Origin: Closterium sp. NIES-65
Lineage: Eukaryota; Streptophyta; Zygnematophyceae; Desmidiales; Closteriaceae
Direction: 5' to 3'
Assembly (NCBI GenBank): GCA_948144175.1
Contig: CANXME010002014.1
Span: forward strand, 551,188-615,187
DNA: 64,000 nucleotides
The position numbers and the translations under genes are program-made. The first letter of the stretch is position 1, and the number at the start of each line of letters is the position of its first letter. Of the stretch, positions 1 to 64,000 are shown one piece after another. The notes beneath the pieces were generated by a model. It was not told the DNA's origin. It did not search any database and saw nothing but the letters and a program-made list of their open reading frames with translations.

Positions 1-496
1 CTGGCACCTGCGCATGAATAAGATTAAAATTGATGATTACGTATCAATGAGAATTGTCGGGAATGCCCCCTTTTTTTTGTGCCTCCTATTCGTTATCAAG
101 TTTGCCCATTGCAGTTTATGTATTTATTTGTTTAGGTATACGCTTTTATTTCAGTGTCAGCTGGTCTGTGGCGCGTTCTGCCGCGCTTTTCTCTGCACCA
201 CTTTCCGTCGGGTCGAGACGGAATCCGTCGACGGAGGCGGATTTACTCGACGGACAGGGGGGTTGGTGCAGGCGGGGTTGGTGCAGACCGGGAGGAGCAC
301 GTCGGGTCAACGCCAGCTCGAGCGAGGACCACCTCGCGTCACTCCGAGCTGGCGTGGCTCGTTTCGGGCGGGCGGGTGGGCTGGCTCCCGCCCCTCGCGT
401 GCTTCGCTAGGGGACGGCGGGAAAAAGGAAATCCCTCCGAGGAAAACCCGCAGGGGCGAAAGGGGGTCCTCGGAGGGATTCGGGCGACGTCTTCCC
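1..496. repeat. 496-bp direct repeat, left copy (cut by window start)
   Basis: This stretch recurs at 8925-9420 with a constant offset of 8,924 bases and only scattered substitutions, for example in the T-run near base 70. Similarity stops abruptly after the CTTCCC at 496/9420. It contains a 13-bp perfect inverted repeat (AATCCCTCCGAGG and its complement, about 430-480) around a loop of about 25 bases. No coding sequence is convincing. It could be a long LTR of an older element into which A inserted, or one arm of a duplication. The left limit is unknown because the window begins inside it. Confidence 0.85.
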
Positions 497-1326
497 AATT
501 ATATACACACGGGTGACGTCACCACATGCCGCCCCGCCCGCCCTGGCACAGATGGGATGCGAGGCAAAACGAAAAACCCGCGGAATCCCTCCGGGCCCCC
601 GGAAATTCCCGGCTGACCAGGCAAAAAAAAACCCGCAGAAACCCGCGGGTTCAATGTCGTATTCTTATGCCAATATATATGTCGGCCGTACTGTTGCAAT
701 TTCGGGGACATTTGTCGAACTGTGCTCGACGGACATTGGCCAATCGCCGTCGAGCACCGTGCACCCCCGACAACACTGGTTACACCCCGTGGCAAGTCGC
801 CAGGGAATCGCCTACACAGTGTTTCGTAACTCAAATATCAGCCAAGTTAAGGCCCTAAAAATAATATACGATTCTCGACGAAAGGGGTATTTCCGTCGAA
901 AATGTGCAAAAATTTTGTTCTCGACGGAAGGGGTATTTCCGTCGAAAATGTATCAATTCTCGAAGGAAGGGCGTTAATACTTCAGTTCTGCAATTTCCTG
1001 TCTTCGACAGAGCCTTGGTTGGCATTAAAAGGGTGTATCGCCTTCGACAACATTTCGAATTCACGGCAAATATTTTTTCTTCGACGAAAACTCAAATGTG
1101 ATGTTCGACAAGAGGTGCTCCCGGGATGTTCGACAGTACTTAGGGATTCCGCTAAACGTTTCGACAAAGCACATTGAAAATCTTTGCCCCTACACTTTCA
1201 CATTTTTGTCGAAACAGTACTGCATTACTTTCTGTCGAACAGGGAAACTCATTCGATAAGGTTCCGATTTCACAGGCGAAATTTCCGAGACGCTGTTCGA
1301 TGAAATTGATTATCGACAGCAGAAAC
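497..1326. other. Non-coding stretch left of element A
   Basis: No credible gene is visible; the short open frames on both strands look random. The segment is rich in TCGACGG/CCGTCGA motifs like those in the adjacent 496-bp repeat, so it probably belongs to the same older element. It ends where the 5' LTR of element A begins. Confidence 0.5.
869..975. repeat. Tandem hairpin cluster
   Basis: A unit of about 49 bases is repeated two to three times. Each full unit holds the inverted repeat TCGACGGAA / TTCCGTCGA around a loop of about seven bases (GGGGTAT). The clearest copies are near 873-898 and 922-947, with a degenerate third near 953-975. Function unknown. Confidence 0.6.
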
Positions 1327-1456
1327 TGTCAGATTTATATGACATAGTTTCTGTAGGCTATAGTGGGGTAGCACATATGGGGTACATGGTTTCTAGGGTT
1401 GTATTTGTACACAATCTTTCCTTAGTCATTCTCATTCCTGTTTTCTTTTCTCCACA
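1327..1456 (+). repeat. 5' LTR of element A
   Basis: It begins TGTCAGATTT and ends CTCCACA, giving TG...CA termini. It matches 8558-8687 except for one base near 1352. The core shared with the other copia families here (TAGTGGGGTAG...GGGGTACA...AGGGTT) is present. Confidence 0.93.
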
Positions 1457-1495
1457 TGGTATAGAGCGGGTCCTACCTTAGGACCGGTTTTTTTT
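1457..1495 (+). promoter_or_regulatory. Primer binding site and adjacent hairpin of A
   Basis: The bases directly after the LTR read TGGTATAGAGC, one base short of TGGTATCAGAGC, the complement of the 3' end of plant initiator tRNA-Met. They are followed by GGTCCTACCTTAGGACC, an inverted repeat, and then a T-run. The same order of primer site, small hairpin and T-run occurs in element I. Confidence 0.85.
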
Positions 1496-1559
1496 AGGGC
1501 CCACCGAAGCGCGCCCCGAGGCGCGCCTTTTTTTTTTTAGCAACCCCCTCGGTTCGCCT

Positions 1560-2435
1560 TTTCCCTCGCGGCCCCGCTGTCCCTCAGACGCGGCCCCGCC
1601 ACCTCTCCTGATCGCGGCCCCGCCGCCTTTTTGACGCGGCCCCGCCGCCTCCCCTGACGCGGCCCCGCCGCCTCCCCTGACGCGGCTCCGCCGCCTCTCC
1701 TGACGCGGCCCCGCCGCCTGTCTGACGCGGCCCCGCCGCCTCCCCTGACGCGGCTCCGCCGCCTCTCCTGACGCGGCCCCGCCGCCTGTCTGACGCGGCC
1801 CCGCCGCCTCCCCTGACGCGGCCCTGCCGCCTCCCCTGACGCGGCTCCCCCGCCTCCCCTGACGCGGCACCGCCGCCTCCCCTGACGCGGCTCCGCCGCC
1901 TCCCCTGACGCGGCCCTGCCGCCTCCCCTGACGCGGCTCCGCCGCCTCTCCTGCCGGCCCGCCACTGCACCTGCCGGCCCGCCGCTGCACCCAGCGGCCT
2001 GCCGCCTCTGACGGCCTCGCCGCTGCACCTGCCGGCCTCGCTGCTGCACCTGCCGGCCCGCCACTGCACCCTACGGCCCGCCGCCTGCACCTGCCGGCCC
2101 GCCGCTGCACCTGCCGGCCCGCCACTGCACCTGCCGGCCCGCCGCTGCACCTGCCGGCCCGCCACAGCACCGGTCAACCCGCCGCTGCACCTGACGGCCC
2201 CGCCCCTGCATCTCCTGGCCGAGCCGCCTCAGCAGCCGAACCGCCCGTGAGCCGAGCCGCCCGACGCCGAGCCGCCCGGGACCCGAGCCGCCCTGCCGCC
2301 GAGCCGCCCGGGAGCCGAGCCGCCCTGCACCCGCGCCGCCCAGCCGCCGAGCAGCCCGGGAGCCGAGCCGCCCTGCGCCCAAGCCGCCCAGCAGCCGAGC
2401 CGCCCAGCACCCGAGCCGCCTTTCTGCATACCTAC
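1560..2435 (+). repeat. GC-rich minisatellite leader of A
   Basis: Three successive tandem arrays fill the 5' untranslated leader. Units of about 22 bases (GACGCGGCCCCGCCGCCTCC type) run from about 1570 to 1950, units of about 20 bases (CTGCACCTGCCGGCCCGCCG type) to about 2210, and GCCGAGCCGCCC-like units to about 2430. Open frames crossing them are composition artefacts. Confidence 0.8.
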
Positions 2436-2519
2436 ACGACCTGCCCTGCCTGGTGAGCACAGTCCCACTGACACTGCGAGCTCTTTCCCTGCTGCTTGCA
2501 CTGCGTCGCTGTCGTCGCC

Positions 2520-5500
2520 ATGGCTACCCCTAGTGTCCTAGCTTTTGACGCTGAGGGTCGCGCCATTGATTTTGAGGTCTGGTTAGACGACCTGCAGCTG
2601 TTCTTACAGTGCGACAGGGCTGACGACCTTTCTCTCTTTGATCTCACCTCTGGCGCCTCTCCTGCTCCTGCTGCTGATGCTGATCCCGCTGTCCGCTCTA
2701 AGTGGGCCACCCGCGATGCTGCTGCACGTCTTGCTGTGCGTCGCCACCTCCCTACCTCTGAGCGTGCGCACTTCAGTCAGTACAAGAGTGCTCAGACCTT
2801 GTACGAAGCTGTAGTTGCGCGCTACTCCTCCCCTGCCACTGCTGCACTGAGCCGTCTCATGCTTCCCTACCTCTTTCCTGACCTCTCTGCCTTTCCCACT
2901 GTCGCTGACCTCATTACGCACCTCCGCACTAGTGACACTCGCTACCGCGCCGCCCTTCCTGCTGAGTTCTGCGCTAAGAACCCCCCCCCCATGTACATCG
3001 CTCTCTACTACGTAGTCGCGCGCCTCCCTGACTCCCTTCGAGTCGTCAGGGACCACTTTCTCGCAGTCTGTCCCACCACCCTCACCGTCGACCTCCTCGA
3101 GAAGGCCCTCCTCGCAGCGGAGAAGAGCATCGTCGCTGTAGGTGCTTCTCGTGGTGACCCTCGCACCCCCATCTTTGAGGGGTGCTCTCCTTCCCCCTTG
3201 CTGCCCTCTGTTGCCTCTGCTGCTGCTGCCGACCTACTTGGTCTTGAGTCGGTCGGCGCGGCGTCTGCCCCTAGTGGGAGACGTCGCTCCAGCAAGGGCA
3301 AGGGGGGCAAGGGCGCGGGTGGAGCTGGAGGGGGCGGTGGCGGTGGCGGCGGTGGCGGCGGAGGGAGTGGGGGTGGAGGCGGGACTAGTGGCGGGGGTGG
3401 TGGTGGTGGTGGCAGCAGCGGCGGAGACGGTGGTGGTGGTGCCAGCGGTGGTGGTGGAGGCAGCGGCGGAGGTGGAGGCGGCGGAGGTGGAGGCGGTGGA
3501 GGCGGCAGCGGAGGAGGCAGTGGTGGTGGAGGGGGTGGATCTGGTCGGGGTGGTACCCAGCAGCGTAGCGGCGGTGGTGGTGGCCAGCGCTCGCAGCGGC
3601 AGCAGCAGCAGCGCTCTCGGGACATCCCTTCGCCTCAGCAGCTTCGTGAGTGGTACGCTGGGCGTCAGAGGGGTGGGGGTACTGGTCCCTGCACCTACGT
3701 TCTTCGTTCCGGCGACCGCGCGGGTGAGCAGTGTGGGGGTGCCCACGCCACCCAGCGCTGCTTTGGCCGCCTGACGGACGCCTGGCGTCAGCAGTTCCCT
3801 GGGGCTAGTGAGATCCCTCGCTGGGATGAGCTTCTCAGGGCTGGTGTAGCGATCTTTGATCTTGATTTTGATGCTATCCTTACTGCTATGTATGTTGTGG
3901 ATTATAGTGAGGAGAATGAGGGTTACCGCTGTTTCCAGCCCGACCCGGGCATTGGTACTGCTGCGCTAGGTGCTTGTGAGGCTGCTGCTCTAGGTGCCAG
4001 TGCGTCTGCGCTCTCAGGTACTGGTGAGACTGCGCTCTCAGGTACTGAGTCGTCCTCGTCCTCCCTCACTTTCACACTTGACTCCGGAGCTTCTCGCTCC
4101 TTCTTTCGAGACCGCACTACCCTTACGCCGCTCGGCCGGCCGGTTGCAGTCTCCCTTGCTGACCCCTCTGGGGGTCCTGTCCTGTCTCACTTCTCCACTG
4201 TCCTCCCGTGTCCGGCTGCCCCTTCGGGCACCCTGTCGGGTCTGTACCTTCCCTCGTTCTCTACGAACTTGGTGAGTGGAGCGGACCTGCAGGATGTGGG
4301 TGCTCACCAGTTCACTCCTGCGAGTCAGCGGGTGACCCACTGCACGGAGGCACGCACAGGCCGACACCTGGCCACGTTCTCGCGTCGGCCGGGGTCGAGT
4401 CTCTACACCCTGACCGTTGAGTCTCCTCCTGTCCCTGCGTCTGGTCAGGTGGCTGCGTCGGGTCAGGTACTTGCTGCTGCGTCCCGGTCAGGTCCTGAGT
4501 CTGCCCCCTGTTCTTGTCGCCTCCTGTCTCACGAGACTCTCCTGTGGCACCACCGTCTTGGCCACCCCTCCTTGCCCCGTCTTCGGAGCATGGCTTCCCG
4601 TGTCCTTGTCTCTGGTCTTCCCCAGTCTCTCCCTCCTCTCCCCTCCGGGCCAGGACCTTCCTGTGTCCCCTGTGTCGAGGGTCGCCTCCGGGCTACTCCT
4701 CACTCCTCCCACTTCCCCCCGACAGAGGCTCCCCTGCAGACGCTTCACATGGATGTGTGGGGCCCAGCCCCCGTCCGTGGGCAGGGTTACGAGCGCTACT
4801 TCCTGTTGGTGGTTGACGACTACTCGCGTTACACCACAGTCCTCCCCTTGCGCAGCAAGGGTGCGGTCACTGAGGTGCTGATCGACTGGATCCGCGAGGC
4901 TCGTCTCCAGCTCAGGAAGAGCTTCGGCTCGGACTTTCCTGTTCTGCGTCTGCACTCTGACAGAGGCGGAGAGTTCTCTTCTCGCCTTCTGCGAGACTAC
5001 TGTCGTGCACGCGGGATCCGCCAGACCTTCACGCTTCCGGACTCACCACAGCAAAATGGGATTGCTGAGCGCCGCATTGGCATGGTCACGGATGTCGCTC
5101 GTACGTCCATGATGCATGCGGCTGCCCCCCATTTTCTGTGGCCGTTTGCGGTGAGGTACGCGGCGCATCAGCTCAACCTTCACCCCCGGGTCTCTCGGCC
5201 TGCGATGTCTCCAGCCTTGCTGTGGACGGGGAAGGTTGGCGATGCGTCTGTGTTCCGTGTCTGGGGATCTCGGGCGTTTGTCCGCGACTTGTCTGCGGAC
5301 AAGCTGTCCCCTCGTGCTGCTCCCTGTGTCTTCCTTGGCTTCCCCACTGACGCCCCAGGGTGGCAGTTTTACCACCCCTCCTCTCGTCGTGTTCTGTCCT
5401 CCCAGGACGTCACGTTCGATGAGTCCGTCCCCTTCTACCGTCTCTTCCCCTACCGCACTCCTTCCCTCCCCCCTCCCCCGGACTTCCTTGTGCCGGTTCC

Positions 5501-8351
5501 CCCCCCGGTAGACCCCCTCCCCCCTCAGGTTCCTGCCCCCTCAGGTGTGTCCCAGGTAGACGCCGTTGACCCGGTCGAGGTTACTGGTGACTCTGGTGCT
5601 GTGCGCGGGGGTGCTGAGCCTGGGGGTGCTACTGCTGGGGGTGCTGGGCCTGAGGGTGCTACTGCGGAGAGTGCGGAGCCTGGGGGTGCTGAGCCGGGGG
5701 GTGCTGTGCCTGGAGGTGCTGGGTCTGGGGGTGCTGGGTCGGGAGCTGCTGAGCCTGGGGGTGCTGCGTCTGGAGCTGCTGAGCCTGGGGTTTCTCCTGC
5801 TGCTGCGTCTCGCCGGGAGCCCCTCTCTCCACAGGAGCTGCGCGAGTGGTTCGCTCGCCGCTGGAGGCGTGCTGCTGCGTCTGGAGGTGCTGCTGGAGCT
5901 GGAGCTGGAGCTTCTTCGACTGTCGAGGGTGCAGGTGCTGCCGGTCCCGGAGCTGCTGGACCTGCGGGTCCTCCTGGAGCTGGAGCTGCTGAGGGCGTTG
6001 GAGCTGAGCCTACTGCTGTTGGTCCTGCCGCTGGAGGTGTGGGTGGCGCTCGTGCTGTCGCTGAGGGTGGTGGTGCTGTCCCTGCTGAGTCTCGAGCTGC
6101 CGCGCGGCCTCGGCCGTACTTCGTTCCACTCCTGCAGCAGGTTCTTGGTCTTTCTCCTCCAGTAGAGGGTCCACCGCCTGTCCAGTCGCAGTCCCTGCTG
6201 GAGCTTTCCTCTCCACTGCCTGCTCCCTCTCCTTACACTGGTCCTACTGGAGGTCTTGCTGAGCGTCGTGAGCCTGCGTCTCGTCCCGCGTCGCCTGTTC
6301 GTGCTGCTCGCGCTAGTGGTCGCAGTTCGCGTCAGCGTCCTCCTCCTGTCCCTGGCACGCACCGGATGTCTTTGCGTCCGTCCACTGCTCCTCTGCGTGC
6401 CCCTTTGCCTTCTTCTCCTGAGTCCTCTCTTCCTGTGCTTGCCGACCCTGAGTCGGACTCTCTTCGTGCTGCCAGTCCTACTGTGACGCGTCTCCTTGCT
6501 ACTGTCGTCACTGACCCCTCGTTTGAGTCCACTGCTGCGTCTGCCCTTGTCGCTGAGCTCGTCGACTTTGCTGCTTGCTGTCGTCTCGACTACGCTGCTA
6601 GTCTTGTTGCTGAGTCTGCGTCTGTCTGTCCTCCGTCCGTCGGGGGTGAGTGTGCTCTTGGCACGGACGTCCTAGAGGACAGGCAGGAGGAGTTACAGTG
6701 TCTAGCGGCTGCTTCACCTCATCTCGCGTCTGTACTGCTTGCCCCTGAGGGAGACCCGGATGCACTAGACATCCCGACTCCGCGTTCTTACGCGGAGGCC
6801 GTAGAGGGTCCCTACTCCTCTCAGTGGCAGGCAGCTATGGATGCAGAGATGGCTTCCTGGAAGTCCACAGGCACCTACGTTGACGCGGTTCCCCCTCCTG
6901 GGGCGAACATCGTCAGTGGCATGTGGATCTTCAGGGTGAAGCGGCCGCCGGGCTCTCCACCTGTCTTCAAGGCACGGTACGTTGCTCGTGGCTTCAGTCA
7001 GCGACAGGGAGTTGACTACTTTCAGACCTTCTCTCCCACCCCGAAGATGACTACTCTTCGGGTTCTGCTGCACATAGACGCTCAGCGCGACTACGAGCTT
7101 CACTCTCTCGACTTCAGCACTACGTTCTTGCAGGGTAGCCTGCACGAGGAGATCTGGCTTCGCCGTCCACCTGGCTTCACTGGGATTTTCCCTCCTGGCA
7201 CCCAGTGGAGCCTCCGACGGCCAGTGTACGGTCTCCGCCAGGCACCGCGTGAGTGGCACGACACACTGAGGACTACGCTTGCGGCTCTTGGGTTTGCTCC
7301 TTCTACTGCTGACCCGTCGCTGTTTCTTTGCACCGACACTTCCCTGCCGCCGTTCTACATCCTCGTGTACGTCGACGACTTGGTCTTTGCCACAGCGGAC
7401 ACTGCTGGACTCGCCTACGTGAAGTCCGAGCTGCTGAAGAGACACACGTGCACAGACCTGGGTGAACTGCGCAGCTACCTTGGCTTGCAGATCACTCGGG
7501 ACAGAGCACGCCGCACCATTACCTTGACTCAGTCACACATGGTGCAGCAGGTCCTTCAGCGCTTCGGCTTCAGGTACTCCTCGCCTCAGGCCACTCCTCT
7601 GCCTACTCGCCACTCACTCTCAGCTCTGCCTTCGGATGAGTCCGTAGAGTCGAGTGGTCCGTATGCAGAGCTTGTTGGCTGCCTCATGTACCTGATGACC
7701 TGCACACGACCTGACCTTGCATACCCTCTGAGCATTCTTGCACGCTATGTTGCTCCTGGGAGACACAGACCGGAGCACATGGCTGCAGCGAAGAGGGTAT
7801 TGCGCTACCTGTGCAGTACGTCGGGCATGGGGCTAGTGCTTGGAGGGCGGAGTCCAGTGGTCCTTACCGGCCACGCGGACGCTTCTTGGGCTGACGACCA
7901 GGCTACGCAGCGGTCGTCACAGGGTTACACCTTCAGCCTTGGTTCCGGCTCTGTCTCGTGGCGGTCTACTCGCTCGTCTTCGGTTCTCGGCTCCAGTTGT
8001 GAGGCTGAGATCTACGCCGGGGCCATGGCTGCACAGGAGCTTCGCTGGCTCACCTACCTGCTGACTGACCTTGGAGAGCCGCCTCGTTCTCCTCTAGTGT
8101 TGTACGTAGACAACAAGGCTATGCTGGCCTTGTGTCGAGAGCAGCGCTTGGAGCACAGAACGAAGCACATTGCTCTCCGCTACTTCCTTGCTCGTGAGCT
8201 GCAGCAGCGTGGTCAGTTGCGACTTGCGTACGTGGCCTCTGAGGCCAACACTGCTGATGTGTTCACCAAGGCACTCGCGCCTTGTGACCATCAGCGCTTT
8301 TGCACCCAGCTGGGTCTTGTGCCTGTCTTGCCTCACTTGCTCTCCTCTTGA
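2520..8351 (+). CDS. Ty1/copia gag-pol polyprotein (1,943 aa)
   Basis: Complete retrotransposon polyprotein. I chose the ATG at 2520 because elements B and C begin gag with the matching peptide (MATPSVLAFD in C); an upstream in-frame ATG at 2496 lacks that support. Gag spans about residues 1-250, followed by a nearly pure Gly linker (about 264-360). A CCHC-like knuckle with an enlarged first loop follows (C391, C405, H409, C414). Protease has DSGA at 521-524. The GAG-pre-integrase HHRLGHP motif lies near 677. Integrase has D745, D814 and E850, with 35 residues between the last two. A Gly/Ala/Glu/Pro repeat linker (about 1027-1100) precedes the reverse transcriptase, whose YVDD aspartates are at 1619-1620. 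RNase H follows, with DASW near 1785 and YVDN near 1862. All catalytic residues checked are present, so it may be functional; it acts in cytoplasmic particles and at integration. Confidence 0.93.
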   Translation: MATPSVLAFDAEGRAIDFEVWLDDLQLFLQCDRADDLSLFDLTSGASPAPAADADPAVRSKWATRDAAARLAVRRHLPTSERAHFSQYKSAQTLYEAVVARYSSPATAALSRLMLPYLFPDLSAFPTVADLITHLRTSDTRYRAALPAEFCAKNPPPMYIALYYVVARLPDSLRVVRDHFLAVCPTTLTVDLLEKALLAAEKSIVAVGASRGDPRTPIFEGCSPSPLLPSVASAAAADLLGLESVGAASAPSGRRRSSKGKGGKGAGGAGGGGGGGGGGGGGSGGGGGTSGGGGGGGGSSGGDGGGGASGGGGGSGGGGGGGGGGGGGGSGGGSGGGGGGSGRGGTQQRSGGGGGQRSQRQQQQRSRDIPSPQQLREWYAGRQRGGGTGPCTYVLRSGDRAGEQCGGAHATQRCFGRLTDAWRQQFPGASEIPRWDELLRAGVAIFDLDFDAILTAMYVVDYSEENEGYRCFQPDPGIGTAALGACEAAALGASASALSGTGETALSGTESSSSSLTFTLDSGASRSFFRDRTTLTPLGRPVAVSLADPSGGPVLSHFSTVLPCPAAPSGTLSGLYLPSFSTNLVSGADLQDVGAHQFTPASQRVTHCTEARTGRHLATFSRRPGSSLYTLTVESPPVPASGQVAASGQVLAAASRSGPESAPCSCRLLSHETLLWHHRLGHPSLPRLRSMASRVLVSGLPQSLPPLPSGPGPSCVPCVEGRLRATPHSSHFPPTEAPLQTLHMDVWGPAPVRGQGYERYFLLVVDDYSRYTTVLPLRSKGAVTEVLIDWIREARLQLRKSFGSDFPVLRLHSDRGGEFSSRLLRDYCRARGIRQTFTLPDSPQQNGIAERRIGMVTDVARTSMMHAAAPHFLWPFAVRYAAHQLNLHPRVSRPAMSPALLWTGKVGDASVFRVWGSRAFVRDLSADKLSPRAAPCVFLGFPTDAPGWQFYHPSSRRVLSSQDVTFDESVPFYRLFPYRTPSLPPPPDFLVPVPPPVDPLPPQVPAPSGVSQVDAVDPVEVTGDSGAVRGGAEPGGATAGGAGPEGATAESAEPGGAEPGGAVPGGAGSGGAGSGAAEPGGAASGAAEPGVSPAAASRREPLSPQELREWFARRWRRAAASGGAAGAGAGASSTVEGAGAAGPGAAGPAGPPGAGAAEGVGAEPTAVGPAAGGVGGARAVAEGGGAVPAESRAAARPRPYFVPLLQQVLGLSPPVEGPPPVQSQSLLELSSPLPAPSPYTGPTGGLAERREPASRPASPVRAARASGRSSRQRPPPVPGTHRMSLRPSTAPLRAPLPSSPESSLPVLADPESDSLRAASPTVTRLLATVVTDPSFESTAASALVAELVDFAACCRLDYAASLVAESASVCPPSVGGECALGTDVLEDRQEELQCLAAASPHLASVLLAPEGDPDALDIPTPRSYAEAVEGPYSSQWQAAMDAEMASWKSTGTYVDAVPPPGANIVSGMWIFRVKRPPGSPPVFKARYVARGFSQRQGVDYFQTFSPTPKMTTLRVLLHIDAQRDYELHSLDFSTTFLQGSLHEEIWLRRPPGFTGIFPPGTQWSLRRPVYGLRQAPREWHDTLRTTLAALGFAPSTADPSLFLCTDTSLPPFYILVYVDDLVFATADTAGLAYVKSELLKRHTCTDLGELRSYLGLQITRDRARRTITLTQSHMVQQVLQRFGFRYSSPQATPLPTRHSLSALPSDESVESSGPYAELVGCLMYLMTCTRPDLAYPLSILARYVAPGRHRPEHMAAAKRVLRYLCSTSGMGLVLGGRSPVVLTGHADASWADDQATQRSSQGYTFSLGSGSVSWRSTRSSSVLGSSCEAEIYAGAMAAQELRWLTYLLTDLGEPPRSPLVLYVDNKAMLALCREQRLEHRTKHIALRYFLARELQQRGQLRLAYVASEANTADVFTKALAPCDHQRFCTQLGLVPVLPHLLSS

Positions 8352-8454
8352 CTTCACTTGTACTGTGACATATATATATGCCTGCTCTTGTTTGTCTAGT
8401 TTTATATATATGTCTGTACTCCTGCATCTGAACTGGCCTCTGGCCCTACTCTTG

Positions 8455-8557
8455 TGCTCGGACTGTGTGGTGACTTTGTGATCCACCCTGAGCTTGCTTT
8501 GCTTTGCTTGACTGGTCTTGTGACCCCTTGTTCTCCCCCACTTTGCCTATGGGGGTG
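8455..8557 (+). promoter_or_regulatory. Conserved 3' tail and polypurine tract of A
   Basis: This block ends with the stem CCCCCA / TGGGGG (8535-8540 and 8550-8555) around the loop CTTTGCCTA, then TG and the 3' LTR. The GGGGGTG part sits where the polypurine tract for plus-strand priming is expected. The same tail, beginning near GTGATCCACCCTGAGC, occurs in I, B, D, H, J, F and K. Confidence 0.8.
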
Positions 8558-8687
8558 TGTCAGATTTATATGACATAGTTTCTTTAGGCTATAGTGGGGT
8601 AGCACATATGGGGTACATGGTTTCTAGGGTTGTATTTGTACACAATCTTTCCTTAGTCATTCTCATTCCTGTTTTCTTTTCTCCACA
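8558..8687 (+). repeat. 3' LTR of element A
   Basis: 130 bp, identical to 1327-1456 but for one base. It starts TGTCAGATTT right after the conserved tail and ends CTCCACA. Confidence 0.93.
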
Positions 8688-8924
8688 CTGCTCGGCGTGC
8701 TGTGCTCGACGAGCTGGTCTCGGCGAATGCTGTTCGACCAAGCAACGCCGAGCTGGTCGGTGAAAGTAACGCCTGAACCCTCGTCTTCGTACTCGGTTGA
8801 GTCGGTCCCTGCAGCGTGCTAGAAAAGCTGGGCCCAGTGGTACAAGAATGCATTCTCATTAAGTTCATATTCACTTGCTCTACGGCGCACGGGTAGCGAG
8901 CGAAACCATCGACATGTGTTCTAC
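8688..8924. other. Flank between A and the right 496-bp repeat
   Basis: No gene or repeat unit recognised. It carries GTTCGAC/GTCGAC-type motifs like 497-1326, consistent with both being parts of one older host element. Confidence 0.4.
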
Positions 8925-9420
8925 CTGGCACCTGCGCATGAATAAGATTAAAATTGATGATTACGTATTAATGAGAATTGTCGGGAATGCCCCCTTTTTT
9001 GTGTGCCTCCTATTCGTTATCAAGTTTGCCCATTGCAGTTTATGTATTTATTTGTTTAGGTATACGCTTTTTTTTCAGTGTCAGCTGGTCTGTGGCGCGT
9101 TCTGCCGCGCTTTTCTCTGCACCACTTTCCGTCGGGTCGAGACGGAATCCGTCGACGGAGGCGGATTTACTCGACGGACAGGGGGGTTGGTGCAGGCGGG
9201 GTTGGTGCAGACCGGGAGGAGCACGTGGGGTCAACGCCAGCTCGAGCGAGGACCACCTCGCGTCACTCCGAGCTGGCGTGGCTCGTTTCGGGCGGGCGGG
9301 TGGGCTGGCTCCCGCCCCTCGCGTGCTTTGCTAGGCGACGGCGGGAAAAAGGAAATCCCTCCGAGGAAAACCCGCAGGGGCGAAAGGGGGTCCTCGGAGG
9401 GATTCGGGCGACGTCTTCCC
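8925..9420. repeat. 496-bp direct repeat, right copy
   Basis: It matches 1-496 with substitutions only, including the 13-bp inverted repeat (about 9354-9404). Together the copies flank element A and its immediate surroundings, as a pair of LTRs would flank an internal region. The sequence after 9420 differs from that after 496. Confidence 0.85.
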
Positions 9421-10030
9421 TAGCCTACGCACACAGCCTACAGATTGCCCCGAGTGCTTCTTGTCACGTCACTCCGGTTTGACCGTGGTAGCGAAGTCGA
9501 CGTCGCTCCCCCTAACGACGGATCGGCAGACTGGCCCTCCCCGTCAGCCGGAACTCGTCGTGCCCCTCGTCGGGTGAGCCAGATCCCCGCCCCGCCTGAA
9601 CACTCCCCTCCTCCCCATCACCTGTTTCTGCGTCGTCCGCACCTCTCGCGAGGCATTCACCAGGGTTGCTTTCGTGTCATGTGAGGTGAAGATCTCGTGA
9701 ATTACCTGAGCCCATGACTCACGAAATGTGCTTCTCTTGCAAGAGTTGCACGCATGCACGACGTTTCGTCAACCTTTGTCAATCGCCCGGTTTCGCCAGC
9801 CAAGCCACATTTCCCCTTCAATAGCATTTTCGACTGCACACTACTGCACCCGATGTTGTATACCCCATCACACGATGAACATATATGTATATATATATAT
9901 GCTATGCATCACCTCACATTCAGTCTTTCTCAGCATGTGGAGATGCGCTAAAACAGAAATCCTTTTATGTGGTCTTCAAAAAGCGAATAATGGTGTTACA
10001 ATTCCATGGGAATCTTATCCAGGATTCGTC
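9421..10030. other. Non-coding stretch without a recognised gene
   Basis: No convincing reading frame, LTR or RNA gene. A short AT-rich alternating run (TATATGTATATATATATATG type) lies near 9881-9902. Confidence 0.5.
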
Positions 10031-10138
10031 TCAGGGTTGATCGCCGATAGTTTGCAACAGAAGTGAGAGTGATGGTGACTATTACAGTGAATGTAAAATG
10101 ACTGAAGTTAGTATAACAAAGACATACATGAGTTTATA
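10031..10138. repeat. LTR-like remnant related to 24294-24400
   Basis: The block beginning CAGGGTTGATCGCCGATAG aligns with 24291 onward: shared GGGTTGATCGC, then AGTGAATGTAAA.TGACTGA, then a TATA-like A/T stretch. It is probably the start of an LTR family other than the copia LTRs listed here. It ends abruptly at the leader of element B. Confidence 0.5.
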
Positions 10139-10159
10139 TAGGGTTTAGCACCCTAGCCC

Positions 10160-10612
10160 ACCAGTCGCGCTGCCCTGCCCTGCCCTGGCCGTAGCGCCAC
10201 CCTGCTGGCTGCGCGCTGTCCTGCTCTGCCTGTCGCGCTGCTCTGCTGGCCGCGCGCTGCACTGCCCTGTCCGCGCGCCGCTTTTTCCTGCTCGCGCGCC
10301 GCTCTTTCCTGCCCGCGTGCCGCCCTGCTGGCCGCGCGCCACCCTTTGCAGCCCCCGCGCCGCTCTTGGCAGCCCGCGCGCCGCCCTTTCCAGGTCGTGC
10401 GCCACCCTTTGCAGCCCGTGCGCCGCTCTTTCCTGCCCGCGCGCCGCCCTGCCCTGCTCGCGCGCCACCCTGCCAGCCGCGCGTCGCCATTTCCTGCCCG
10501 CGCGCCACCCCTCCCCACGCGCCGCCTTTCTTTGGCCGTGCGCCGCCCTGCCCTGCCTTGCGCATTTCCCTAGTGCACGCGCGCCGCCCTGCTCGTCACG
10601 CGCTACCCTGCT
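10160..10612 (+). repeat. GC-rich minisatellite leader of B
   Basis: Imperfect tandem units of about 20-24 bases, of the type GCGCGCCGCCCTTTCCTGCC, precede the gag ATG at 10622. Position and composition match the leader of A, but the unit sequence differs. Confidence 0.7.
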
Positions 10613-10621
10613 CTGCCCACT

Positions 10622-12668
10622 ATGACTACTCTCAACGTTCTCACATTCGATCCTGAGGGCCTTCCGATCCAATTCGATATGTGGCTCGATGACTTACAGC
10701 TGTACCTGCTCAGCGATTGAGACAGAGTTTCATTGTTTGACCACACGTCTGGAGCCTCTCTCGCCCCTCCCGACAAAGTTAACAATGCGACTCGCTCACA
10801 GTGGCTTACCCGTGACGGTACTGCTCGCCTAGCCGTTCGCAACAACCTGCCGTTAGCCGAACGCGCTCATTTTGGCCAGCACAAGACTGCTAAAGCCCTA
10901 TACGACGCCGTAGTCGCTCGTTACTCCTCCCCTGCCACTGCTGCTCTTGGCCGCCTTATACTGCCCTACCTTTTACCCGAGCTGTCAGCTTTTGCCACAG
11001 TCGATGACCTCATCACCCACCTTCGCACTAGCGACACTCGCGACCGCGCCGCGCTTAAAGCCGGGTTCATAGACAAGAGCCCACCCCCGATGTACATCAC
11101 TCTCTACTTCATCGTCACATGCCTCCATGGCTCTCTTCGCATAGTCAGGGACCACTTTCTCGCCCTTGACCCCACAGACCTCATTGTCGACCTGCTCGAG
11201 GAGCGCCTTTTTGCAGCTGAGACTAGCATCAACGCTGTAGGTGCTTCTCGTGGCACTCCTTGCACTCCATTCTGAGGGGTATTCCCCCTTTCTTCTTGCC
11301 CCCTTTGTCGCATTTGCTAGTGTTGTTGACTTTCTTGGTGCTGAGGTGGTCGGAGTGTCAGAGGTCCACTGGTGATCCCCGATTGATCCTAGGGAAGGGT
11401 TACAGGCACGGTTGCCTGGGGGGTTATGGGCGCACTGACCCGCTACTTAAACAAGCCCTTTTATCCCAATGGTCTAGTGGTTGGGATTCTGAGACGGAGC
11501 TGCGTCTGTTCCTAGTGCGAGGCGCCGTGGCGGCAAGGGCAAGGGAGGCAAGGGTGGAGGGGGTGGCGGCGGTGGAGGCGGTGGTGGAGGCAGTGGAGGC
11601 GGTGGAGGTGGCGGTGGTGGCGGTGGGATTGGAGGCTTCGGTGGCGGCAGTTGTGGTAGCGGTGGGAGTGGTGGTGGCGGTGGTGGCAGCAGTGAGAGTT
11701 GTGGTGGCGGCAGTAGTGGTGGTCGGGGTGGAGCCGTTCAGAAAGGCGGTTCTGGTGGTGGCCAGAAGCAGCAGCGGCAGCGAAAGCGCGAGACCCTTAC
11801 GCCCCAGCACCTTCCTAAGTGGTTTGCTCAGTGTGGGGTGTTTGGGGGTATTGTTTGTTGCTCTACGTTATTCGCACAGGTGATCGGGCTGGTCAGACAT
11901 GCGGGAAGGTTGGTCACTCGGAGTACCGCTGCTTCTCCCATCTTGACGACGCCTGGCGTGCGAAGAGGGTGAGCTCCCCCGCTGGCGCGACCTGCTTAGG
12001 AACAATGTGGATATCTTTGCTCTTGACTTTGATGCTATCCTTGCTGGCATGTATGCTTTGACTATTAGAGCTGAGGGTGACTGTTACATGTATGTGCCGC
12101 CTAGCCTCTAGATGCTAGAGAGTTTGCTCTCTCTGGTACAGCGCCTGTTGAGGCCTTGCACACCTTCACGCTTGACTCCAGTCGTTCACGCTTCCGGAAT
12201 CCCCGCACAAGAATGGGATTGCTGCGCGCCGCATTGGCTTAGTCATGGAGGTGTCTCGTACTTCCATGATCCGTGCAGCTGCTCCCCATTTTCTGTGGCC
12301 GTATGTAGTCTGGTACGCTGCGAATCAGCTCAACCTCTGGCCCCGTGTCTCCTTGCCGAAGACCTCGCTGACACTGCGTTGGACTAGGGAGGTTGGCGAT
12401 GCGTCGGTGTTCGGGGTCTAGGGCTCTCGTGCCTTTGTCCGCAATACCTTCGCGGACAAGCACATTCGACGAGCTGGTTCCCTTAAACCGTCTCTTCCCC
12501 TACCGCACTGACCCTCTCCCCACTCTGCCACTCTTCCTCGCTCCAGGTCCCCCTCCGGTAGACCCTTTCCCCTCTTAGGGTCCTGCTCCTTCAGGTGTGT
12601 CTCAAGTGGACCCACTCCCCTTGGCTAAGCCTTTTGAGGTCACTTCCGACACCTCTGGCCCATCTAAG
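10622..12668 (+). pseudogene. Element B gag and 5' pol remnants
   Basis: Gag begins at 10622 (MTTLNVLTFD), related to the gag of A, and has an in-frame TGA at 10718. It runs to the stop after CTPF near 11275. After a frame change and the TRIM solo LTR, a Gly-rich linker and a knuckle follow in shifted frames (CGKVGHSEYRC near 11900). Near 12180 the protease stops inside LDS and joins directly to late integrase, so most of protease and the integrase core are deleted. A second deletion near 12465 removes the end of integrase. Clearly defective. Confidence 0.85.
11356..11494 (+). mobile_element. Solo LTR of the TRIM family
   Basis: 139 bp from TGTCAGAGG to CTGAGA, matching the LTRs of the complete TRIMs at 48176-48552 and 50317-50663. 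It is flanked by perfect 5-bp duplications CGGAG (11351-11355 and 11495-11499), so it is a true insertion reduced to one LTR by recombination. It interrupts the gag of element B. It contains the A-box-like TGGTCTAGTGG (11470-11480) and an upstream TTTT (11459-11462), but lacks the internal B box. Confidence 0.9.
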
Positions 12669-12802
12669 TGTGAAACTATTATCATGCTTGTGCTGTGTAG
12701 GCTGTAGTGGGGTAGCCCATAAGGGGTACAACTTAAAATAGGGTTAGCATATGTACCCACATCTCTGTTCAATGCACTCATTCCTGCTGTTGGATTCTAA
12801 CA
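12669..12802 (+). repeat. 5' LTR of element I
   Basis: It begins TGTGAAACTATTATCATG and ends TTCTAACA. It pairs with 19762-19895, which begins TGTCAAACTATTATCATG. It shares the TAGTGGGGTAGCCCA core with the other LTRs. Confidence 0.9.
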
Positions 12803-12840
12803 TGGATTCAGAGCATTAGGTCCGTAGGACCGTTTTTTTT
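12803..12840 (+). promoter_or_regulatory. Primer binding site and hairpin of element I
   Basis: TGGATTCAGAGC is a near match to the initiator tRNA-Met primer site (TGGTATCAGAGC). It is followed by AGGTCCGTAGGACCG, an inverted repeat GGTCC/GGACC, and an eight-base T-run. The arrangement is the same as in element A. Confidence 0.8.
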
Positions 12841-12989
12841 CTGGCCCACCTACCGTTGCGGTTACCACGCTACCCCACGTGCGCCTGCCTGCCTGCCTGC
12901 CTCGCCTTGTGATGTGCTACGCTGCGTGCGCCGTCCTGCAGCCCTCGCGCTGCCTTCTGCTGCCCTAGGCCAACGCGTCGTCTCTGTAG

Positions 12990-13950
12990 GCCCGTAAGAC
13001 CCGCGGGCCGCCCCTGCAGACTCGTCAGGCCCGCGGGTCTTACGGGCCCGCTAGCTGTCCCTGCAGGCCCGTCAGGCCCGTGAGACGCCCCTGCAGGCCC
13101 GTCAGGCCAGAGCGCCGCCCCTGCAGCCCCGTCAGGCCTACTAGCCGCCCCTGCAGGCCCGTCAGGCCTGCTAGCCGCCCATGCAGGCCCGTCAGGCCCG
13201 CTAGCCGCCCCTTCAAGCCCGTCAGGCCAGCGAGCCGCCCCTGCAGGCCCGTCATGCCAGGTCGCTGCCCCACGCGACGCGCCCGCTGCCTGCGCGTCGC
13301 GCTGCAGCCCCGCGCGTCGCGTCCGCAGCCCGCGCGTCGCACTGCAGCCCCGCGCGTCGCGTCCGCTGCTCGCGCGTCGCGCCCGCTGCGTGCGCGTCGC
13401 GCTGCAGCCCCGCGCGTCTCGTTCCCTGCCCGCACGTTGCGCTGCAGCCCCGCGCACCGCGTTTAGGGTTTAGCGCGTCGCGCTGCAGCCCCGCGGGCCG
13501 CACCCGCAGCTCGCGCAGCGCGCTGCAGCCTCGCGCGCCGCGGCTGCCCTTGTTCCTCGCGGCTGCCCCTAGACGCCGCCCCTGCCTGACTGCCACCGTC
13601 GCTCTTGCAGCAGCTGCCATGGAGCGCCCTACTACAGTCGCGGCCCTGCCCTGCAGCAGCTGCCGCAGAGCCTCCTGCCGCTGTCGCGGCCTTGCCCTGC
13701 AGCAGCTGTCGTGGAGCCTTCTACCGCAGTCGCGGCCTCACCCTGCAGCAGCTGCCGCAGAGACTCCTGCCGCGGTCGCGGCCCCGCCCTGCAGCAGCTG
13801 CCGCGGAGCCTTCTGCCGCCGTTGCGGCCCCGCTCTGCAGCTGTCACGGCCCCGCCTTGCAGCAGCTGTCGCGGACCTGCCCTACTGCCGAAGCGGCCCT
13901 ACTCTGCGGCCGCTGTTGCGGCCCCGCCGAGTGCCGGCCTTGCCTGCCAC
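12990..13950 (+). repeat. Minisatellite leader of element I
   Basis: Successive arrays: units of about 30 bases (CCCTGCAGGCCCGTCAGGCC type, about 13000-13260), units of GCGCGTCGCGCTGCAGCCCC type (about 13260-13540), and units with CCTGCAGCAGCTGCCGCGGAGCC (about 13600-13930). A short TTTAGGGTTTAG, like the plant telomere repeat, sits at about 13461-13474. Confidence 0.75.
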
Positions 13951-14091
13951 TGGTGAGCACCTACCTTGTTCGTGCGCTGCCACCTGCCTGCTTGCCTCCT
14001 GCCTGCCTGCCGCACCTGCCTTGCACGCTCTGCTGCTGCTACTACTGCTATTGCTACTGCTACTGCTACTGCTAGTGCTGCTACTGACAGT

Positions 14092-17000
14092 GGCCAGATG
14101 CAGCTCCAGCGACGTCCGCGTGAGTCCCTCACGCCCCAGCATCTTAGTGAGTGGTACGCTAGTTGGGGTTGTAGGGGTGGCCTCGCTGCTACTGCTGCTA
14201 CTGCTGTTACTGCTGCTACTGCTGCTACTACTACTACTGCTGCTACTGGCGGTAGCCAGATGCAGCTCCAGTGACGTCCGCGCGAGTCTCGCACGCCCCA
14301 GCAGCTTCATGAGTGGTACGCTCAAAGTAGAGGGTATTTGAGTACCGTTCCCTGCCCGTACGTCATTCCCACTAGTGCTCGGACTGGTCAGGCTTGCGGG
14401 ACGCTCAGTCACACACAGTCCCGCTGCTTCGCCCGTCTGAGCGACGCCTGGCAAACAGAGTTTTGCAACGAGGCTGAGCTCCCCGAATGGGTGGAGCTGC
14501 TTGGGCAGAGGGTGGATATATTTCCTCTTGACTATGATGCTATTCTCACTGCCATGTATGCATTGACTACTAGTGCTGACCGTGCCTGTTACCTGTGCGT
14601 ACCGCCTGACCCAGGTATAGAGCCTGCTGCTCTAGGTGCTGGTGAGGCTGCTGCTCTAGGGGCTAATGTGTTTCCTGCTCTAGGTACAGGTGAGGCTGCT
14701 GCTCTAGGTGCTGGTGAGTCTGCTCTCTCTGGTACTGCACCTGCTCAGGCCTTGTACACCTTCACACTTGACTCTGGTGCTTCTCGCTCCTTCTTTCGCG
14801 ACAGCACCACCCTCACGCCGCTCAGTCGGCCGGTTCCAGTCTCCCTGGCAGGCACCTCTGGGGGTCCAGTCCGTGCGACCTCCTCCACTGTCCTCCCTTG
14901 TCCTGCTCTCCCGTCAGGCACACTGTCGGGTCTTTACCTCCCCTCGTTATCTCCAAACTTGGTGGCGGGTTCTTCGCTCCATAACGCGGGTGTTCACCAG
15001 TTCACCCCTGCCTACGAGCGTGTGACACACTGCACATGTGCTCAGACGGGTCGTCACCTGGCTACCTTCACTCGGCAGCCGGGGTCGGGCATGTACACAC
15101 AGACCAATGAGTCCCCTCAGGTAGCTGCGTCTGCATCTGCGTCTGCGTCAGGTCAGTTGCCGCCCCCCTGCTCATGTCGCGCCTTGTCGCACCAGACCCT
15201 CCTTTGGCACCACCGCCTTGGTCACCCCTCGGTGCAGCGCCTTCGCAGCATGCACCTCCGTGTCCTTGTCTCTGGTCTCCCCAGGTTTCTCCCTCCCCTC
15301 CCACCCTCGCCTGCTCCTCCCTGTCTTCCCTGTGTCGAGGTGCGGCAGCGCGCCGCTCCTCACTCCTCCTCGTTCCCTCCCACAGAGGCTCCCTTGCAGA
15401 CTCTCCACCTGGACGTGTGGGGCCCAGCCCGCGTCCATGGACAGGGCCACGAGTGGTACTTCCTGCTAGTCATCGACGACTACACGCGTTACACCACGGT
15501 TTTCCCCTTGCGCACCAAGGGTGAGGTCCCTGATGTTTTGATCCCTTGGATCCGCGCTACTTGTCACCAGCTCCGCGAGCGGTTTGGGACGGAGTTTCTT
15601 GTCCTGCGTCTGCACTCTTGGCAGGCTTCTGTGAGGTGGTGAGTTTTCCTCCGACCTCTTGGAAGGCTTCTGTGAGGAGCACGGCATCACCTAGTCGTTC
15701 ACGCTTCTGGCCTCTCCGCAGCAGAATGGGGTTGCTGAGCGCCACATTGGCTTAGTCATGGAGGTCGCTTGTACCTCCATGATCCATGCAGCTACCCCCC
15801 ATTTTCTGTGGCCGTTTGCGGTCCGGTATGCCGCGCATCAGCTCAACCTCTGGCCCCGTGTCTCCTTGCCAGAGACCTCGCCCACACTGCTGTGGACGGG
15901 GAAGGTTGGCAATGCGCCGCGTTTCCGGGTCTGGGGTGCTCGTGCCTTTGTCCGCGATACCGCCGCGGACAAGCTCTACGCCTGTGCTGTTCCCTGTGTC
16001 TTCCTTGGCTTTGTCCCTGACGCGCCTGGTTGGCAGTTTTACCACCCCACCTCGCGCCGTGTCTTCCCCTCTCATAATGTCACGTTTGCCGAGTCGGTTC
16101 CCTTTTACCGTCTCTTCCCCTACCGCACTGCCCCTCTCCCCCCCCCCCCCGCCGCTCTTCCTCGCTCCAGGTGCTCCCCAGGTAGACCCCCTCCCCACTC
16201 CCGGTCCTGCTCCTTCAGGTGTGTCTCACGTAGACCCTCCTCTCTTGCCTGCGTCGATTGAGTTCACTAGTGACTCAGGTCCTGCAGACGGTGGTCCTGC
16301 TCGGGGTGCTGCCACTGGGGGTGCTGAGCCTTGGGGTGCGGAGCCTGGGGGTGCTGAGCCTGGGGGTGCGGAGCCTGGGGGTGCTGAGCCTGGGGGTGTG
16401 GAGCCTGGAGGTGCGGAGCTTAGGGGTGCGGAGACTTGGGGCGCTGAGTCCGGGCGTGAGGAGTATGGGGGTGCTGAGCCTAGGGGTAGTGAGTCTGGGG
16501 GTGGTGCACCTGGGAGCGCTGAGGCGTCTGGTGAGCAGTCTCCTTGTGGCAGCCGTCTCCGTAGTCGCTCCGCTGGTACCTCGCCGCTGCACTCTTGTCG
16601 TCGACTCCCTCTCTCCCCACAACAGCTGCGTGAGTGGTACGTTGGCCGTCAGGGTCGTGCTGCTGGAGCTAGGGGCCCTGCTGCGAGAGGCACTGGAGCC
16701 GGTGACTCTGCTAATGGAGTTGATTCTGCTGGAGGTTCTGGAGCTGCTGAGGGTGCTCGAGCTGGAGGTTCTGGAGCTGCTGCGGGTGCTGGTGCTAGAG
16801 GTTCTGGAGCTGGAGGTTTTAGAGCTGCTGAGGGTACTAGCGCTGGAGGTCCTGGAGCTGATGCGGGTGCTGGCGCTGAGGGTTCTGAGTTTGCTGTTGC
16901 ACGGTCTCCTTGGATTAACCGCCTTTGTCCGCGTGTACCTCTCACCCCTCAGCAGCTGTACGACTGGTACGGTCACCGTCAGGGTCGCGCTTTTGGAGCT

Positions 17001-19535
17001 CGGCGCTCTGCCGTTGGAGGTACTTCTGCTGCCGTCACTGGAGCTGGGAGTGGTGCTGGTCCCGGAGGTGCTCGTACTGGAGGTACTGGAGCTGCTGGGG
17101 CTGGAGGTGCTGAGCCTGAGGGTGCTACTGCTGGAGACCCTGGGTCTGGGGGTGTTGCTGCTGGTGACACTGAGGCTGGCGACCCTGGGACTGGAGGTGC
17201 TGGTTCTGAGGGTGCTGCTGCTGGTGGAGCTGGTCCTGGAGGAGCTAACGCCGAGGGGTCTGAAGCTGCTGGAGGTGCACGAACTCCTGGGGGTGCTGGA
17301 GCTGCGGGTGCTGGTGGCACTACACAGCCGCGCCTGTTCTTTGCTCCGCCGTCTCCGTCGTCTCAACCGCCATTTGACTCTGTACTTTGCCAGGTTCTTA
17401 CTCTACCTTCGTCTACTGGTCTTCCGTTACAACCTGGCTCACCGCTGCTTGCTCCTTCTCCTTACACTGAGCAGTCAGGGGGTTTTACTGAGCGTTGTGA
17501 GCCTGCGTCGTGTCCTGTCTCGCGTGTCCGTTCTGGTCGTTTCGGTCGTCGTGTTCCTCGTTCGCGTCAGCCAGTTGTCCCCGGCACCCACCTTGTAGAT
17601 CGTCGTCCTTCCTATCCTTTGCACCGTGTTCCCCTGCCGTCCCCTCATGTGTCTTCTCTGCCTACCGTTCCTGAGCCTAAGTCTGACCGCGTTCGTGCTG
17701 CTAGCCCTACTGTTACATGTCTGCTAGCCACAGTTGTCACTGACCCGTCGTTTTAGTCTGCTGCTGCCTGTCGTCTAGACTACGCCGCTAGTCTTGTTGC
17801 TAAGTGTGAGTCTGTCTCTCCTCCGTTCGTCGGGGGTGAGTGTGCTCTGGGCACGGACGTCCTTGAGGACAGGCAGGAGGACCTTCAGTGTATTGCAGCC
17901 ACTGCACCTCATCTCGTGTCCATGCTCCTTGCCCCTGAGGGAGACCCGATTGCTCCAGACATCCCAACCCCGCGCTCTTACGCTGAGGCGATCGCGGGAG
18001 AGTACTCCTCTCAGTGGGAGACAGCCATGGACGTAGAGATGGCATCCTGGAAGTCCACAGGCACCTATGTCGACGAGGTTCCCCCTCCTAGGGCGAACAT
18101 CGTCAGTGGCATGTGGATTTTCAGGGTGAAGCAGCCGCTAGGTTCTCCGCCTGTCTTCAAGGCTCGTTACGTTGCTCGAGGTTTCAGTCAGCGAGAGGGA
18201 GTTGACTTCTTCCAGACATTCTCCCCCACCCCGAAGATGACCACTCTTCGGGTGCTGCTGCACGTTGCCACTCAGCGTGACTACGAGCTTCACTCTTTTG
18301 ACTTCAGCACTGCTTTCTTACAGGGCAGCCTGCATGAGGAGATCTGGCTGCGCCACCCTCCTGGCTTCACTGGGTCGTTCCCTCCTGGTACCCAGTGGAG
18401 CCTCCGGCGGCCGGTCTACGGTCTCCGCCAGGCGCCACGTGAGTGGCACGACACACTGAGGACGACACTTGCGGCTCTTGGGTTCGCGCCTTCTACTGCT
18501 AACCAGTCGCTGTTTCTGCGCACCGACACTTCGCTGCCGCCGTTCTACATCCTCGTGTACGTCGACGACTTGGTCTTTGCCACTGCGGACACTGAGGCTC
18601 TTGCCCTGGGGAAGTCAGAGCTGCAGAAGAGACACACGTGCACAGACCTGGGTGAGCTGCGCAGTTACCTTGGCTTGCAGATCACCCGGGACAGAGCATG
18701 CCGCACCATCACACTGACTCAGTCACACGTGGTGCAGCAGGTCCTTCAGCGCTTCGGCTTCACGTGGTCCTCGCCACATCACACTCCTCTGGCTATAGGT
18801 CACTCGCTCTCAGCTCCACCTTCGGACGAGTCCGTAGAGCCGAGTGGTCCTTACCCAGAGCTAGTGGGCTGCCTCATGTACCTGATGACCTGCACTCGTC
18901 TTGACCTTGCATACCCTCTTGGCCTTCTGGCTCGCTACGTGGCTCTTGGTAGGCACCGACTGGAGCACATGGCTGCTGCTAAGAGGGTACTGCGCTACTT
19001 GTGCAGTTCATCGGGCATGGGGCTTGTGCTTGGAGGGCGGAGCCCAGTTGTCCTCACTGGGCACTCGGACGCTTCTTGGGTTGACGACCTGGCTATACAG
19101 CGGTCTTCACAGGGTTACACCTTCAGCCTTGGCTCTGGCTCTATTTCTTGGTGGTCTACACGCTCGTCTTCTGTTCTCGGCTCCAGTTGTGAGGCTGAGA
19201 TCTACGCCACAGCCATGGCTGCACACGAGCTACGCTGGCTCACCTACCTGCTGACCGACCTGGGAGAGCGGCCTCGTTCTCCTCCAGTGCTGTACGTAGA
19301 CAACAAGGCCGTCATTGCCTTGTGTCAAGAGCACAGACTGGAGCACAGAACGAAGCACATCACTCTGCGTTACTTCCTCGCTCGAGAGTTGCCGCAGCGA
19401 GGCCAGCTTCGTCTTGCTCACGTGGCCACTCGGGCCAACACTGCTGATGTATTCACCAAGGCACTTCCGTCTGGTAATCATCCGCGTTTTTGTACTTTGT
19501 TAGGCCTTGTGCCCACTTTTCCTCACTTGCTGTAG
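14092..19535 (+). pseudogene. Element I gag-pol, gag-less and disrupted
   Basis: The usual gag N-terminus is absent. Instead a unit of about 75 bases encoding a Gln-rich peptide and TPQ.L.EWYA is duplicated (about 14092-14165 and 14250-14325). From 14338 an open frame carries the expanded knuckle (CPYVIPT...CGTLSHTQSRC), protease LDSGASRSFF and early integrase, then breaks near 15642, where the HSDRGGEF region holding the second catalytic Asp is lost. Integrase continues to a C-run near 16140 with a frame change, then the repeat linker runs to a TAG at 17754. The RT and RNase H segment (17916-19535) is open and has YVDD and YVDN. Confidence 0.85.
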
Positions 19536-19761
19536 ACCTTGTTTGTACTGTGATCTATATATATACCTGCTTGCTTGCTTTGTTAGGTAGAGATCACTGT
19601 GATGCTGTTGTTGCATATATACCTCTGCATGTGGATTGGCCTTGTGGCCCTTTACTTGTGCTCAGTGTGTGTGGTGACGTTGTGATCCACCCTGAGCTTG
19701 CTTTGCTTCTCTTAACTGGTCTTGTGACCCCTTGCTCTCCCCCACTTTGCCTATGGGGGTG

Positions 19762-19895
19762 TGTCAAACTATTATCATGATTGTGCCGTGTAGGCTGTAG
19801 TGGGGTAGCCCAAAAGGGGTATAACCCAAATTAGGGTTAGCATATGTACCCATATCTCCGTTCAATGCACTCACTCCTGCTGCTAGATTCTAACA
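19762..19895 (+). repeat. 3' LTR of element I
   Basis: It pairs with 12669-12802. It is preceded by the conserved tail from about 19670, with the hairpin CCCCCACTTTGCCTATGGGGG, and followed by CTGAG, the presumed target duplication. Confidence 0.9.
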
Positions 19896-22737
19896 CTGAG
19901 GGGGGTGACGTTGCTGCTGACAACGTGGCGCCCCCCCGCCGCTCCCCACGCTTGAAGACCCCTCCTGGTTTTCCACCTCGACCATCTTCGCCACCTCTGC
20001 AGCCGGTTGCTGTCGACTCTGGTGCTGCTGGGGGTGTGGAGCCTGAGGGTGCGGAGCCTGGGGGTGCTGAGCCTGAGGGTGCGGAGTTTGGGGGTGCTGA
20101 GCCTGAGCGTGCAGAGCCTGGGGGTGCTAAGCATGAGGGTGCGGAGCCTGGGGGTGCTGAGTTTGGGGGTGCCGAGCCGGAGGGTACTGAGTCTGGAGGT
20201 GCTGATCCTAGGGGTATTGCGTCTGCTAGAGGTCCTACAGGTACCTCGCCACAGCAGTCTCGCCGTCGGGAGCCTCTCTCACCACAGCAGCTGCGCGAGT
20301 GGTTTGCTCAGCGCACCCGCCTTTGGAGTGGCGGTACTGGAGCTGCAGCCCCTGCTGCTGGAGGCACTGACGTTGGAGGCGCTGGAGCTGGAGGCGCTAG
20401 AGCTGCTAGTACTGGAGGTGTTGGAGGTACTGCTGGTGTTGGAGGCGCTAGAGCTGGAGGTACCGGAGGTGCTGGACCTGCTGGTCCTAGAGATGCTCGT
20501 ACTGGAGGTACTGGAGCTGCCAGAGCTAGTGGTGCCGGAGCTGGAGGCGCTGGGGTTGCTAGTCCTGGAGGTGCTCGAGGTACTACTGGTGATGGAGGCA
20601 CTGGAGATGGAGGTACCGGAGGTGCTGGAGCTGCTGGTTTTGGAGGTGCTCGTACTGGAGGTACTAGAGTTGCCGGAGCTGATGGTATTGCTGATGCTAG
20701 AGGTGTTGAATGTGCTGGAGCTGGAGGCACTGGAGCTGGAGGTTCTGGAGCTATTGGAGGCGCTGAAGCTGCTGGTACTCGTACTGGAGGTGCTGGTGCT
20801 GGAGGATCTAAAGTTGGTGGTACTGCACAGCTCCGACCGTTCTTCGCTCCGCCGTCAACGTCGCCTCTGCCACCGCCTGACTCCGTGCTTCGCCAGGTTC
20901 TTCGCTTCTCGTCTTCTACCGGCCTTAATCCTCCCTTCCTGTGTCCACCGCCTGACCAGTTGCAGCCACGGATACAGCCAGCCTCCCCACTGCCTGCTCC
21001 TTCTCCTTACACTGAGCACACAGACTCGCTTACGGAGCGTCGTGAGCCTGCGTCTCGTCCTGCCTCCCCTGTTCGCGCTGTTCGCACTGATCGGCGTATT
21101 CCTCGTCCACGTCCTCCTCCTGTCCCTGGCACTCACACTATGGCACTTCGTCCTTCCTCTGTTCCACAGTGTGTCCCCTTGTCGTCTCCTCCTGCGTCCT
21201 CTCTTCCGCACGTTCCGAACCCTGAGTCTGACTTGGTTCATGCTGCCAGCCCAACTGTCGCGCGTCTCCCAGCCATTGTTGTCACTGACCCTTTGTTTGA
21301 GTCCACTGCTGCGTCTGCCTTTGTTGCTGAGCTTGATGACTTTGCTGCTACTTGTCGCCTCGACTACGCGGCTAGTCTTGTTGCTGTGTCTGAGTCTTTC
21401 TGTCCTCCATCCGTCGAGGGTGGGTGTGCTCGTAGCACGGACGTCCTTGAGGATAGGCACGAGGACCTTGAGTGTCTTGCAGCCGCTGCGGCTCATCTCG
21501 TGTCCATGCTTATTGCCCCTGAGGGAGACTCGGATGCTCCAGACATCCCGACCCAGCGCTGAGGCGATCGCGGGTGAGAACTCCTCTCAGTGGCAGACAG
21601 CCATGGATGCAAAGATGGCATCCTGGAAGTCCACAGGCAGTTACGTTGACGAGGTTCCCCCTCCTAGTGCGAACATCGTCGATGGCATGTGGATTTTCAG
21701 GGTGAAGTGGCCGTCAGGTTCTTCGCCTGTCTTCAAGGCTCGTTACGTTGCTCGTGGTTTCAGTCAGCGAGAGGGAGTAGACTTCTTCCAGACCTTCTCC
21801 CCCACCCCAAGGATGACCACTCTTCGGTTACTGGTACACGTTGCCGCTCAGCGTGACTACGAGCTTCACTCTCTTGACTTCAGCACAGCCTTCTTACAGG
21901 GCAGCCTGCACGAGGAGATCTGGCTACGCCGCCTGCCTGGCTTCACTCGGTCGTTCCCTCCTGGTACCCAGTGGAGCCTCTGGCGGCCAGTCTATGGTCT
22001 CCGCCAGGCGCCCCGTGAGTGGCACGACACACCGAGGACGACCCTTGCGGCTAATGGTCACTCGCCCTCCGCTCCACCTTCGAACGAGTCCTTAGAGCCG
22101 AGTGGCCTGTATCTAGAGCTTGTGGGCTGCCTCATGTACCTGATGACCTGCATTCGACTTGACCTTGCCTACCCTCTTAGCATCCTAGCACGCTACGTTC
22201 CGCCCGGGAGACACTGTCGAGAGCACTAGGAGGCTGCTTAGAGGGTGTTGCAAAACTTGTGCAGTACATCGGGCACGGGGCTCGTGCTTGGAGGACGAAG
22301 TCAAGTTGTCCTTACTTTACACTCTGACGCGCCCTAGGTTGACGACCTGGCTATGGAGTGGGAGACTCGTTCAGCATTGGCTCCGGCTCTGTTTCTTGGA
22401 GGTCTTTCCGCTCTTCTTCAGTTCTCAGCTCCAGTTGCGAGGCTGAGATCTACGCAGGAGCCATGGCTGCTTAGGAGTTACGATGACTCACCTACCTACT
22501 GAACGACTTGGGAGAGCGGCCTTGTTCTCTCCTCCAGTTCTGTACGTAGACAACAAGGCTGCTATTGCCTTGTGTCGGGAGCACAGACTGGAGCACAAAA
22601 TGAAGCACATCGCTCTGCGTTTCTTCCTTGCTCGAGAATTGCAGCATCGTGGTCAGCTTCGTCTTGCTTACGTGGCTACTCGGGCCAAAACTACTGATAT
22701 ATTTGCGGAGAGTCACTCTACAACGGTAGTGAGCTAG
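19896..22737 (+). pseudogene. Element B polyprotein, linker to RNase H remnants
   Basis: The frame resumes after element I with a basic and Pro-rich segment, then GGAEPEGAE-type and GAGGTGG-type linker repeats. RT starts after a frame change near 21560 and contains VARGFSQREGVDFFQ and LDFSTAFLQ. Near 22050 the RT is deleted from the TTLAA position to a point beyond YVDD, so the catalytic aspartates are gone. RNase H continues with further stops and indels (YVDNKAAIAL near 22545) and is cut near 22706 by the unclassified insert. Confidence 0.85.
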
Positions 22738-23844
22738 ACTACGGGGTTGACACGAACTACTAGAGGTGATCGTAGCTTTGCTTAGTTCCTCAGTGCTTGC
22801 GCATTCACGGGAGTAATCGGCAAGAGTTTCCACAAGGCAAAATTGAAAATTACAGAATGATTAAACAAGCAGTGACAACAATGACTACATAAGGCACCTA
22901 GCAACCCTGCTGCTAGCCTGGTCGACCGCTAGCACAGCTCGGTCGACCGCCTGCCAGGGTTGCGTAGAGGAGCCGCGCCAGCACTGCAGAAAGGCGACCT
23001 GCCAACAGAGCAGGTCGACGGCATGCCAACGCTGCATCGGAGCGGCTGTCCAGCGTTGCCCCGTAGACCACAGCAGTGCGCACGCTCGCAGGTGCGCGCA
23101 TACGATTGGCCCGACTTGCCTCGTTGGGCATCCGTCGGCTGTTGTCTGCGCCTGACGAGCCACATCGACTCCGAGATACCCGCCCGCAGTCGCCTGCGCC
23201 ATCGCAACCTCGACGACGTTCGCGTGCCTCTGCAGAACTTGTCGAGCAAGTTACCCGGTCGACCCGGTCGACCACCAGATGCTTCCGGTCGACCACCACT
23301 GCTTCTGGTCGACCACCAGGTCCTTCTGGTCGACCACCAAGTTCCTCTGGTCGACCACAACTCCCGTCAAGCTGTCCCCTGGTCGACGGACCCATTCCGA
23401 CTGCTCCGTCGACCTCCCGGTCGAACTGCAGGTCGACGGGATGCTCCGGAGACCTCCCGGTCGAGCAGCAGGTCGACGGGATGCTCCGGAGAACTCCCGG
23501 TCGAGCAGCAGGTCGACAGGATGCTCCGGAGACCTCCCGGTCGAACGGCAGGTCGAAGGGATGCTCTGGAGACCTCCCGGTCGAACGGCAGGTCGACGGG
23601 ATGCTCCGAAGACCTCCCAGTCGAGCTACAGGTCCTGGTCGACGTCCCACCCGTCGCCCAGACCAGACAGTTGCAGCTGTCGAGCTCCCTGGTCGACAGC
23701 AACACCACAGCGGTTCCGTGCAGCTCGACGAAGCCTGTCGAGCATCTCTCCCACTGTGAACGGTCGGCTGCTACTCCTGTACATCCGACCATGTCGTCGG
23801 CGTTGCCCAATCGAGGGCGGGGCCAACACTCCATTCCTGTTAAC
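22706..23844. other. Unclassified insert with GTCGAC repeats
   Basis: About 1.1 kb separates RNase H codons ending near TTDIF from FTKAIPPCDHQ, which follow each other directly in related elements, so this is inserted DNA. It contains irregular 20-21-base units (GGTCGACCACC...) near 23260-23360 and a 40-base array at 23411-23650. A 304-codon plus-strand frame spans it (22960-23874), but its peptide is repeat-driven and matches no family I recognise. No clear terminal repeats were found, so the type of element is unknown. Confidence 0.6.
23411..23650. repeat. 40-bp tandem repeat, about six copies
   Basis: Units begin GACCTCCCGGTCGA and end GATGCTCCGGA, with a few substitutions each. The 40-base period is not a multiple of three, so all three frames are cycled through, which argues against a selected protein. 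Confidence 0.8.
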
Positions 23845-24162
23845 AATATTCACCAAGGCAATTCCACCTTGTGATCATCAGCGTTTGTGTACTGCTTTAG
23901 GCCTTGTGCCTGCTTCGTCTCACTTGCTCACTTCGCGACTTTACTTGTACTGTGATCTATACATATATACCTGCATGCTTACTATTGCTAGGTATTGATC
24001 ACTGTATTGTTTGTTCTCTTTTATATAACTTTCCATGTGAACTTATGGCCATTTGCTTGTGCTCGGAATTTGTGGTGACTTCGTGATCGACCCTGAGCTT
24101 GCTTTGGTTTTCTTGACTAGTCTCGTGACCCCTTGTTCTCCCCCACTTTGCCTATGGGGGTG
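23845..24162 (+). pseudogene. Element B C-terminal end and conserved tail
   Basis: This continues the B polyprotein with FTKAIPPCDHQ and ends near 23937. The group-specific tail follows, with GTGATCGACCCTGAGC and the CCCCCACTTTGCCTATGGGGG hairpin directly before the LTR. Confidence 0.8.
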
Positions 24163-24293
24163 TGTCAAACTGTTATAATGTTTTTATTGTGTAGGCTGTA
24201 GCGGGGTAGGCAGCAAGGGGTACAACCCAATTAGGGTTAGTACTTGTACCAACTTTCTTTTCAATGCAATCATTCTCGTTCAGTTTCTTGACA
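24163..24293 (+). repeat. 3' LTR of element B
   Basis: 131 bp from TGTCAAACTGTTATAATG to TTCTTGACA, with the shared core (AGCGGGGTAG...GGGGTACAACCC). No matching 5' LTR is visible at the other end of B. Confidence 0.8.
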
Positions 24294-24637
24294 GGGTTGA
24301 TCGCAGAAAGATATTGCCGCGGAAGAAGTTGACATCAGATTAGAGTGAATGTAAATTGACTGATCTTATGAATGAACTTGCAGAGTGCGCAGAATATGGA
24401 ATAACGAGAATGAGGATTACTGAATGACGATACACACAAAGTGACGAGACCTAAATAGGGGAAAAGCTAGCTAGGCGGGGAGGTTGGGCGAGGATGGCTC
24501 GGTAATGGTTGCGATTGGTGCGGAGGCGACTCGGGAGTGGTTTGGTGCGACAAAATAGGCCGAACAGCTTCGTCGCGTGACCCTCGGGATCTACTCGATA
24601 AAGTGAGAGTACAGTAAGGAAACGTAATTCCTTACAC
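24294..24637. repeat. Probable LTR remnant of another family
   Basis: The left part (GGGTTGATCGC...) matches 10031-10138. The right end is AATTCCTTACA, preceded by a nearby GGAAAC, giving TGTAAGGAA-type inverted termini on the minus strand, and the adjacent CTCTCCCACC is purine-rich on that strand. A similar TTCCTTACA-CTACCCACC end occurs near 60020-60045. It may be the far LTR of gypsy element G, but no second full copy is present to prove this. Confidence 0.4.
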
Positions 24638-24908
24638 TCTCCCACCTTCCAAACACGACCGCCTCATAACCAGATGAGTCCCTCAACAACAAAGCTGCCG
24701 TTGATCTCCATGGTAGCTGAATCTGACGGCTGAAATGCCTTGGCGAATTTGAACTGAAATGGTTGGAATGTGGACCATAGATCAAATTCAAATTTGATCT
24801 GACAATCGCAGATGATCCACACCAATTTGAATTGAAGCTGGAAACAGGACCGTTGATAAACTCGAAGTTCGATCTGACGGTCAACGTTGATGCGATTCTG
24901 GAGGGAAC
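24638..24908. other. Non-coding stretch left of element K
   Basis: AT-richer than its surroundings, with short imperfect repeats of AATTTGA/TCTGACGGTC type. No gene recognised. It is contiguous with 26596 onward if K and one copy of its GGAAC duplication are removed. Confidence 0.4.
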
Positions 24909-25092
24909 TGTGAAAATAGGTAGGTAGTGATAGTAGCCATAGCTAGGACGAACCTAGCTAGGCAAGGAAGAAGTTAGGCAAAAGAGGGGGTTGTACTAGC
25001 AAGAAATGAGATACAAATATGAAACCCTAAGGGGTTATACTCGCTATAGAGCACCCCACTACAGGCTAGATAACAAATATAACATTCTGACA
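24909..25092 (-). repeat. 3' LTR of element K
   Basis: In sense orientation it runs TGTCAGAATGTTATATTTG...TTTTCACA and contains an exact telo-box (AAACCCTAA on the plus strand). Confidence 0.9.
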
Positions 25093-25778
25093 CACCCCCA
25101 TAGCCAAAGTGGGGTGTAATCAGCAGAGCAAGCAAAACAGAACAAGCTCAGGGTGGATCACAATGTCACCACACAGTCTGAGCACAAGTTCAAGCAGCAG
25201 TAGTATAAAGTTTACAGTTATAAGCAAAGCTAGAGGTAGTCACAACGGGCAAGTAAGGAGGAGGAGAGAGACTGAGAGGAGAGGAGATAGGAGGCGACGG
25301 ATGAAGCTGCAGACACACGGGCAACAGGAGGCAGACTGGCACAGCGGCTACCGGACGAAGTCCCCGGAATACAGGAGTAACTGGCCCCGCGGCTTAAGTA
25401 GCGGCAGACGAGCAATGGACCCACGGGCGGCTGGCACAGCTAGCTACGACTGAGCTACCGGACGAAGCCCCCGGACTACAGGTGCTGCTAGCGACACAGC
25501 GGCAACCTCCATTCAGCTTCCCCAACCTGTCCTACTCCCCCTGGCACACACCCACTGCTACATCGCTAGCTCCACTCCCCCTTCACCCCCCCTTAAACCC
25601 GAAACCCCAGTCTCCCACTCATCCACCCCCCTCAGCAACAGCTGCAGCAGTGGGAGACGAAGGAGGAGGAGGAGCAAAGGGAGGAATGCAGAAGAGCCAC
25701 CCCCATACTCGCCACCCCCTACTTGCCACTCCCCAAACCCTAACACAGGCAGGGCGGGATGGCGGGTAGGGAGGTTAC

Positions 25779-25781
25779 GGG

Positions 25782-25816
<35 letters not shown>
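25779..25816. repeat. Poly-G run in element K
   Basis: A run of more than 30 almost uninterrupted G. Length is likely to vary and to be error-prone in sequencing. Confidence 0.8.
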
Positions 25817-25817
<1 letters not shown>

Positions 25818-26411
25818 ACCGACGTGCGGCCTCCCAGGGCGCCAAGACAGGCAGCAGAAGGGGCGGCGCTCGCCCCCCTCCCTCAGGGCCCCGGAGGGAG
25901 CCGCGACGGGCGACGGGAAAAGGGGCCGCAGGCGGACGATGGGGCCGGGGCGGAGGTAGGGCGTCGGGGCCGGGGCCAGGGCCGCAGGTAGGGTCGCCCG
26001 AGCCACGCGCAGGCGGCCCTAGCCACGCGCGGGCCTGGCGCCGCCCGTACGGGTCGCGCCTAGGCCTGGCGCGGCCCGTACGGGCCGCTGACGGGTCTGG
26101 CGCGGCCCGTACGTGCCGCGCGCAGGCTTTACGGGCCGCGCGAAGGCCACGACGGGCGACGGGGGGCGACGCGAAGGTCCCCGTCGCCCGTCGCAGCGCC
26201 TCCCGGGAGCTGCGCGCGGCGTGACGGGGCAGTAACCCGCCGCGCGCCTCGGGGCGCACGGCGGGAAGAGAACCGCCGCGCGCCTCGGGGCGCACGGCGG
26301 GCAGAAAACCGCCGCGCGCCTCGGGGCGCACGGCGGTAAGGGAAAGAAGCAGTTGCAGCGGAAGGATTGTGGTGAGGCCCACATGCCTGGAGCTTACTGC
26401 TCTGATCACCA

Positions 26412-26595
26412 TGTGAAAATAGGTAGGTAATGATAGTAGCCATAGCTAGGACTAACCTAGCTAGGCAAGGAAGAAGTTAGGCAAAAGAGGGGGTTGTACT
26501 AGCAAGCAATGAGATACAAATATGAAACCCTAAGGGGTTATACTCGCTATAGAGTACCCCACTGCAGGCTAGATAACAAATATAACATTCTGACA
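26412..26595 (-). repeat. 5' LTR of element K
   Basis: It pairs with 24909-25092. On the minus strand it is followed by the primer site TGGTGATCAGAGC. Confidence 0.9.
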
Positions 26596-27632
26596 GGAAC
26601 AGTCCAACGCAAAATTTAATCGCGATTAATCTGGAGCTGTTTAAGTTGAAGAAACAATTGCAGTCATCCATCATGGTGCTGTATTCTGACAAAACCAGAA
26701 TAGTAACGAAAAAAATGTGCAAGGGAAGAACAGTGCAGTGCACTTCTCCCCCCCTTCAAGAAGGCTGTCTATAAAAATGTTTCACAGCTGCACCGAGATG
26801 AACAACCGATGAAACCAGGTGTTAAGTCCCATGTAAGCAAGCGTTAGGCGTAGAATTCACGCGGAATGTCGTCGGTGTGGAAATCGATGACGAAACCATG
26901 TATTACGCGCAAAAAAAAAAAATCAAGGTGAATTCGAAGTCGTAGACCAGAAACCGCGGCGGAAAATCCATGTTACTCGAACTGAACATTTTTGTCTTCA
27001 CATCACCACAATTAGGCGACATCTTCAGCAGTTGCATCTGGTAAGCATTTGACTTGGAGAATGTAGAGTCTTTTGTCGTGGCGAATTGTCGTGAGTCAAA
27101 TACGAGAGACGGCGATAGTCGTTTCCACAGTTTCCTAATCGAATGTCACACAATAAAACATTGTTGAATGTCGATCCAGTATCAGATAATGTCAGCACCT
27201 CTGGCGATTTTGTCCAGAATCGCCGAGCATTTTGTCACAATCCGCCAATGACTCCTAGGCAGGGATGAAAAATTATAGCTGTTTATCCCCCTCCTTCACT
27301 GTTGCTGCCGCTTTCTTCAGATCGTCGTAAGTCGTTCTTACCCCTTGAAAAGTCTTTGTTAATCTCACGGTGTTTTCCCACGTCGTTGTCGCGCGCGTTT
27401 AACAAAACGCCTAATATTCCTCCAGAATCGTCGGCGCTTTTCGCCGTCAAGCCTGTTAATCCGTCTCCTTACTTTCTGACCCATGCTGAGTTGACTCCTG
27501 GCTCTGTAGTAGTTTCCCCCCTGCCTCTCACTTGGTGTGACCTTCTTGCTGACCTTAATGCTTGTGATGCTTGGTATCCCCTTGCCCCCTCCCGTGACCT
27601 TGCGCCGCCCTCGCCTTAGTCACAGGACCCTG
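26596..27632. other. Non-coding stretch downstream of gypsy integrase
   Basis: This region lies 3' of element G on the minus strand. Two purine-rich stretches on that strand could be polypurine tracts: near 27283-27297 (GGAGGGGGATAAAC) and near 26748-26765 (GAAGGGGGGGAGAAG, followed by TGCACTG). A TATA-like TCTATAAAAAT lies near 26768. A 3' LTR may be here or at 24294-24637, but no partner copy is in the window. No gene recognised. Confidence 0.4.
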
Positions 27633-28724
27633 CTACCTTCCCGCTCCGACTCCCGTGCGTGCCACGTTGGTAATGTGATCCACTGCTCTTACCCCAGCCT
27701 CACTTTCCAGCACTAGCACCCCTGACTCTCGCACTTCCTTCACAGTCCAGCGTTGCTGTGACAGTCCCACATCAAGTCCATCCTTCTTAGGACGCCATAT
27801 GTACACCTCATGTCCCCGCTGTAGTGCCTGTGGCGCTCCGCTCGCCCTCTGCTCTTGTCGCTGCTTGTAGCGGTGTATGTCCCGTAGATGAGCCATGTGC
27901 AGACTCTCCAGGGCCGCTGGCAACAAGCGCCGCAAATACTCTCCCCTAACTGCCGCCAGTGTTGCCCACTTCTCCGCAGTGCCCACCGTAACCACATCTG
28001 TCAAAACTCGCAGGGCTCCCACCGGCAGAACTGCCTCTCGGCCAAAGAGAAGATGGTAGGGTGAGAGGTCCCTGAGTGCCGCCTGCTTGCTAAACCTGTA
28101 CCCCGCCATTATCCAGTGGAGTTGCCGGTCCCAGTCCCTCTTCCTTGTCTCTCCGTATGCATGCAGCCCGCGCTTCAGGGTCTGAATGAGCCGCTCCGTC
28201 AGGACATCGCTCTGCGGATAATACCTAGACGTCGTACGATGAGGAATTAGGCATGAGGCCGGTAGCTCCTCAAATCCCCCTTGGGACTCGATGCCCTGAT
28301 CTGTCAGCACTTCCCCACATGCTCCAAAGCGTGTTAGCACTTGTTCTTCAAAGGCCTCTGCCACTGCCTCAGATGCCTTGTGGCTTACTGCTTGCACCTC
28401 CACCCACTTGCTCACGTGCTCAATCATGACCACCACATACCGCAGCCCTCGCTTGGTTAAGGGTAGCTCTCCCGCCAAGTCCAGTGACCACCAATAGCCC
28501 AGCCCCACGACCGGCAGAGGCTGCAGCTCAGCCTTGCTCCTCTCAAATGCTGCTCGGTTCCTGATGCATGCCGGGCACCTGGCAACCCAGTCCTTGATCT
28601 CCCGACGCATCCCTGCCCACCACCATCCTGTCTGCATAAGTTGTTGTGTCCGTAGTGGGCTAAAGTGCCCCAGCTTGTTGTGCACTTCCTGTATCACTCC
28701 TTCTCTCTCCTTTGGTTCAGGCAC
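27633..28724 (-). pseudogene. Gypsy G integrase
   Basis: A 363-codon open segment at the C-terminus of the G polyprotein. The zinc-binding part has HNKLGH and CPAC (HHCC). The core has Asp in WSLDLAGEL, Asp in LTDQGIES and Glu in TERLIQTLKRG. The end, VDHITNVART, resembles the usual C-terminal region. A TAG near 28755 separates it from the upstream segment in the same frame. It would insert the reverse-transcribed DNA. Confidence 0.88.
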
Positions 28725-28859
28725 CCTCTTCCATCCATCCTGCGTCCTGATCTACCCCCTGCTTCGGGCCCTCACTGAGACCACCGCTCCTTCTGCAGTC
28801 TCTCCCCTTAGCCAAGCCAGCGTTTCCTGATCTTCCCATACATCCGTGGCTCCTGCCTG

Positions 28860-29348
28860 CTACTCCCTGTGCAGCGGTGTGACGGGATCTGTCACGAATG
28901 CTACCAGTGCCATCTCTGGCGCTACTGCCGGCGGATTCCTGGAGAGGCCGTCCACGTGCTGCATAGTTTTCCTCGGGCGATGACGAATGGTGAACTGGTA
29001 CTCTTGCAGCTTCATCGCCCACCTGGCGTTCCTCCCTGTAAGACTTTGGTTTTGCATCAGCCACAACAGCGGCTGGTGATCAGTGACCAGCGTGAAGGGC
29101 CGGCCTTGCAGGTACACACGGAAGTGCCCCACTGCCCATACTGCGGCGAGCCCCTCGCCCTCGTATGAAGAGTAATTAGCCTCCGCCGGGTTGCATGAAC
29201 GGCTGGCAAATGCCACGACCTTCTCCTCCCCTCCCTCCTGTTGGCTAAGGATGGTCCCCATGCCTGTGCTGCTCCAATCTGTGTAGAGCACGAAGGGTAT
29301 GTCTGCCCGCGGTAGCTGAAGCACTGCACCACTCTTTACCGCTCCCAT
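28860..29348 (-). pseudogene. Gypsy G RNase H
   Basis: RNase H domain of the Ty3 type, with FVLYTDWSSTGMGTIL, SYEGEGLAAVWAV and TDHQPLLWL supplying the expected Asp, Glu and Asp. In-frame TAG codons bound it at about 29367 and 28857. It would degrade the RNA strand during reverse transcription. Confidence 0.85.
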
Positions 29349-29369
29349 CAGATCCTTGAGGGCCGCCTT

Positions 29370-30606
29370 CTACTGCTCACCCCATTGCCATTTGACATTT
29401 TCCTTCAGCAGTTTGTTCAATGGCGCCCGCCCTCCTGCTGAAGCTCTGCGATAGTAGTTTAGAAACCCCAGCAGTGCCCTGAGCGCGCTTTTGTCCTTAG
29501 GTGGAGACACCTGGTCCAGAATAGCCACCTCCGCTTGCTGAATCGCCAATTTCCCTCCCGCCACTTCGAATCCCAAGTATGTCACCGCCGTGTGCCCGAA
29601 GCGACACTTCTTCGGGTGACAGGTCAGCCCTGCTTCTCTTATCCTTCGTAGTGCCTCAGCTAGGCGTTCCACATGCTCTTCTGGAGTAGTGCTGAACACT
29701 ATCACGTCGTCAATGTAGCACAGCGCCCCTTTCATCCCTCATAGAACCGCATCCATCACCTTCTGGAACAGCAGTGATGCATTCTTGAGGCCGAAAGGCA
29801 TTCGGTTCCACTCGTACGCGCCGTCCGGTCCGTGAATAGCCGTTTTTGCCTTGTCTGCCTCTGCAATAGGGATCTGGTTAAATCCCTGCCTCATGTCCAG
29901 CATGGAAAACACCCGTGCCTCCGCCAGCTGATCGAAGAGTTCATCCACCATCGGAGTAGAGTACCTTTCAGGGACAATCACCTTGTTCAGATCCCTGTAG
30001 CCGCCACACATGCGGCGCGCCAGCACTGTTCCCATGAGGTCCATCCTGGCAACCACTACCGTTGCTGCTGCGTACTTGGACTCTGACCGACGTATGAGCC
30101 CTGCCTCCAACAGTTCCAGGCATTTTTCCTTGCATATCTCCAGATCCTGCGGGCTAATTCGACACCTCCTCTGGTACACCAGTACCGTTGTAGTTAGCTC
30201 GAGTGTCATGACCGCACAGTTGCAGCATCCCAACTCCTTCAGCGAATAGGCAAACATCTGCCAATGTGACGCCAGCGGGGCTTCCACTACTTGCCGATGT
30301 TCCCCTTGCAATCCTTCTCCCACGTCCCATATACACTGCTCCTCTTCAGATCTTTCTGCCCTGTCTGTTATCCTCTCACTTGTCCTCCCATCCTCTGGTG
30401 TCTGCGGTCCTGCCTCGCTTGCTGTCGCGTCCAGCGCCATGAAAGCTGGCCCTACGGGTGGCCAGTCTGGTGGGTCGAAGTAGTCGTAGAATCCCTCCCC
30501 CTTGTCAAAGTCGGAGTCGTGAAACTCTTCCGGGGTGTCCCCTCTGCCCATCCCTGATTCTTCTTCCATCTCTTCTTCTGCCTCCTCTTCCCATCCTTCT
30601 TCACTC
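29370..30606 (-). pseudogene. Gypsy G reverse transcriptase
   Basis: An acidic N-terminal stretch leads into RT. Motif A is FSMLDMRQGFNQI, motif B is EWNRMPFGLKNA and the catalytic motif is CYIDDVIVFS. An in-frame TGA at 29736 splits motif B from the YIDD part; related elements usually encode Arg there, so CGA to TGA is likely. The upstream limit is an in-frame TAG near 30607. Fingers and palm motifs are otherwise preserved. Confidence 0.88.
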
Positions 30607-30656
30607 TACGGTGGGTCTGCATACCTCCCTGGTATAGCTTCCCTATCGTCCCTCTA

Positions 30657-31868
30657 GCTTGCGCGCCTGCGGTCTTCTGGAATTCCTCTCCACAACTGGT
30701 TCTCCTCTTTCTTATACAGCCCGCCCAGCATTGTCCTTGCCTCCATCTCCTTGTTTGCCGCCAACTGGGTCTGTGGCCTGATTGCAGTTGCCTTGCCGAT
30801 CCGCCTCTCTAGCCACCTCCTCTCTAGGTAGTTGGCCATGGTCATGAACAGCCATTGCAGCGCGTTCAGATCCATTGCTCTGCCTAGTGCCGCCTTCCTG
30901 TCCTTCTCCGTCATCTGCTCACAGGCCGTTGCGCCTGCCAAGAAGCCCATAGCCAGCTCCCTCTCCTGTGCGGTTGGCTCTTCCCACACCCCGCGCGCCT
31001 GATCATACACCATGCCCGGTCCGGCTACTCCTCCCACTTCCTTGAAGCCCCTTGCATTTTCATGCGCCACCAGTGTCGGCCACACCTGTCGTGGCTCTCC
31101 TACTTTGTTGCAGGGGTATTGCGTGGGGTGGTCCGCCTCCGTGACTGGTGCTGCCAGCCTTCCTGGTTCCAAAATATCCTCCACCCTTCTTGCCCTCGGT
31201 CGCTCCAACCGTGATAGCTCATACCTGAGCGCCGCCTCAGGTACTACGTTCTGCCAATACCTCCTTGGTCGGTGCGCTCTGCTCCCGTTTTGCGCCGCAT
31301 CCCATGCCACTCCTGCCCCCAGTTCTTTGGTGATTTCCTCGTTGGCGGCCCGTATCGCCGGCCGTGGGTTGTCGGCCATGTCCACATTCTTGATGATATA
31401 AGCCACCTCCCCTTGCCTTCTCTTGATCATCTTCAGCACTCGCACCAGGTCTCGGAATTGAGCACTCCGTGCATCTCCCATGCCTTGGCCTCTCCCCGCT
31501 CGCGAAAGTCCCTGGCAGCTCCAACCTGCGACCACTAGATCGATTCTTCCCCATTGCGCCAACATGCCATCGTCGATCTCCTCCACTCTGCTGCATAGCC
31601 ATTCCGCTCCTCTCTCTGCGGCTTCCTCCATTAACTGCTCGTGATACCTAGCTTTTAGCACCTTGAGGTGATGCCAGGCCATCAGGTTCGCGTCACCGTC
31701 ATTGTCCACATACAGACATTTGGCTACAGTGTGTCCCGATTTCAGCACCGCCGCCAGTCCAGTGGCTATTCCCCCATATAGCTCCAGTATGACCAGCGGC
31801 TTCTGTAGCGCCCTCAGGTTCAGGACCGGTTCCCGCAGGTTGTCGCTGGTTCCCCAGATCTCTTCGTA
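30657..31868 (-). pseudogene. C5-cytosine DNA methyltransferase domain in gypsy pol
   Basis: An open segment of 404 codons lies between in-frame TAGs at 31869 and 30654. Conserved C5-methyltransferase motifs occur in order. Motif I is LELYGGIATGL (about 31795-31755), the S-adenosylmethionine site. Motif IV is GWSCQGLS (about 31536-31506) with the catalytic Cys; Ser replaces the usual Pro before it. Motif VI is YIIKNVDM (about 31402-31380), where Lys stands in place of the usual Glu of ENV. Motif VIII is RAHRPRRYW (about 31285-31260). A target-recognition region and a motif X-like helix (LQWLFMTMANYLERR, about 30860-30820) complete it. The element presumably used it to methylate its own or host DNA; as preserved, the Lys in motif VI and the flanking stops argue against activity. 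Confidence 0.85.
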
Positions 31869-31871
31869 CTA

Positions 31872-32345
31872 CTTCCGTGCCGGCTCCGTCTGCCCCATTT
31901 CCTTCCAATTCATGACACCCAGCTCTTCTTCTAGCGGTTTCCCCACGGCTTGATAGGCCTCCCTTGGTTCCCGTCTGATGAACCGCACTGGTAACTCGGC
32001 CAGCTCGCTGTCATGTTCCCAATAGGTCACTCGGTACAGCAGCCATTCCTCCCACATGCAGATGGTGGTACCGATGGCAAACAGGTACTCCACCCCTAGC
32101 AGTAGATCGTAATCTTCATACGTAGACACTCCGTAGTGCATGCGCACTATACATTCGTCCTGATGCCCGGGTCGTATCACTATCTCCACCGTGTAGCGGG
32201 TCTTCGGCATCCATTTCGCCGTACCCCCCTCTGCAGTCATCAGCAAGTAACCTTCAGGTACCACTCTGTCCTCCCTATCCAAGCCTAGCAGCCTGGCCGT
32301 GGGCGCACCAATCAGCACGTTGTGAGCTCCTGAATTGCCTGCTTG
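31872..32345 (-). pseudogene. Gypsy G retropepsin-like protease
   Basis: NSGAHNVLIG followed by APTARLLGL fits the plant gypsy protease motif DSGA..N.I, with Asn in place of the catalytic Asp. YDLLLGVEYL further on matches the second conserved part (D.ILG...L). The upstream frame change coincides with the active-site motif, so a small indel near 32345 has hit it. It would process the polyprotein. Confidence 0.65.
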
Positions 32346-33878
32346 ACTTTCACGCCGCCCATGCTCATCACTCCTGGCTCCACCACCAACACTGACGGCT
32401 GACTTGCCATCCTCTCCAAAGGGTGACGTCGTGCTGCCCCCGCCGTTCTTGCATGCGTAGTATCCCTCCTCGGTCCTCGCTCCTGTACTGGTGTTTCTTG
32501 TGGAAAGTAGCGGTGTCGCGCTCGTAGCCCGAGTTCCCCCCTCTCCCGCACCGGACGTGCCATCAGAGCAAAGCTGGCCTCGCTCCCCTCCTCGTCTTCT
32601 TCCTCCGACCTCGCCAACATTGGCGTCCCCTTTTGCTCTGGTCCTTCCATCTCCTCCAGTTGTCGCTGCAGTCGGGCAATTTGCGCTTTCATTTCCTGCG
32701 GATCCTTCCTTGTCCATCCTTCCCTCCTAGTGGCGTAGAAGTCCTTCCCTTGATGCCCCTTCCTTCCGCAATGATCGCATACTGGTGCATCCGGGCAATC
32801 CCTCCTCAGGTGCTCTTCGCTTCCGCAGGTGGAGCATGCTGGTGGGTTGTGACACTCCCTTTGCAGATGCCCTATATGACCGCAGTTGTGGCAGCGCCGT
32901 TCATCTCCTGCCCTGCGTGGTGGTTTCTCCCTTTCCGCCGGCGTCGCCGCCCAGGCAGGCCTCCTTCGCTCCCCTCCTTTCTCTATTGTCGTTTCGATCT
33001 CACATAGCCGACGGCCAATCTCCACCTGCTTCACCACCTCGTAGACCTCCTTCAGCGTGGTTTGTGCCCCCATCTCGAAAATCATGACCGCCACATCTCG
33101 CTGTAGTTTGTAGTGCAGCCTGTTCAGGAACTTGCTAACCAGCCGACTTGTGTCATGACAGCTCATGTCTTCTGCCAATTCCACCAGTCTACCGTAGCAC
33201 GCAAGTAGCGATTCTCCCGTTCGGCGGCGAAATTACCGAAATTCTGCTATCCGCTCCGGTGTCTGCGCTGGGAATTGATCTTCAAGCATCCGCAGGAAGC
33301 GCGTCGTGGGATCTCACTCTCCCGGTGCCTCCCGAGCGGTCCATTCAAGCAGCTCTCTTCGGCTGAGGCGATAGAAGGTTTTCGCTTCTCCGGTTAGAGT
33401 GTTGGCGAGCCCCCTGAAGAACTCTTCTGGGTCTAACTGATCTCTCTCCCACCTCGCCCGCAAGTTGTCCAACTGCATCACGTGGTTCTTGATCGTCGGT
33501 CCCCGTCGTGTATCCCCAGAGAAGCGCTCTGGGACTTCAAATTTCGGCAGCAGCGTGTATTTCCACCGCTGCACGAACGCCTCCTCTTGCCACGACACAC
33601 TTCTCTGGTAAGAGCCTGTCGAACGCTCTTCTCCCACAGTGCGCATCGGTCTTCCTCCCTACCGCACATCCTTCCTTGCTGCTCTGCCGGTTCCCTTGCC
33701 TTCGCCTTCCGGCCGATCTAATTTTCTCCGAGTCCCGCTTGGGCGAACCATCATCGCGGGAATCCTCTTTCCTCATATCCTTTCCTTGATTCATCCTTCC
33801 GGTCTTCCCCGTCGCCTCAGCCTCCGCGTTTGCGTTCTCGTCTTCCAATCCGTACTCCGTCCCTCCTCGCGTACGCAT
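32346..33878 (-). pseudogene. Gypsy G gag with three zinc knuckles
   Basis: Gag starts at the ATG at 33876-33878 (MRTRGG) with a charged N-terminus, changes frame near 33650, and contains a retrotransposon gag domain (RFSGDTRRG and FFRGLANTLTGEAKTFY), an in-frame TGA near 33312 and a TAA near 33235. The C-terminus carries the knuckles CHNCGHIGHLQREC and CSTCGSEEHLRRDC, and a third (CDHCGRKGHQGKDF) whose final Cys is Phe. It would form the particle and bind RNA. Confidence 0.8.
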
Positions 33879-35703
33879 GCTACGTATGCAATGTCAGGAC
33901 ATGTGCAGGTCATCAGGTACATGAGGCAGCCAACAAGCTCTGCATACGGGCCACTCGACTCTATGGACTCATCCGAAGGCAGAGCTGAGAGCGAGTGGCG
34001 AGTAGACAGAGGAGTGGACTGAGGCGAGGAGTGCGTGAAGCTGAAGTGCTGAAGGACCTGCTGCACCATGTGTGACTGAGTCATGGTAATGGTGCGCTGT
34101 GCTCTATCCCGAGTGATCTGCAAGCCAAGGTAGCTGCGCAGTTCACCAAGGTCTGTGCACGTGTGTCTCTTCTGCAGCTCGGACTTCACGTGGGCAAGTC
34201 CAGCAGTGTCAGCAGTGGCAAAGACCAAGTCGTCAACATACACGAGAATGTAGAACGGCGGCAAAGAGGTGTCGGTGCACAGAAACAGTGACGGGTCGGC
34301 AGAAGAGGGAGCAAACCCAAGAGCCGCAAGCGTAGTCCTCAGTGTGTCGTGCCACTCACGGCGCGCCTGGCGGACACCGTAGACTGGCCGCCTGAGGCTC
34401 CACTGGGTACCAGGAGGAAAAGACCCAGAGAAGCCACGAGGGCGGCGCAGCCAGATCTCCTCGTGCAGGCTGCCCTGCAAGAAAGCAGTGCTGAAGTCAA
34501 GAGAGTGCAGGTCGTAGTCACGGTGAGCAGCTACGTGCAGCAGTACCCGAAGAGTGGTCATCTTTGGGGTGGGAGAGAAGGTCTGAAAGTAGTCAACTCC
34601 CTGCCGCTGATTGAAGCCACGAGCCACGTAACGCGCCTTGAAGACAGGCGGAGAACCCGGCGGCCGCTTCACCCTGAAAATCCACATGCCACTGACGATG
34701 TTCGCCCCAGGCGGGGGAACCTCGTCAACGTAGGTGCCTGTGGACTTCCAGGAAGCCATCTCTGTGTCCATAGCTGCCTGCCACTGAGAGGAGTAGGGAC
34801 CCTCTATTGCCTCCGCGTAAGAGCGCGGAGTCGGGATGTCAAGTGCATCCGGGTCTCCCTCAGGGGTAAGCATTACGGACACGAGATGAGGTGAAGCAGC
34901 AGCCAGACACTGGAACTCCTCCTGCCTGTCCTCAAGGACGTCCGTGCCAAGGGCACACTCACCCCCGACGGACGGAGGACAGACAGACGCTGACTCAGCG
35001 ACAAGACTAGCAGCGTAGTCTAGGCGACAGCGAGCAACAAAGTCGACGAGCTCAGTAACTAGGGCAGACGCAGCAGCGGACTCAAAGGAAGGGTCAGTGA
35101 TGACAGTAGCAAGGAGACGCGTGAGAGTAGGACTGGCAGCACGAAGAGAGTCTGACTCCGGGTCGGGAAGAGCAGGAAGAGAGGACTCAGGAGGAGAAGG
35201 CAGAGGGGCACGCAGAGGAGCAGTGGACGGACGCAGAGACATCCGGTGCGTGCCAGGGATAGGAGAAGGACGCGGACGCGAACCACGACCACTAGTGCGA
35301 GCCGCACGGACAGGCGACGCAGGGCGAGACGCAGGCTCACGACGCTCAGCAAGACCTCCGGTAGGACCAGTGTAGGGAGAAGGAGCAGGCAAGGGGGAGG
35401 CCGGCTGTAACTTTAACTGTGACGGGACAGGTTGTGGACCCTCTAAGGGAGGATGAGGACCGGTAGAAGGCGAAAGACCAAGAACCTGCTGAAGGAGCGG
35501 AACGAAGTACGGTCGAGGCCGCGCGACGACTTTAGACACAGCAGGGACAGCACCAGTACCCCCAGCAGGAGCACCCGCTCCAGCAGCACCTCCAGCTCCA
35601 GTACCCCCAGCAGCTCCAGTAGCTCCAGGACCTCCAGCAGCACCAGTAGCACCCCCAGCAGGACCGCCAGCAGTAGCCTCAGCGCCAAGACCCTCAATAG
35701 CTC

Positions 35704-35839
35704 TGTCAGAATGTTATGTTATCTAGCCTGCAGTGGGGTGCTCCATAGCGAGTACAACCCAGTTAGGGTTTGCTATTTGTATCCAACTGCTTGCTAGTGA
35801 ACCCTCTCTTTTCTTCATTCCTGTTTCGTACTTCTGACA
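35704..35839 (+). repeat. 5' LTR of element F
   Basis: TGTCAGAATGTTATGTTATC...CTTCTGACA; contains TTAGGGTTT, the complement of the telo-box. Confidence 0.92.
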
Positions 35840-36965
35840 TGCTATCAGAGCAGGTCGATCCCCTTGGATCGATCCTATGGGTGGGCTTACCACCTTCTCG
35901 CTTCCGCTGCTACTACTTCAACAACCCTCTGAGCCGCACGCCCCGGGGCGTGCGGCATTTTTCTTCCCGCCGTGCGCCTCGAGGCGCGCGGCGGTTTTTC
36001 TGCCTGCCGTGCGCCCCGAGGCGCGCGGCGATTCTCTGCCCGCTGTGCGCCCCGAGGCGCGCGGCGGGCTTCTGCCCCGTCGACTGGCGCGTCGCCCTTG
36101 GGCGGCGCCGCGACGGGCGACGGGGACCCGTTCGTCGCCCCCCGTCGCCCGTCGTGGCCTGCGCGCGGCACGTACGGGCCGCGCTCGACCCGTCCGCGGC
36201 CCGTACGGGCTGCGCCAGGCCCGCGCACCACCCGTACGGGCTGCGCCAGGCCCGCCCGCGACCTGTACGAGCGTCGCCAGGCCCGCGCGCGGCTCGGGCC
36301 GGCTGCGCGCGGTTCGGGCGACCCTACCTGCGGCCCTGGCCCCGGTCCCGCCGCCCTACCTGCGGCCCCGCCGTCCCGCCGCCCTACAGGCCCGACACCG
36401 TCGCCCTACCTACGGCACGTGCACCCCACCCTCCCCCTTTTCCCGTCGCCTGTCGAGGCGACCTGAGGGGGCCGCTTGCGGGGGAGTGGAGCTAGGGGGT
36501 GTAGCAGTGGGTGTGTGAGAGGGGCGTTGGGCAGCTGGGGGAGGTTGAGTGGAGGCACCAGTCTTGTCGTCCGCAGCACCTGTAGTCCGGGGCGCTTGTC
36601 CTGGTAGCCCAGAGAGCCTGCTGCGCTTGTCGCCCGAGGGTCCGTTGCTCCTGTAGCTCGTTGTAGCCCGTGAGCCAGTTACTCCAGTAGTCCGGGGCGC
36701 TTGTCCCGGTAGCCACTGTGCCAGCCGCTCCTGTTGCCCGTGTGTCTGCAGCTTCAGCCGTCGTCTCCCATCTTCTCTCCTCTCACAGTCCCTCCTCCTC
36801 CTCACTTGCCCGCTGTGACTACCACTAGCTTTGCTCATAATTGTGAACTTTAAACTGTTGCTTCTTGTAATTGTGCTCAGAATGTGTGGTGACATTGTGA
36901 TCCACCCTGAGCTTGTTCTGCTTTGCTTACTGTGCTGATTACACCCCACTTTGGCTATGGGGGTG

Positions 36966-37101
36966 TGTCAGAATGTTATGTTATCTAGCCTACAGTAGGG
37001 TGCTCCATAGCAAGTACAACCTAGTTAGGGTTTGCTATTTGTATCCAACTGCTTGCTAGTGAACCCTCTCTTTTCTTCATTCTTGTTTCGTACTTCTGAC
37101 A
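36966..37101 (+). repeat. 3' LTR of element F
   Basis: It pairs with 35704-35839 and directly follows the conserved tail hairpin. Confidence 0.92.
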
Positions 37102-40100
37102 AGCTCCAGCTCAAGTCGTACCCGCAGGCCCAGCAACTCCAGTTCTCCCAGTACGAGCACCTCCGGGACCCGCGACAGCAGCACCCTCAGCAGCCAAAGA
37201 ACCTCCAGCTCCAGCAGCACGCCTCCAGCGCCGGGCAAACCACTCGCGCAGCTCCTGTGGAGAGAGTGGCTCCCGCCGAGACGAAGCACCCGGAGAACCT
37301 CCAGGCACAGTACCGCAAGACACGACACGAGCAGGCCTAGCTCCCGTAGGCTCCGCACCCCCAGGCTCCGCACCCCCACGCTCCGCACCCCCAGGCGTAG
37401 CACCCCTAGGCTCAGCACCCCCAAGCTCCGCACCCCCAGGCTCAGCACCCACAGGCGTAGCACCCCCAGGCTCAGCATCCCCAAGCTCCGCACCCCCAGG
37501 CACAGCACCCATAGTCGCAGCACCCCCAAACTCAGCACCCCCAGTAGCAGTACCCTCAGGCTCAGCACCCCCAGAGTCAGCACCCCCAGGTGCAGCAACC
37601 TCAGCAGCATTAGAGTCACCAGCAATCTCGATAGGCTCGACTGCGTCTACCTGGGACACACCTGAAGGGGCAGGACCCTGAGGGGGGAGGGGGTCTACCG
37701 AGGGGGGACCTGGCACAAGGAAGAGCGGTGGCGGGAGGAGGGACGGAGTGCGGTGGGGGAAGAGACGGTAGTAGGGGACCGACTCATCAAACGTGACATC
37801 CTAGGAGGACAGAACACGGCGAGAGGTGGGGTGGTAGAACTGCCACCCTGGCGCGTCAGGGGGGAAGCCAAGGAAGATGCAGGGAGCAGCACGAGGGGAC
37901 AGCTTATCCGCGGACAAGTCGCGGACAAACGCCCGAGATCCCCAGACACGGAACGCAGACGCATCGCCAACCTTCCCCGTCCACAGCAAAGCTGGGGAGG
38001 TCTCCGGCATGGAGACCCTGGGCTGAAGGTTGATCTGATGCGCCGCGTACCGAACCGCAAACGGCCACAGAAAATGGGGGGCAGCCGCATGCATCATGGA
38101 CGTACGAGCGACATCCATGACCATGCCAATGCGGCGCTCAGCAATCCCATTTTGCTGCGGAGTGTCCGCAAGCGTGAAGGTCTGACGGATGCCTCGTGCA
38201 CGACAGTAGGCTCTCAGAAGGCCAGAGGAGAACTCTCCGCCTCTGTCACAGTGCAGACGCAGAACAGGAAAGTCCGAGCCAAAGCCACGCCTGAGATGGA
38301 GACGAGCTGCTTGGATCCAGTCGATCAACACCTCAGTGACATCACCCTTGCTGCGCAAGGGGAAGACTGTGGTGTAACGCGAGTAGTCGTCAACCACCAG
38401 CAGGAAGTAGCGCTCGTGACCCTGTCCACGGACGCGGGCTGGGAGCCACACGTCCATGTGAAGCGTTTGCAGCGGAGCCTCTGTCGGAGGAAACTGGGAG
38501 GAGTGAGGGGCAGCACGCTGGCGCCCCTCGACGCAGGGGACGAAGGGAGGGGCAGGCCCCGGGGGAAGGGGAGGGAGGGACCGGGGAAGACCAGAGACAA
38601 GGACACGGGGCGCCATGCCTCGGAGACGAGACAGGGAAGGGTGACCAAGGCGGTGGTGCCAAAGGAGAGTCTCGTCAGACAGGAGACGACACGAGCAGGG
38701 GGCAGACTCAGGACCAGACCTGGACGCTGCACCAAACACCTGACCCGACGCAGTTACCCGACCAGACTCAGTGACAGGAGGAGACTCAGTGGTGAGTGTG
38801 TACAGGCTCGACCCCGGCTGACGTGTAAACGTGGCCAAGTGTCGGCCCGACCGAGCCTCAGCGCAGTGCGTCACCCGCTCGCTCGCAGGAGTGAACTGGT
38901 GAACTCCCCCATCCTGTACGTCAGCACCACTCACCAAGTTCGTAGAGAACGAGGGGAGGTAAAGACCAGACGGGGTGCCAGAGGGAGCCGCCGAACACGG
39001 GAGGACAGTGGAGAAGTGAGCAAGGACAGGACCCCCAGAGGGGTCCGCCAGAGAGACTGCAACTGGCCGACTAAGCGGCGTGAGTGTGGTGCGGTCTCGA
39101 AAGAAGGAGCGAGAAGCCCCCAAGTCAAGGGTGAAGGTGAGGGAGGCCGAAGCCGACGCAGTACCTGAGAGAGCAGACTCACCAGTACCTGAGGAAGCAG
39201 ACGCACTAGCACCTAGAGCAGCAGCCTCGCTAGCGCCAAGAGTAGCAGCCTCACCAGTACCTAGAGAAGAAGTCTCAATGCCCGAGTCGGGCGGAAAGCA
39301 CCGGTAACAGTCACCCTCATCACTAATAGTCACAGCATACATGGCAGCAAGAATAGCATCAAAGTCAAGGTCAAAGATAGCTACTCCCGCCCTAGACAGC
39401 TCGCCCCAGCGAGGGATCTCCGTGGCCTGAGGGCACTGGTAACGCCAAGCGTCCGTCAGGCGGCCAAAGCAGCGCTGGGTGGAGTGCGCACCCCCGCACT
39501 GCTCACCCGCGCGGTCGCCGGTGCGCAGGACGTAGGTGCACGGGCCAGTAACCCCACCCCGCTGACGCCCAGCGTACCACTCACGAAGCTGCTGAGGGGA
39601 CACGGTCTCACGACCGCGCTACTGCTGCTGGCGCGGACCACCACCGGAGCCACTCCTCTGCGCAGAGCCGCGACCAGCTCCACCGCCACCTCCGCCGCCT
39701 CCGCCACCTCCGCCGCCTCCGCCATCCCCACCGCCTCCGCTCCCTCCGCCACCACCGCCGCCTCCGCCACCTCCGCCGCCTCCGCCACCCCCACCGCCTC
39801 CGCTCCCTCCACTGCTGCCACCTACACCGCCACCCCCGCCACCACTCCCACGACCACCCCCACCCCCTCCGCCGCCTCCACTGCCGCCTCCACCGCCCCC
39901 GCCAGCTCCTCCAGCGCCCTTGCCCCCCTTGCCCTTGCCTGTGCGGCGCTTCCCCGAGGGTGCAGACGCCGCGCCGACGGACTCGAAACCAACGAGGTCG
40001 GCCGTAGCAGCAGAAGCAACAGAGAGCAAGAGGGGGGAGGGAGAACAGTGGCGTCAGCATCAGCAGTTGGGGTAGGAGAGGCACCAGAAGTGAGGTCAAA

Positions 40101-40263
40101 GAGGGAGAGGCCGTGTGCTCTATCGCACTGTAAGAAAAGATGCAAGTCATCTACCCAGAAGTCAAAGTCAATGGCCCTACCCTCAGCGTCAAAAGCGAGG
40201 ACACTAGGGGTAGCCATGACAGCAGTAGACTAGCTGCGCGAACAGTAGGGTAAGGGCAGTGCA

Positions 40264-41160
40264 GTGACAGAAGCGCTGCTCTCACCAGACAGGGCGGCTC
40301 GGCGGTGCGTGCGGCTTGGCTGCAGGGCGAATCGGCGGCTCGGCTGCTGGGCGGCTCTGCGGCTCGGCGGCTCGGCTGCTCGGCTGTTGGGCGGCTCGGC
40401 GGCTCGGCGGCTAGGCTGCTCGGCTGCTGGGCGGCTCGGCGGCTCGGCTGCAGGGCGGCTCGGCGGCTCGGCTGCCCGGCTGCTCGGCTGGCTCAGGCGA
40501 CTCGGTAGGGTGCAGCGGCTCGTGCGGCTCGGCAGCAGGCGACGACGCCGGCGCCTCGGTGATGACGGCGGGGCCGTGTGGGGACGACGGCGGGGCCGGC
40601 AGAGGCGGCGCCGGGGCCAAACAAGTAGGTGACGGGGCCGGGAAGGGCAGCACCGGGGTCGCAGGTAGGCGACGGGGCCAGCAAGGGCGGGGCCGGGTCG
40701 GGAAGGGCGGCGTCAGGGCCGCGAGGTAGGCGACGGGGCCAGCAAGGGCGGGGCCGGGTCGGGAAGGGCGGCGTCAGGGCCGTGGGGTAGGCAACGGGGC
40801 CGCAGGGCGGCGGATCGGGGCCGGGAAGGGCGGCGCCAGGGCCGCGGGGTAGGCGACGGGGCCGCAGGGCGGCGAATCGGGGCCGGGAAGGGCGGCGCGA
40901 GGGCCGCGAGGTAGGCGACGGGGTCGCAGAGCGGCGGATCGGGGCCAGGAAGGGCGGCGCCAGGGCCGCGGGGTAGGCGATGGGGCCGCTAGGGCGGCGG
41001 ATCGGGGCCGTCAAGGGTGGCGCCGGGGCCGCAGAGGTAGGCGACGGGCCGCTAGGGCAGCGGATCGGGGCCGCAAGGGCGGCGCGACACAGCCGCTAGG
41101 GCGGCGCGACAGGGTCGAGAAAGGGGAGCGCGACTCGGGCAAGGGTTGCGCGCACTCCGG
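40264..41160 (-). repeat. GC-rich minisatellite leader of C
   Basis: Between gag and the 5' LTR lie units such as GGCGGCTCGGCGGCTCGGCTG (about 40290-40500) and units of about 60 bases with GGGGCCGGGAAGGGCGGCGCCAGGGCC-like content (about 40560-41110). The spanning frames on both strands are compositional. Confidence 0.75.
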
Positions 41161-41212
41161 GTAGGAAAAAAAATCGGATCGGTGGGCCCTAGGAACAGTT
41201 CCCACGAGGGAA

Positions 41213-41226
41213 CCTGCTCGATACCA
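41213..41226 (-). promoter_or_regulatory. Primer binding site of element C
   Basis: On the minus strand, directly after the LTR, TGGTATCGAGCAGG resembles the initiator tRNA-Met site with a deletion. It is followed by the hairpin GTTCCCTCGTGGGAAC. Confidence 0.8.
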
Positions 41227-41356
41227 TGAGAATACTGAAACGAGAATGAATCAACTATGAAACAGTTGGGTACAAGTACTAACCCTAATTGGGTTGTACC
41301 CCTTATGGGCTACCCACTACAACCCACACAAAAGTATAAGCTATAATGTTCTGACA
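41227..41356 (-). repeat. 5' LTR of element C
   Basis: Sense TGTCAGAACATTATAGCTTA...GTATTCTCA, 130 bp. Nearly the same as the LTR at 59853-59982 and similar to the LTRs of D. Confidence 0.9.
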
Positions 41357-41457
41357 GTACAACCGAACACTTTCGGGCTTCGCACGTCCGTCCGACATCC
41401 ACGATTCTGAGGCTGCCTCGCGTCGCCTTCAATTTTCACTTCGCCAAGCCTGCACCC
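41357..41457. other. Host DNA between C and E
   Basis: 101 bases of non-repeat sequence ending in CACCC, the left copy of the E target duplication. With E removed it is contiguous with 51882 onward, upstream of the GT92 gene. Confidence 0.7.
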
Positions 41458-41894
41458 TGTTGGGCTGAGAAAGCCCTTAAGGATCTTTGCAGAGGATGAC
41501 TCTGGGTAAGAAACTTTGTAATAGCAGAAGCGTTTAATGAAACTTGTGAACCGACCTTGCGCTAGTGTGTGAGAGCAAAGTGGATTAAATTAAACAAGCA
41601 AAGACAAAGTTTTATATAAGAGTACAGGAAATACGAATGGATAGATAACTGTATTTGCTGTTGCGATTCGATACAGTGCGACTCGGGCAACTGCTCTGTA
41701 ACGAGTCAGTTGTGTGTCCTTAACTGTCGCGCTGTAATTGTCAAGTCAAAGGTCGCTGACCTTTGACTTTCCCGTAACCTCCAGGCGGTTACCCTAACCT
41801 CCGAGGTTTGACTCGATGCTTCTATTCGGACTGCTTCGCTAGTGTCTTGGGTTTTGACACGACAGAAGCGCACTAAGACTTATTGTTTCCAACA
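41458..41894 (-). repeat. 3' LTR of element E
   Basis: Sense TGTTGGAAACAATAAG...CTCAGCCCAACA. It supplies the polyprotein stop codon TAG (41873-41875). It is preceded in sense by the purine-rich GAAGCGAAGGGGAG (41895-41908), the likely polypurine tract. Confidence 0.95.
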
Positions 41895-44464
41895 CTCCCC
41901 TTCGCTTCTAGAGTGTCGCCGCAGGTGACGTGGCCTTGTCCAGTCAGCAGCATGCAGTATTCGAACTTCTGCTTTCCGAGCTTCTTGGTCAAGTAATCGG
42001 CTGCCATCTCAGACGTGGGACAGTATGACAGATCGAGTTTCCCCTTTTCGATCTCGTCCTTCACGAAGAAATAGCGCAGGGCGATGTGTTTCGTCCTGTT
42101 TGCGAAGCCGTTCTTGTTGGCGATGCGAATTGCTGACTGGTTGTCGCAGAACACGGTGAAGCTGGGTAACTCGGCTAACTTCGCTTCTTCCAGCAGTTTG
42201 CGAAGGTAAAGTCCCTCCTTGGTGGCTGAGCAGAGTGCAATATATTCCGCTTCAGCTGAAGACAGTGCGATTAACTCCTGCTTACTCGACTGCCAGGAGA
42301 TAGGACCGATAGGCTCGAGGCGGTAGACATAGCCGGTGCGTGAGCGCCTGTTATCGGTGTCGGCGGCGTGATCGGCGTCGACGTAGCCGATTAGCTTGGT
42401 CGGTGTAGTTGCGTTTTTGTGATAAGTTAATCCGATCGTCGCGGTGCTGACGAAATAGTGGAGAGCGCGATCGAGTTCCGCCAGATGCTCTGCTTCAGGC
42501 TTCTTGAGATAAGTGGCGAGCTGGCTCGCGGAGTAGGATAAGTCGGGACGGCGTGTGACTGCTGCGAAGAGAAGACATCCGAGCTTCTTCTGATAGTCGC
42601 GTATGCCGGCGGGCTTGAGTAGGGTAGATCGTCCCTTTTCGGTTCCTGACGTGTAGCGGTAAGGCGTGGAGATGGCGCTTGGTGTGAGGCTGAAGCGTTT
42701 CGCGATGGTGTCGGCGTACTTCTCGGCGCTTAGATAGATTGCGTTTTCTTCCTCGCGGATGTTGAGCCCGAGGTACTGCGTAACGGTAGAAGAGACCGTG
42801 AGCGTGAGGTCTTTCTGAAGCTCCCCTTCAAACCACGTGGCGATGCCGTCGGTTGACCCAATGTAGAGGAGATCGTCCACGTAGACGATTAGGAGAACGT
42901 AGTCACTTCCCTTTGTGAGGCGATACATGCCCTGGTCATGCGGGAGTTGTTTGAAACCGATGCGAATGAGGCGGGCGTGTAGGTACTGCTGCCACAGTCG
43001 CGGTGCCTGCTTGATCCCGTAGAGCGACTTAAGCAGTTGACAGACTCGGTTGGGTTCGCCGTGGGAGCCGTGCGGGAGCTCGACGAAGATTTCTGCATCC
43101 ACAGGTGCGTATAGAAATGCGTTTGCGACGTCGATTTGTCGCAGTTTCTTTTTCTTCATGGCGGCGACGGCGATGAGGATTCGGAGTGAGGTGTGACGGC
43201 TGACCGGAGCGAAGGTTTCGGTGTAATCTCTTCCGTGCTCCTGGTCAAAGCCGCGTACGACCCAGCGAGCTTTGAATTTGTCGATGGTGCCGTCAGCTTT
43301 CGTCTTCACACGGAAGACCCACTTTCCGGTAAGGATAGTCTTGTTTTGTGCTACGCCGATGGGAACGATTTTCCAGGTGTTGCGCTCCTCCAGTGCCTTC
43401 AGCTCTTTGTCCATGGCTTCACGCCATTTCTCCTTATGTTCCCCCCCCAGAGCCTGTTGAACCGTCGCAGGCTCCTTAGGAATGGCGGCGCCATGGACTG
43501 CGGTGACGAGACCAAGGATTTGCAGCCCAGTCTGTGAGTATCGAGAGAGTTCTGGATCCTCGGGATAAGCTGCTTCGTCTCCCGCTTCTGGGTCGGGTAT
43601 GAAATTTGGCCCTACCCTTTCTGCTTCGTTGGTGTTGACTGTCGCAGGTGTTACGTAACCATTGTCGGCGAAATGGTAGAAGACTTCGGCGTTGTTACTG
43701 TCGCGAGGATTATCCTCATCCATGGGCACGTCGACGGAGCAGTACGGAAGAGGTCCGGCTTCCTCCGATGCGTTGTCGACGTTCTGCTCATCCCAGTCTG
43801 CTTCATCCGCTGCTGACGCGAAGGCTCGGTCACCACGAAAGCCACTGGTGAGGTCCCGATTCTCGGGCAAGTTGGCGAGGTACGTCTGAAAGGTGAGTCG
43901 TTCGTAGAAGATCACATCTCGTGCTGCTACTGTTTCTTTTGTGTGGACGTCGAAGATTCTCCACGCGTTGTAATTTTTCTCGATGCCGAGGTGTAGTCCC
44001 CACTGTGCCCGTTGTGAAAATCTTCCCGCTCGTGCTTCTGGGGGTCTGTACTGTACCATGCACCCGAAGACTCGTAACATTTTTGTGCTGCCCTGCTTCC
44101 CTGTCCACAGCAGATGCGGTGATGCGTTGTTCGGGAGTGACGACGACGACAACAAGTTGTGCAGCATGACAGCATGGTCCATTGCTGCTGGCCACTGGTG
44201 GTTGGGTAGCCGCATGCCACGTAACAGTTTGCGCATGCTGTTCTGCAGGGTCCTGTTCATTCTTTCTGCAACACCTTGCTGCTGATGTGCGTAGGGAAGG
44301 GAGAGGAGTTGCTTGATCCCCCTTTCCGTCAGGAACTGCTTGAAGCGCTGAGAGGTGTACTCGCCACCTCCGTCTGACTGGAAGCTTTTCAGTTGTGTTC
44401 CAGACTCTCTCTCTGCTATCGGTAGCCAGGCGGCGAATGCTGCGAGTGCCATGTCGCGGCTGGG
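41873..44464 (-). CDS. Element E pol, C-terminal segment
   Basis: It continues the E polyprotein downstream of the D insertion. It holds the integrase core with Asp in SFQSDGGGEY and Glu in QQGVAERMNRT, a charged linker, RT with VVRGFDQEHGRDYTETFAPV, QIDVANAFLYAP and IVYVDDLLYIG, and RNase H with YVDADHAAD, SSAEAEYIAL and FCDNQSAIRIANK. The frame ends at the TAG inside the 3' LTR. All catalytic residues seen are intact. On its own this fragment lacks gag, protease and the first integrase Asp, which lie beyond D at higher coordinates. Confidence 0.9.
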   Translation of the reverse strand, partial: PSRDMALAAFAAWLPIAERESGTQLKSFQSDGGGEYTSQRFKQFLTERGIKQLLSLPYAHQQQGVAERMNRTLQNSMRKLLRGMRLPNHQWPAAMDHAVMLHNLLSSSSLPNNASPHLLWTGKQGSTKMLRVFGCMVQYRPPEARAGRFSQRAQWGLHLGIEKNYNAWRIFDVHTKETVAARDVIFYERLTFQTYLANLPENRDLTSGFRGDRAFASAADEADWDEQNVDNASEEAGPLPYCSVDVPMDEDNPRDSNNAEVFYHFADNGYVTPATVNTNEAERVGPNFIPDPEAGDEAAYPEDPELSRYSQTGLQILGLVTAVHGAAIPKEPATVQQALGGEHKEKWREAMDKELKALEERNTWKIVPIGVAQNKTILTGKWVFRVKTKADGTIDKFKARWVVRGFDQEHGRDYTETFAPVSRHTSLRILIAVAAMKKKKLRQIDVANAFLYAPVDAEIFVELPHGSHGEPNRVCQLLKSLYGIKQAPRLWQQYLHARLIRIGFKQLPHDQGMYRLTKGSDYVLLIVYVDDLLYIGSTDGIATWFEGELQKDLTLTVSSTVTQYLGLNIREEENAIYLSAEKYADTIAKRFSLTPSAISTPYRYTSGTEKGRSTLLKPAGIRDYQKKLGCLLFAAVTRRPDLSYSASQLATYLKKPEAEHLAELDRALHYFVSTATIGLTYHKNATTPTKLIGYVDADHAADTDNRRSRTGYVYRLEPIGPISWQSSKQELIALSSAEAEYIALCSATKEGLYLRKLLEEAKLAELPSFTVFCDNQSAIRIANKNGFANRTKHIALRYFFVKDEIEKGKLDLSYCPTSEMAADYLTKKLGKQKFEYCMLLTGQGHVTCGDTLEAKGSVGNNKS

Positions 44465-44469
44465 TAGAT

Positions 44470-44603
44470 TGAGAAGAAGTGAACGAGAGAATCAGTGAAC
44501 TATGAACGAAGTGAGTACAAATAGGAAACCCTAACTGGGTTGTACCCCCTATGGGATACCCCACTATAGCCTACACAAATGAGTAAGCTATAATGTTCTG
44601 ACA
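44470..44603 (-). repeat. 3' LTR of element D
   Basis: Sense TGTCAGAACATTATAGCTTACTC...TTCTTCTCA. It contains an exact telo-box AAACCCTAA on the plus strand. The tail hairpin CCCCCATAGGCAAAGTGGGGG lies at 44605 onward. Confidence 0.94.
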
Positions 44604-44816
44604 CACCCCCATAGGCAAAGTGGGGGAGAACAAGGGGTCACAAGACCAGTCAAGTAAAGAAAAGCAAAGCTCAGGGTGGATCACAAAGTCACCACACATT
44701 CCGAGCACAAGTTCAAAAGGCCAGAAGGCCAGTTCACATGCAAGATCATATATAAAGATATACAAGAGTCAAGCAAGTAAGAGCAAGAGTATATATAGGT
44801 GAAGGTACAAGCAAGG

Positions 44817-47282
44817 TCAAGAAGTGAGCAAGTGAGGCAAGACAGACACAAGACCCAACTGCGTGCAACAACGCTGATGATCACAAGGCGCAAGTGCCTT
44901 AGTGAAGACATCAGCAGTGTTGGCCTCAGAGGCCACGTACGCAAGTCGCAACTGTCCACGCTGCTGCAGCTCACGAGCAAGAAAGTAGCGGAGGGCAATG
45001 TGCTTCGTTCTGTGCTCCAGTCGCTGCTCTCGACACAAGGCCAGCATGGCCTTGTTGTCTACGTACAGGACTGGAGGAGAACGAGGCTACTCTCCAAGGT
45101 CGGTCAGCAGGTAGGTGAGCCAGCATAACTCCTGTGCAGCCATAGCCCCAGCGTAGATCTCAGCCTCACAACTGGAGCCGAGAACAGAAGACGAGCGGGT
45201 AGCCCGCCACGAAACAGAGCCGGAACCAAGGCTGAAGGTGTAACCCTGTGACGACCGCTGCGTAGCCTGGTCGTCAGCCCAAGAAGCGTCTGCGTGCCCA
45301 GTGAGGACCACTGGACTGCGCCCTCCAAGCACTAGCCCCATGCCCGACGTACTGCACAAGTAGCGCAACACCCTCTTCGCTGCAGCCATGTGCTCTGGTC
45401 AGTGTCTCCCAGGAGCAACATAGCGTGCGAGAATGCTAAGAGGGTATGCAAGGTCAGGACGTGTGCAGGTCATCAAGTACATGAGGCAGCCAACAAGCTC
45501 TGCAAACGGGCCACTCGACTCTACCGACTCATCCGAAGGCAGAGCTGAGAGCGAGTGGCGAGTAGGCAGAGGAGTGGCCTGAGGCGAGGAGTACGTGAAG
45601 CCGAAGCGCTGAAGGACCTGCTGCACCATGTGTGACTGAGTCAGGGTAATGGTGCGGCGCGCTCTGTCCCGGGTGATCTGCAAGCCAAGGTAGCTACGCA
45701 GTTCACCCAGGTCAGTGCACGTATGTCTCTTCTGCAGCTCGGACTTCACGTAGGCGAGTCCAGCAGTGTCAGCTGTGGCAAAGACCAAGTCGTCGACGTA
45801 CACGAGGATGTAGAACGGCGACAGAGAGGTGTCGGTGCGCAGAAACAGCGACGGGTCAGCAGTAGACGGAGCAAACCCAAGTGCCGCGAGCGTAGTCCTC
45901 AGTGTGTCGTGCCACTCACGTGGCGCCTGGCGGAGACCGTAGACTGGACGCCGGAGACTCCACTGGGTACCAGGAGGGAAAGATCTAGTGAAGCCAGGTG
46001 GGCGACGCAGCCAGATCTCCTCGTGCAGGCTGCCCTGTAAGAAAGCTGTGCTGAAGTCGAGAGAGTGCAGCTCGTAGTCACGGTGAGCAGCAACGTGTAG
46101 CAGAACCCGAAGAGTGGTCATCTTCGGGGTGGGGGAGAAGGTCTGAAAGTAGTCAACCCCCTGCCGCTGACTGAAGCCACGAGCCACGTAACGCGCCTTG
46201 AAGACAGGCGGAGAACCCGGCGGCCGCTTCACCCTGAAAATCCACATGCCACTGACGATGTTCGCCCCAGGAGGGGGAACAGCGTCGACGTAGGTGCCTG
46301 TGGACTTCCAGGAAGCCATCTCTGCATCCATAGCTGCCTACCACTGAGAGGAGTAGGGACCCTCTATCGCCTCCGCGTAAGAGCGCGGAGTCGGGATGTC
46401 TGGTGCATCCGGGTCTCCCTCAGGGGCTAGCAGTACAGACGCGAGATGAGGTGAAGCGGCGGCCAGACACTGGAACTCCTCCTGCCTGTCCTCAAGGACG
46501 TCCGTGCCGAGGGCACACTCACCCCCGACGGACGGAGGACAGGCAGACTCAGACTCAGCGACAAGACTGGCAGCGTAGTCGAGACGACAGCGCGCAGCAA
46601 AGTCGACAAGCTCAGTGACAAGGGCAGACGCAGCAGACGACTCGAAGGAAGGGTCAGTGACAGCAGTAGCAAGGAGACGCGTGACAGTAGGACTGGCAGC
46701 ACGAAGAGAGTCCGACTCCGGGTCGGCAAGAGCAGGAAGAGAGGAAGCAGGAGGAGAAGGCAAAGGGGCACGCAGAGGAGCAGTGGACGGACGTAGTGAC
46801 ATCCGGTGCGTGCCAGGGACAGGAGGAGGACGCTGACGCGACCCGCGACCACTAGCGCGCTCAGTACGAACAGGCGACGCAGGACGAGACGCAGGCTCAC
46901 GACGCTCAGTAAGACCTCTAGTCGGACCAGCGTAGGGAGAAGGAGCAGGCAAAGGGGAGGCAGGCTGTAGCTGTGGCTGTGACTGGACAGGCTGTGGACC
47001 CTCTAAGGGAGGAGGAGGAGGTGTAAGACCAAGAACCTGCTGTAGGAGCGGAACGAAGTACGGTCGGGGCTGCGCGGCGACGCCAGAAACAGCAGGAACA
47101 GCACTAGTACCCCCAGCAGGAGCACCCACTCCAGCAGCTCCAGCAAATTTAATAACTACACTACAGCTAGAACTACATGCAGTTATAATAAATATAATTC
47201 TGACATCCCCCCGTAACTGCATGCAGGAATAGCTAAGTGCCGAGCACAACCTGCAGAGGTACACCAACGAGCAATAAAACAA
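44817..47282 (-). pseudogene. Element D linker-RT-RNase H
   Basis: Three same-frame blocks. 47282-46338 is the linker and pre-RT region (RPYFVPLLQQVLGL). 46331-45399 is RT with LDFSTAFLQ and YVDD. 45389-44817 is RNase H with ADASW and YVDNKAML. Breaks: TAG at 46338, where paralogues have CAG (SSQWQAAMD); TGA near 45396, where they have Arg; and TAG near 45090. Gag, protease and integrase are absent, and the N-terminus (about 47282-47150) is foreign sequence read through by chance. Confidence 0.87.
47150..47222 (-). repeat. Truncated LTR of another element inside D
   Basis: Sense strand reads GGGGGGATGTCAGAATTATAT and continues with a TGCATGTAGTTCTAGCTGTAG stretch before joining D's linker. 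A G-run then TGTCAGAAT looks like a polypurine tract and LTR start, so D is a chimera formed by template switching or deletion. Confidence 0.55.
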
Positions 47283-47299
47283 GCAACAGCAGGTACTGC

Positions 47300-47989
47300 A
47301 GGCGGGCTAACTTTGAAAGGTTACCCCCTCCATCTCCTCACCCTCCTCCTTCCCCTCCCCCACACTGCTGCAGAAGCAGCAGAGAAGGGGGGAAGAGAGG
47401 AGAGGTGGAGGGACGGCTGCTTGTTGCCTCACACCCGCCCCCCCGGTACCACTCCCCCTGCTCACCCACATCCTCACACCCTCCCCCCCTAGCGGCAGCT
47501 GCAGCGGTGGGACTGAAAGAAGGAGGAGGGGAAGGGAGAGAGTTGACCCCACGCTCCAACACCCTCCACCCCCATACCCTCCTCCCCACGGCTGCAGGGA
47601 GACAAGAGAAAGGGGGGGGTGGGAAGGAAGAAAGCCGCAGAGCGGCGAAGAGGCGTCGGTGCAGATGGGTCAGGGGCGGCAGCAAGGAGTGCAGGGGCGG
47701 AAAGGCCCGTCGCGGGCCAGTGCCACGGGGCGCACGACGGGTAGGATAAAAGGGCCCGATCGTGTGCCTCGGGGCGCACGACGAGCAGGGCACCATCGTG
47801 TGCCTCGGGGCGCACGATGGGCAGATAAAGGGCACCGTCGCCTGCCACGGGGCGCGCGACGGGCAGGGTAGGAGTCACACGCCCGTGGGCGGGACAAGGT
47901 AAAGAATAAAATCGTCACGCGCCCTAGGCGCGCGACCGTAAAATTTTAGCAGCGGAAGTAAAGCGGGCCCACAGGCCAGGACGAACTCA
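47300..47989 (-). repeat. GC-rich leader of element D
   Basis: Includes three to four units with GTGCCTCGGGGCGCACGA (about 47720-47870), related to repeats in the leaders of K and F. No gene. Confidence 0.6.
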
Positions 47990-48001
47990 GCTCCGATAAC
48001 A
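47990..48001 (-). promoter_or_regulatory. Primer binding site of element D
   Basis: Sense TGTTATCGGAGC directly after the LTR; two mismatches to TGGTATCAGAGC. Confidence 0.75.
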
Positions 48002-48135
48002 TGTGAAGAAGTGAACGAGAGAATCAGTGAACTATGAACGAAGTGAGTACAAATAGGAAACCCTAACTGGGTTGTACCCCCTATGGGATACCCCACTATA
48101 GCCTACACAAATGAGTAAGCTATAATGTTCTGACA
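48002..48135 (-). repeat. 5' LTR of element D
   Basis: It pairs with 44470-44603, with one mismatch at 48004/44472. Confidence 0.94.
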
Positions 48136-48175
48136 TAGATTGCGATGCCAGACGTATCGAGTGGCAGCGTTGATG

Positions 48176-48552
48176 TGTCAGAGTCCCAACCACTAGACCA
48201 TTGGGATAAAAGGGCTTGTTTCAGTAGCGGGTCAGTGCGCCCATAACCCCCCAGGCAAACGTGCATGTAACCCCCCCTAAGATCGATCGGGGATCTCACA
48301 GTGTAGCTCTACTGACACCCCCCCACACTGGGAGGCCCAGGACTGAGGACAGTGGCAACGGCCAACATGTGCATACACCGGGATTCGAACCCGAGACCGC
48401 TCTTATACCATGTCAGAGTCCCAACCACTAGACCATTGAGATAAAAGGGCTTGTTTCAGTAGCGGGTCAGTGCGCCCATAACCCCCCAGGCAAACGTGCC
48501 TGTAACCCCCCCTAAGATCGATCGGGGATCTCACAGTGTAGCTCTACTGACA
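48176..48552 (-). mobile_element. TRIM element, copy 1 (377 bp)
   Basis: Two 142-bp LTRs (48176-48317, 48411-48552) differ at two bases, start TGTCAG and end TCTGACA in sense, and enclose 93 bases. The interior begins with TGGTATAAGAGC (48399-48410), a tRNA-Met-type primer site, and ends with a seven-G polypurine tract. Flanks TGATG (48171-48175) and CGATG (48553-48557) are a target duplication with one change. An A-box-like TGGTCTAGTGG (minus strand, 48425-48435) near the LTR end and a perfect B box GGTTCGAATCC (48381-48391) inside form a tRNA-like Pol III promoter pair. It interrupts the E integrase. It has no coding capacity. Confidence 0.92.
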
Positions 48553-50311
48553 CGATGAAGGTGATGGTGTAGTTGTAGGTGACTTGTCCGGGTTCGCGAT
48601 TGTAGAGGATGTCGCTGTAGACCTTTTTGAGTGGTGCGTACGCTGGAGCGCTCGGGTTGTGATGTGGAGCGAACGGTCGATGAGGTAAGTCAGCTTCGGG
48701 GCATAGAAGGCAAGTCCCTCGTGCCTTCTGGAGTTCTCTGCCATCGGGTAGAAGTAGGGAGTCTTTGTCAAGAACTCCTGCTCTTATCGTGTTATTTAAA
48801 ACCGTGTTGCTTGGATGTCCTGTGCGTGCGTGCCAGATCTCTTCAGAGGCGCGGTGTCCGGGTGAACGTTGGTATGCGTCGAAGTTGGAGTAAAAACTGG
48901 CGACGAAGTTGGCGCTTCGGTGGACTTCGCGTTGGGTCGGATTCAGCTGTTGTGCGGGTGTTGGTGGTGCTTCGTCGACTGTGACTGGTGTCGTTGTTCC
49001 TGCTGCTGCTGATGTTGTCGCTGCTCCCGATGTTGTTGCTGCTGCTGCCGATGTTGTCTCTGCTTCTGTTGTTTGTTGAATCGTCGCTAACGCTCGTGTT
49101 CGTTCTGCTTCAGGGATAGTGTGGGAGTACCAAAAACCTCCCGGGCTGAAGTCGGGGTCGAGATCTGGAGGGTGTGTCCAGTCAGTAAAATTCACGATGG
49201 CGTCGCTGTCTGTAGTGCCCAGGTCAGGAACGAAGTCGAGGACGAAGACGTTGTTCTTCAGCACTGCCTTCCCGATGTAGAGGCCGCCTCTCCCGTGGTA
49301 TAGCTTGAACTCCTGGGTGGTGCTGTCGGCTTCCAGGTGAATCCCTTTCGCCATCAGCTGGCTAACACTCAGTAAGTTGTAGCCGAGTCCTTCAGCGATG
49401 AGTACCTTTGACATGTGCAGTATGACATTTGTTTCTCTTGACTGAAGCTGTACCACTCCTTGTCGTCGTGTGCGCAGGTTTTGATTGTTGGCGACCGTGA
49501 TGATCACTTCTCGTTGGAGTCGATGTTCGCGTTGTACGAAGCGCCCGGACGAGCACATGTGTTGCCCGCAGCAACTATCCAAGAACCAAGTGTCTTGGCC
49601 GGACGGTTCACTTTGAGCGATGGCGGCGTAAGTCGGATTTGGGTGGAGTGATTCGCGACGAGGCGTCCTGTTATCGAGCTCCTCTTCTGGTGAGTAATGG
49701 GGTGGTGACTCTGTTATGCAAGAATCGTTTATCTTTACCATGCAGTTGACTATGTTTCTTGCTCCTTGTGCAGGTTGTCCAGTTGAAGTCGTTGAAGCTT
49801 GAATCGTTGTTGTCGGACTTGCTTGCGTTGAAGCAACTTGTGAGCTTGAAGGCCGCAGTTGTCGCTGTGGTGTTGTCTGACGAGACGGGCAATGCGTGCG
49901 TGGGTGTCCTGATGTCTTGCAGATGTGACAAAACGGAGGTACTGGCTTCGGCTGTTGCTGTCGGTTGTTGTAGTTGTTGTGTCGTCGTTGAATATGGAAA
50001 GCGAACTCCGGTGCTAATGCCCTTTTCTTGTGCCTTTCTTCTTGCAGGTCCATATCCTGCTGCTCGGCGTGGATTTCGGCGCAGAGTGCCGCTTCGGAGA
50101 TCCTCCCGTGTGCTCGAAGAATTGCTTTGGTGGCGCGCCACTGAGGACCGAGGCCACCGATGACGACTGTTACGAAGGCGTCTTCAGAGATTGATCCTCC
50201 GCATCGAAGAAGCTTGTCGCGCAATTCGCGACATCGGCTGATATACGCCAACCCCTTTTCTCCTAGTTTCATTTCAACTGTTGTCAACTGCGCCATTAAC
50301 CTGCTCTGGTT
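48553..50311 (-). CDS. Element E gag end, protease and integrase start
   Basis: Middle part of the E polyprotein between TRIM copies 2 and 1. It contains the rest of the UBN2-type gag (SRLMAQLTTVEMKLGEKGL), a classical knuckle CHICKTSGHPRTHC, a protease motif WFLDSCCGQHM in which Cys stands where Gly is expected (usual DSG), the GAG-pre-integrase HARTGHPSN, and the integrase start with Asp in VYSDILYN and TITFID just at the TRIM 1 site. The protease change could be lineage-specific or inactivating. Confidence 0.88.
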
Positions 50312-50316
50312 TACAC

Positions 50317-50663
50317 TCTCAGAATCCCAACCACTAGACCATTGGGATAAAAGGGCTTGTTTCAGTAGCGGGTCAGTGCGCCCATAACCCCCCAGGCAAA
50401 CGTGCCTGTAACCCTTCCCTAGGATCGATCGGGGATCACCAGTGGACCTCTGACACCCCCCCGCACTGGGATGCCCGAAGTGCATACACCGGGATTCGAA
50501 CCCGAGACCTTCGCTCTGATACTATCTCAGAATCCCAACCACTAGACCATTGGGATAAAAGGGCTTGTTTCAGTAGCGGGTCAGTGCGCCCATAACCCCC
50601 CAGGCAAACGTGCCTGTAACCCTTCCCTAGGATCGATCGGGGATCACCAGTGGACCTCTGACA
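50317..50663 (-). mobile_element. TRIM element, copy 2 (347 bp)
   Basis: Two 139-bp LTRs (50317-50455, 50525-50663), identical as far as I can see, with perfect TACAC duplications (50312-50316, 50664-50668) and a 69-base interior. Sense order: 5' LTR at the right, primer site TAGTATCAGAGC (50513-50524), B box GGTTCGAATCC (50492-50502), then a run of seven G before the 3' LTR. The A-box-like TGGTCTAGTGG is at 50539-50549, 36 bases before the B box. TCTGA/TCAGA across the LTR junction can form a 5-bp stem with a 7-base loop, as in an anticodon arm. Identical LTRs imply a very recent insertion. Confidence 0.94.
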
Positions 50664-51383
50664 TACACTGTCTGTTGCCTGATACAGGTTCTTCAGATGG
50701 CCGTACGCGAGTTCCGCCGAGTTGCCGAAGTTCCGGTAAGAGCGAATGTTCTGCTGCTGAGTTGGTGTGATGTTTCTCAGTAGAATAGTATATGCCATCA
50801 TCGATTGATACGTATACTGCTGCTTCTCATACTGTGTGCCGTTTGCTGGATACTGCAGGGATCCGTCGAAGAAGCCGAGTATCTGCGCGCCCTCCATCAT
50901 CAGCTCGAATTCAAAGGACCAGGTGAAGAAGTCCTTTCCGTCGAAAGGTCTTGATGTTTGCAGTTTCAGGACATGCGCGAATTGCGACTGAACTTGTAAA
51001 GCGTCCATTGGTTTGTCTTGCGCAGGTGAAGGTTGAGGCAGGAAGCTGATCGACCCGCGCTCGTACGGGGCGAAGGTGGGTTGCTGCTGTTGATTCCCTC
51101 GCGCATATGACGACCCGTCAAGGCTCATGGGTGTTGCTCCGTTGTTGCTGTTGTGTGTCTGTGCAGGTCCCGACTGCTGGTGTTGCTCGTAGAAGGACAT
51201 GAAGGAGAAGAATTTCTCCATCATGCTCTGGTCGAAGTCAGAAGGATGGTTCGTGGGGGTCTCGGTTGACGTTCCCCTTGGTCTTGCTGCCGTGCCTTCC
51301 TCTGTCTGCAGGCCAGAGGCTGGCGGTGGAGTAGTAGTGCCCGAGGAGCCATTAGGGGAGCTCCTTTCCTTCTTTGTTGCCAT
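50664..51383 (-). CDS. Element E gag, N-terminal segment
   Basis: The E polyprotein starts at ATG 51381-51383 (MATKKERSSP), 45 bases after the primer site region. It has a low-complexity Ser/Thr/Pro/Gln-rich N-terminus followed by the UBN2-like gag domain (LKLQTSRPFDGKDFFTWSFE). The segment ends at the TRIM 2 site after the codons for DSV; the next codon in 50311 restores the frame exactly. Confidence 0.88.
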
Positions 51384-51427
51384 GTCTTGTAATGATCTTA
51401 AAAAAAAGTTAGAGTTTTCCCCTGTCA

Positions 51428-51439
51428 GCTCTCATACCA
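51428..51439 (-). promoter_or_regulatory. Primer binding site of element E
   Basis: Sense TGGTATGAGAGC directly after the 5' LTR; one mismatch to the initiator tRNA-Met site. Confidence 0.85.
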
Positions 51440-51876
51440 TGTTGGGCTGAGAAAGCCCTTAAGGATCTTTGCAGAGGGTGACTCTGGGTAAGAAACTTTG
51501 TAATAGCGGAAGCGTTTAATGAAACTTGTGAACCGACCTTGCGCTAGTGTGTGAGAGCAAAGTGGATTAAATTAAACAAGCAAATACAAAGTTTTATATA
51601 AGAGTACAGGAAATACGAATGGATAGATAACTGTATTTGCTGTTGCGATTCGATACAGTGCGACTCGGGCAACTGCTCTGTAACGAGTCAGTTGTGTGCC
51701 CTTAACTGTCGCGCTGTAATTGTCGAGTCAAAGGTCGCTGACCTTTGACTTTCCCGTAACCTCCAGGCGGTTACCCTAACCTCCGAGGTTTGACTCGATG
51801 CTTCGATTCGGACTGCTTCGCTAGTGTCTTGGGTTTTGACACGACAGAAGCGCACTAAGACTTATTGTTTCCAACA
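51440..51876 (-). repeat. 5' LTR of element E
   Basis: 437 bp, pairing with 41458-41894. A TATA box (CTTATATAAAAC in sense, about 51590-51602) lies in its central part and points leftward, away from the GT92 gene. A near-perfect inverted repeat around AAAGGTCGCTGACCTTT is near 51727-51750. Confidence 0.95.
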
Positions 51877-51881
51877 CACCC

Positions 51882-52075
51882 AACCTTGCATTATCACGTG
51901 CCTTCATTTTATTATCAGTTCATTGAGTCACAACTTCTATAATCTTTTCCGTGCAACTCTGTTTTAGAGTAACACATTGTACTCGTGCAATACTAATGCT
52001 TATCAATCCCACAAACTATTTGCTTTTCAGACTCGCATAGCCCTCCACCGCGACTTGAGAATTAGTTAGCCGCAC
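51882..52075 (+). promoter_or_regulatory. Upstream region of the GT92 gene
   Basis: About 195 AT-richer bases between element E and the start codon, including CATTTTATTATCAGTTC. No definite TATA box can be assigned. Host promoter sequence further upstream has been displaced by the 10.4-kb element. Confidence 0.4.
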
Positions 52076-53636
52076 ATGCCTGCGTCGCAAGCGGCAGCGT
52101 CCACAGCGAGTCAGTGGCATTATGTCGCGCTCGCCGCTGCCACATCCGCCTTGTTCACCTTTTGGATCGCTTTGCAACTGACCGGTCCCTCGACCGGCCT
52201 GCCGCCTGGTGAATTCCGCGCCGCCGCGGGAACACCGCAGGTCGACGCGGCCTTTGATCATGCGACGCGAAAGTATGTTAAAAATCGAGCTGAACGTGTG
52301 AACGCCGATGATGACGATAACGGTCGTGACAACCTTGCGTCACTTAATCATCTGTCGTTATGCGCGCGCGGCGCGAAGATCCGGCTGTGCATGGGCAGCC
52401 CGACCGCGCCGTTCGCGCAGGGAACGTTCGTGACGCAGCCAATCGTCATGGAGGAAAAGAAAGGCGCGGCCGCGAGCAATCAGTACGCGCAGCTGACCGT
52501 GTTCGAAGCAGAGGCTCGGCACGGCGAACCTGTCGTGAAAGCAGACTCGGGGGAGCCGCAGCGGCGAGGCAGGAGCAGGGAGACGACATTAAGGCTGCTT
52601 GCCTTTTTGGAGGATGACGAATCCATTATAAGAACGCAATGGAAAGGGTGGGGAGAGGCGCAGTTCAGCGAGCTGTTATCCAAGGGAGAGCTCAAGCTTA
52701 AATGCCACATATGGCCCGGTCACGACCCATATATCCAAGCGTTCGAGCCTGCTTATATCGTGGATGTGGTGCCAATTCGGAACTGGCACTGGTGGCACTT
52801 GATATTGGAATGCAAGATCCCATCATACATCCCAGTGAGTGAAGAACACTCGGCAAGGCTTGCAGGTGACGGGCTTGATGTAGTTCATGCTCCCTCCAAC
52901 CTTTCCGGCACCTCCCCAACCGCCTCCCCTTCTCAACCCATCAACTCGACCTCATCCTCTGCGATTGGTTACGAGCGGTTGGGAACTGTGGAGGGGAGGC
53001 AGTGGGCGGTGCATAACTGGCAGCAGGTGCAGGTGCAGCTGGTGGCGGCAGAGGCCGGGGCAGACCTGCACATGCCACCGCTGCTGCTGTGCCGCGCTGA
53101 CAATGACAAACACACCCTCGCCTCCTCCCCCCACTCACTCTCCCTCGCCTCCTCCAGCGAATCTGTTGCTGCTGCTGATGCTGCTGCCCTGCCTCTTTCT
53201 TTCTCCTCCCCACCGCCATTTCCATTCGCTCTAGTGGAAAGGGCACTGGTTGCTGCAGCCACAGCTGGGGGTGCTGGGACCGCTGGGGAGCCTGGAGGGG
53301 AGACTGCTGGGCGTGACGGGGTTGCTGCTGCCCCTGGTGCTGCTGGGGGTTCGAAAGAGGCTGGAGGGTCAGGTGGTGAGTCAGAACTGGCAATGTTCAT
53401 GAAGGGGAGAGATGGAGGGGAGGATGGAGGAAAGCAAGGTACGAGGACTAGTGCTGAGGAGATGGGAAGTTTAGAGGATATGCTGGTGAAATATGAAGAT
53501 GAAGCAGATGAGGATGAAGCAGATGGGGATGACGGGGTGAGCTGGGAGGAGTCTAGAGAAGGCGATGTCATGGCTAATTACTCAAATGCAGTGACCGCAG
53601 CAGCAGCACCAGCAGCAGCTGCTGCACCACCACCAC

Positions 53637-53681
<45 letters not shown>

Positions 53682-54300
53682 CAGCAGCAGCAACTGAAAA
53701 GGCAGGCAGAGTCACCGGCGCATATCAAAGGCCGCGGCGGCGTAAACCAAAGAGCATGGGAGCAGTGAGCATCTGCCTGCGCCCCTTCCACACGCACCAG
53801 ATGTTCTCCGACAACGTGGCCGTCTCCGATGACCGCCTGCTCGAGTGGATCGACGCGTCTCTCCTCATGGGCGTCGACCGCATCTACGTGTACGACCGCC
53901 ACGCCACCGCCAAGCGCCACCTGCTGCTGCCATACATGGCCCGTGGACAGGTGGTGCACGTGCCGTTTCCCCCTTGGTCGGAGGTGTTCTATCGCCCGTG
54001 GCAGTTTGCTTGGAAGGGCAAAAATCCCTACGCGGTGAGTGCCTTGCTTGGTGTCTGTGGGGATGAGTGGTTGCTGGAGTGAATCCGCGCATCGCTGTCC
54101 CTGAGAGTGCATAGCCTGTGGCTCTGTGCATAGACGTGGTCTCAGTTCTTGGGTTCAACAGAATAGAAAAATACAACCTATACGCTACGCACAAGTGAGC
54201 CAAGCCAAGTCTGTCTACTGATTGGCAACCAAATTGTCGCGCGCCCGCGCGCGTGTGTGTGTGTGTGTGTGTATGTGTGTGTGTGTGTGTGTGTGCGTGC

Positions 54301-54332
<32 letters not shown>

Positions 54333-56147
54333 GCGTGTGCGTGTGTGCGTGCATGCGTGTGTGTTTGTGTGTGTGTGTGTTTTGCATGTCTAGTGTTTAC
54401 AGACACGAGTGTGCCAAATTGGATTCATAACAAGCGTGGCATAGAACTTGGTTGGTATTTCTCTACCATCGTATTTTGAAGATATACCGAACAATTGTTG
54501 TGATTCTTCCAAAAAATATGTCCCAGTCGACCCACCCACCCCATGTTTCTTCACTTCATTCCCCCAACACCTCCCGCCCGCCCCCGACCCCTCGGTCTCT
54601 TCCCGTGCAGATTCCTGGAGAATGCACCATCCTCACACCCCCACTTCCACCATCCTCCCCCCCCTTCTCCTGCCCTTCCCCTCTTCTCCATGTGTCTTGA
54701 CACGACCAGCTGATATGCAACGAGCACTGCATGCTTCTAATTTCTTGAGTTTACGCATTTACTACCCCAAAAAAAAATCACCACCCACTCTCTCCCCCCT
54801 CCAGCCCAACCCCACCCCCCCCCCCCCCCCCCCCTCTCCCGCCTCTCCCTCCCTGTCTCCTTTCTTTCCCTTCCTCTCCCGCTCCCCTCCCCAGTTCCCA
54901 GATATATACGACCAGCTGATATCCTACGAGCACTGCATGATGCTTGGGCGGAGGTTCGGCGACAGGTGGCAGCTGCAGATAGACAGCGACGAGTTCGTCT
55001 GGTACGAGCCCAAGGCTGGGGCCTTCCTCAAGCCGCTTCTCGCAAGGATAGAGATCAACCACGCGCAAAGCAGCACGGAACCACTACGGGTGAGTTAAGG
55101 ACTTTGTCTACTCTCTCTGCATGCCTCACGTTATTCCATTTCGCGCTTCATTCTTAGCATTTGCAAGGAACTATTGTGATGAGGAAGTTCATGTGATGAG
55201 GAAGTTCATGTGACAAATATGGTGTAGCACGGTTGCGGAAAGATGCAGGTCATGTGAAAACGAAAACACGACAATGCACATAGATTGGGAATGAGAAGGC
55301 ATGTGGCACTAAGTGAGGCCAATATGGATAGAATCTTGTGGCACAGAGGTAGAGATGGAAAAGTGTGAGGAAGGGAGGGTGGGAAGGAAGTGATGAGTGG
55401 GAAGGAAATGGTGGAAGCGTAGGTCCAGGTTGTGATGCAGAACTGGCCATGTCCAGCCTTTACCCACGTGCCCTTTGTCTCCTCTCACCCGTTACCCATG
55501 GCAGGCCATTCAGTTGCGGCGGTTCAACTTCTGGGGAGTGACCAAGGAGACCCGGCAGCAGCGCGTGTCGGACCGCCTGATGTGGCGCTGCAGCTCACCC
55601 ATGTTTGAGTCGAGACTCTGCCAATACCACGACAAGGTGGCCGTCAATCCCCACACCATCCTCCCCTAGTGAGTGCCGCCAGCCCACTGACCACTCACCC
55701 CTAGTGAGTGCTCTTCAACACAATCACTCCCCACTCTGTTTCCAGTATTTCCGTTCTTCACCCTTCCGTCCTGGTCGTGGTGTCAGCAGTCAGAGGTGTC
55801 ACCGTGCTGCCAGATTGTTGCGTTGCCCCCACGTGCCACCCCTCTCGCATGCCGCCTGTCTCGTCCCTTGCAGCACGGTGGGCATTCATGACACCACGGC
55901 CCCAAAGAACGCCACAGCAGTGGCGCCACCGGAGGTGCTGCGGCTTAACCACTACACGGCAGTGGAGGTTGACTTCCACGCGCCCACCTGCAACTCCTCC
56001 ATGCACGTCCTCGATGACCAAAGCCTCTTCTGGTCGCGCAACCGCACACTGGACTGCCGGGCACTGCCTTGTGGTGCCAGGGATAACCCACCCACCCCTG
56101 TGGAGTGCTGGCCCTTCTGCAAGCTGCCTTGGGACGGGCAGGGGTAG
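52076..56147 (+). CDS. GT92-family (DUF23) glycosyltransferase, four exons
   Basis: Predicted exons 52076-54034, 54895-55089, 55505-55668 and 55874-56147 give 863 residues. Introns begin GTGAGT and end CAG, with phases 0, 0 and 2. The start at 52076 (MPASQAAAS) precedes one hydrophobic segment (about residues 14-33), as in a type II Golgi membrane enzyme. A long low-complexity stem region follows, with acidic and poly-Ala tracts. The GT92 domain begins near residue 560 ([18 protein letters not shown]), includes [19 protein letters not shown], the DXD-like D683-S-D685 in [19 protein letters not shown] and the C-terminal LRLNHY. Plant GT92 enzymes include beta-1,4-galactan synthases; the acceptor here is unknown. 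This is the only convincing host gene in the window. Confidence 0.85.
53580..53700 (+). repeat. (GCA)n tract encoding poly-Ala in GT92
   Basis: A run of GCA/AGC triplets within exon 1 codes for about 35 mostly Ala residues just before the catalytic domain. It is in frame and likely length-variable. Confidence 0.85.
54252..54386. repeat. (GT)n microsatellite in intron 1
   Basis: About 130 bases of GT dinucleotides with interspersed GCGTGC units, inside the first intron of the GT92 gene. The complementary His/Thr reading frames are artefacts. Confidence 0.9.
54806..54836. repeat. Poly-C tract near the intron 1 acceptor
   Basis: A run of more than 20 C within the pyrimidine-rich tract leading to the CAG acceptor at 54892-54894. 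Confidence 0.8.
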
Positions 56148-56837
56148 GAGTGTGGGGAAGCCTCGTTTTCTGCAGTGCCAAATCAGCAAGTTTTATCTTT
56201 CACGGTGTTCTAGCAAGCTCCTACACATAACAATGCCCTCTTACACATGAGGCAGGAGTAGGAGTGTGGGAGAGCCGCTTTTCCTCCATAGCCACGGCAG
56301 GATCTCATTGGTCAATCTTCTGTTGAACAATTTCGACATGCTCCCCCATTCCGCCCGCTCCCTTCATTCCCCCACTGCCCTGACGCGGAGACATTACCTT
56401 ACAATTCTGCCAGTAACGTGCCAGTAGAATGTTCTCCATGCAATGAAGTAAACAGAGCTTAGGACGCGTGTCTTTTGGTGTAGAAGTTTGAAAAAAAGGT
56501 CGAACTTTTGCTGGTAACCAGCTTCGCCAATTTTGTGCAGAGCTATTGACGACAAACGTGTATCCAAGCTCAAAGTTGCTGAAACAGAAGGACGCTGAGC
56601 TAGGGTTGACCTCGCATTCAACTATCCCCGAGCACGTTTCTCCAATCGTGTGTTCTTCTGCCCACGCACGAAGAAGCTGCGATATTCGCGATGGTTACGA
56701 ACCACATCGCGCCAGGTTACCACAGTTGAAAGTGCTAACGAACTTAACTGTATAGACAAGGTAACCTACGAAACTTGGCGCGACTCGGGTTTTACTGTAC
56801 AAATTCGACCTTCGAAAGTCGAGCATTTCTTGTGCCA
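56148..56837. other. Downstream region of GT92, no gene recognised
   Basis: Non-repetitive DNA with only short frames; likely 3' untranslated and intergenic sequence. It ends abruptly where the coding linker of element H starts. Confidence 0.5.
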
Positions 56838-59643
56838 TGACTTACTGGTGACTCTGGTGCTGCTGAGGATGCTGCACCTGGGGGTGCTGACTCGGGGGGT
56901 GCTGAGCCTAGGGGTGCTACGCATGGGGGTGCGGAGCCTGGGGGTGCGGAGCCTGAGGGAGCTAGGCCTGCTTGTGCCGCGTCTGGCGGTACTGTGCCTG
57001 GAGGTTCTCCGGGTGCTTCGTCTCGGCGGGAGCCACTCTCTCCACATGAGCTGCGCGAGTGGTTTGCCCGGCGCTGGAGGCGTGCTGCTGGAGCTGGAGG
57101 TTCTTCGGCTGCTGAGGGTGCTGCTGTCGCGGGTCCCGGAGGTGCTCGTACTAGGAGTACTAGAGCTGCTGGGCCTGTGGGTACGACTTGAGCTGGAGCT
57201 ACTGAGGATGTTGGCGCTGAGGCTACTGCTGGCAGTCCTGCTGGGGGTGCTACTGGTGCTGCTGGAGGTAATGGAGCTACTTGAGCTGCTGGGGGTACTG
57301 GAGCTGGAGGTGCTGCTGGAGCGGGTGCTCCTGCTGGGGGTACTGGTGCTGTCCCTGCTGTGTCTAAAGTCGTCGCGCGGCCTCGACCGTACTTCGTTCC
57401 GCTCCTTCAGCAGGTTCTTGGTCTTCCGCCTTCTACTGGTCCTCCTCCTCCCTTAGAGGGTCCACAGCCTGTCCCGTCACAGTTACAGTTATAGCCGGCC
57501 TCCCCCTTGCCTGCTCCTTCTCCCTACACTGGTCCTACTGGATGTCTTGCTGAGCGTCGTGAGCCTGCGTCTCGCCCTGCGTCGCCTGTCCGTCCTGCTC
57601 GCACTAGTGGTCGTGGTTCGCGTCCGCGTCCTCCTCCTGTCCCTGGCACGCACCGGATGTCTCTGCGTCCGTCCACTGCTCCTCTGCGTGCCCCTCTGCC
57701 TTCTCCTCCTGCGTCCTCTCTTCCTGCTCTTCCCGACCCGGAGTCGGACTCTCTTCGTGCTGCCAGTCCTACTGTCACGCGTCTCCTTGCTACTATCGTC
57801 ACTGACCCTTCCGTTGAGTCCGCAACTGCGTCTGCCCTAGTTACTGAGCTCGTCGACTTTGCTGCTCGCTGTCGCCTAGACTACGCTGCTAGTCTTGTCG
57901 CTGAGTCAGCGTCTGTCTCTCGTCCGTCCGTCGGGGGTGAGTGTGCCCTTGGCACGGACGTCCTTGAGGACAGGCAGGAGGAGTTCCAGTGTCTGGCTGC
58001 TGCTTCACCTCATCTCGTGTCCGTACTGCTTACCCCTGAGGGAGACCCGGATGCACTTGACATCCTGAATCCGCGCTCTTACGCGGAGGCAATAGAGGGT
58101 CCCTACTCCTCTCAGTGGCAGGCAGCTATGGACATGGAGATGGCTTCCTGGAAGTCCACAGGCACCTACGTTGACGAGGCTCCCCCGCCTGGGGTGAACA
58201 TCGTCAGTGGCATGTGGATTTTCAGGGTGAAGCGGCCGCCGGGTTCTCCGCCTGTCTTCAAGGCGCGTTACGTGGCTCGTGGCTTCAGTCAGCGGCAGGG
58301 AGTTGACTACTTTCAGACCTTCTCTCCCACCCCGAAGATGACCACTCTTTGCGTATTGCTGGACGTAGCTGCTCACCGTGACTACGAGCTGCACTCTCTT
58401 AACTTCAGCACAACTTTCTTGCAGGGTAGCCTGCACGAAGAAATCTGGCTGCGCCGCCTACCTGGCTTCACTGGGTCTTTTCCTTCTGGCACCCAGTGGA
58501 GCCTCCGGCGGCCAGTCTACGGTCTCCGCCAGGCACCGCGTGAGTGGCACGACACACTGAGGACTACGCTTGCGGCTCTTGGGTTTGCTCCTTCTACTGC
58601 CGGACCCGTCGCTGTTTCTGCGCACCGACACCTCTCTGCCGCCGTTCTACATCCTCGTGTACGTCGACGACTTGGTCTTTGCCACAGCTGACACTGCTCA
58701 ACTCGCCCACGTGAAGTCCGAGCTGCAGAAGAGACACACGTGCACTGACCTGGGTGAACTGCGCAGCTACCTTGGCTTGCAGATCACCCGGGACAGAGCA
58801 CGCCGCACCATTACCCTGACTCAGTCACACATGGTGCAGCAGGTCCTTCAGCGCTTCGGCTTCACGTACTCCTCGCCTCAGGCCACTCCTCTGCCTACTC
58901 GCCACTCGCTCTCAGCTCTGCCTTCGGATGAGTCCGTAGAGTCGAGTGGCCCGTATCCAGAGCTTGTTGGCTGCCTCATGTACCTGATGACCTGCACACG
59001 ACCTGACATTGCACACCCTCTTAGCATTTTCGCACGCTATGTTGCTCCTGGGAGACACAGACTGGAGCACATGGCTGCAGCGAAGAGGGTGTTGCGCTAC
59101 TTGTGCAGTACGTCGGGCATGGGGCTTGTGCTTGGAAGGCGGAGTCCAGTGGTCCTCACTGGGCACGCAGACGCTTCTTGGGCTGACGACCAGGCTACGC
59201 AGCGGTCGTCACAGGGTTACACCTTCAGCCTTGGTTCCGGCTCTGTCTCGTGGCGGGCTACCCGCTCGTCTTCTGTTCTCGGCTCCAGTTGTGAGGCTGA
59301 GATCTACGCAGGAGCCATGGCTGCACAGGAGCTTCGCTGGCTCACCTACCTTCTGACCGACCTCGGAGAGCCGCCTCGTTCTCCTCCAGTTCTGTACGTA
59401 GACAGCAAGGCCATGCTGGCCTTGTGTCGAGAGCAGAGACTGGAGCATAGAACAAAGCACATTGCTCTCCGCTACTTTCTTGCTCGTGAGCTACATCAGC
59501 GTGGTCAGTTGCAGCTTGCGTACGTGGCCTCTGAGGCCAACACTGCTGATATCTTCACCAAGGCACTTGCGCCTTGTGATCATCATCGCTTCTGTACTCA
59601 GCCGGGTCTTATGTCTGCCTTGCCTCACTTGCTCACCTCTTGA
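56838..59643 (+). pseudogene. Element H linker-RT-RNase H
   Basis: Linker repeats (GGTGCTGAGCC type) run to a TGA at 57189-57191, identical in context to the TGA of C. A second TGA near 57272 replaces a Gly codon, and a TAG near 57495 replaces the CAG seen in C and D (LQPASPLP). RT is open from 57507 to a one-base insertion near 58600, just before the YVDD part. The second block (58570-59643) contains YVDD, RNase H with ADASW, and YVDSKAML (Ser where most copies have Asn). Confidence 0.87.
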
Positions 59644-59739
59644 CCTTGCTTGTATTGTTACATATATATATACTCCTGCTCTTGCTTATGTAGCCTTATA
59701 TATATATGTGTACTCCTGCATGTGAACTGGCCTTGTGGC

Positions 59740-59852
59740 CTTGAACTTGTGCTCGAGATGTGTGGTGACTTTGTGATCCACCCTGAGCTTGCTTTGCTTT
59801 GCTTGACTGGTCTTGTGACCCCTTGTTCTCCCCCACTTTGCCTATGGGGGTG
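59740..59852 (+). promoter_or_regulatory. Conserved 3' tail and polypurine tract of H
   Basis: Tail of the copia group ending in CCCCCACTTTGCCTATGGGGG and TG, then the LTR. The match to the A tail (8455-8557) is almost complete, although the LTRs differ. Confidence 0.8.
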
Positions 59853-59982
59853 TGTCAGAACATTATAGCTTATACTTTTGTGTAGGCTGTAGTGGGGTAG
59901 CCCATAAGGGGTACAACCCAATTAGGGTTAGTACTTGTACCCAACTGTTTCATAGTTGATTCATTCTCGTTTAGTTTTCTCA
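59853..59982 (+). repeat. 3' LTR of element H
   Basis: TGTCAGAACATTATAGCTTATAC...TTTTCTCA, 130 bp, nearly the same as the C LTR. It contains ATTAGGGTTAG. Confidence 0.9.
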
Positions 59983-60356
59983 TGTACACGTAGTAGTCTA
60001 CCCCGATAAGGAAAATTAAATTTCCTTACACTACCCACCCCGCCCCCCCCCCCCCCCCCCCTTTCTCCCCCTTTTCCACCCAACCCCCCCCACTAAGAAA
60101 GGTGTTCAATATACACAGCTCGCATGCGGGCAAGGTAATCACCAAGAAGCGGAGAGGCTTCAAGCGACGTAATCACTCAGGTGTTTGTTTTTAATCGTAA
60201 GGTCAGCCCATCGAACTAAAAGGTCCATGTGGCGCCAGAAGCGGCGAGCCAAATGAGATGGGTTAGGATCTTCGAATGATCGAGCGTCGGTTCCGAGACA
60301 AGGCAAGCTATCGAGTCGGCGTTCTTGAGATAGTCAATCATCACTACCTAGTCCTT
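59983..60356. other. Non-coding stretch with poly-C run
   Basis: TTCCTTACACTACCCACC near 60022-60042 resembles 24626-24645 (TTCCTTACACTCTCCCACC), a probable LTR end with an adjoining polypurine tract on the minus strand. A poly-C run follows (about 60044-60061). No gene recognised in the rest. Confidence 0.45.
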
Positions 60357-60626
60357 GAGATGCTATCTAGAGCGGTAGGTCCTTAGGACCTAAGATTCAA
60401 GCCACCTGTTACTTGCGTTACCTCACCTACAGCCTTTCCTGCCTGTCTGCCTTGCCTGCTGCCCGCGCGCACCTCGGCTGCACGCGAGCGTATTTTATTT
60501 TTAGCGCGCCCCGCTGCTGCAGCTCGCGCACAGCCCGCTGCAAGCCTCGCGCGTCGCGCTACCTGCCTCAGCCGCCCGCGCGCCCGTTGCTACCTCGCAC
60601 GCAGCCCGCAGCCGCGCGCAGCCCGC
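60357..60626 (+). mobile_element. Leader fragment of a copia element (M)
   Basis: ATGCTATCTAGAGCGG resembles the primer site and is followed by the hairpin TAGGTCCTTAGGACCTA and a GC-rich leader with GCGCGC.GCCC units, as in A and I. The 5' LTR is missing, and the body is cut at 60626 by the next LTR. Confidence 0.55.
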
Positions 60627-60758
60627 TGTCAAATGTTATATGCGCTACAGTTTGTTAAGGCTGTAGTGGGGTAGTTACTATGGGGTACAGTAAGTTTAGG
60701 GTTTCCTACTTGTACCCAACCCTTTTCCTAGTGAAATCACTCTAGTTCAATCTTTGCA
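60627..60758 (+). repeat. 5' LTR of element L
   Basis: TGTCAAATGTTATATGCG...CTTTGCA, 132 bp, with the shared core and TTTAGGGTTTCC (telo-box complement). It is followed by a primer site, so it is a 5' LTR. No 3' partner is in the window. Confidence 0.8.
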
Positions 60759-61095
60759 TGGTATTACGAGCCTAGGTTAGGAACCTGGGACCGCTTAGTC
60801 CTAAGGGCCCGCCTTTCCGCTAGAAGCACCCTCGAGCGCCCTATGGCTTTAGCACCCTCGTGTGCCTCACTGCCAGTGCGCCCTCGCGCGCCTCTCTTTG
60901 TCTCGCTGCCCGTGCGCAGCACGCTAGCCGCCCACGCGCGACCCGTTTTTTTCTAGCGCGCACAGCCCACTAGCCGCCCGCGCGCGGCCCGAGTCGCGCG
61001 CAGCGTCGATCGTTAGCCGCCCGCTGCGACCAGCGCAGCCCACGAGCAGCCTCGTTAGCCGCCCGACGACCCGCCCTGCTGGCCGCACAGCGCAA
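60759..61095 (+). mobile_element. Primer site and leader of element L
   Basis: TGGTATTACGAGCC, then GGTTAGGAACC (hairpin), then a GC-rich leader with GCCCGCGCGC units. It is cut at 61095 by element J; CGCAA (61091-61095) is the expected target duplication, whose second copy lies beyond the window. Confidence 0.7.
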
Positions 61096-61219
61096 TGTTA
61101 GAAAGAAGAAGTGTGTGAACTAGAAAGGAGATCGGAGTACAAGTACCTACCCTAGAATGATGTACCCCTAAAGGCTAACCCACTGTAGCCTACACAAATA
61201 CAACATATAATGTTTGACA
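61096..61219 (-). repeat. 3' LTR of element J
   Basis: Sense TGTCAAACATTATATGTTG...CTTTCTAACA, 124 bp, with the common core (TAGTGGGTTAG...GGGGTACA). The tail hairpin CCCCCATAGGCAAAGTGGGGG adjoins it at 61221 onward. Confidence 0.85.
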
Positions 61220-61499
61220 CACCCCCATAGGCAAAGTGGGGGAGAGCAGGGGTCACAAGACCAACCAGGAAAGACAAGCAAGCTCAGGGTGGATCACAAC
61301 GTCACCATACATTCCGAGCACAAGCAAAGGGCCACATGGACTGTTCAAATGCAGAAGTATATAAGGAGTACAATCAGCAAAGGTGATCTCAGCCTAGCAG
61401 AGCAAACAGGCAGCAGTATATATATGGAGATCACAGTACATGCAAAGCCTAGAACAAGTGAGGAAAAGTGGGCACCAGCCCCAGCAAAGTACAGAAGCG

Positions 61500-64000
61500 C
61501 TGATGATCACCAGGCTGAAGTGCCTTGGTTAATATATCAGCGGTGTTGGCCTAAGAGGCCACGTAACGCAGACGAAGCTGACCACGCTGCTGCAGCTCTC
61601 GAGCAAGGAAGTAACGGAGAGCAATGTACTTCGTTTTGTGCTCCAGTCTGTGCTCCTCACACAAGGCAATGGCAGCCTTGTTGTCGACGTACAGCATTGG
61701 AGGAGAACTAGGCCGCTCTCCAAGGTCTGTCAGCAGGTAGGTGAGCCAGCGTAACTCCTGTGCGGCCATGGCTGTGGCGTAGATCTCAGCCTCACAACTG
61801 GAGCTGAGAACTGAAGACGAACATGTATAACGCCACGAAACTGAACCAGAGCCAAGGCTGAAGGTGTAACCCTATGACGACCGTTGCGTAGCCTTGTCGT
61901 CAACCCAAGAAGCGTCTGAGTGCCCAGTGAGAACAACTGAGCTCCCTCCTCCAAGCACGAGTCCCATGCCCGATGTACTGCACAAGTAGCGCAATACCCT
62001 CTTTGCAGCATCCCAGTGCACCTTTCGGTGCCGACCAGGAGCCACGTAGCGAGCCAGAAGGCCAAGAGGGTATGCTAAGTCAGGACGAGTGCAAGTCATC
62101 AGGTACATGAGGCAACCAACTAGCTCTGGGTAAGGACCACTCGGCTCTACGGACTCATCTGAAGGCAGAGCTGAGAGCGAGTGACCTATAGCCAGAGGAG
62201 TGGCCTGTGCTGAGGACCAGGTGAAGCCGAAGCGCTGAAGGACCTGCTGCACCATGTGTGACTGAGTTAGGGTAATGGTGCGGCGTGCTCTGTCCCGGGT
62301 GATCTGCAAAGCCAAGGTAGCTGCGCAGTTCAACCCAGGTCTGTGCACGTGTGTCTCTTCTGCAGCTCCCGACTTCACGTGGGCGAGAGACTCGGTGTCA
62401 GCTTTGGCAAAGACCAAGTCGTCGACGTACACGAGGATGTAGAACTGCGGCAACGAAGTGTCGGTGCGCAGAAACAACGACGGGTCAGCAGTGGAAGGAG
62501 AGAACCCAAGTGCCGCAAGAGTAGTCCTCAGTGTGTCGTGCCACTCACGTTGGCGCCTGGCACGGAGGACCGTAGACCAGCCGCCGGAGGCTCCACTGGG
62601 TACCAGGAGGAAAACGACCCAGTGAAAGCCAGGAGGGTGGCGCAGCCTGATCTCCTCGTGAAGACTGCCCTGCAAGAAAGATGTGCTGAAGTCGAGAGAG
62701 TGAAGCTCGTAGTCACGCTGAGCAGCAACGTGCAGTAGTACCCGAAGAGTGGTCATCTTCGGGGTGGGGGAGAAGGTCTGAAAGAAGTCTACTCCCTCTC
62801 GCTGACTGAAGCCTCGAGCAAATTAGCGAGCCTTGAAGACATGCGGAGAACCCGGCGGCCGCTTCACCCTGAAAATCCACACGCCACAGAACGATGTTCG
62901 CCCCGGGTGGGGCAACCTCGTCGACGTAGGTGCCTGTGGACTTCCAGGGGGCCATCTCTGCGTCCATGGCTGATTGCCACTGTGAGGAGTAGGGACCCTC
63001 GATCGCCTCAGCGTACGATCGAGGAGTCAGGATGTCTGGTGCATCCGGGTCTCCCTCGGGGGCAATCAGCATTGACACGAGATGGGGCGCAGCGGCTTGC
63101 AAGACACTCAAGGTCCTCCTGTCTGTCCTCAAGGACGTCCGTGCTAAGAGCACACTCACCCCCGACGGACGGTAGGACAGACAGACTCAGACTCAGCGAC
63201 AAGACTGGCAGCGTAGTCTAGCCGACAGCGAGCAGCAAAGTCGACAAGCTCAACAACTAGAGCAAGACGCAGCAGCCGACTCGAAAGAAGGGTCAGTGAC
63301 AGCAGTGGCCAGGAGACGCGTGACAGTAGGACTGGCAGCTCGAAGAGAGTCAGACTCCGGGTCAGTAAGAGTAGGAAGAGAGGAGTAGGAGGAGACGGCA
63401 GAGGGACACGTTGTGGAGCAGTGGAGGGACGCAGTGACCTCCGGTGTGTGCCAGGGACTGGTGGCGGACGCTCACGTGGTGCACGGCAAATGGTGCAAGC
63501 AGGACGAATAGGTGACTCAGGACGAGACACATGCGACACAGGACGAGACTCAGGCTCACGACGCTCTGTGAGACCGCCTGTCGGACCAGTGGTAGGGAGA
63601 AGGACCTGGAAGTGGCGAGGAAGGCGGGGTAGCTGTGGCCGCGACTATGGACAGGCGGGTGGACACCCTACGGAGGGATAGGAGGAGGCGACTGACCAAG
63701 ACCCTGCTGAAACTAGTGGAACAAAGTACGGCCCGGCCTGCTGAGGTGCCCCCTTGCAGCAGCAAAGATAGCACCCAGAACCTCCAGTCAGCTCCAGCAG
63801 AACCTCCAGCATCTCCCAGCAGAACCTCCAGCACCTCCAGTACCTCCAGCGCAAGCACCTCCACGACCAAGCTGCTCCAGCAGCCTCCAACACCCGGTCC
63901 GCAAGCACCAGCAGCAGCTCCAAAGTCGGGTCCGCAGCACCAGCAGCAGCTCCAACCAAGGGTCCACAGCACCAGCAGCAACTCCAACACGAGGGTCCGC
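61500..64000 (-). pseudogene. Element J linker-RT-RNase H, indel-rich
   Basis: RNase H (YVDNKAAIAL near 61690; HSDASWVDDKATQRSS near 61880) and RT (LDFSTSFLQ, YVDDLVFA) are recognisable but spread over several frames. Compared with A there are repeated one-base insertions, for example GCAAAGCC for GCAAGCC near 62307, and others near 62333, 62370, 62550-62575 and 62612-62636. The linker (63990-63300) is rich in Gly/Ala/Val codons. Non-functional, or affected by assembly errors near the window edge. Confidence 0.8.

Follow-up and report, generated by a model that had tools for sequence, protein, structure and literature searches.

The stretch of DNA analysed here, 64,000 nucleotides in length and referred to below as the window, contains a member (E1) of a real, young, high-copy family of TRIM retrotransposons in which a tRNA-type promoter is split by the LTR border, with the A box in the LTR and the B box in the interior. 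Our preferred explanation, to which we assign a probability of roughly 0.6, is that E1 is a Copia-mobilised TRIM whose RNA would be produced by Pol III from a type-2 promoter lying across the junction of the 5' LTR and the interior.

E1 occupies positions 50317-50663 on the minus strand and consists of a 139-bp LTR, a 69-bp interior and a second 139-bp LTR that is identical to the first over all 139 bp (Table 1). An earlier, sequence-only reading of this DNA had described a 347-bp element with identical 139-bp LTRs and TACAC duplications, and this description is borne out at 50312-50668, as is its assignment of the A box to the LTR, of the B box, at a distance of 36 nt, to the 69-bp interior, and of a TCTGA/TCAGA stem with a 7-nt loop to the LTR/interior border, which the stem spans. 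The primer site and the G7 tract that it reported are also present; the primer site, which is presumably of the initiator tRNA-Met type, carries in E1 (TAGTATCAGAGC) a single mismatch to TGGTATCAGAGC. In seven other loci found with E1 as the query (L002-L008), TGG stands at the mismatch position and the primer site is TGGTATCAGAGC; judging from these copies, the mismatched A looks private to E1. E1 has the features by which TRIMs are recognised: two LTRs, a total length of less than 1 kb, too short for retrotransposon proteins, a primer site after the 5' LTR, a polypurine tract before the 3' LTR, and short target site duplications of fixed length. The features that define SINEs, i.e., absence of LTRs and target-primed insertion, are not found. 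The T4 of the 5' LTR directly precedes tRNA-like position 1.

Table 1. Features of E1 and of related elements in the window (strand "." where none applies)
Feature	Position	Strand	Remarks
E1, target site duplication TACAC, low-coordinate copy	50312-50316	.	
E1, target site duplication TACAC, high-coordinate copy	50664-50668	.	
E1, 5' LTR, 139 bp	50525-50663	-	TGTCAGA...TTCTGAGA; identical to 3' LTR
E1, CAA triplet, predicted Pol III start site	50565-50567	-	9-11 nt upstream of tRNA-like position 1
E1, T4 in 5' LTR	50557-50560	-	end of predicted R repeat AAGCCCTTTT
E1, U5 hairpin, 7 bp	50532-50556	-	ATCCCAA / TTGGGAT; A box in loop
E1, A box TGGTCTAGTGG	50539-50549	-	bases 15-25 back from 5' LTR end
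E1, interior, 69 bp	50456-50524	-	
E1, primer binding site TAGTATCAGAGC	50513-50524	-	core GTATCAGAGC at 50522-50513
E1, B box GGTTCGAATCC, in interior	50492-50502	-	36 nt from A box
E1, polypurine tract G7	50456-50462	-	adjoins 3' LTR
E1, 3' LTR, 139 bp	50317-50455	-	
E1, T4 in 3' LTR, predicted Pol III terminator	50349-50352	-	
E2, second full copy, 377 bp, 93-bp interior	48176-48552	-	flanks CATCG/CATCA
E2, A box	48435-48425	-	
E2, B box	48391-48381	-	
Solo LTR	11356-11494	+	97.8% identical to E1 LTR; CGGAG on both sides
Element with 446-bp LTRs	41454-51881	-	LTRs 41454-41899, 51436-51881; Copia-like by translation
Short-LTR Copia, candidate helper type	1327-8687	+	RVT_2 and integrase core; LTRs 130 bp, TGTCAGA...CCACA
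Related short-LTR element	44470-48135	-	134-bp LTRs, TGTCAGA...TTCACA / TTCTCA; ATCTA duplications

The occurrence of the two boxes was compared with a null model of 100 first-order Markov sequences of 64 kb. Strict pairs of A and B boxes were found in the window exactly twice, both times in TRIMs (48435/48391 and 50549/50502), versus a mean of 0.01 in the Markov sequences; for the B box alone, there are 2 occurrences versus 0.53 expected. In the whole assembly (874 Mb, 2400 contigs), a pattern that combined the primer site, up to 12 nt and the B box yielded 1069 forward and 1098 reverse exact matches, 2167 altogether, and the same pattern read backward yielded none in either orientation. The LTR, A-box and primer-site/B-box patterns had no matches in collections of viral and prokaryotic contigs, a result that says nothing of other eukaryotes.

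We then used a sample of 70 loci (L009-L038 and L089-L128), taken from the first 74 of the 2167 matches; two places already present in the E1 and E2 searches were omitted, and two tandem partners share a locus. It should be noted that the sample was selected for the exact primer site and B box, and that near-identical neighbours in it (L012/L013, L103-L105, L115/L116) are not independent. A TRIM U5 lies upstream of the primer site in 58 of the 70 loci, and these copies have a consensus A box in 55 cases (the exact one in 47), T4 in 55 and CAA in 50. The gap between the A and B boxes in the 55 copies is 36 nt in 31, 33 nt in 22, 35 nt in one and 37 nt in one; the usual spacing is given as 30-40 bp (PMC7279448). 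The layout with split boxes at the spacing of tRNA genes, as claimed from E1 alone, is a recurrent one: all but two of the 55 copies have one of the two common gap lengths, 36 and 33 nt. In a set of 59 distinct junctions with a TRIM U5, T4 is found 56 times, CAA and a consensus A box 54 times each, and a consensus B box 57 times; because possession of a B box was in part a criterion for entering the set, the last figure is biased.

The second full copy in the window, E2, belongs to another subfamily. A block of 30 nt around the B box is exactly common to E1 and E2, and beyond this block the interiors are distinguished by a 27-nt indel and substitutions. A possible hairpin was noticed by eye in the interior, GCACT/AGTGC in E1 and GCACA/TGTGC in E2-type copies, which would represent a compensated change between the subfamilies. 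Both E1 and E2 lie inside the element with 446-bp LTRs, a nest of insertions that has also received a short-LTR element; all the insertions are oriented alike. Elsewhere in the window, a frame at 27633-33232 (minus strand) has integrase domains of the Gypsy type (Integrase_H2C2, 60.1 bits; rve, 32.3 bits with a cut-off of 32.6), and a weak match to PF00145 (C-5 cytosine DNA methylase; 21.3 bits, cut-off 22) was found near it; judging from this match, the retrotransposon at 27633-33232 may carry a DNA methyltransferase.

The family is large, and its copies bear the marks of recent retrotransposition. With E1 as the query, 42 matches at 99-100% identity were obtained in the assembly from the 40 scored of 1133 candidates, and with E2, 41 matches at 97-100% from the 40 scored of 1743 candidates. 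We collected 128 loci, 48 from the E1, E2 and pattern searches and 80 further ones. Of these, 113 have at least two full TRIM LTRs, and they show a perfect 5-bp duplication in 98 cases and one with at most one mismatch in 103, with 84 distinct sequences; the duplication count is somewhat inflated because two loci entered twice (L030 = L067, L038 = L064) and each of 12 duplication sequences is found at two or three loci, some of which are perhaps allelic or segmental. The base counts of the 98 perfect duplications do not point to a strong target motif; the last base is A in 7 of them. Identical LTRs were found in 53 of 107 plain two-LTR elements; this share reflects in part the E1 and E2 searches, which favour young copies, and amounts to 9 of 49 in the pattern sample. 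Six loci carry runs of three or four full LTRs. The LTRs end in CA in 72 and in GA in 39 of 113 rows, with GA in the loci from the E1 search and CA in those from the E2 search. The GA-ending LTRs of the young E1 subfamily (L001-L008, L049-L068) have perfect duplications in nearly all copies, L061 being without one. A translated LTR query matched 19 proteins, all from Closterium sp. NIES-53 or NIES-54, and a second query with one of these proteins gave 67 matches, again all from NIES-53 and NIES-54; both searches reach only relatives that share short exact words. We take the host to be most probably a Closterium alga; NIES-54 is classified in the Zygnematophyceae, order Desmidiales.

From these sequence features we infer the use of Pol III, the ends of the RNA, the helper enzymes and the identity of the primer as follows. 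E1 would be one of the young copies of a high-copy TRIM family that short-LTR Copias of the same genome mobilise in trans. Pol III would start at the CAA of the 5' LTR (about 50566), proceed via the primer site, the B box, the interior and the 3' LTR, and stop at the T4 of the 3' LTR (50349). In plant tRNA genes, CAA triplets within ~10 nt upstream are described as start sites and T runs of at least 4 as stops (PMC11700998). The predicted RNA, 218 nt in length, would be bounded at both ends by a 10-nt R repeat (AAGCCCTTTT), which would serve strand transfer; between the repeats would lie U5 containing the A box, then the primer site, B box, G7 and U3. Copia reverse transcriptase and integrase, with initiator tRNA-Met as the primer, would rebuild both LTRs and insert the product with a 5-bp duplication. 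Because the A box is in U5, it is copied into both LTRs, while the B box is not duplicated. Solo LTRs and 3' LTRs hold only the A box, and the complete promoter exists only at the junction of the 5' LTR and the interior; in tandem arrays it would be found at each such junction. It should be noted that T4 within the first 10 nt of the predicted RNA might hinder early elongation.

The alternative that survives best, which we nevertheless regard as rather unlikely, is an ordinary Pol II TRIM that is transcribed from U3, as in the Copia helpers, the boxes being relics of an origin from a tRNA or SINE. TRIMs without Pol III promoters are the canonical kind (as presented in PMC10886601). In favour of this alternative, the boxes are no more conserved than their neighbours in the LTR. 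We aligned 82 distinct junctions (122 columns), counting a variant when it was common to at least four copies, and compared the functional columns (CAA, T4, A box, primer site, B box) with all others. Shared variants occur in 4 of 41 functional versus 14 of 81 other columns (p = 0.42), and in the LTR part alone, which was not selected by the sampling, in 3 of 18 versus 11 of 62 (p = 1.0). The second half of the interior alone stands out, varying between subfamilies in 17 of 23 columns. Greater conservation of the boxes than of neighbouring bases had been suggested as a check, and the absence of an excess (p = 0.42) neither refutes nor supports the Pol III reading. In the NIES-53 and NIES-54 translations (80 aligned stretches), the six B-box codons are 95-100% conserved and the next three 77-86%; the three codons of the A-box core are 92-98% conserved and the following codon 64%. 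Just after this core, Thr replaces Val in 12 of 44 translations, which would alter the last base of the A box. The absent conservation excess, the Thr variants and the 12 of 70 pattern-sample loci without a TRIM U5 are points against our preferred explanation. Against the Pol II alternative, 55 of the 58 sampled copies with a TRIM U5 carry a correctly spaced consensus A box, and CAA and T4 are in register in 54 and 56 of the 59 distinct junctions.

A second alternative holds that the A and B box sequences are kept as RNA, for a U5 hairpin or an extra contact with the primer tRNA, and do not act as a promoter. We examined the folds in a set of 36 distinct junctions, picked for diversity from the 59, with column shuffles and slid versions of each structure serving as null models. 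In the U5 hairpin around the A box, 98.0% of cells are paired in the 36 sequences, and its covariation score was reached by 0 of 500 shuffles and by no slid version. Six cells are changed on both sides; the further pair types are not unusual (441/500). Of 121 distinct elements, 114 retain intact arms, four of them via compensated changes, and seven have broken ones. RNAalifold recovers the hairpin and not the cloverleaf, and when the predicted E1 RNA is folded as a single sequence, the hairpin and the TCTGA/TCAGA stem both form; this RNA is not unusually stable (z = -0.68, with 48 of 200 shuffles folding equally well). Given that relatedness alone can yield such covariation results, we consider the U5 hairpin modestly supported, i.e., likely and not proven. 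The covariation of the hairpin and its intact arms are what the RNA alternative can call upon. Against it, the compensated changes are confined to four elements and seven elements break a pair, and the T-stem pairs of a cloverleaf are not kept, while the B box fits the TFIIIC consensus. An RNA-structure element in place of a promoter is, in our estimate, improbable.

The sequence-only reading had also given the primer site a second role, as one part of a tRNA-like fold, and this was not supported. When the cloverleaf is imposed on the 36 junctions, 95.4% of cells are paired, versus 28.7-63.9% in slid controls; column shuffles give 95.1%. Neither pairing nor covariation is better than in the column shuffles (observed values reached by 75 to 238 of 500); for covariation the number is 75, and one slid version scores higher (0.054 vs. 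0.038). The T-stem pair 54-68 is broken in 11 of the 36 junctions. Folding with a covariance model, another proposed check, gave 15.6-19.9 bits with RF00005, all below the cut-off of 29 bits (E1, 15.6; E2, 18.0; L126, 19.9; L124, 19.3, the last two being the loci with a listed match among 20 examined). ARAGORN predicts no tRNA gene in the window, and E1 lacks the cloverleaf at the Rfam cut-off by which a functional tRNA gene would be recognised. A tRNA-like cloverleaf across the LTR/primer-site junction was rejected, since its pairing and covariation are not above those of column shuffles. The TCTGA/TCAGA stem also follows from two other constraints, the sequence of the LTR termini (TGTCAGA...TCTGACA) and base pairing with the primer tRNA. 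We also weighed, without adopting it, an origin of the B box in read-through of the primer, by which the complement of the primer tRNA's T arm would have been copied; by eye, neither the spacing nor the indels fit.

It is highly improbable that the B box is a bare TFIIIC site used for chromatin placement or choice of integration site and not for transcription: the B box is better conserved than the A box in the NIES-53 and NIES-54 translations, in favour of this reading, but the A box, CAA and T4 accompany it in most sampled copies with a TRIM U5, and the 98 perfect duplications have no strong target motif (last-base A, 7/98).

The likely helpers of the family, judging from chimeras and a shared LTR start, are the short-LTR Copias. 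The short-LTR elements of the window have LTRs of 130-136 bp that start with TGTCAGA or a variant and end in CA; the start TGTCAGA is common to the TRIM and the short-LTR Copias, and the elements carry degenerate versions of the TRIM primer site. The element at 44470-48135 has a 2246-nt inverted match of 92% to that at 1327-8687. In the LTR and leader stretches of the four short-LTR Copias in the window, neither a consensus A box nor a consensus B box was found; thus, the TRIM boxes were not inherited from these four.

Contact between the two kinds of elements is recorded in DNA as chimeras, found among the 12 pattern-sample loci in which the TRIM primer site has no TRIM U5 upstream. Three of them (L014, L032, L100), and a further junction in L012 that is outside the 12, have the order Copia LTR, TRIM interior, TRIM LTR, Copia primer site and leader. 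On visual inspection, L014 and L032 share their leader type with the Copia at 1327, and L012 and L100 with the element at 35704. The layout of L037 is similar; in L123, the first bases alone of the TRIM 3' LTR are kept; loci without a recognised TRIM U5 also include L010, L027, L035, L115/L116 and L122. A TRIM unit located exactly at the border of Copia LTR and primer site is the outcome expected of transfers between two cDNAs that have this site in common; recombination between DNA copies is an alternative origin of the chimeras. L015 has a hybrid LTR, in which the TRIM U3 up to ...CTACACAAAACA is followed by a Copia-like U5 without an A box; it is a single case, present twice in one array (~1383-1498 and 1805-1920, 96.6% over 116 bp). 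The breakpoint coincides with the CAA predicted as the RNA start, and the existence of two copies of an LTR without an A box is a point against our preferred explanation.

A more speculative extension, which we hold to be possible and somewhat doubtful, is that the element has a self-limiting design, in which RNA production, primer binding and the LTR boundary would all be set by one 70-bp module and a solo LTR would lose the B box. Such a module could have arisen from an RNA with a tRNA promoter in which a Copia primer site took the place of the anticodon arm, the 5' half automatically becoming LTR.

Among known systems, there is one direct precedent, represented by Helenus, Ajax and the term TRIMp3 (Kojima 2024, PMC10886601). 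Helenus is described there as a non-autonomous LTR element of 311-1263 bp with tRNA-type boxes, a primer site and a polypurine tract; it has 5-bp duplications in fungi and plants, and Copia is its likely mover in fungi. Helenus-1_SMo of Selaginella is similar to E1 in size (LTR 120, interior 85). According to this description, the tRNA-derived sequence of Helenus lies in the LTRs, whereas the B box of E1 is in the interior and the primer site stands between the boxes; by this definition both boxes belong inside the LTR, and E1 instead repeats the A box in its two LTRs and has one B box, in the interior. Cassandra resembles E1 in having a Pol III promoter in a TRIM, with a start in the 5' LTR, a stop in the 3' LTR and a short terminal repeat, of 18 bp in Cassandra (PMC10886601); the search pattern in PMC7215508 uses the same TGGTATCAGAGC primer site, and tandem LTR-interior arrays are also described for Cassandra. 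Cassandra differs in that its LTR has a 5S rRNA promoter and no tRNA-type boxes. The tRNA-derived SINEs share with E1 the type-2 promoter with A and B boxes, short length and lack of autonomy; they differ in having neither LTRs nor a primer site and in being mobilised by non-LTR elements (PMC10886601). SMART and other canonical TRIMs are similar in size and LTRs, and SMART is Copia-dependent; in the account of PMC10886601, they are not credited with a Pol III promoter.

The layout had been called unfamiliar, and this is correct in part: a class of TRIMs with a tRNA promoter is in print (Helenus, PMC10886601), and neither a splitting of boxes by a primer site nor a Closterium TRIM turns up in the titles and abstract openings of the open-licence literature surveyed. 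Passages of the Closterium genome paper (PMC10407611) mention neither, and its main text is without the words LTR and Copia. The E1 family has Pol III promoter motifs within the element, as TRIMp3 requires, with one of the two boxes in the LTR; it fits the idea of TRIMp3 and not the published definition of Helenus. What is new is that the primer site splits the promoter, and the family would seem to be a variant, so far undescribed, of a class that was described recently. If our explanation is correct, a Pol III promoter can be divided between the LTR and the interior of a retrotransposon without loss of the R repeat, which a CAA start and a T4 stop in the LTR preserve, and solo LTRs are predicted to be silent. 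A TRIMp3 could then be built in two ways, with the promoter either wholly in the LTR or divided in this manner, and the split form would suggest a route by which an RNA with a tRNA promoter could become an LTR element.
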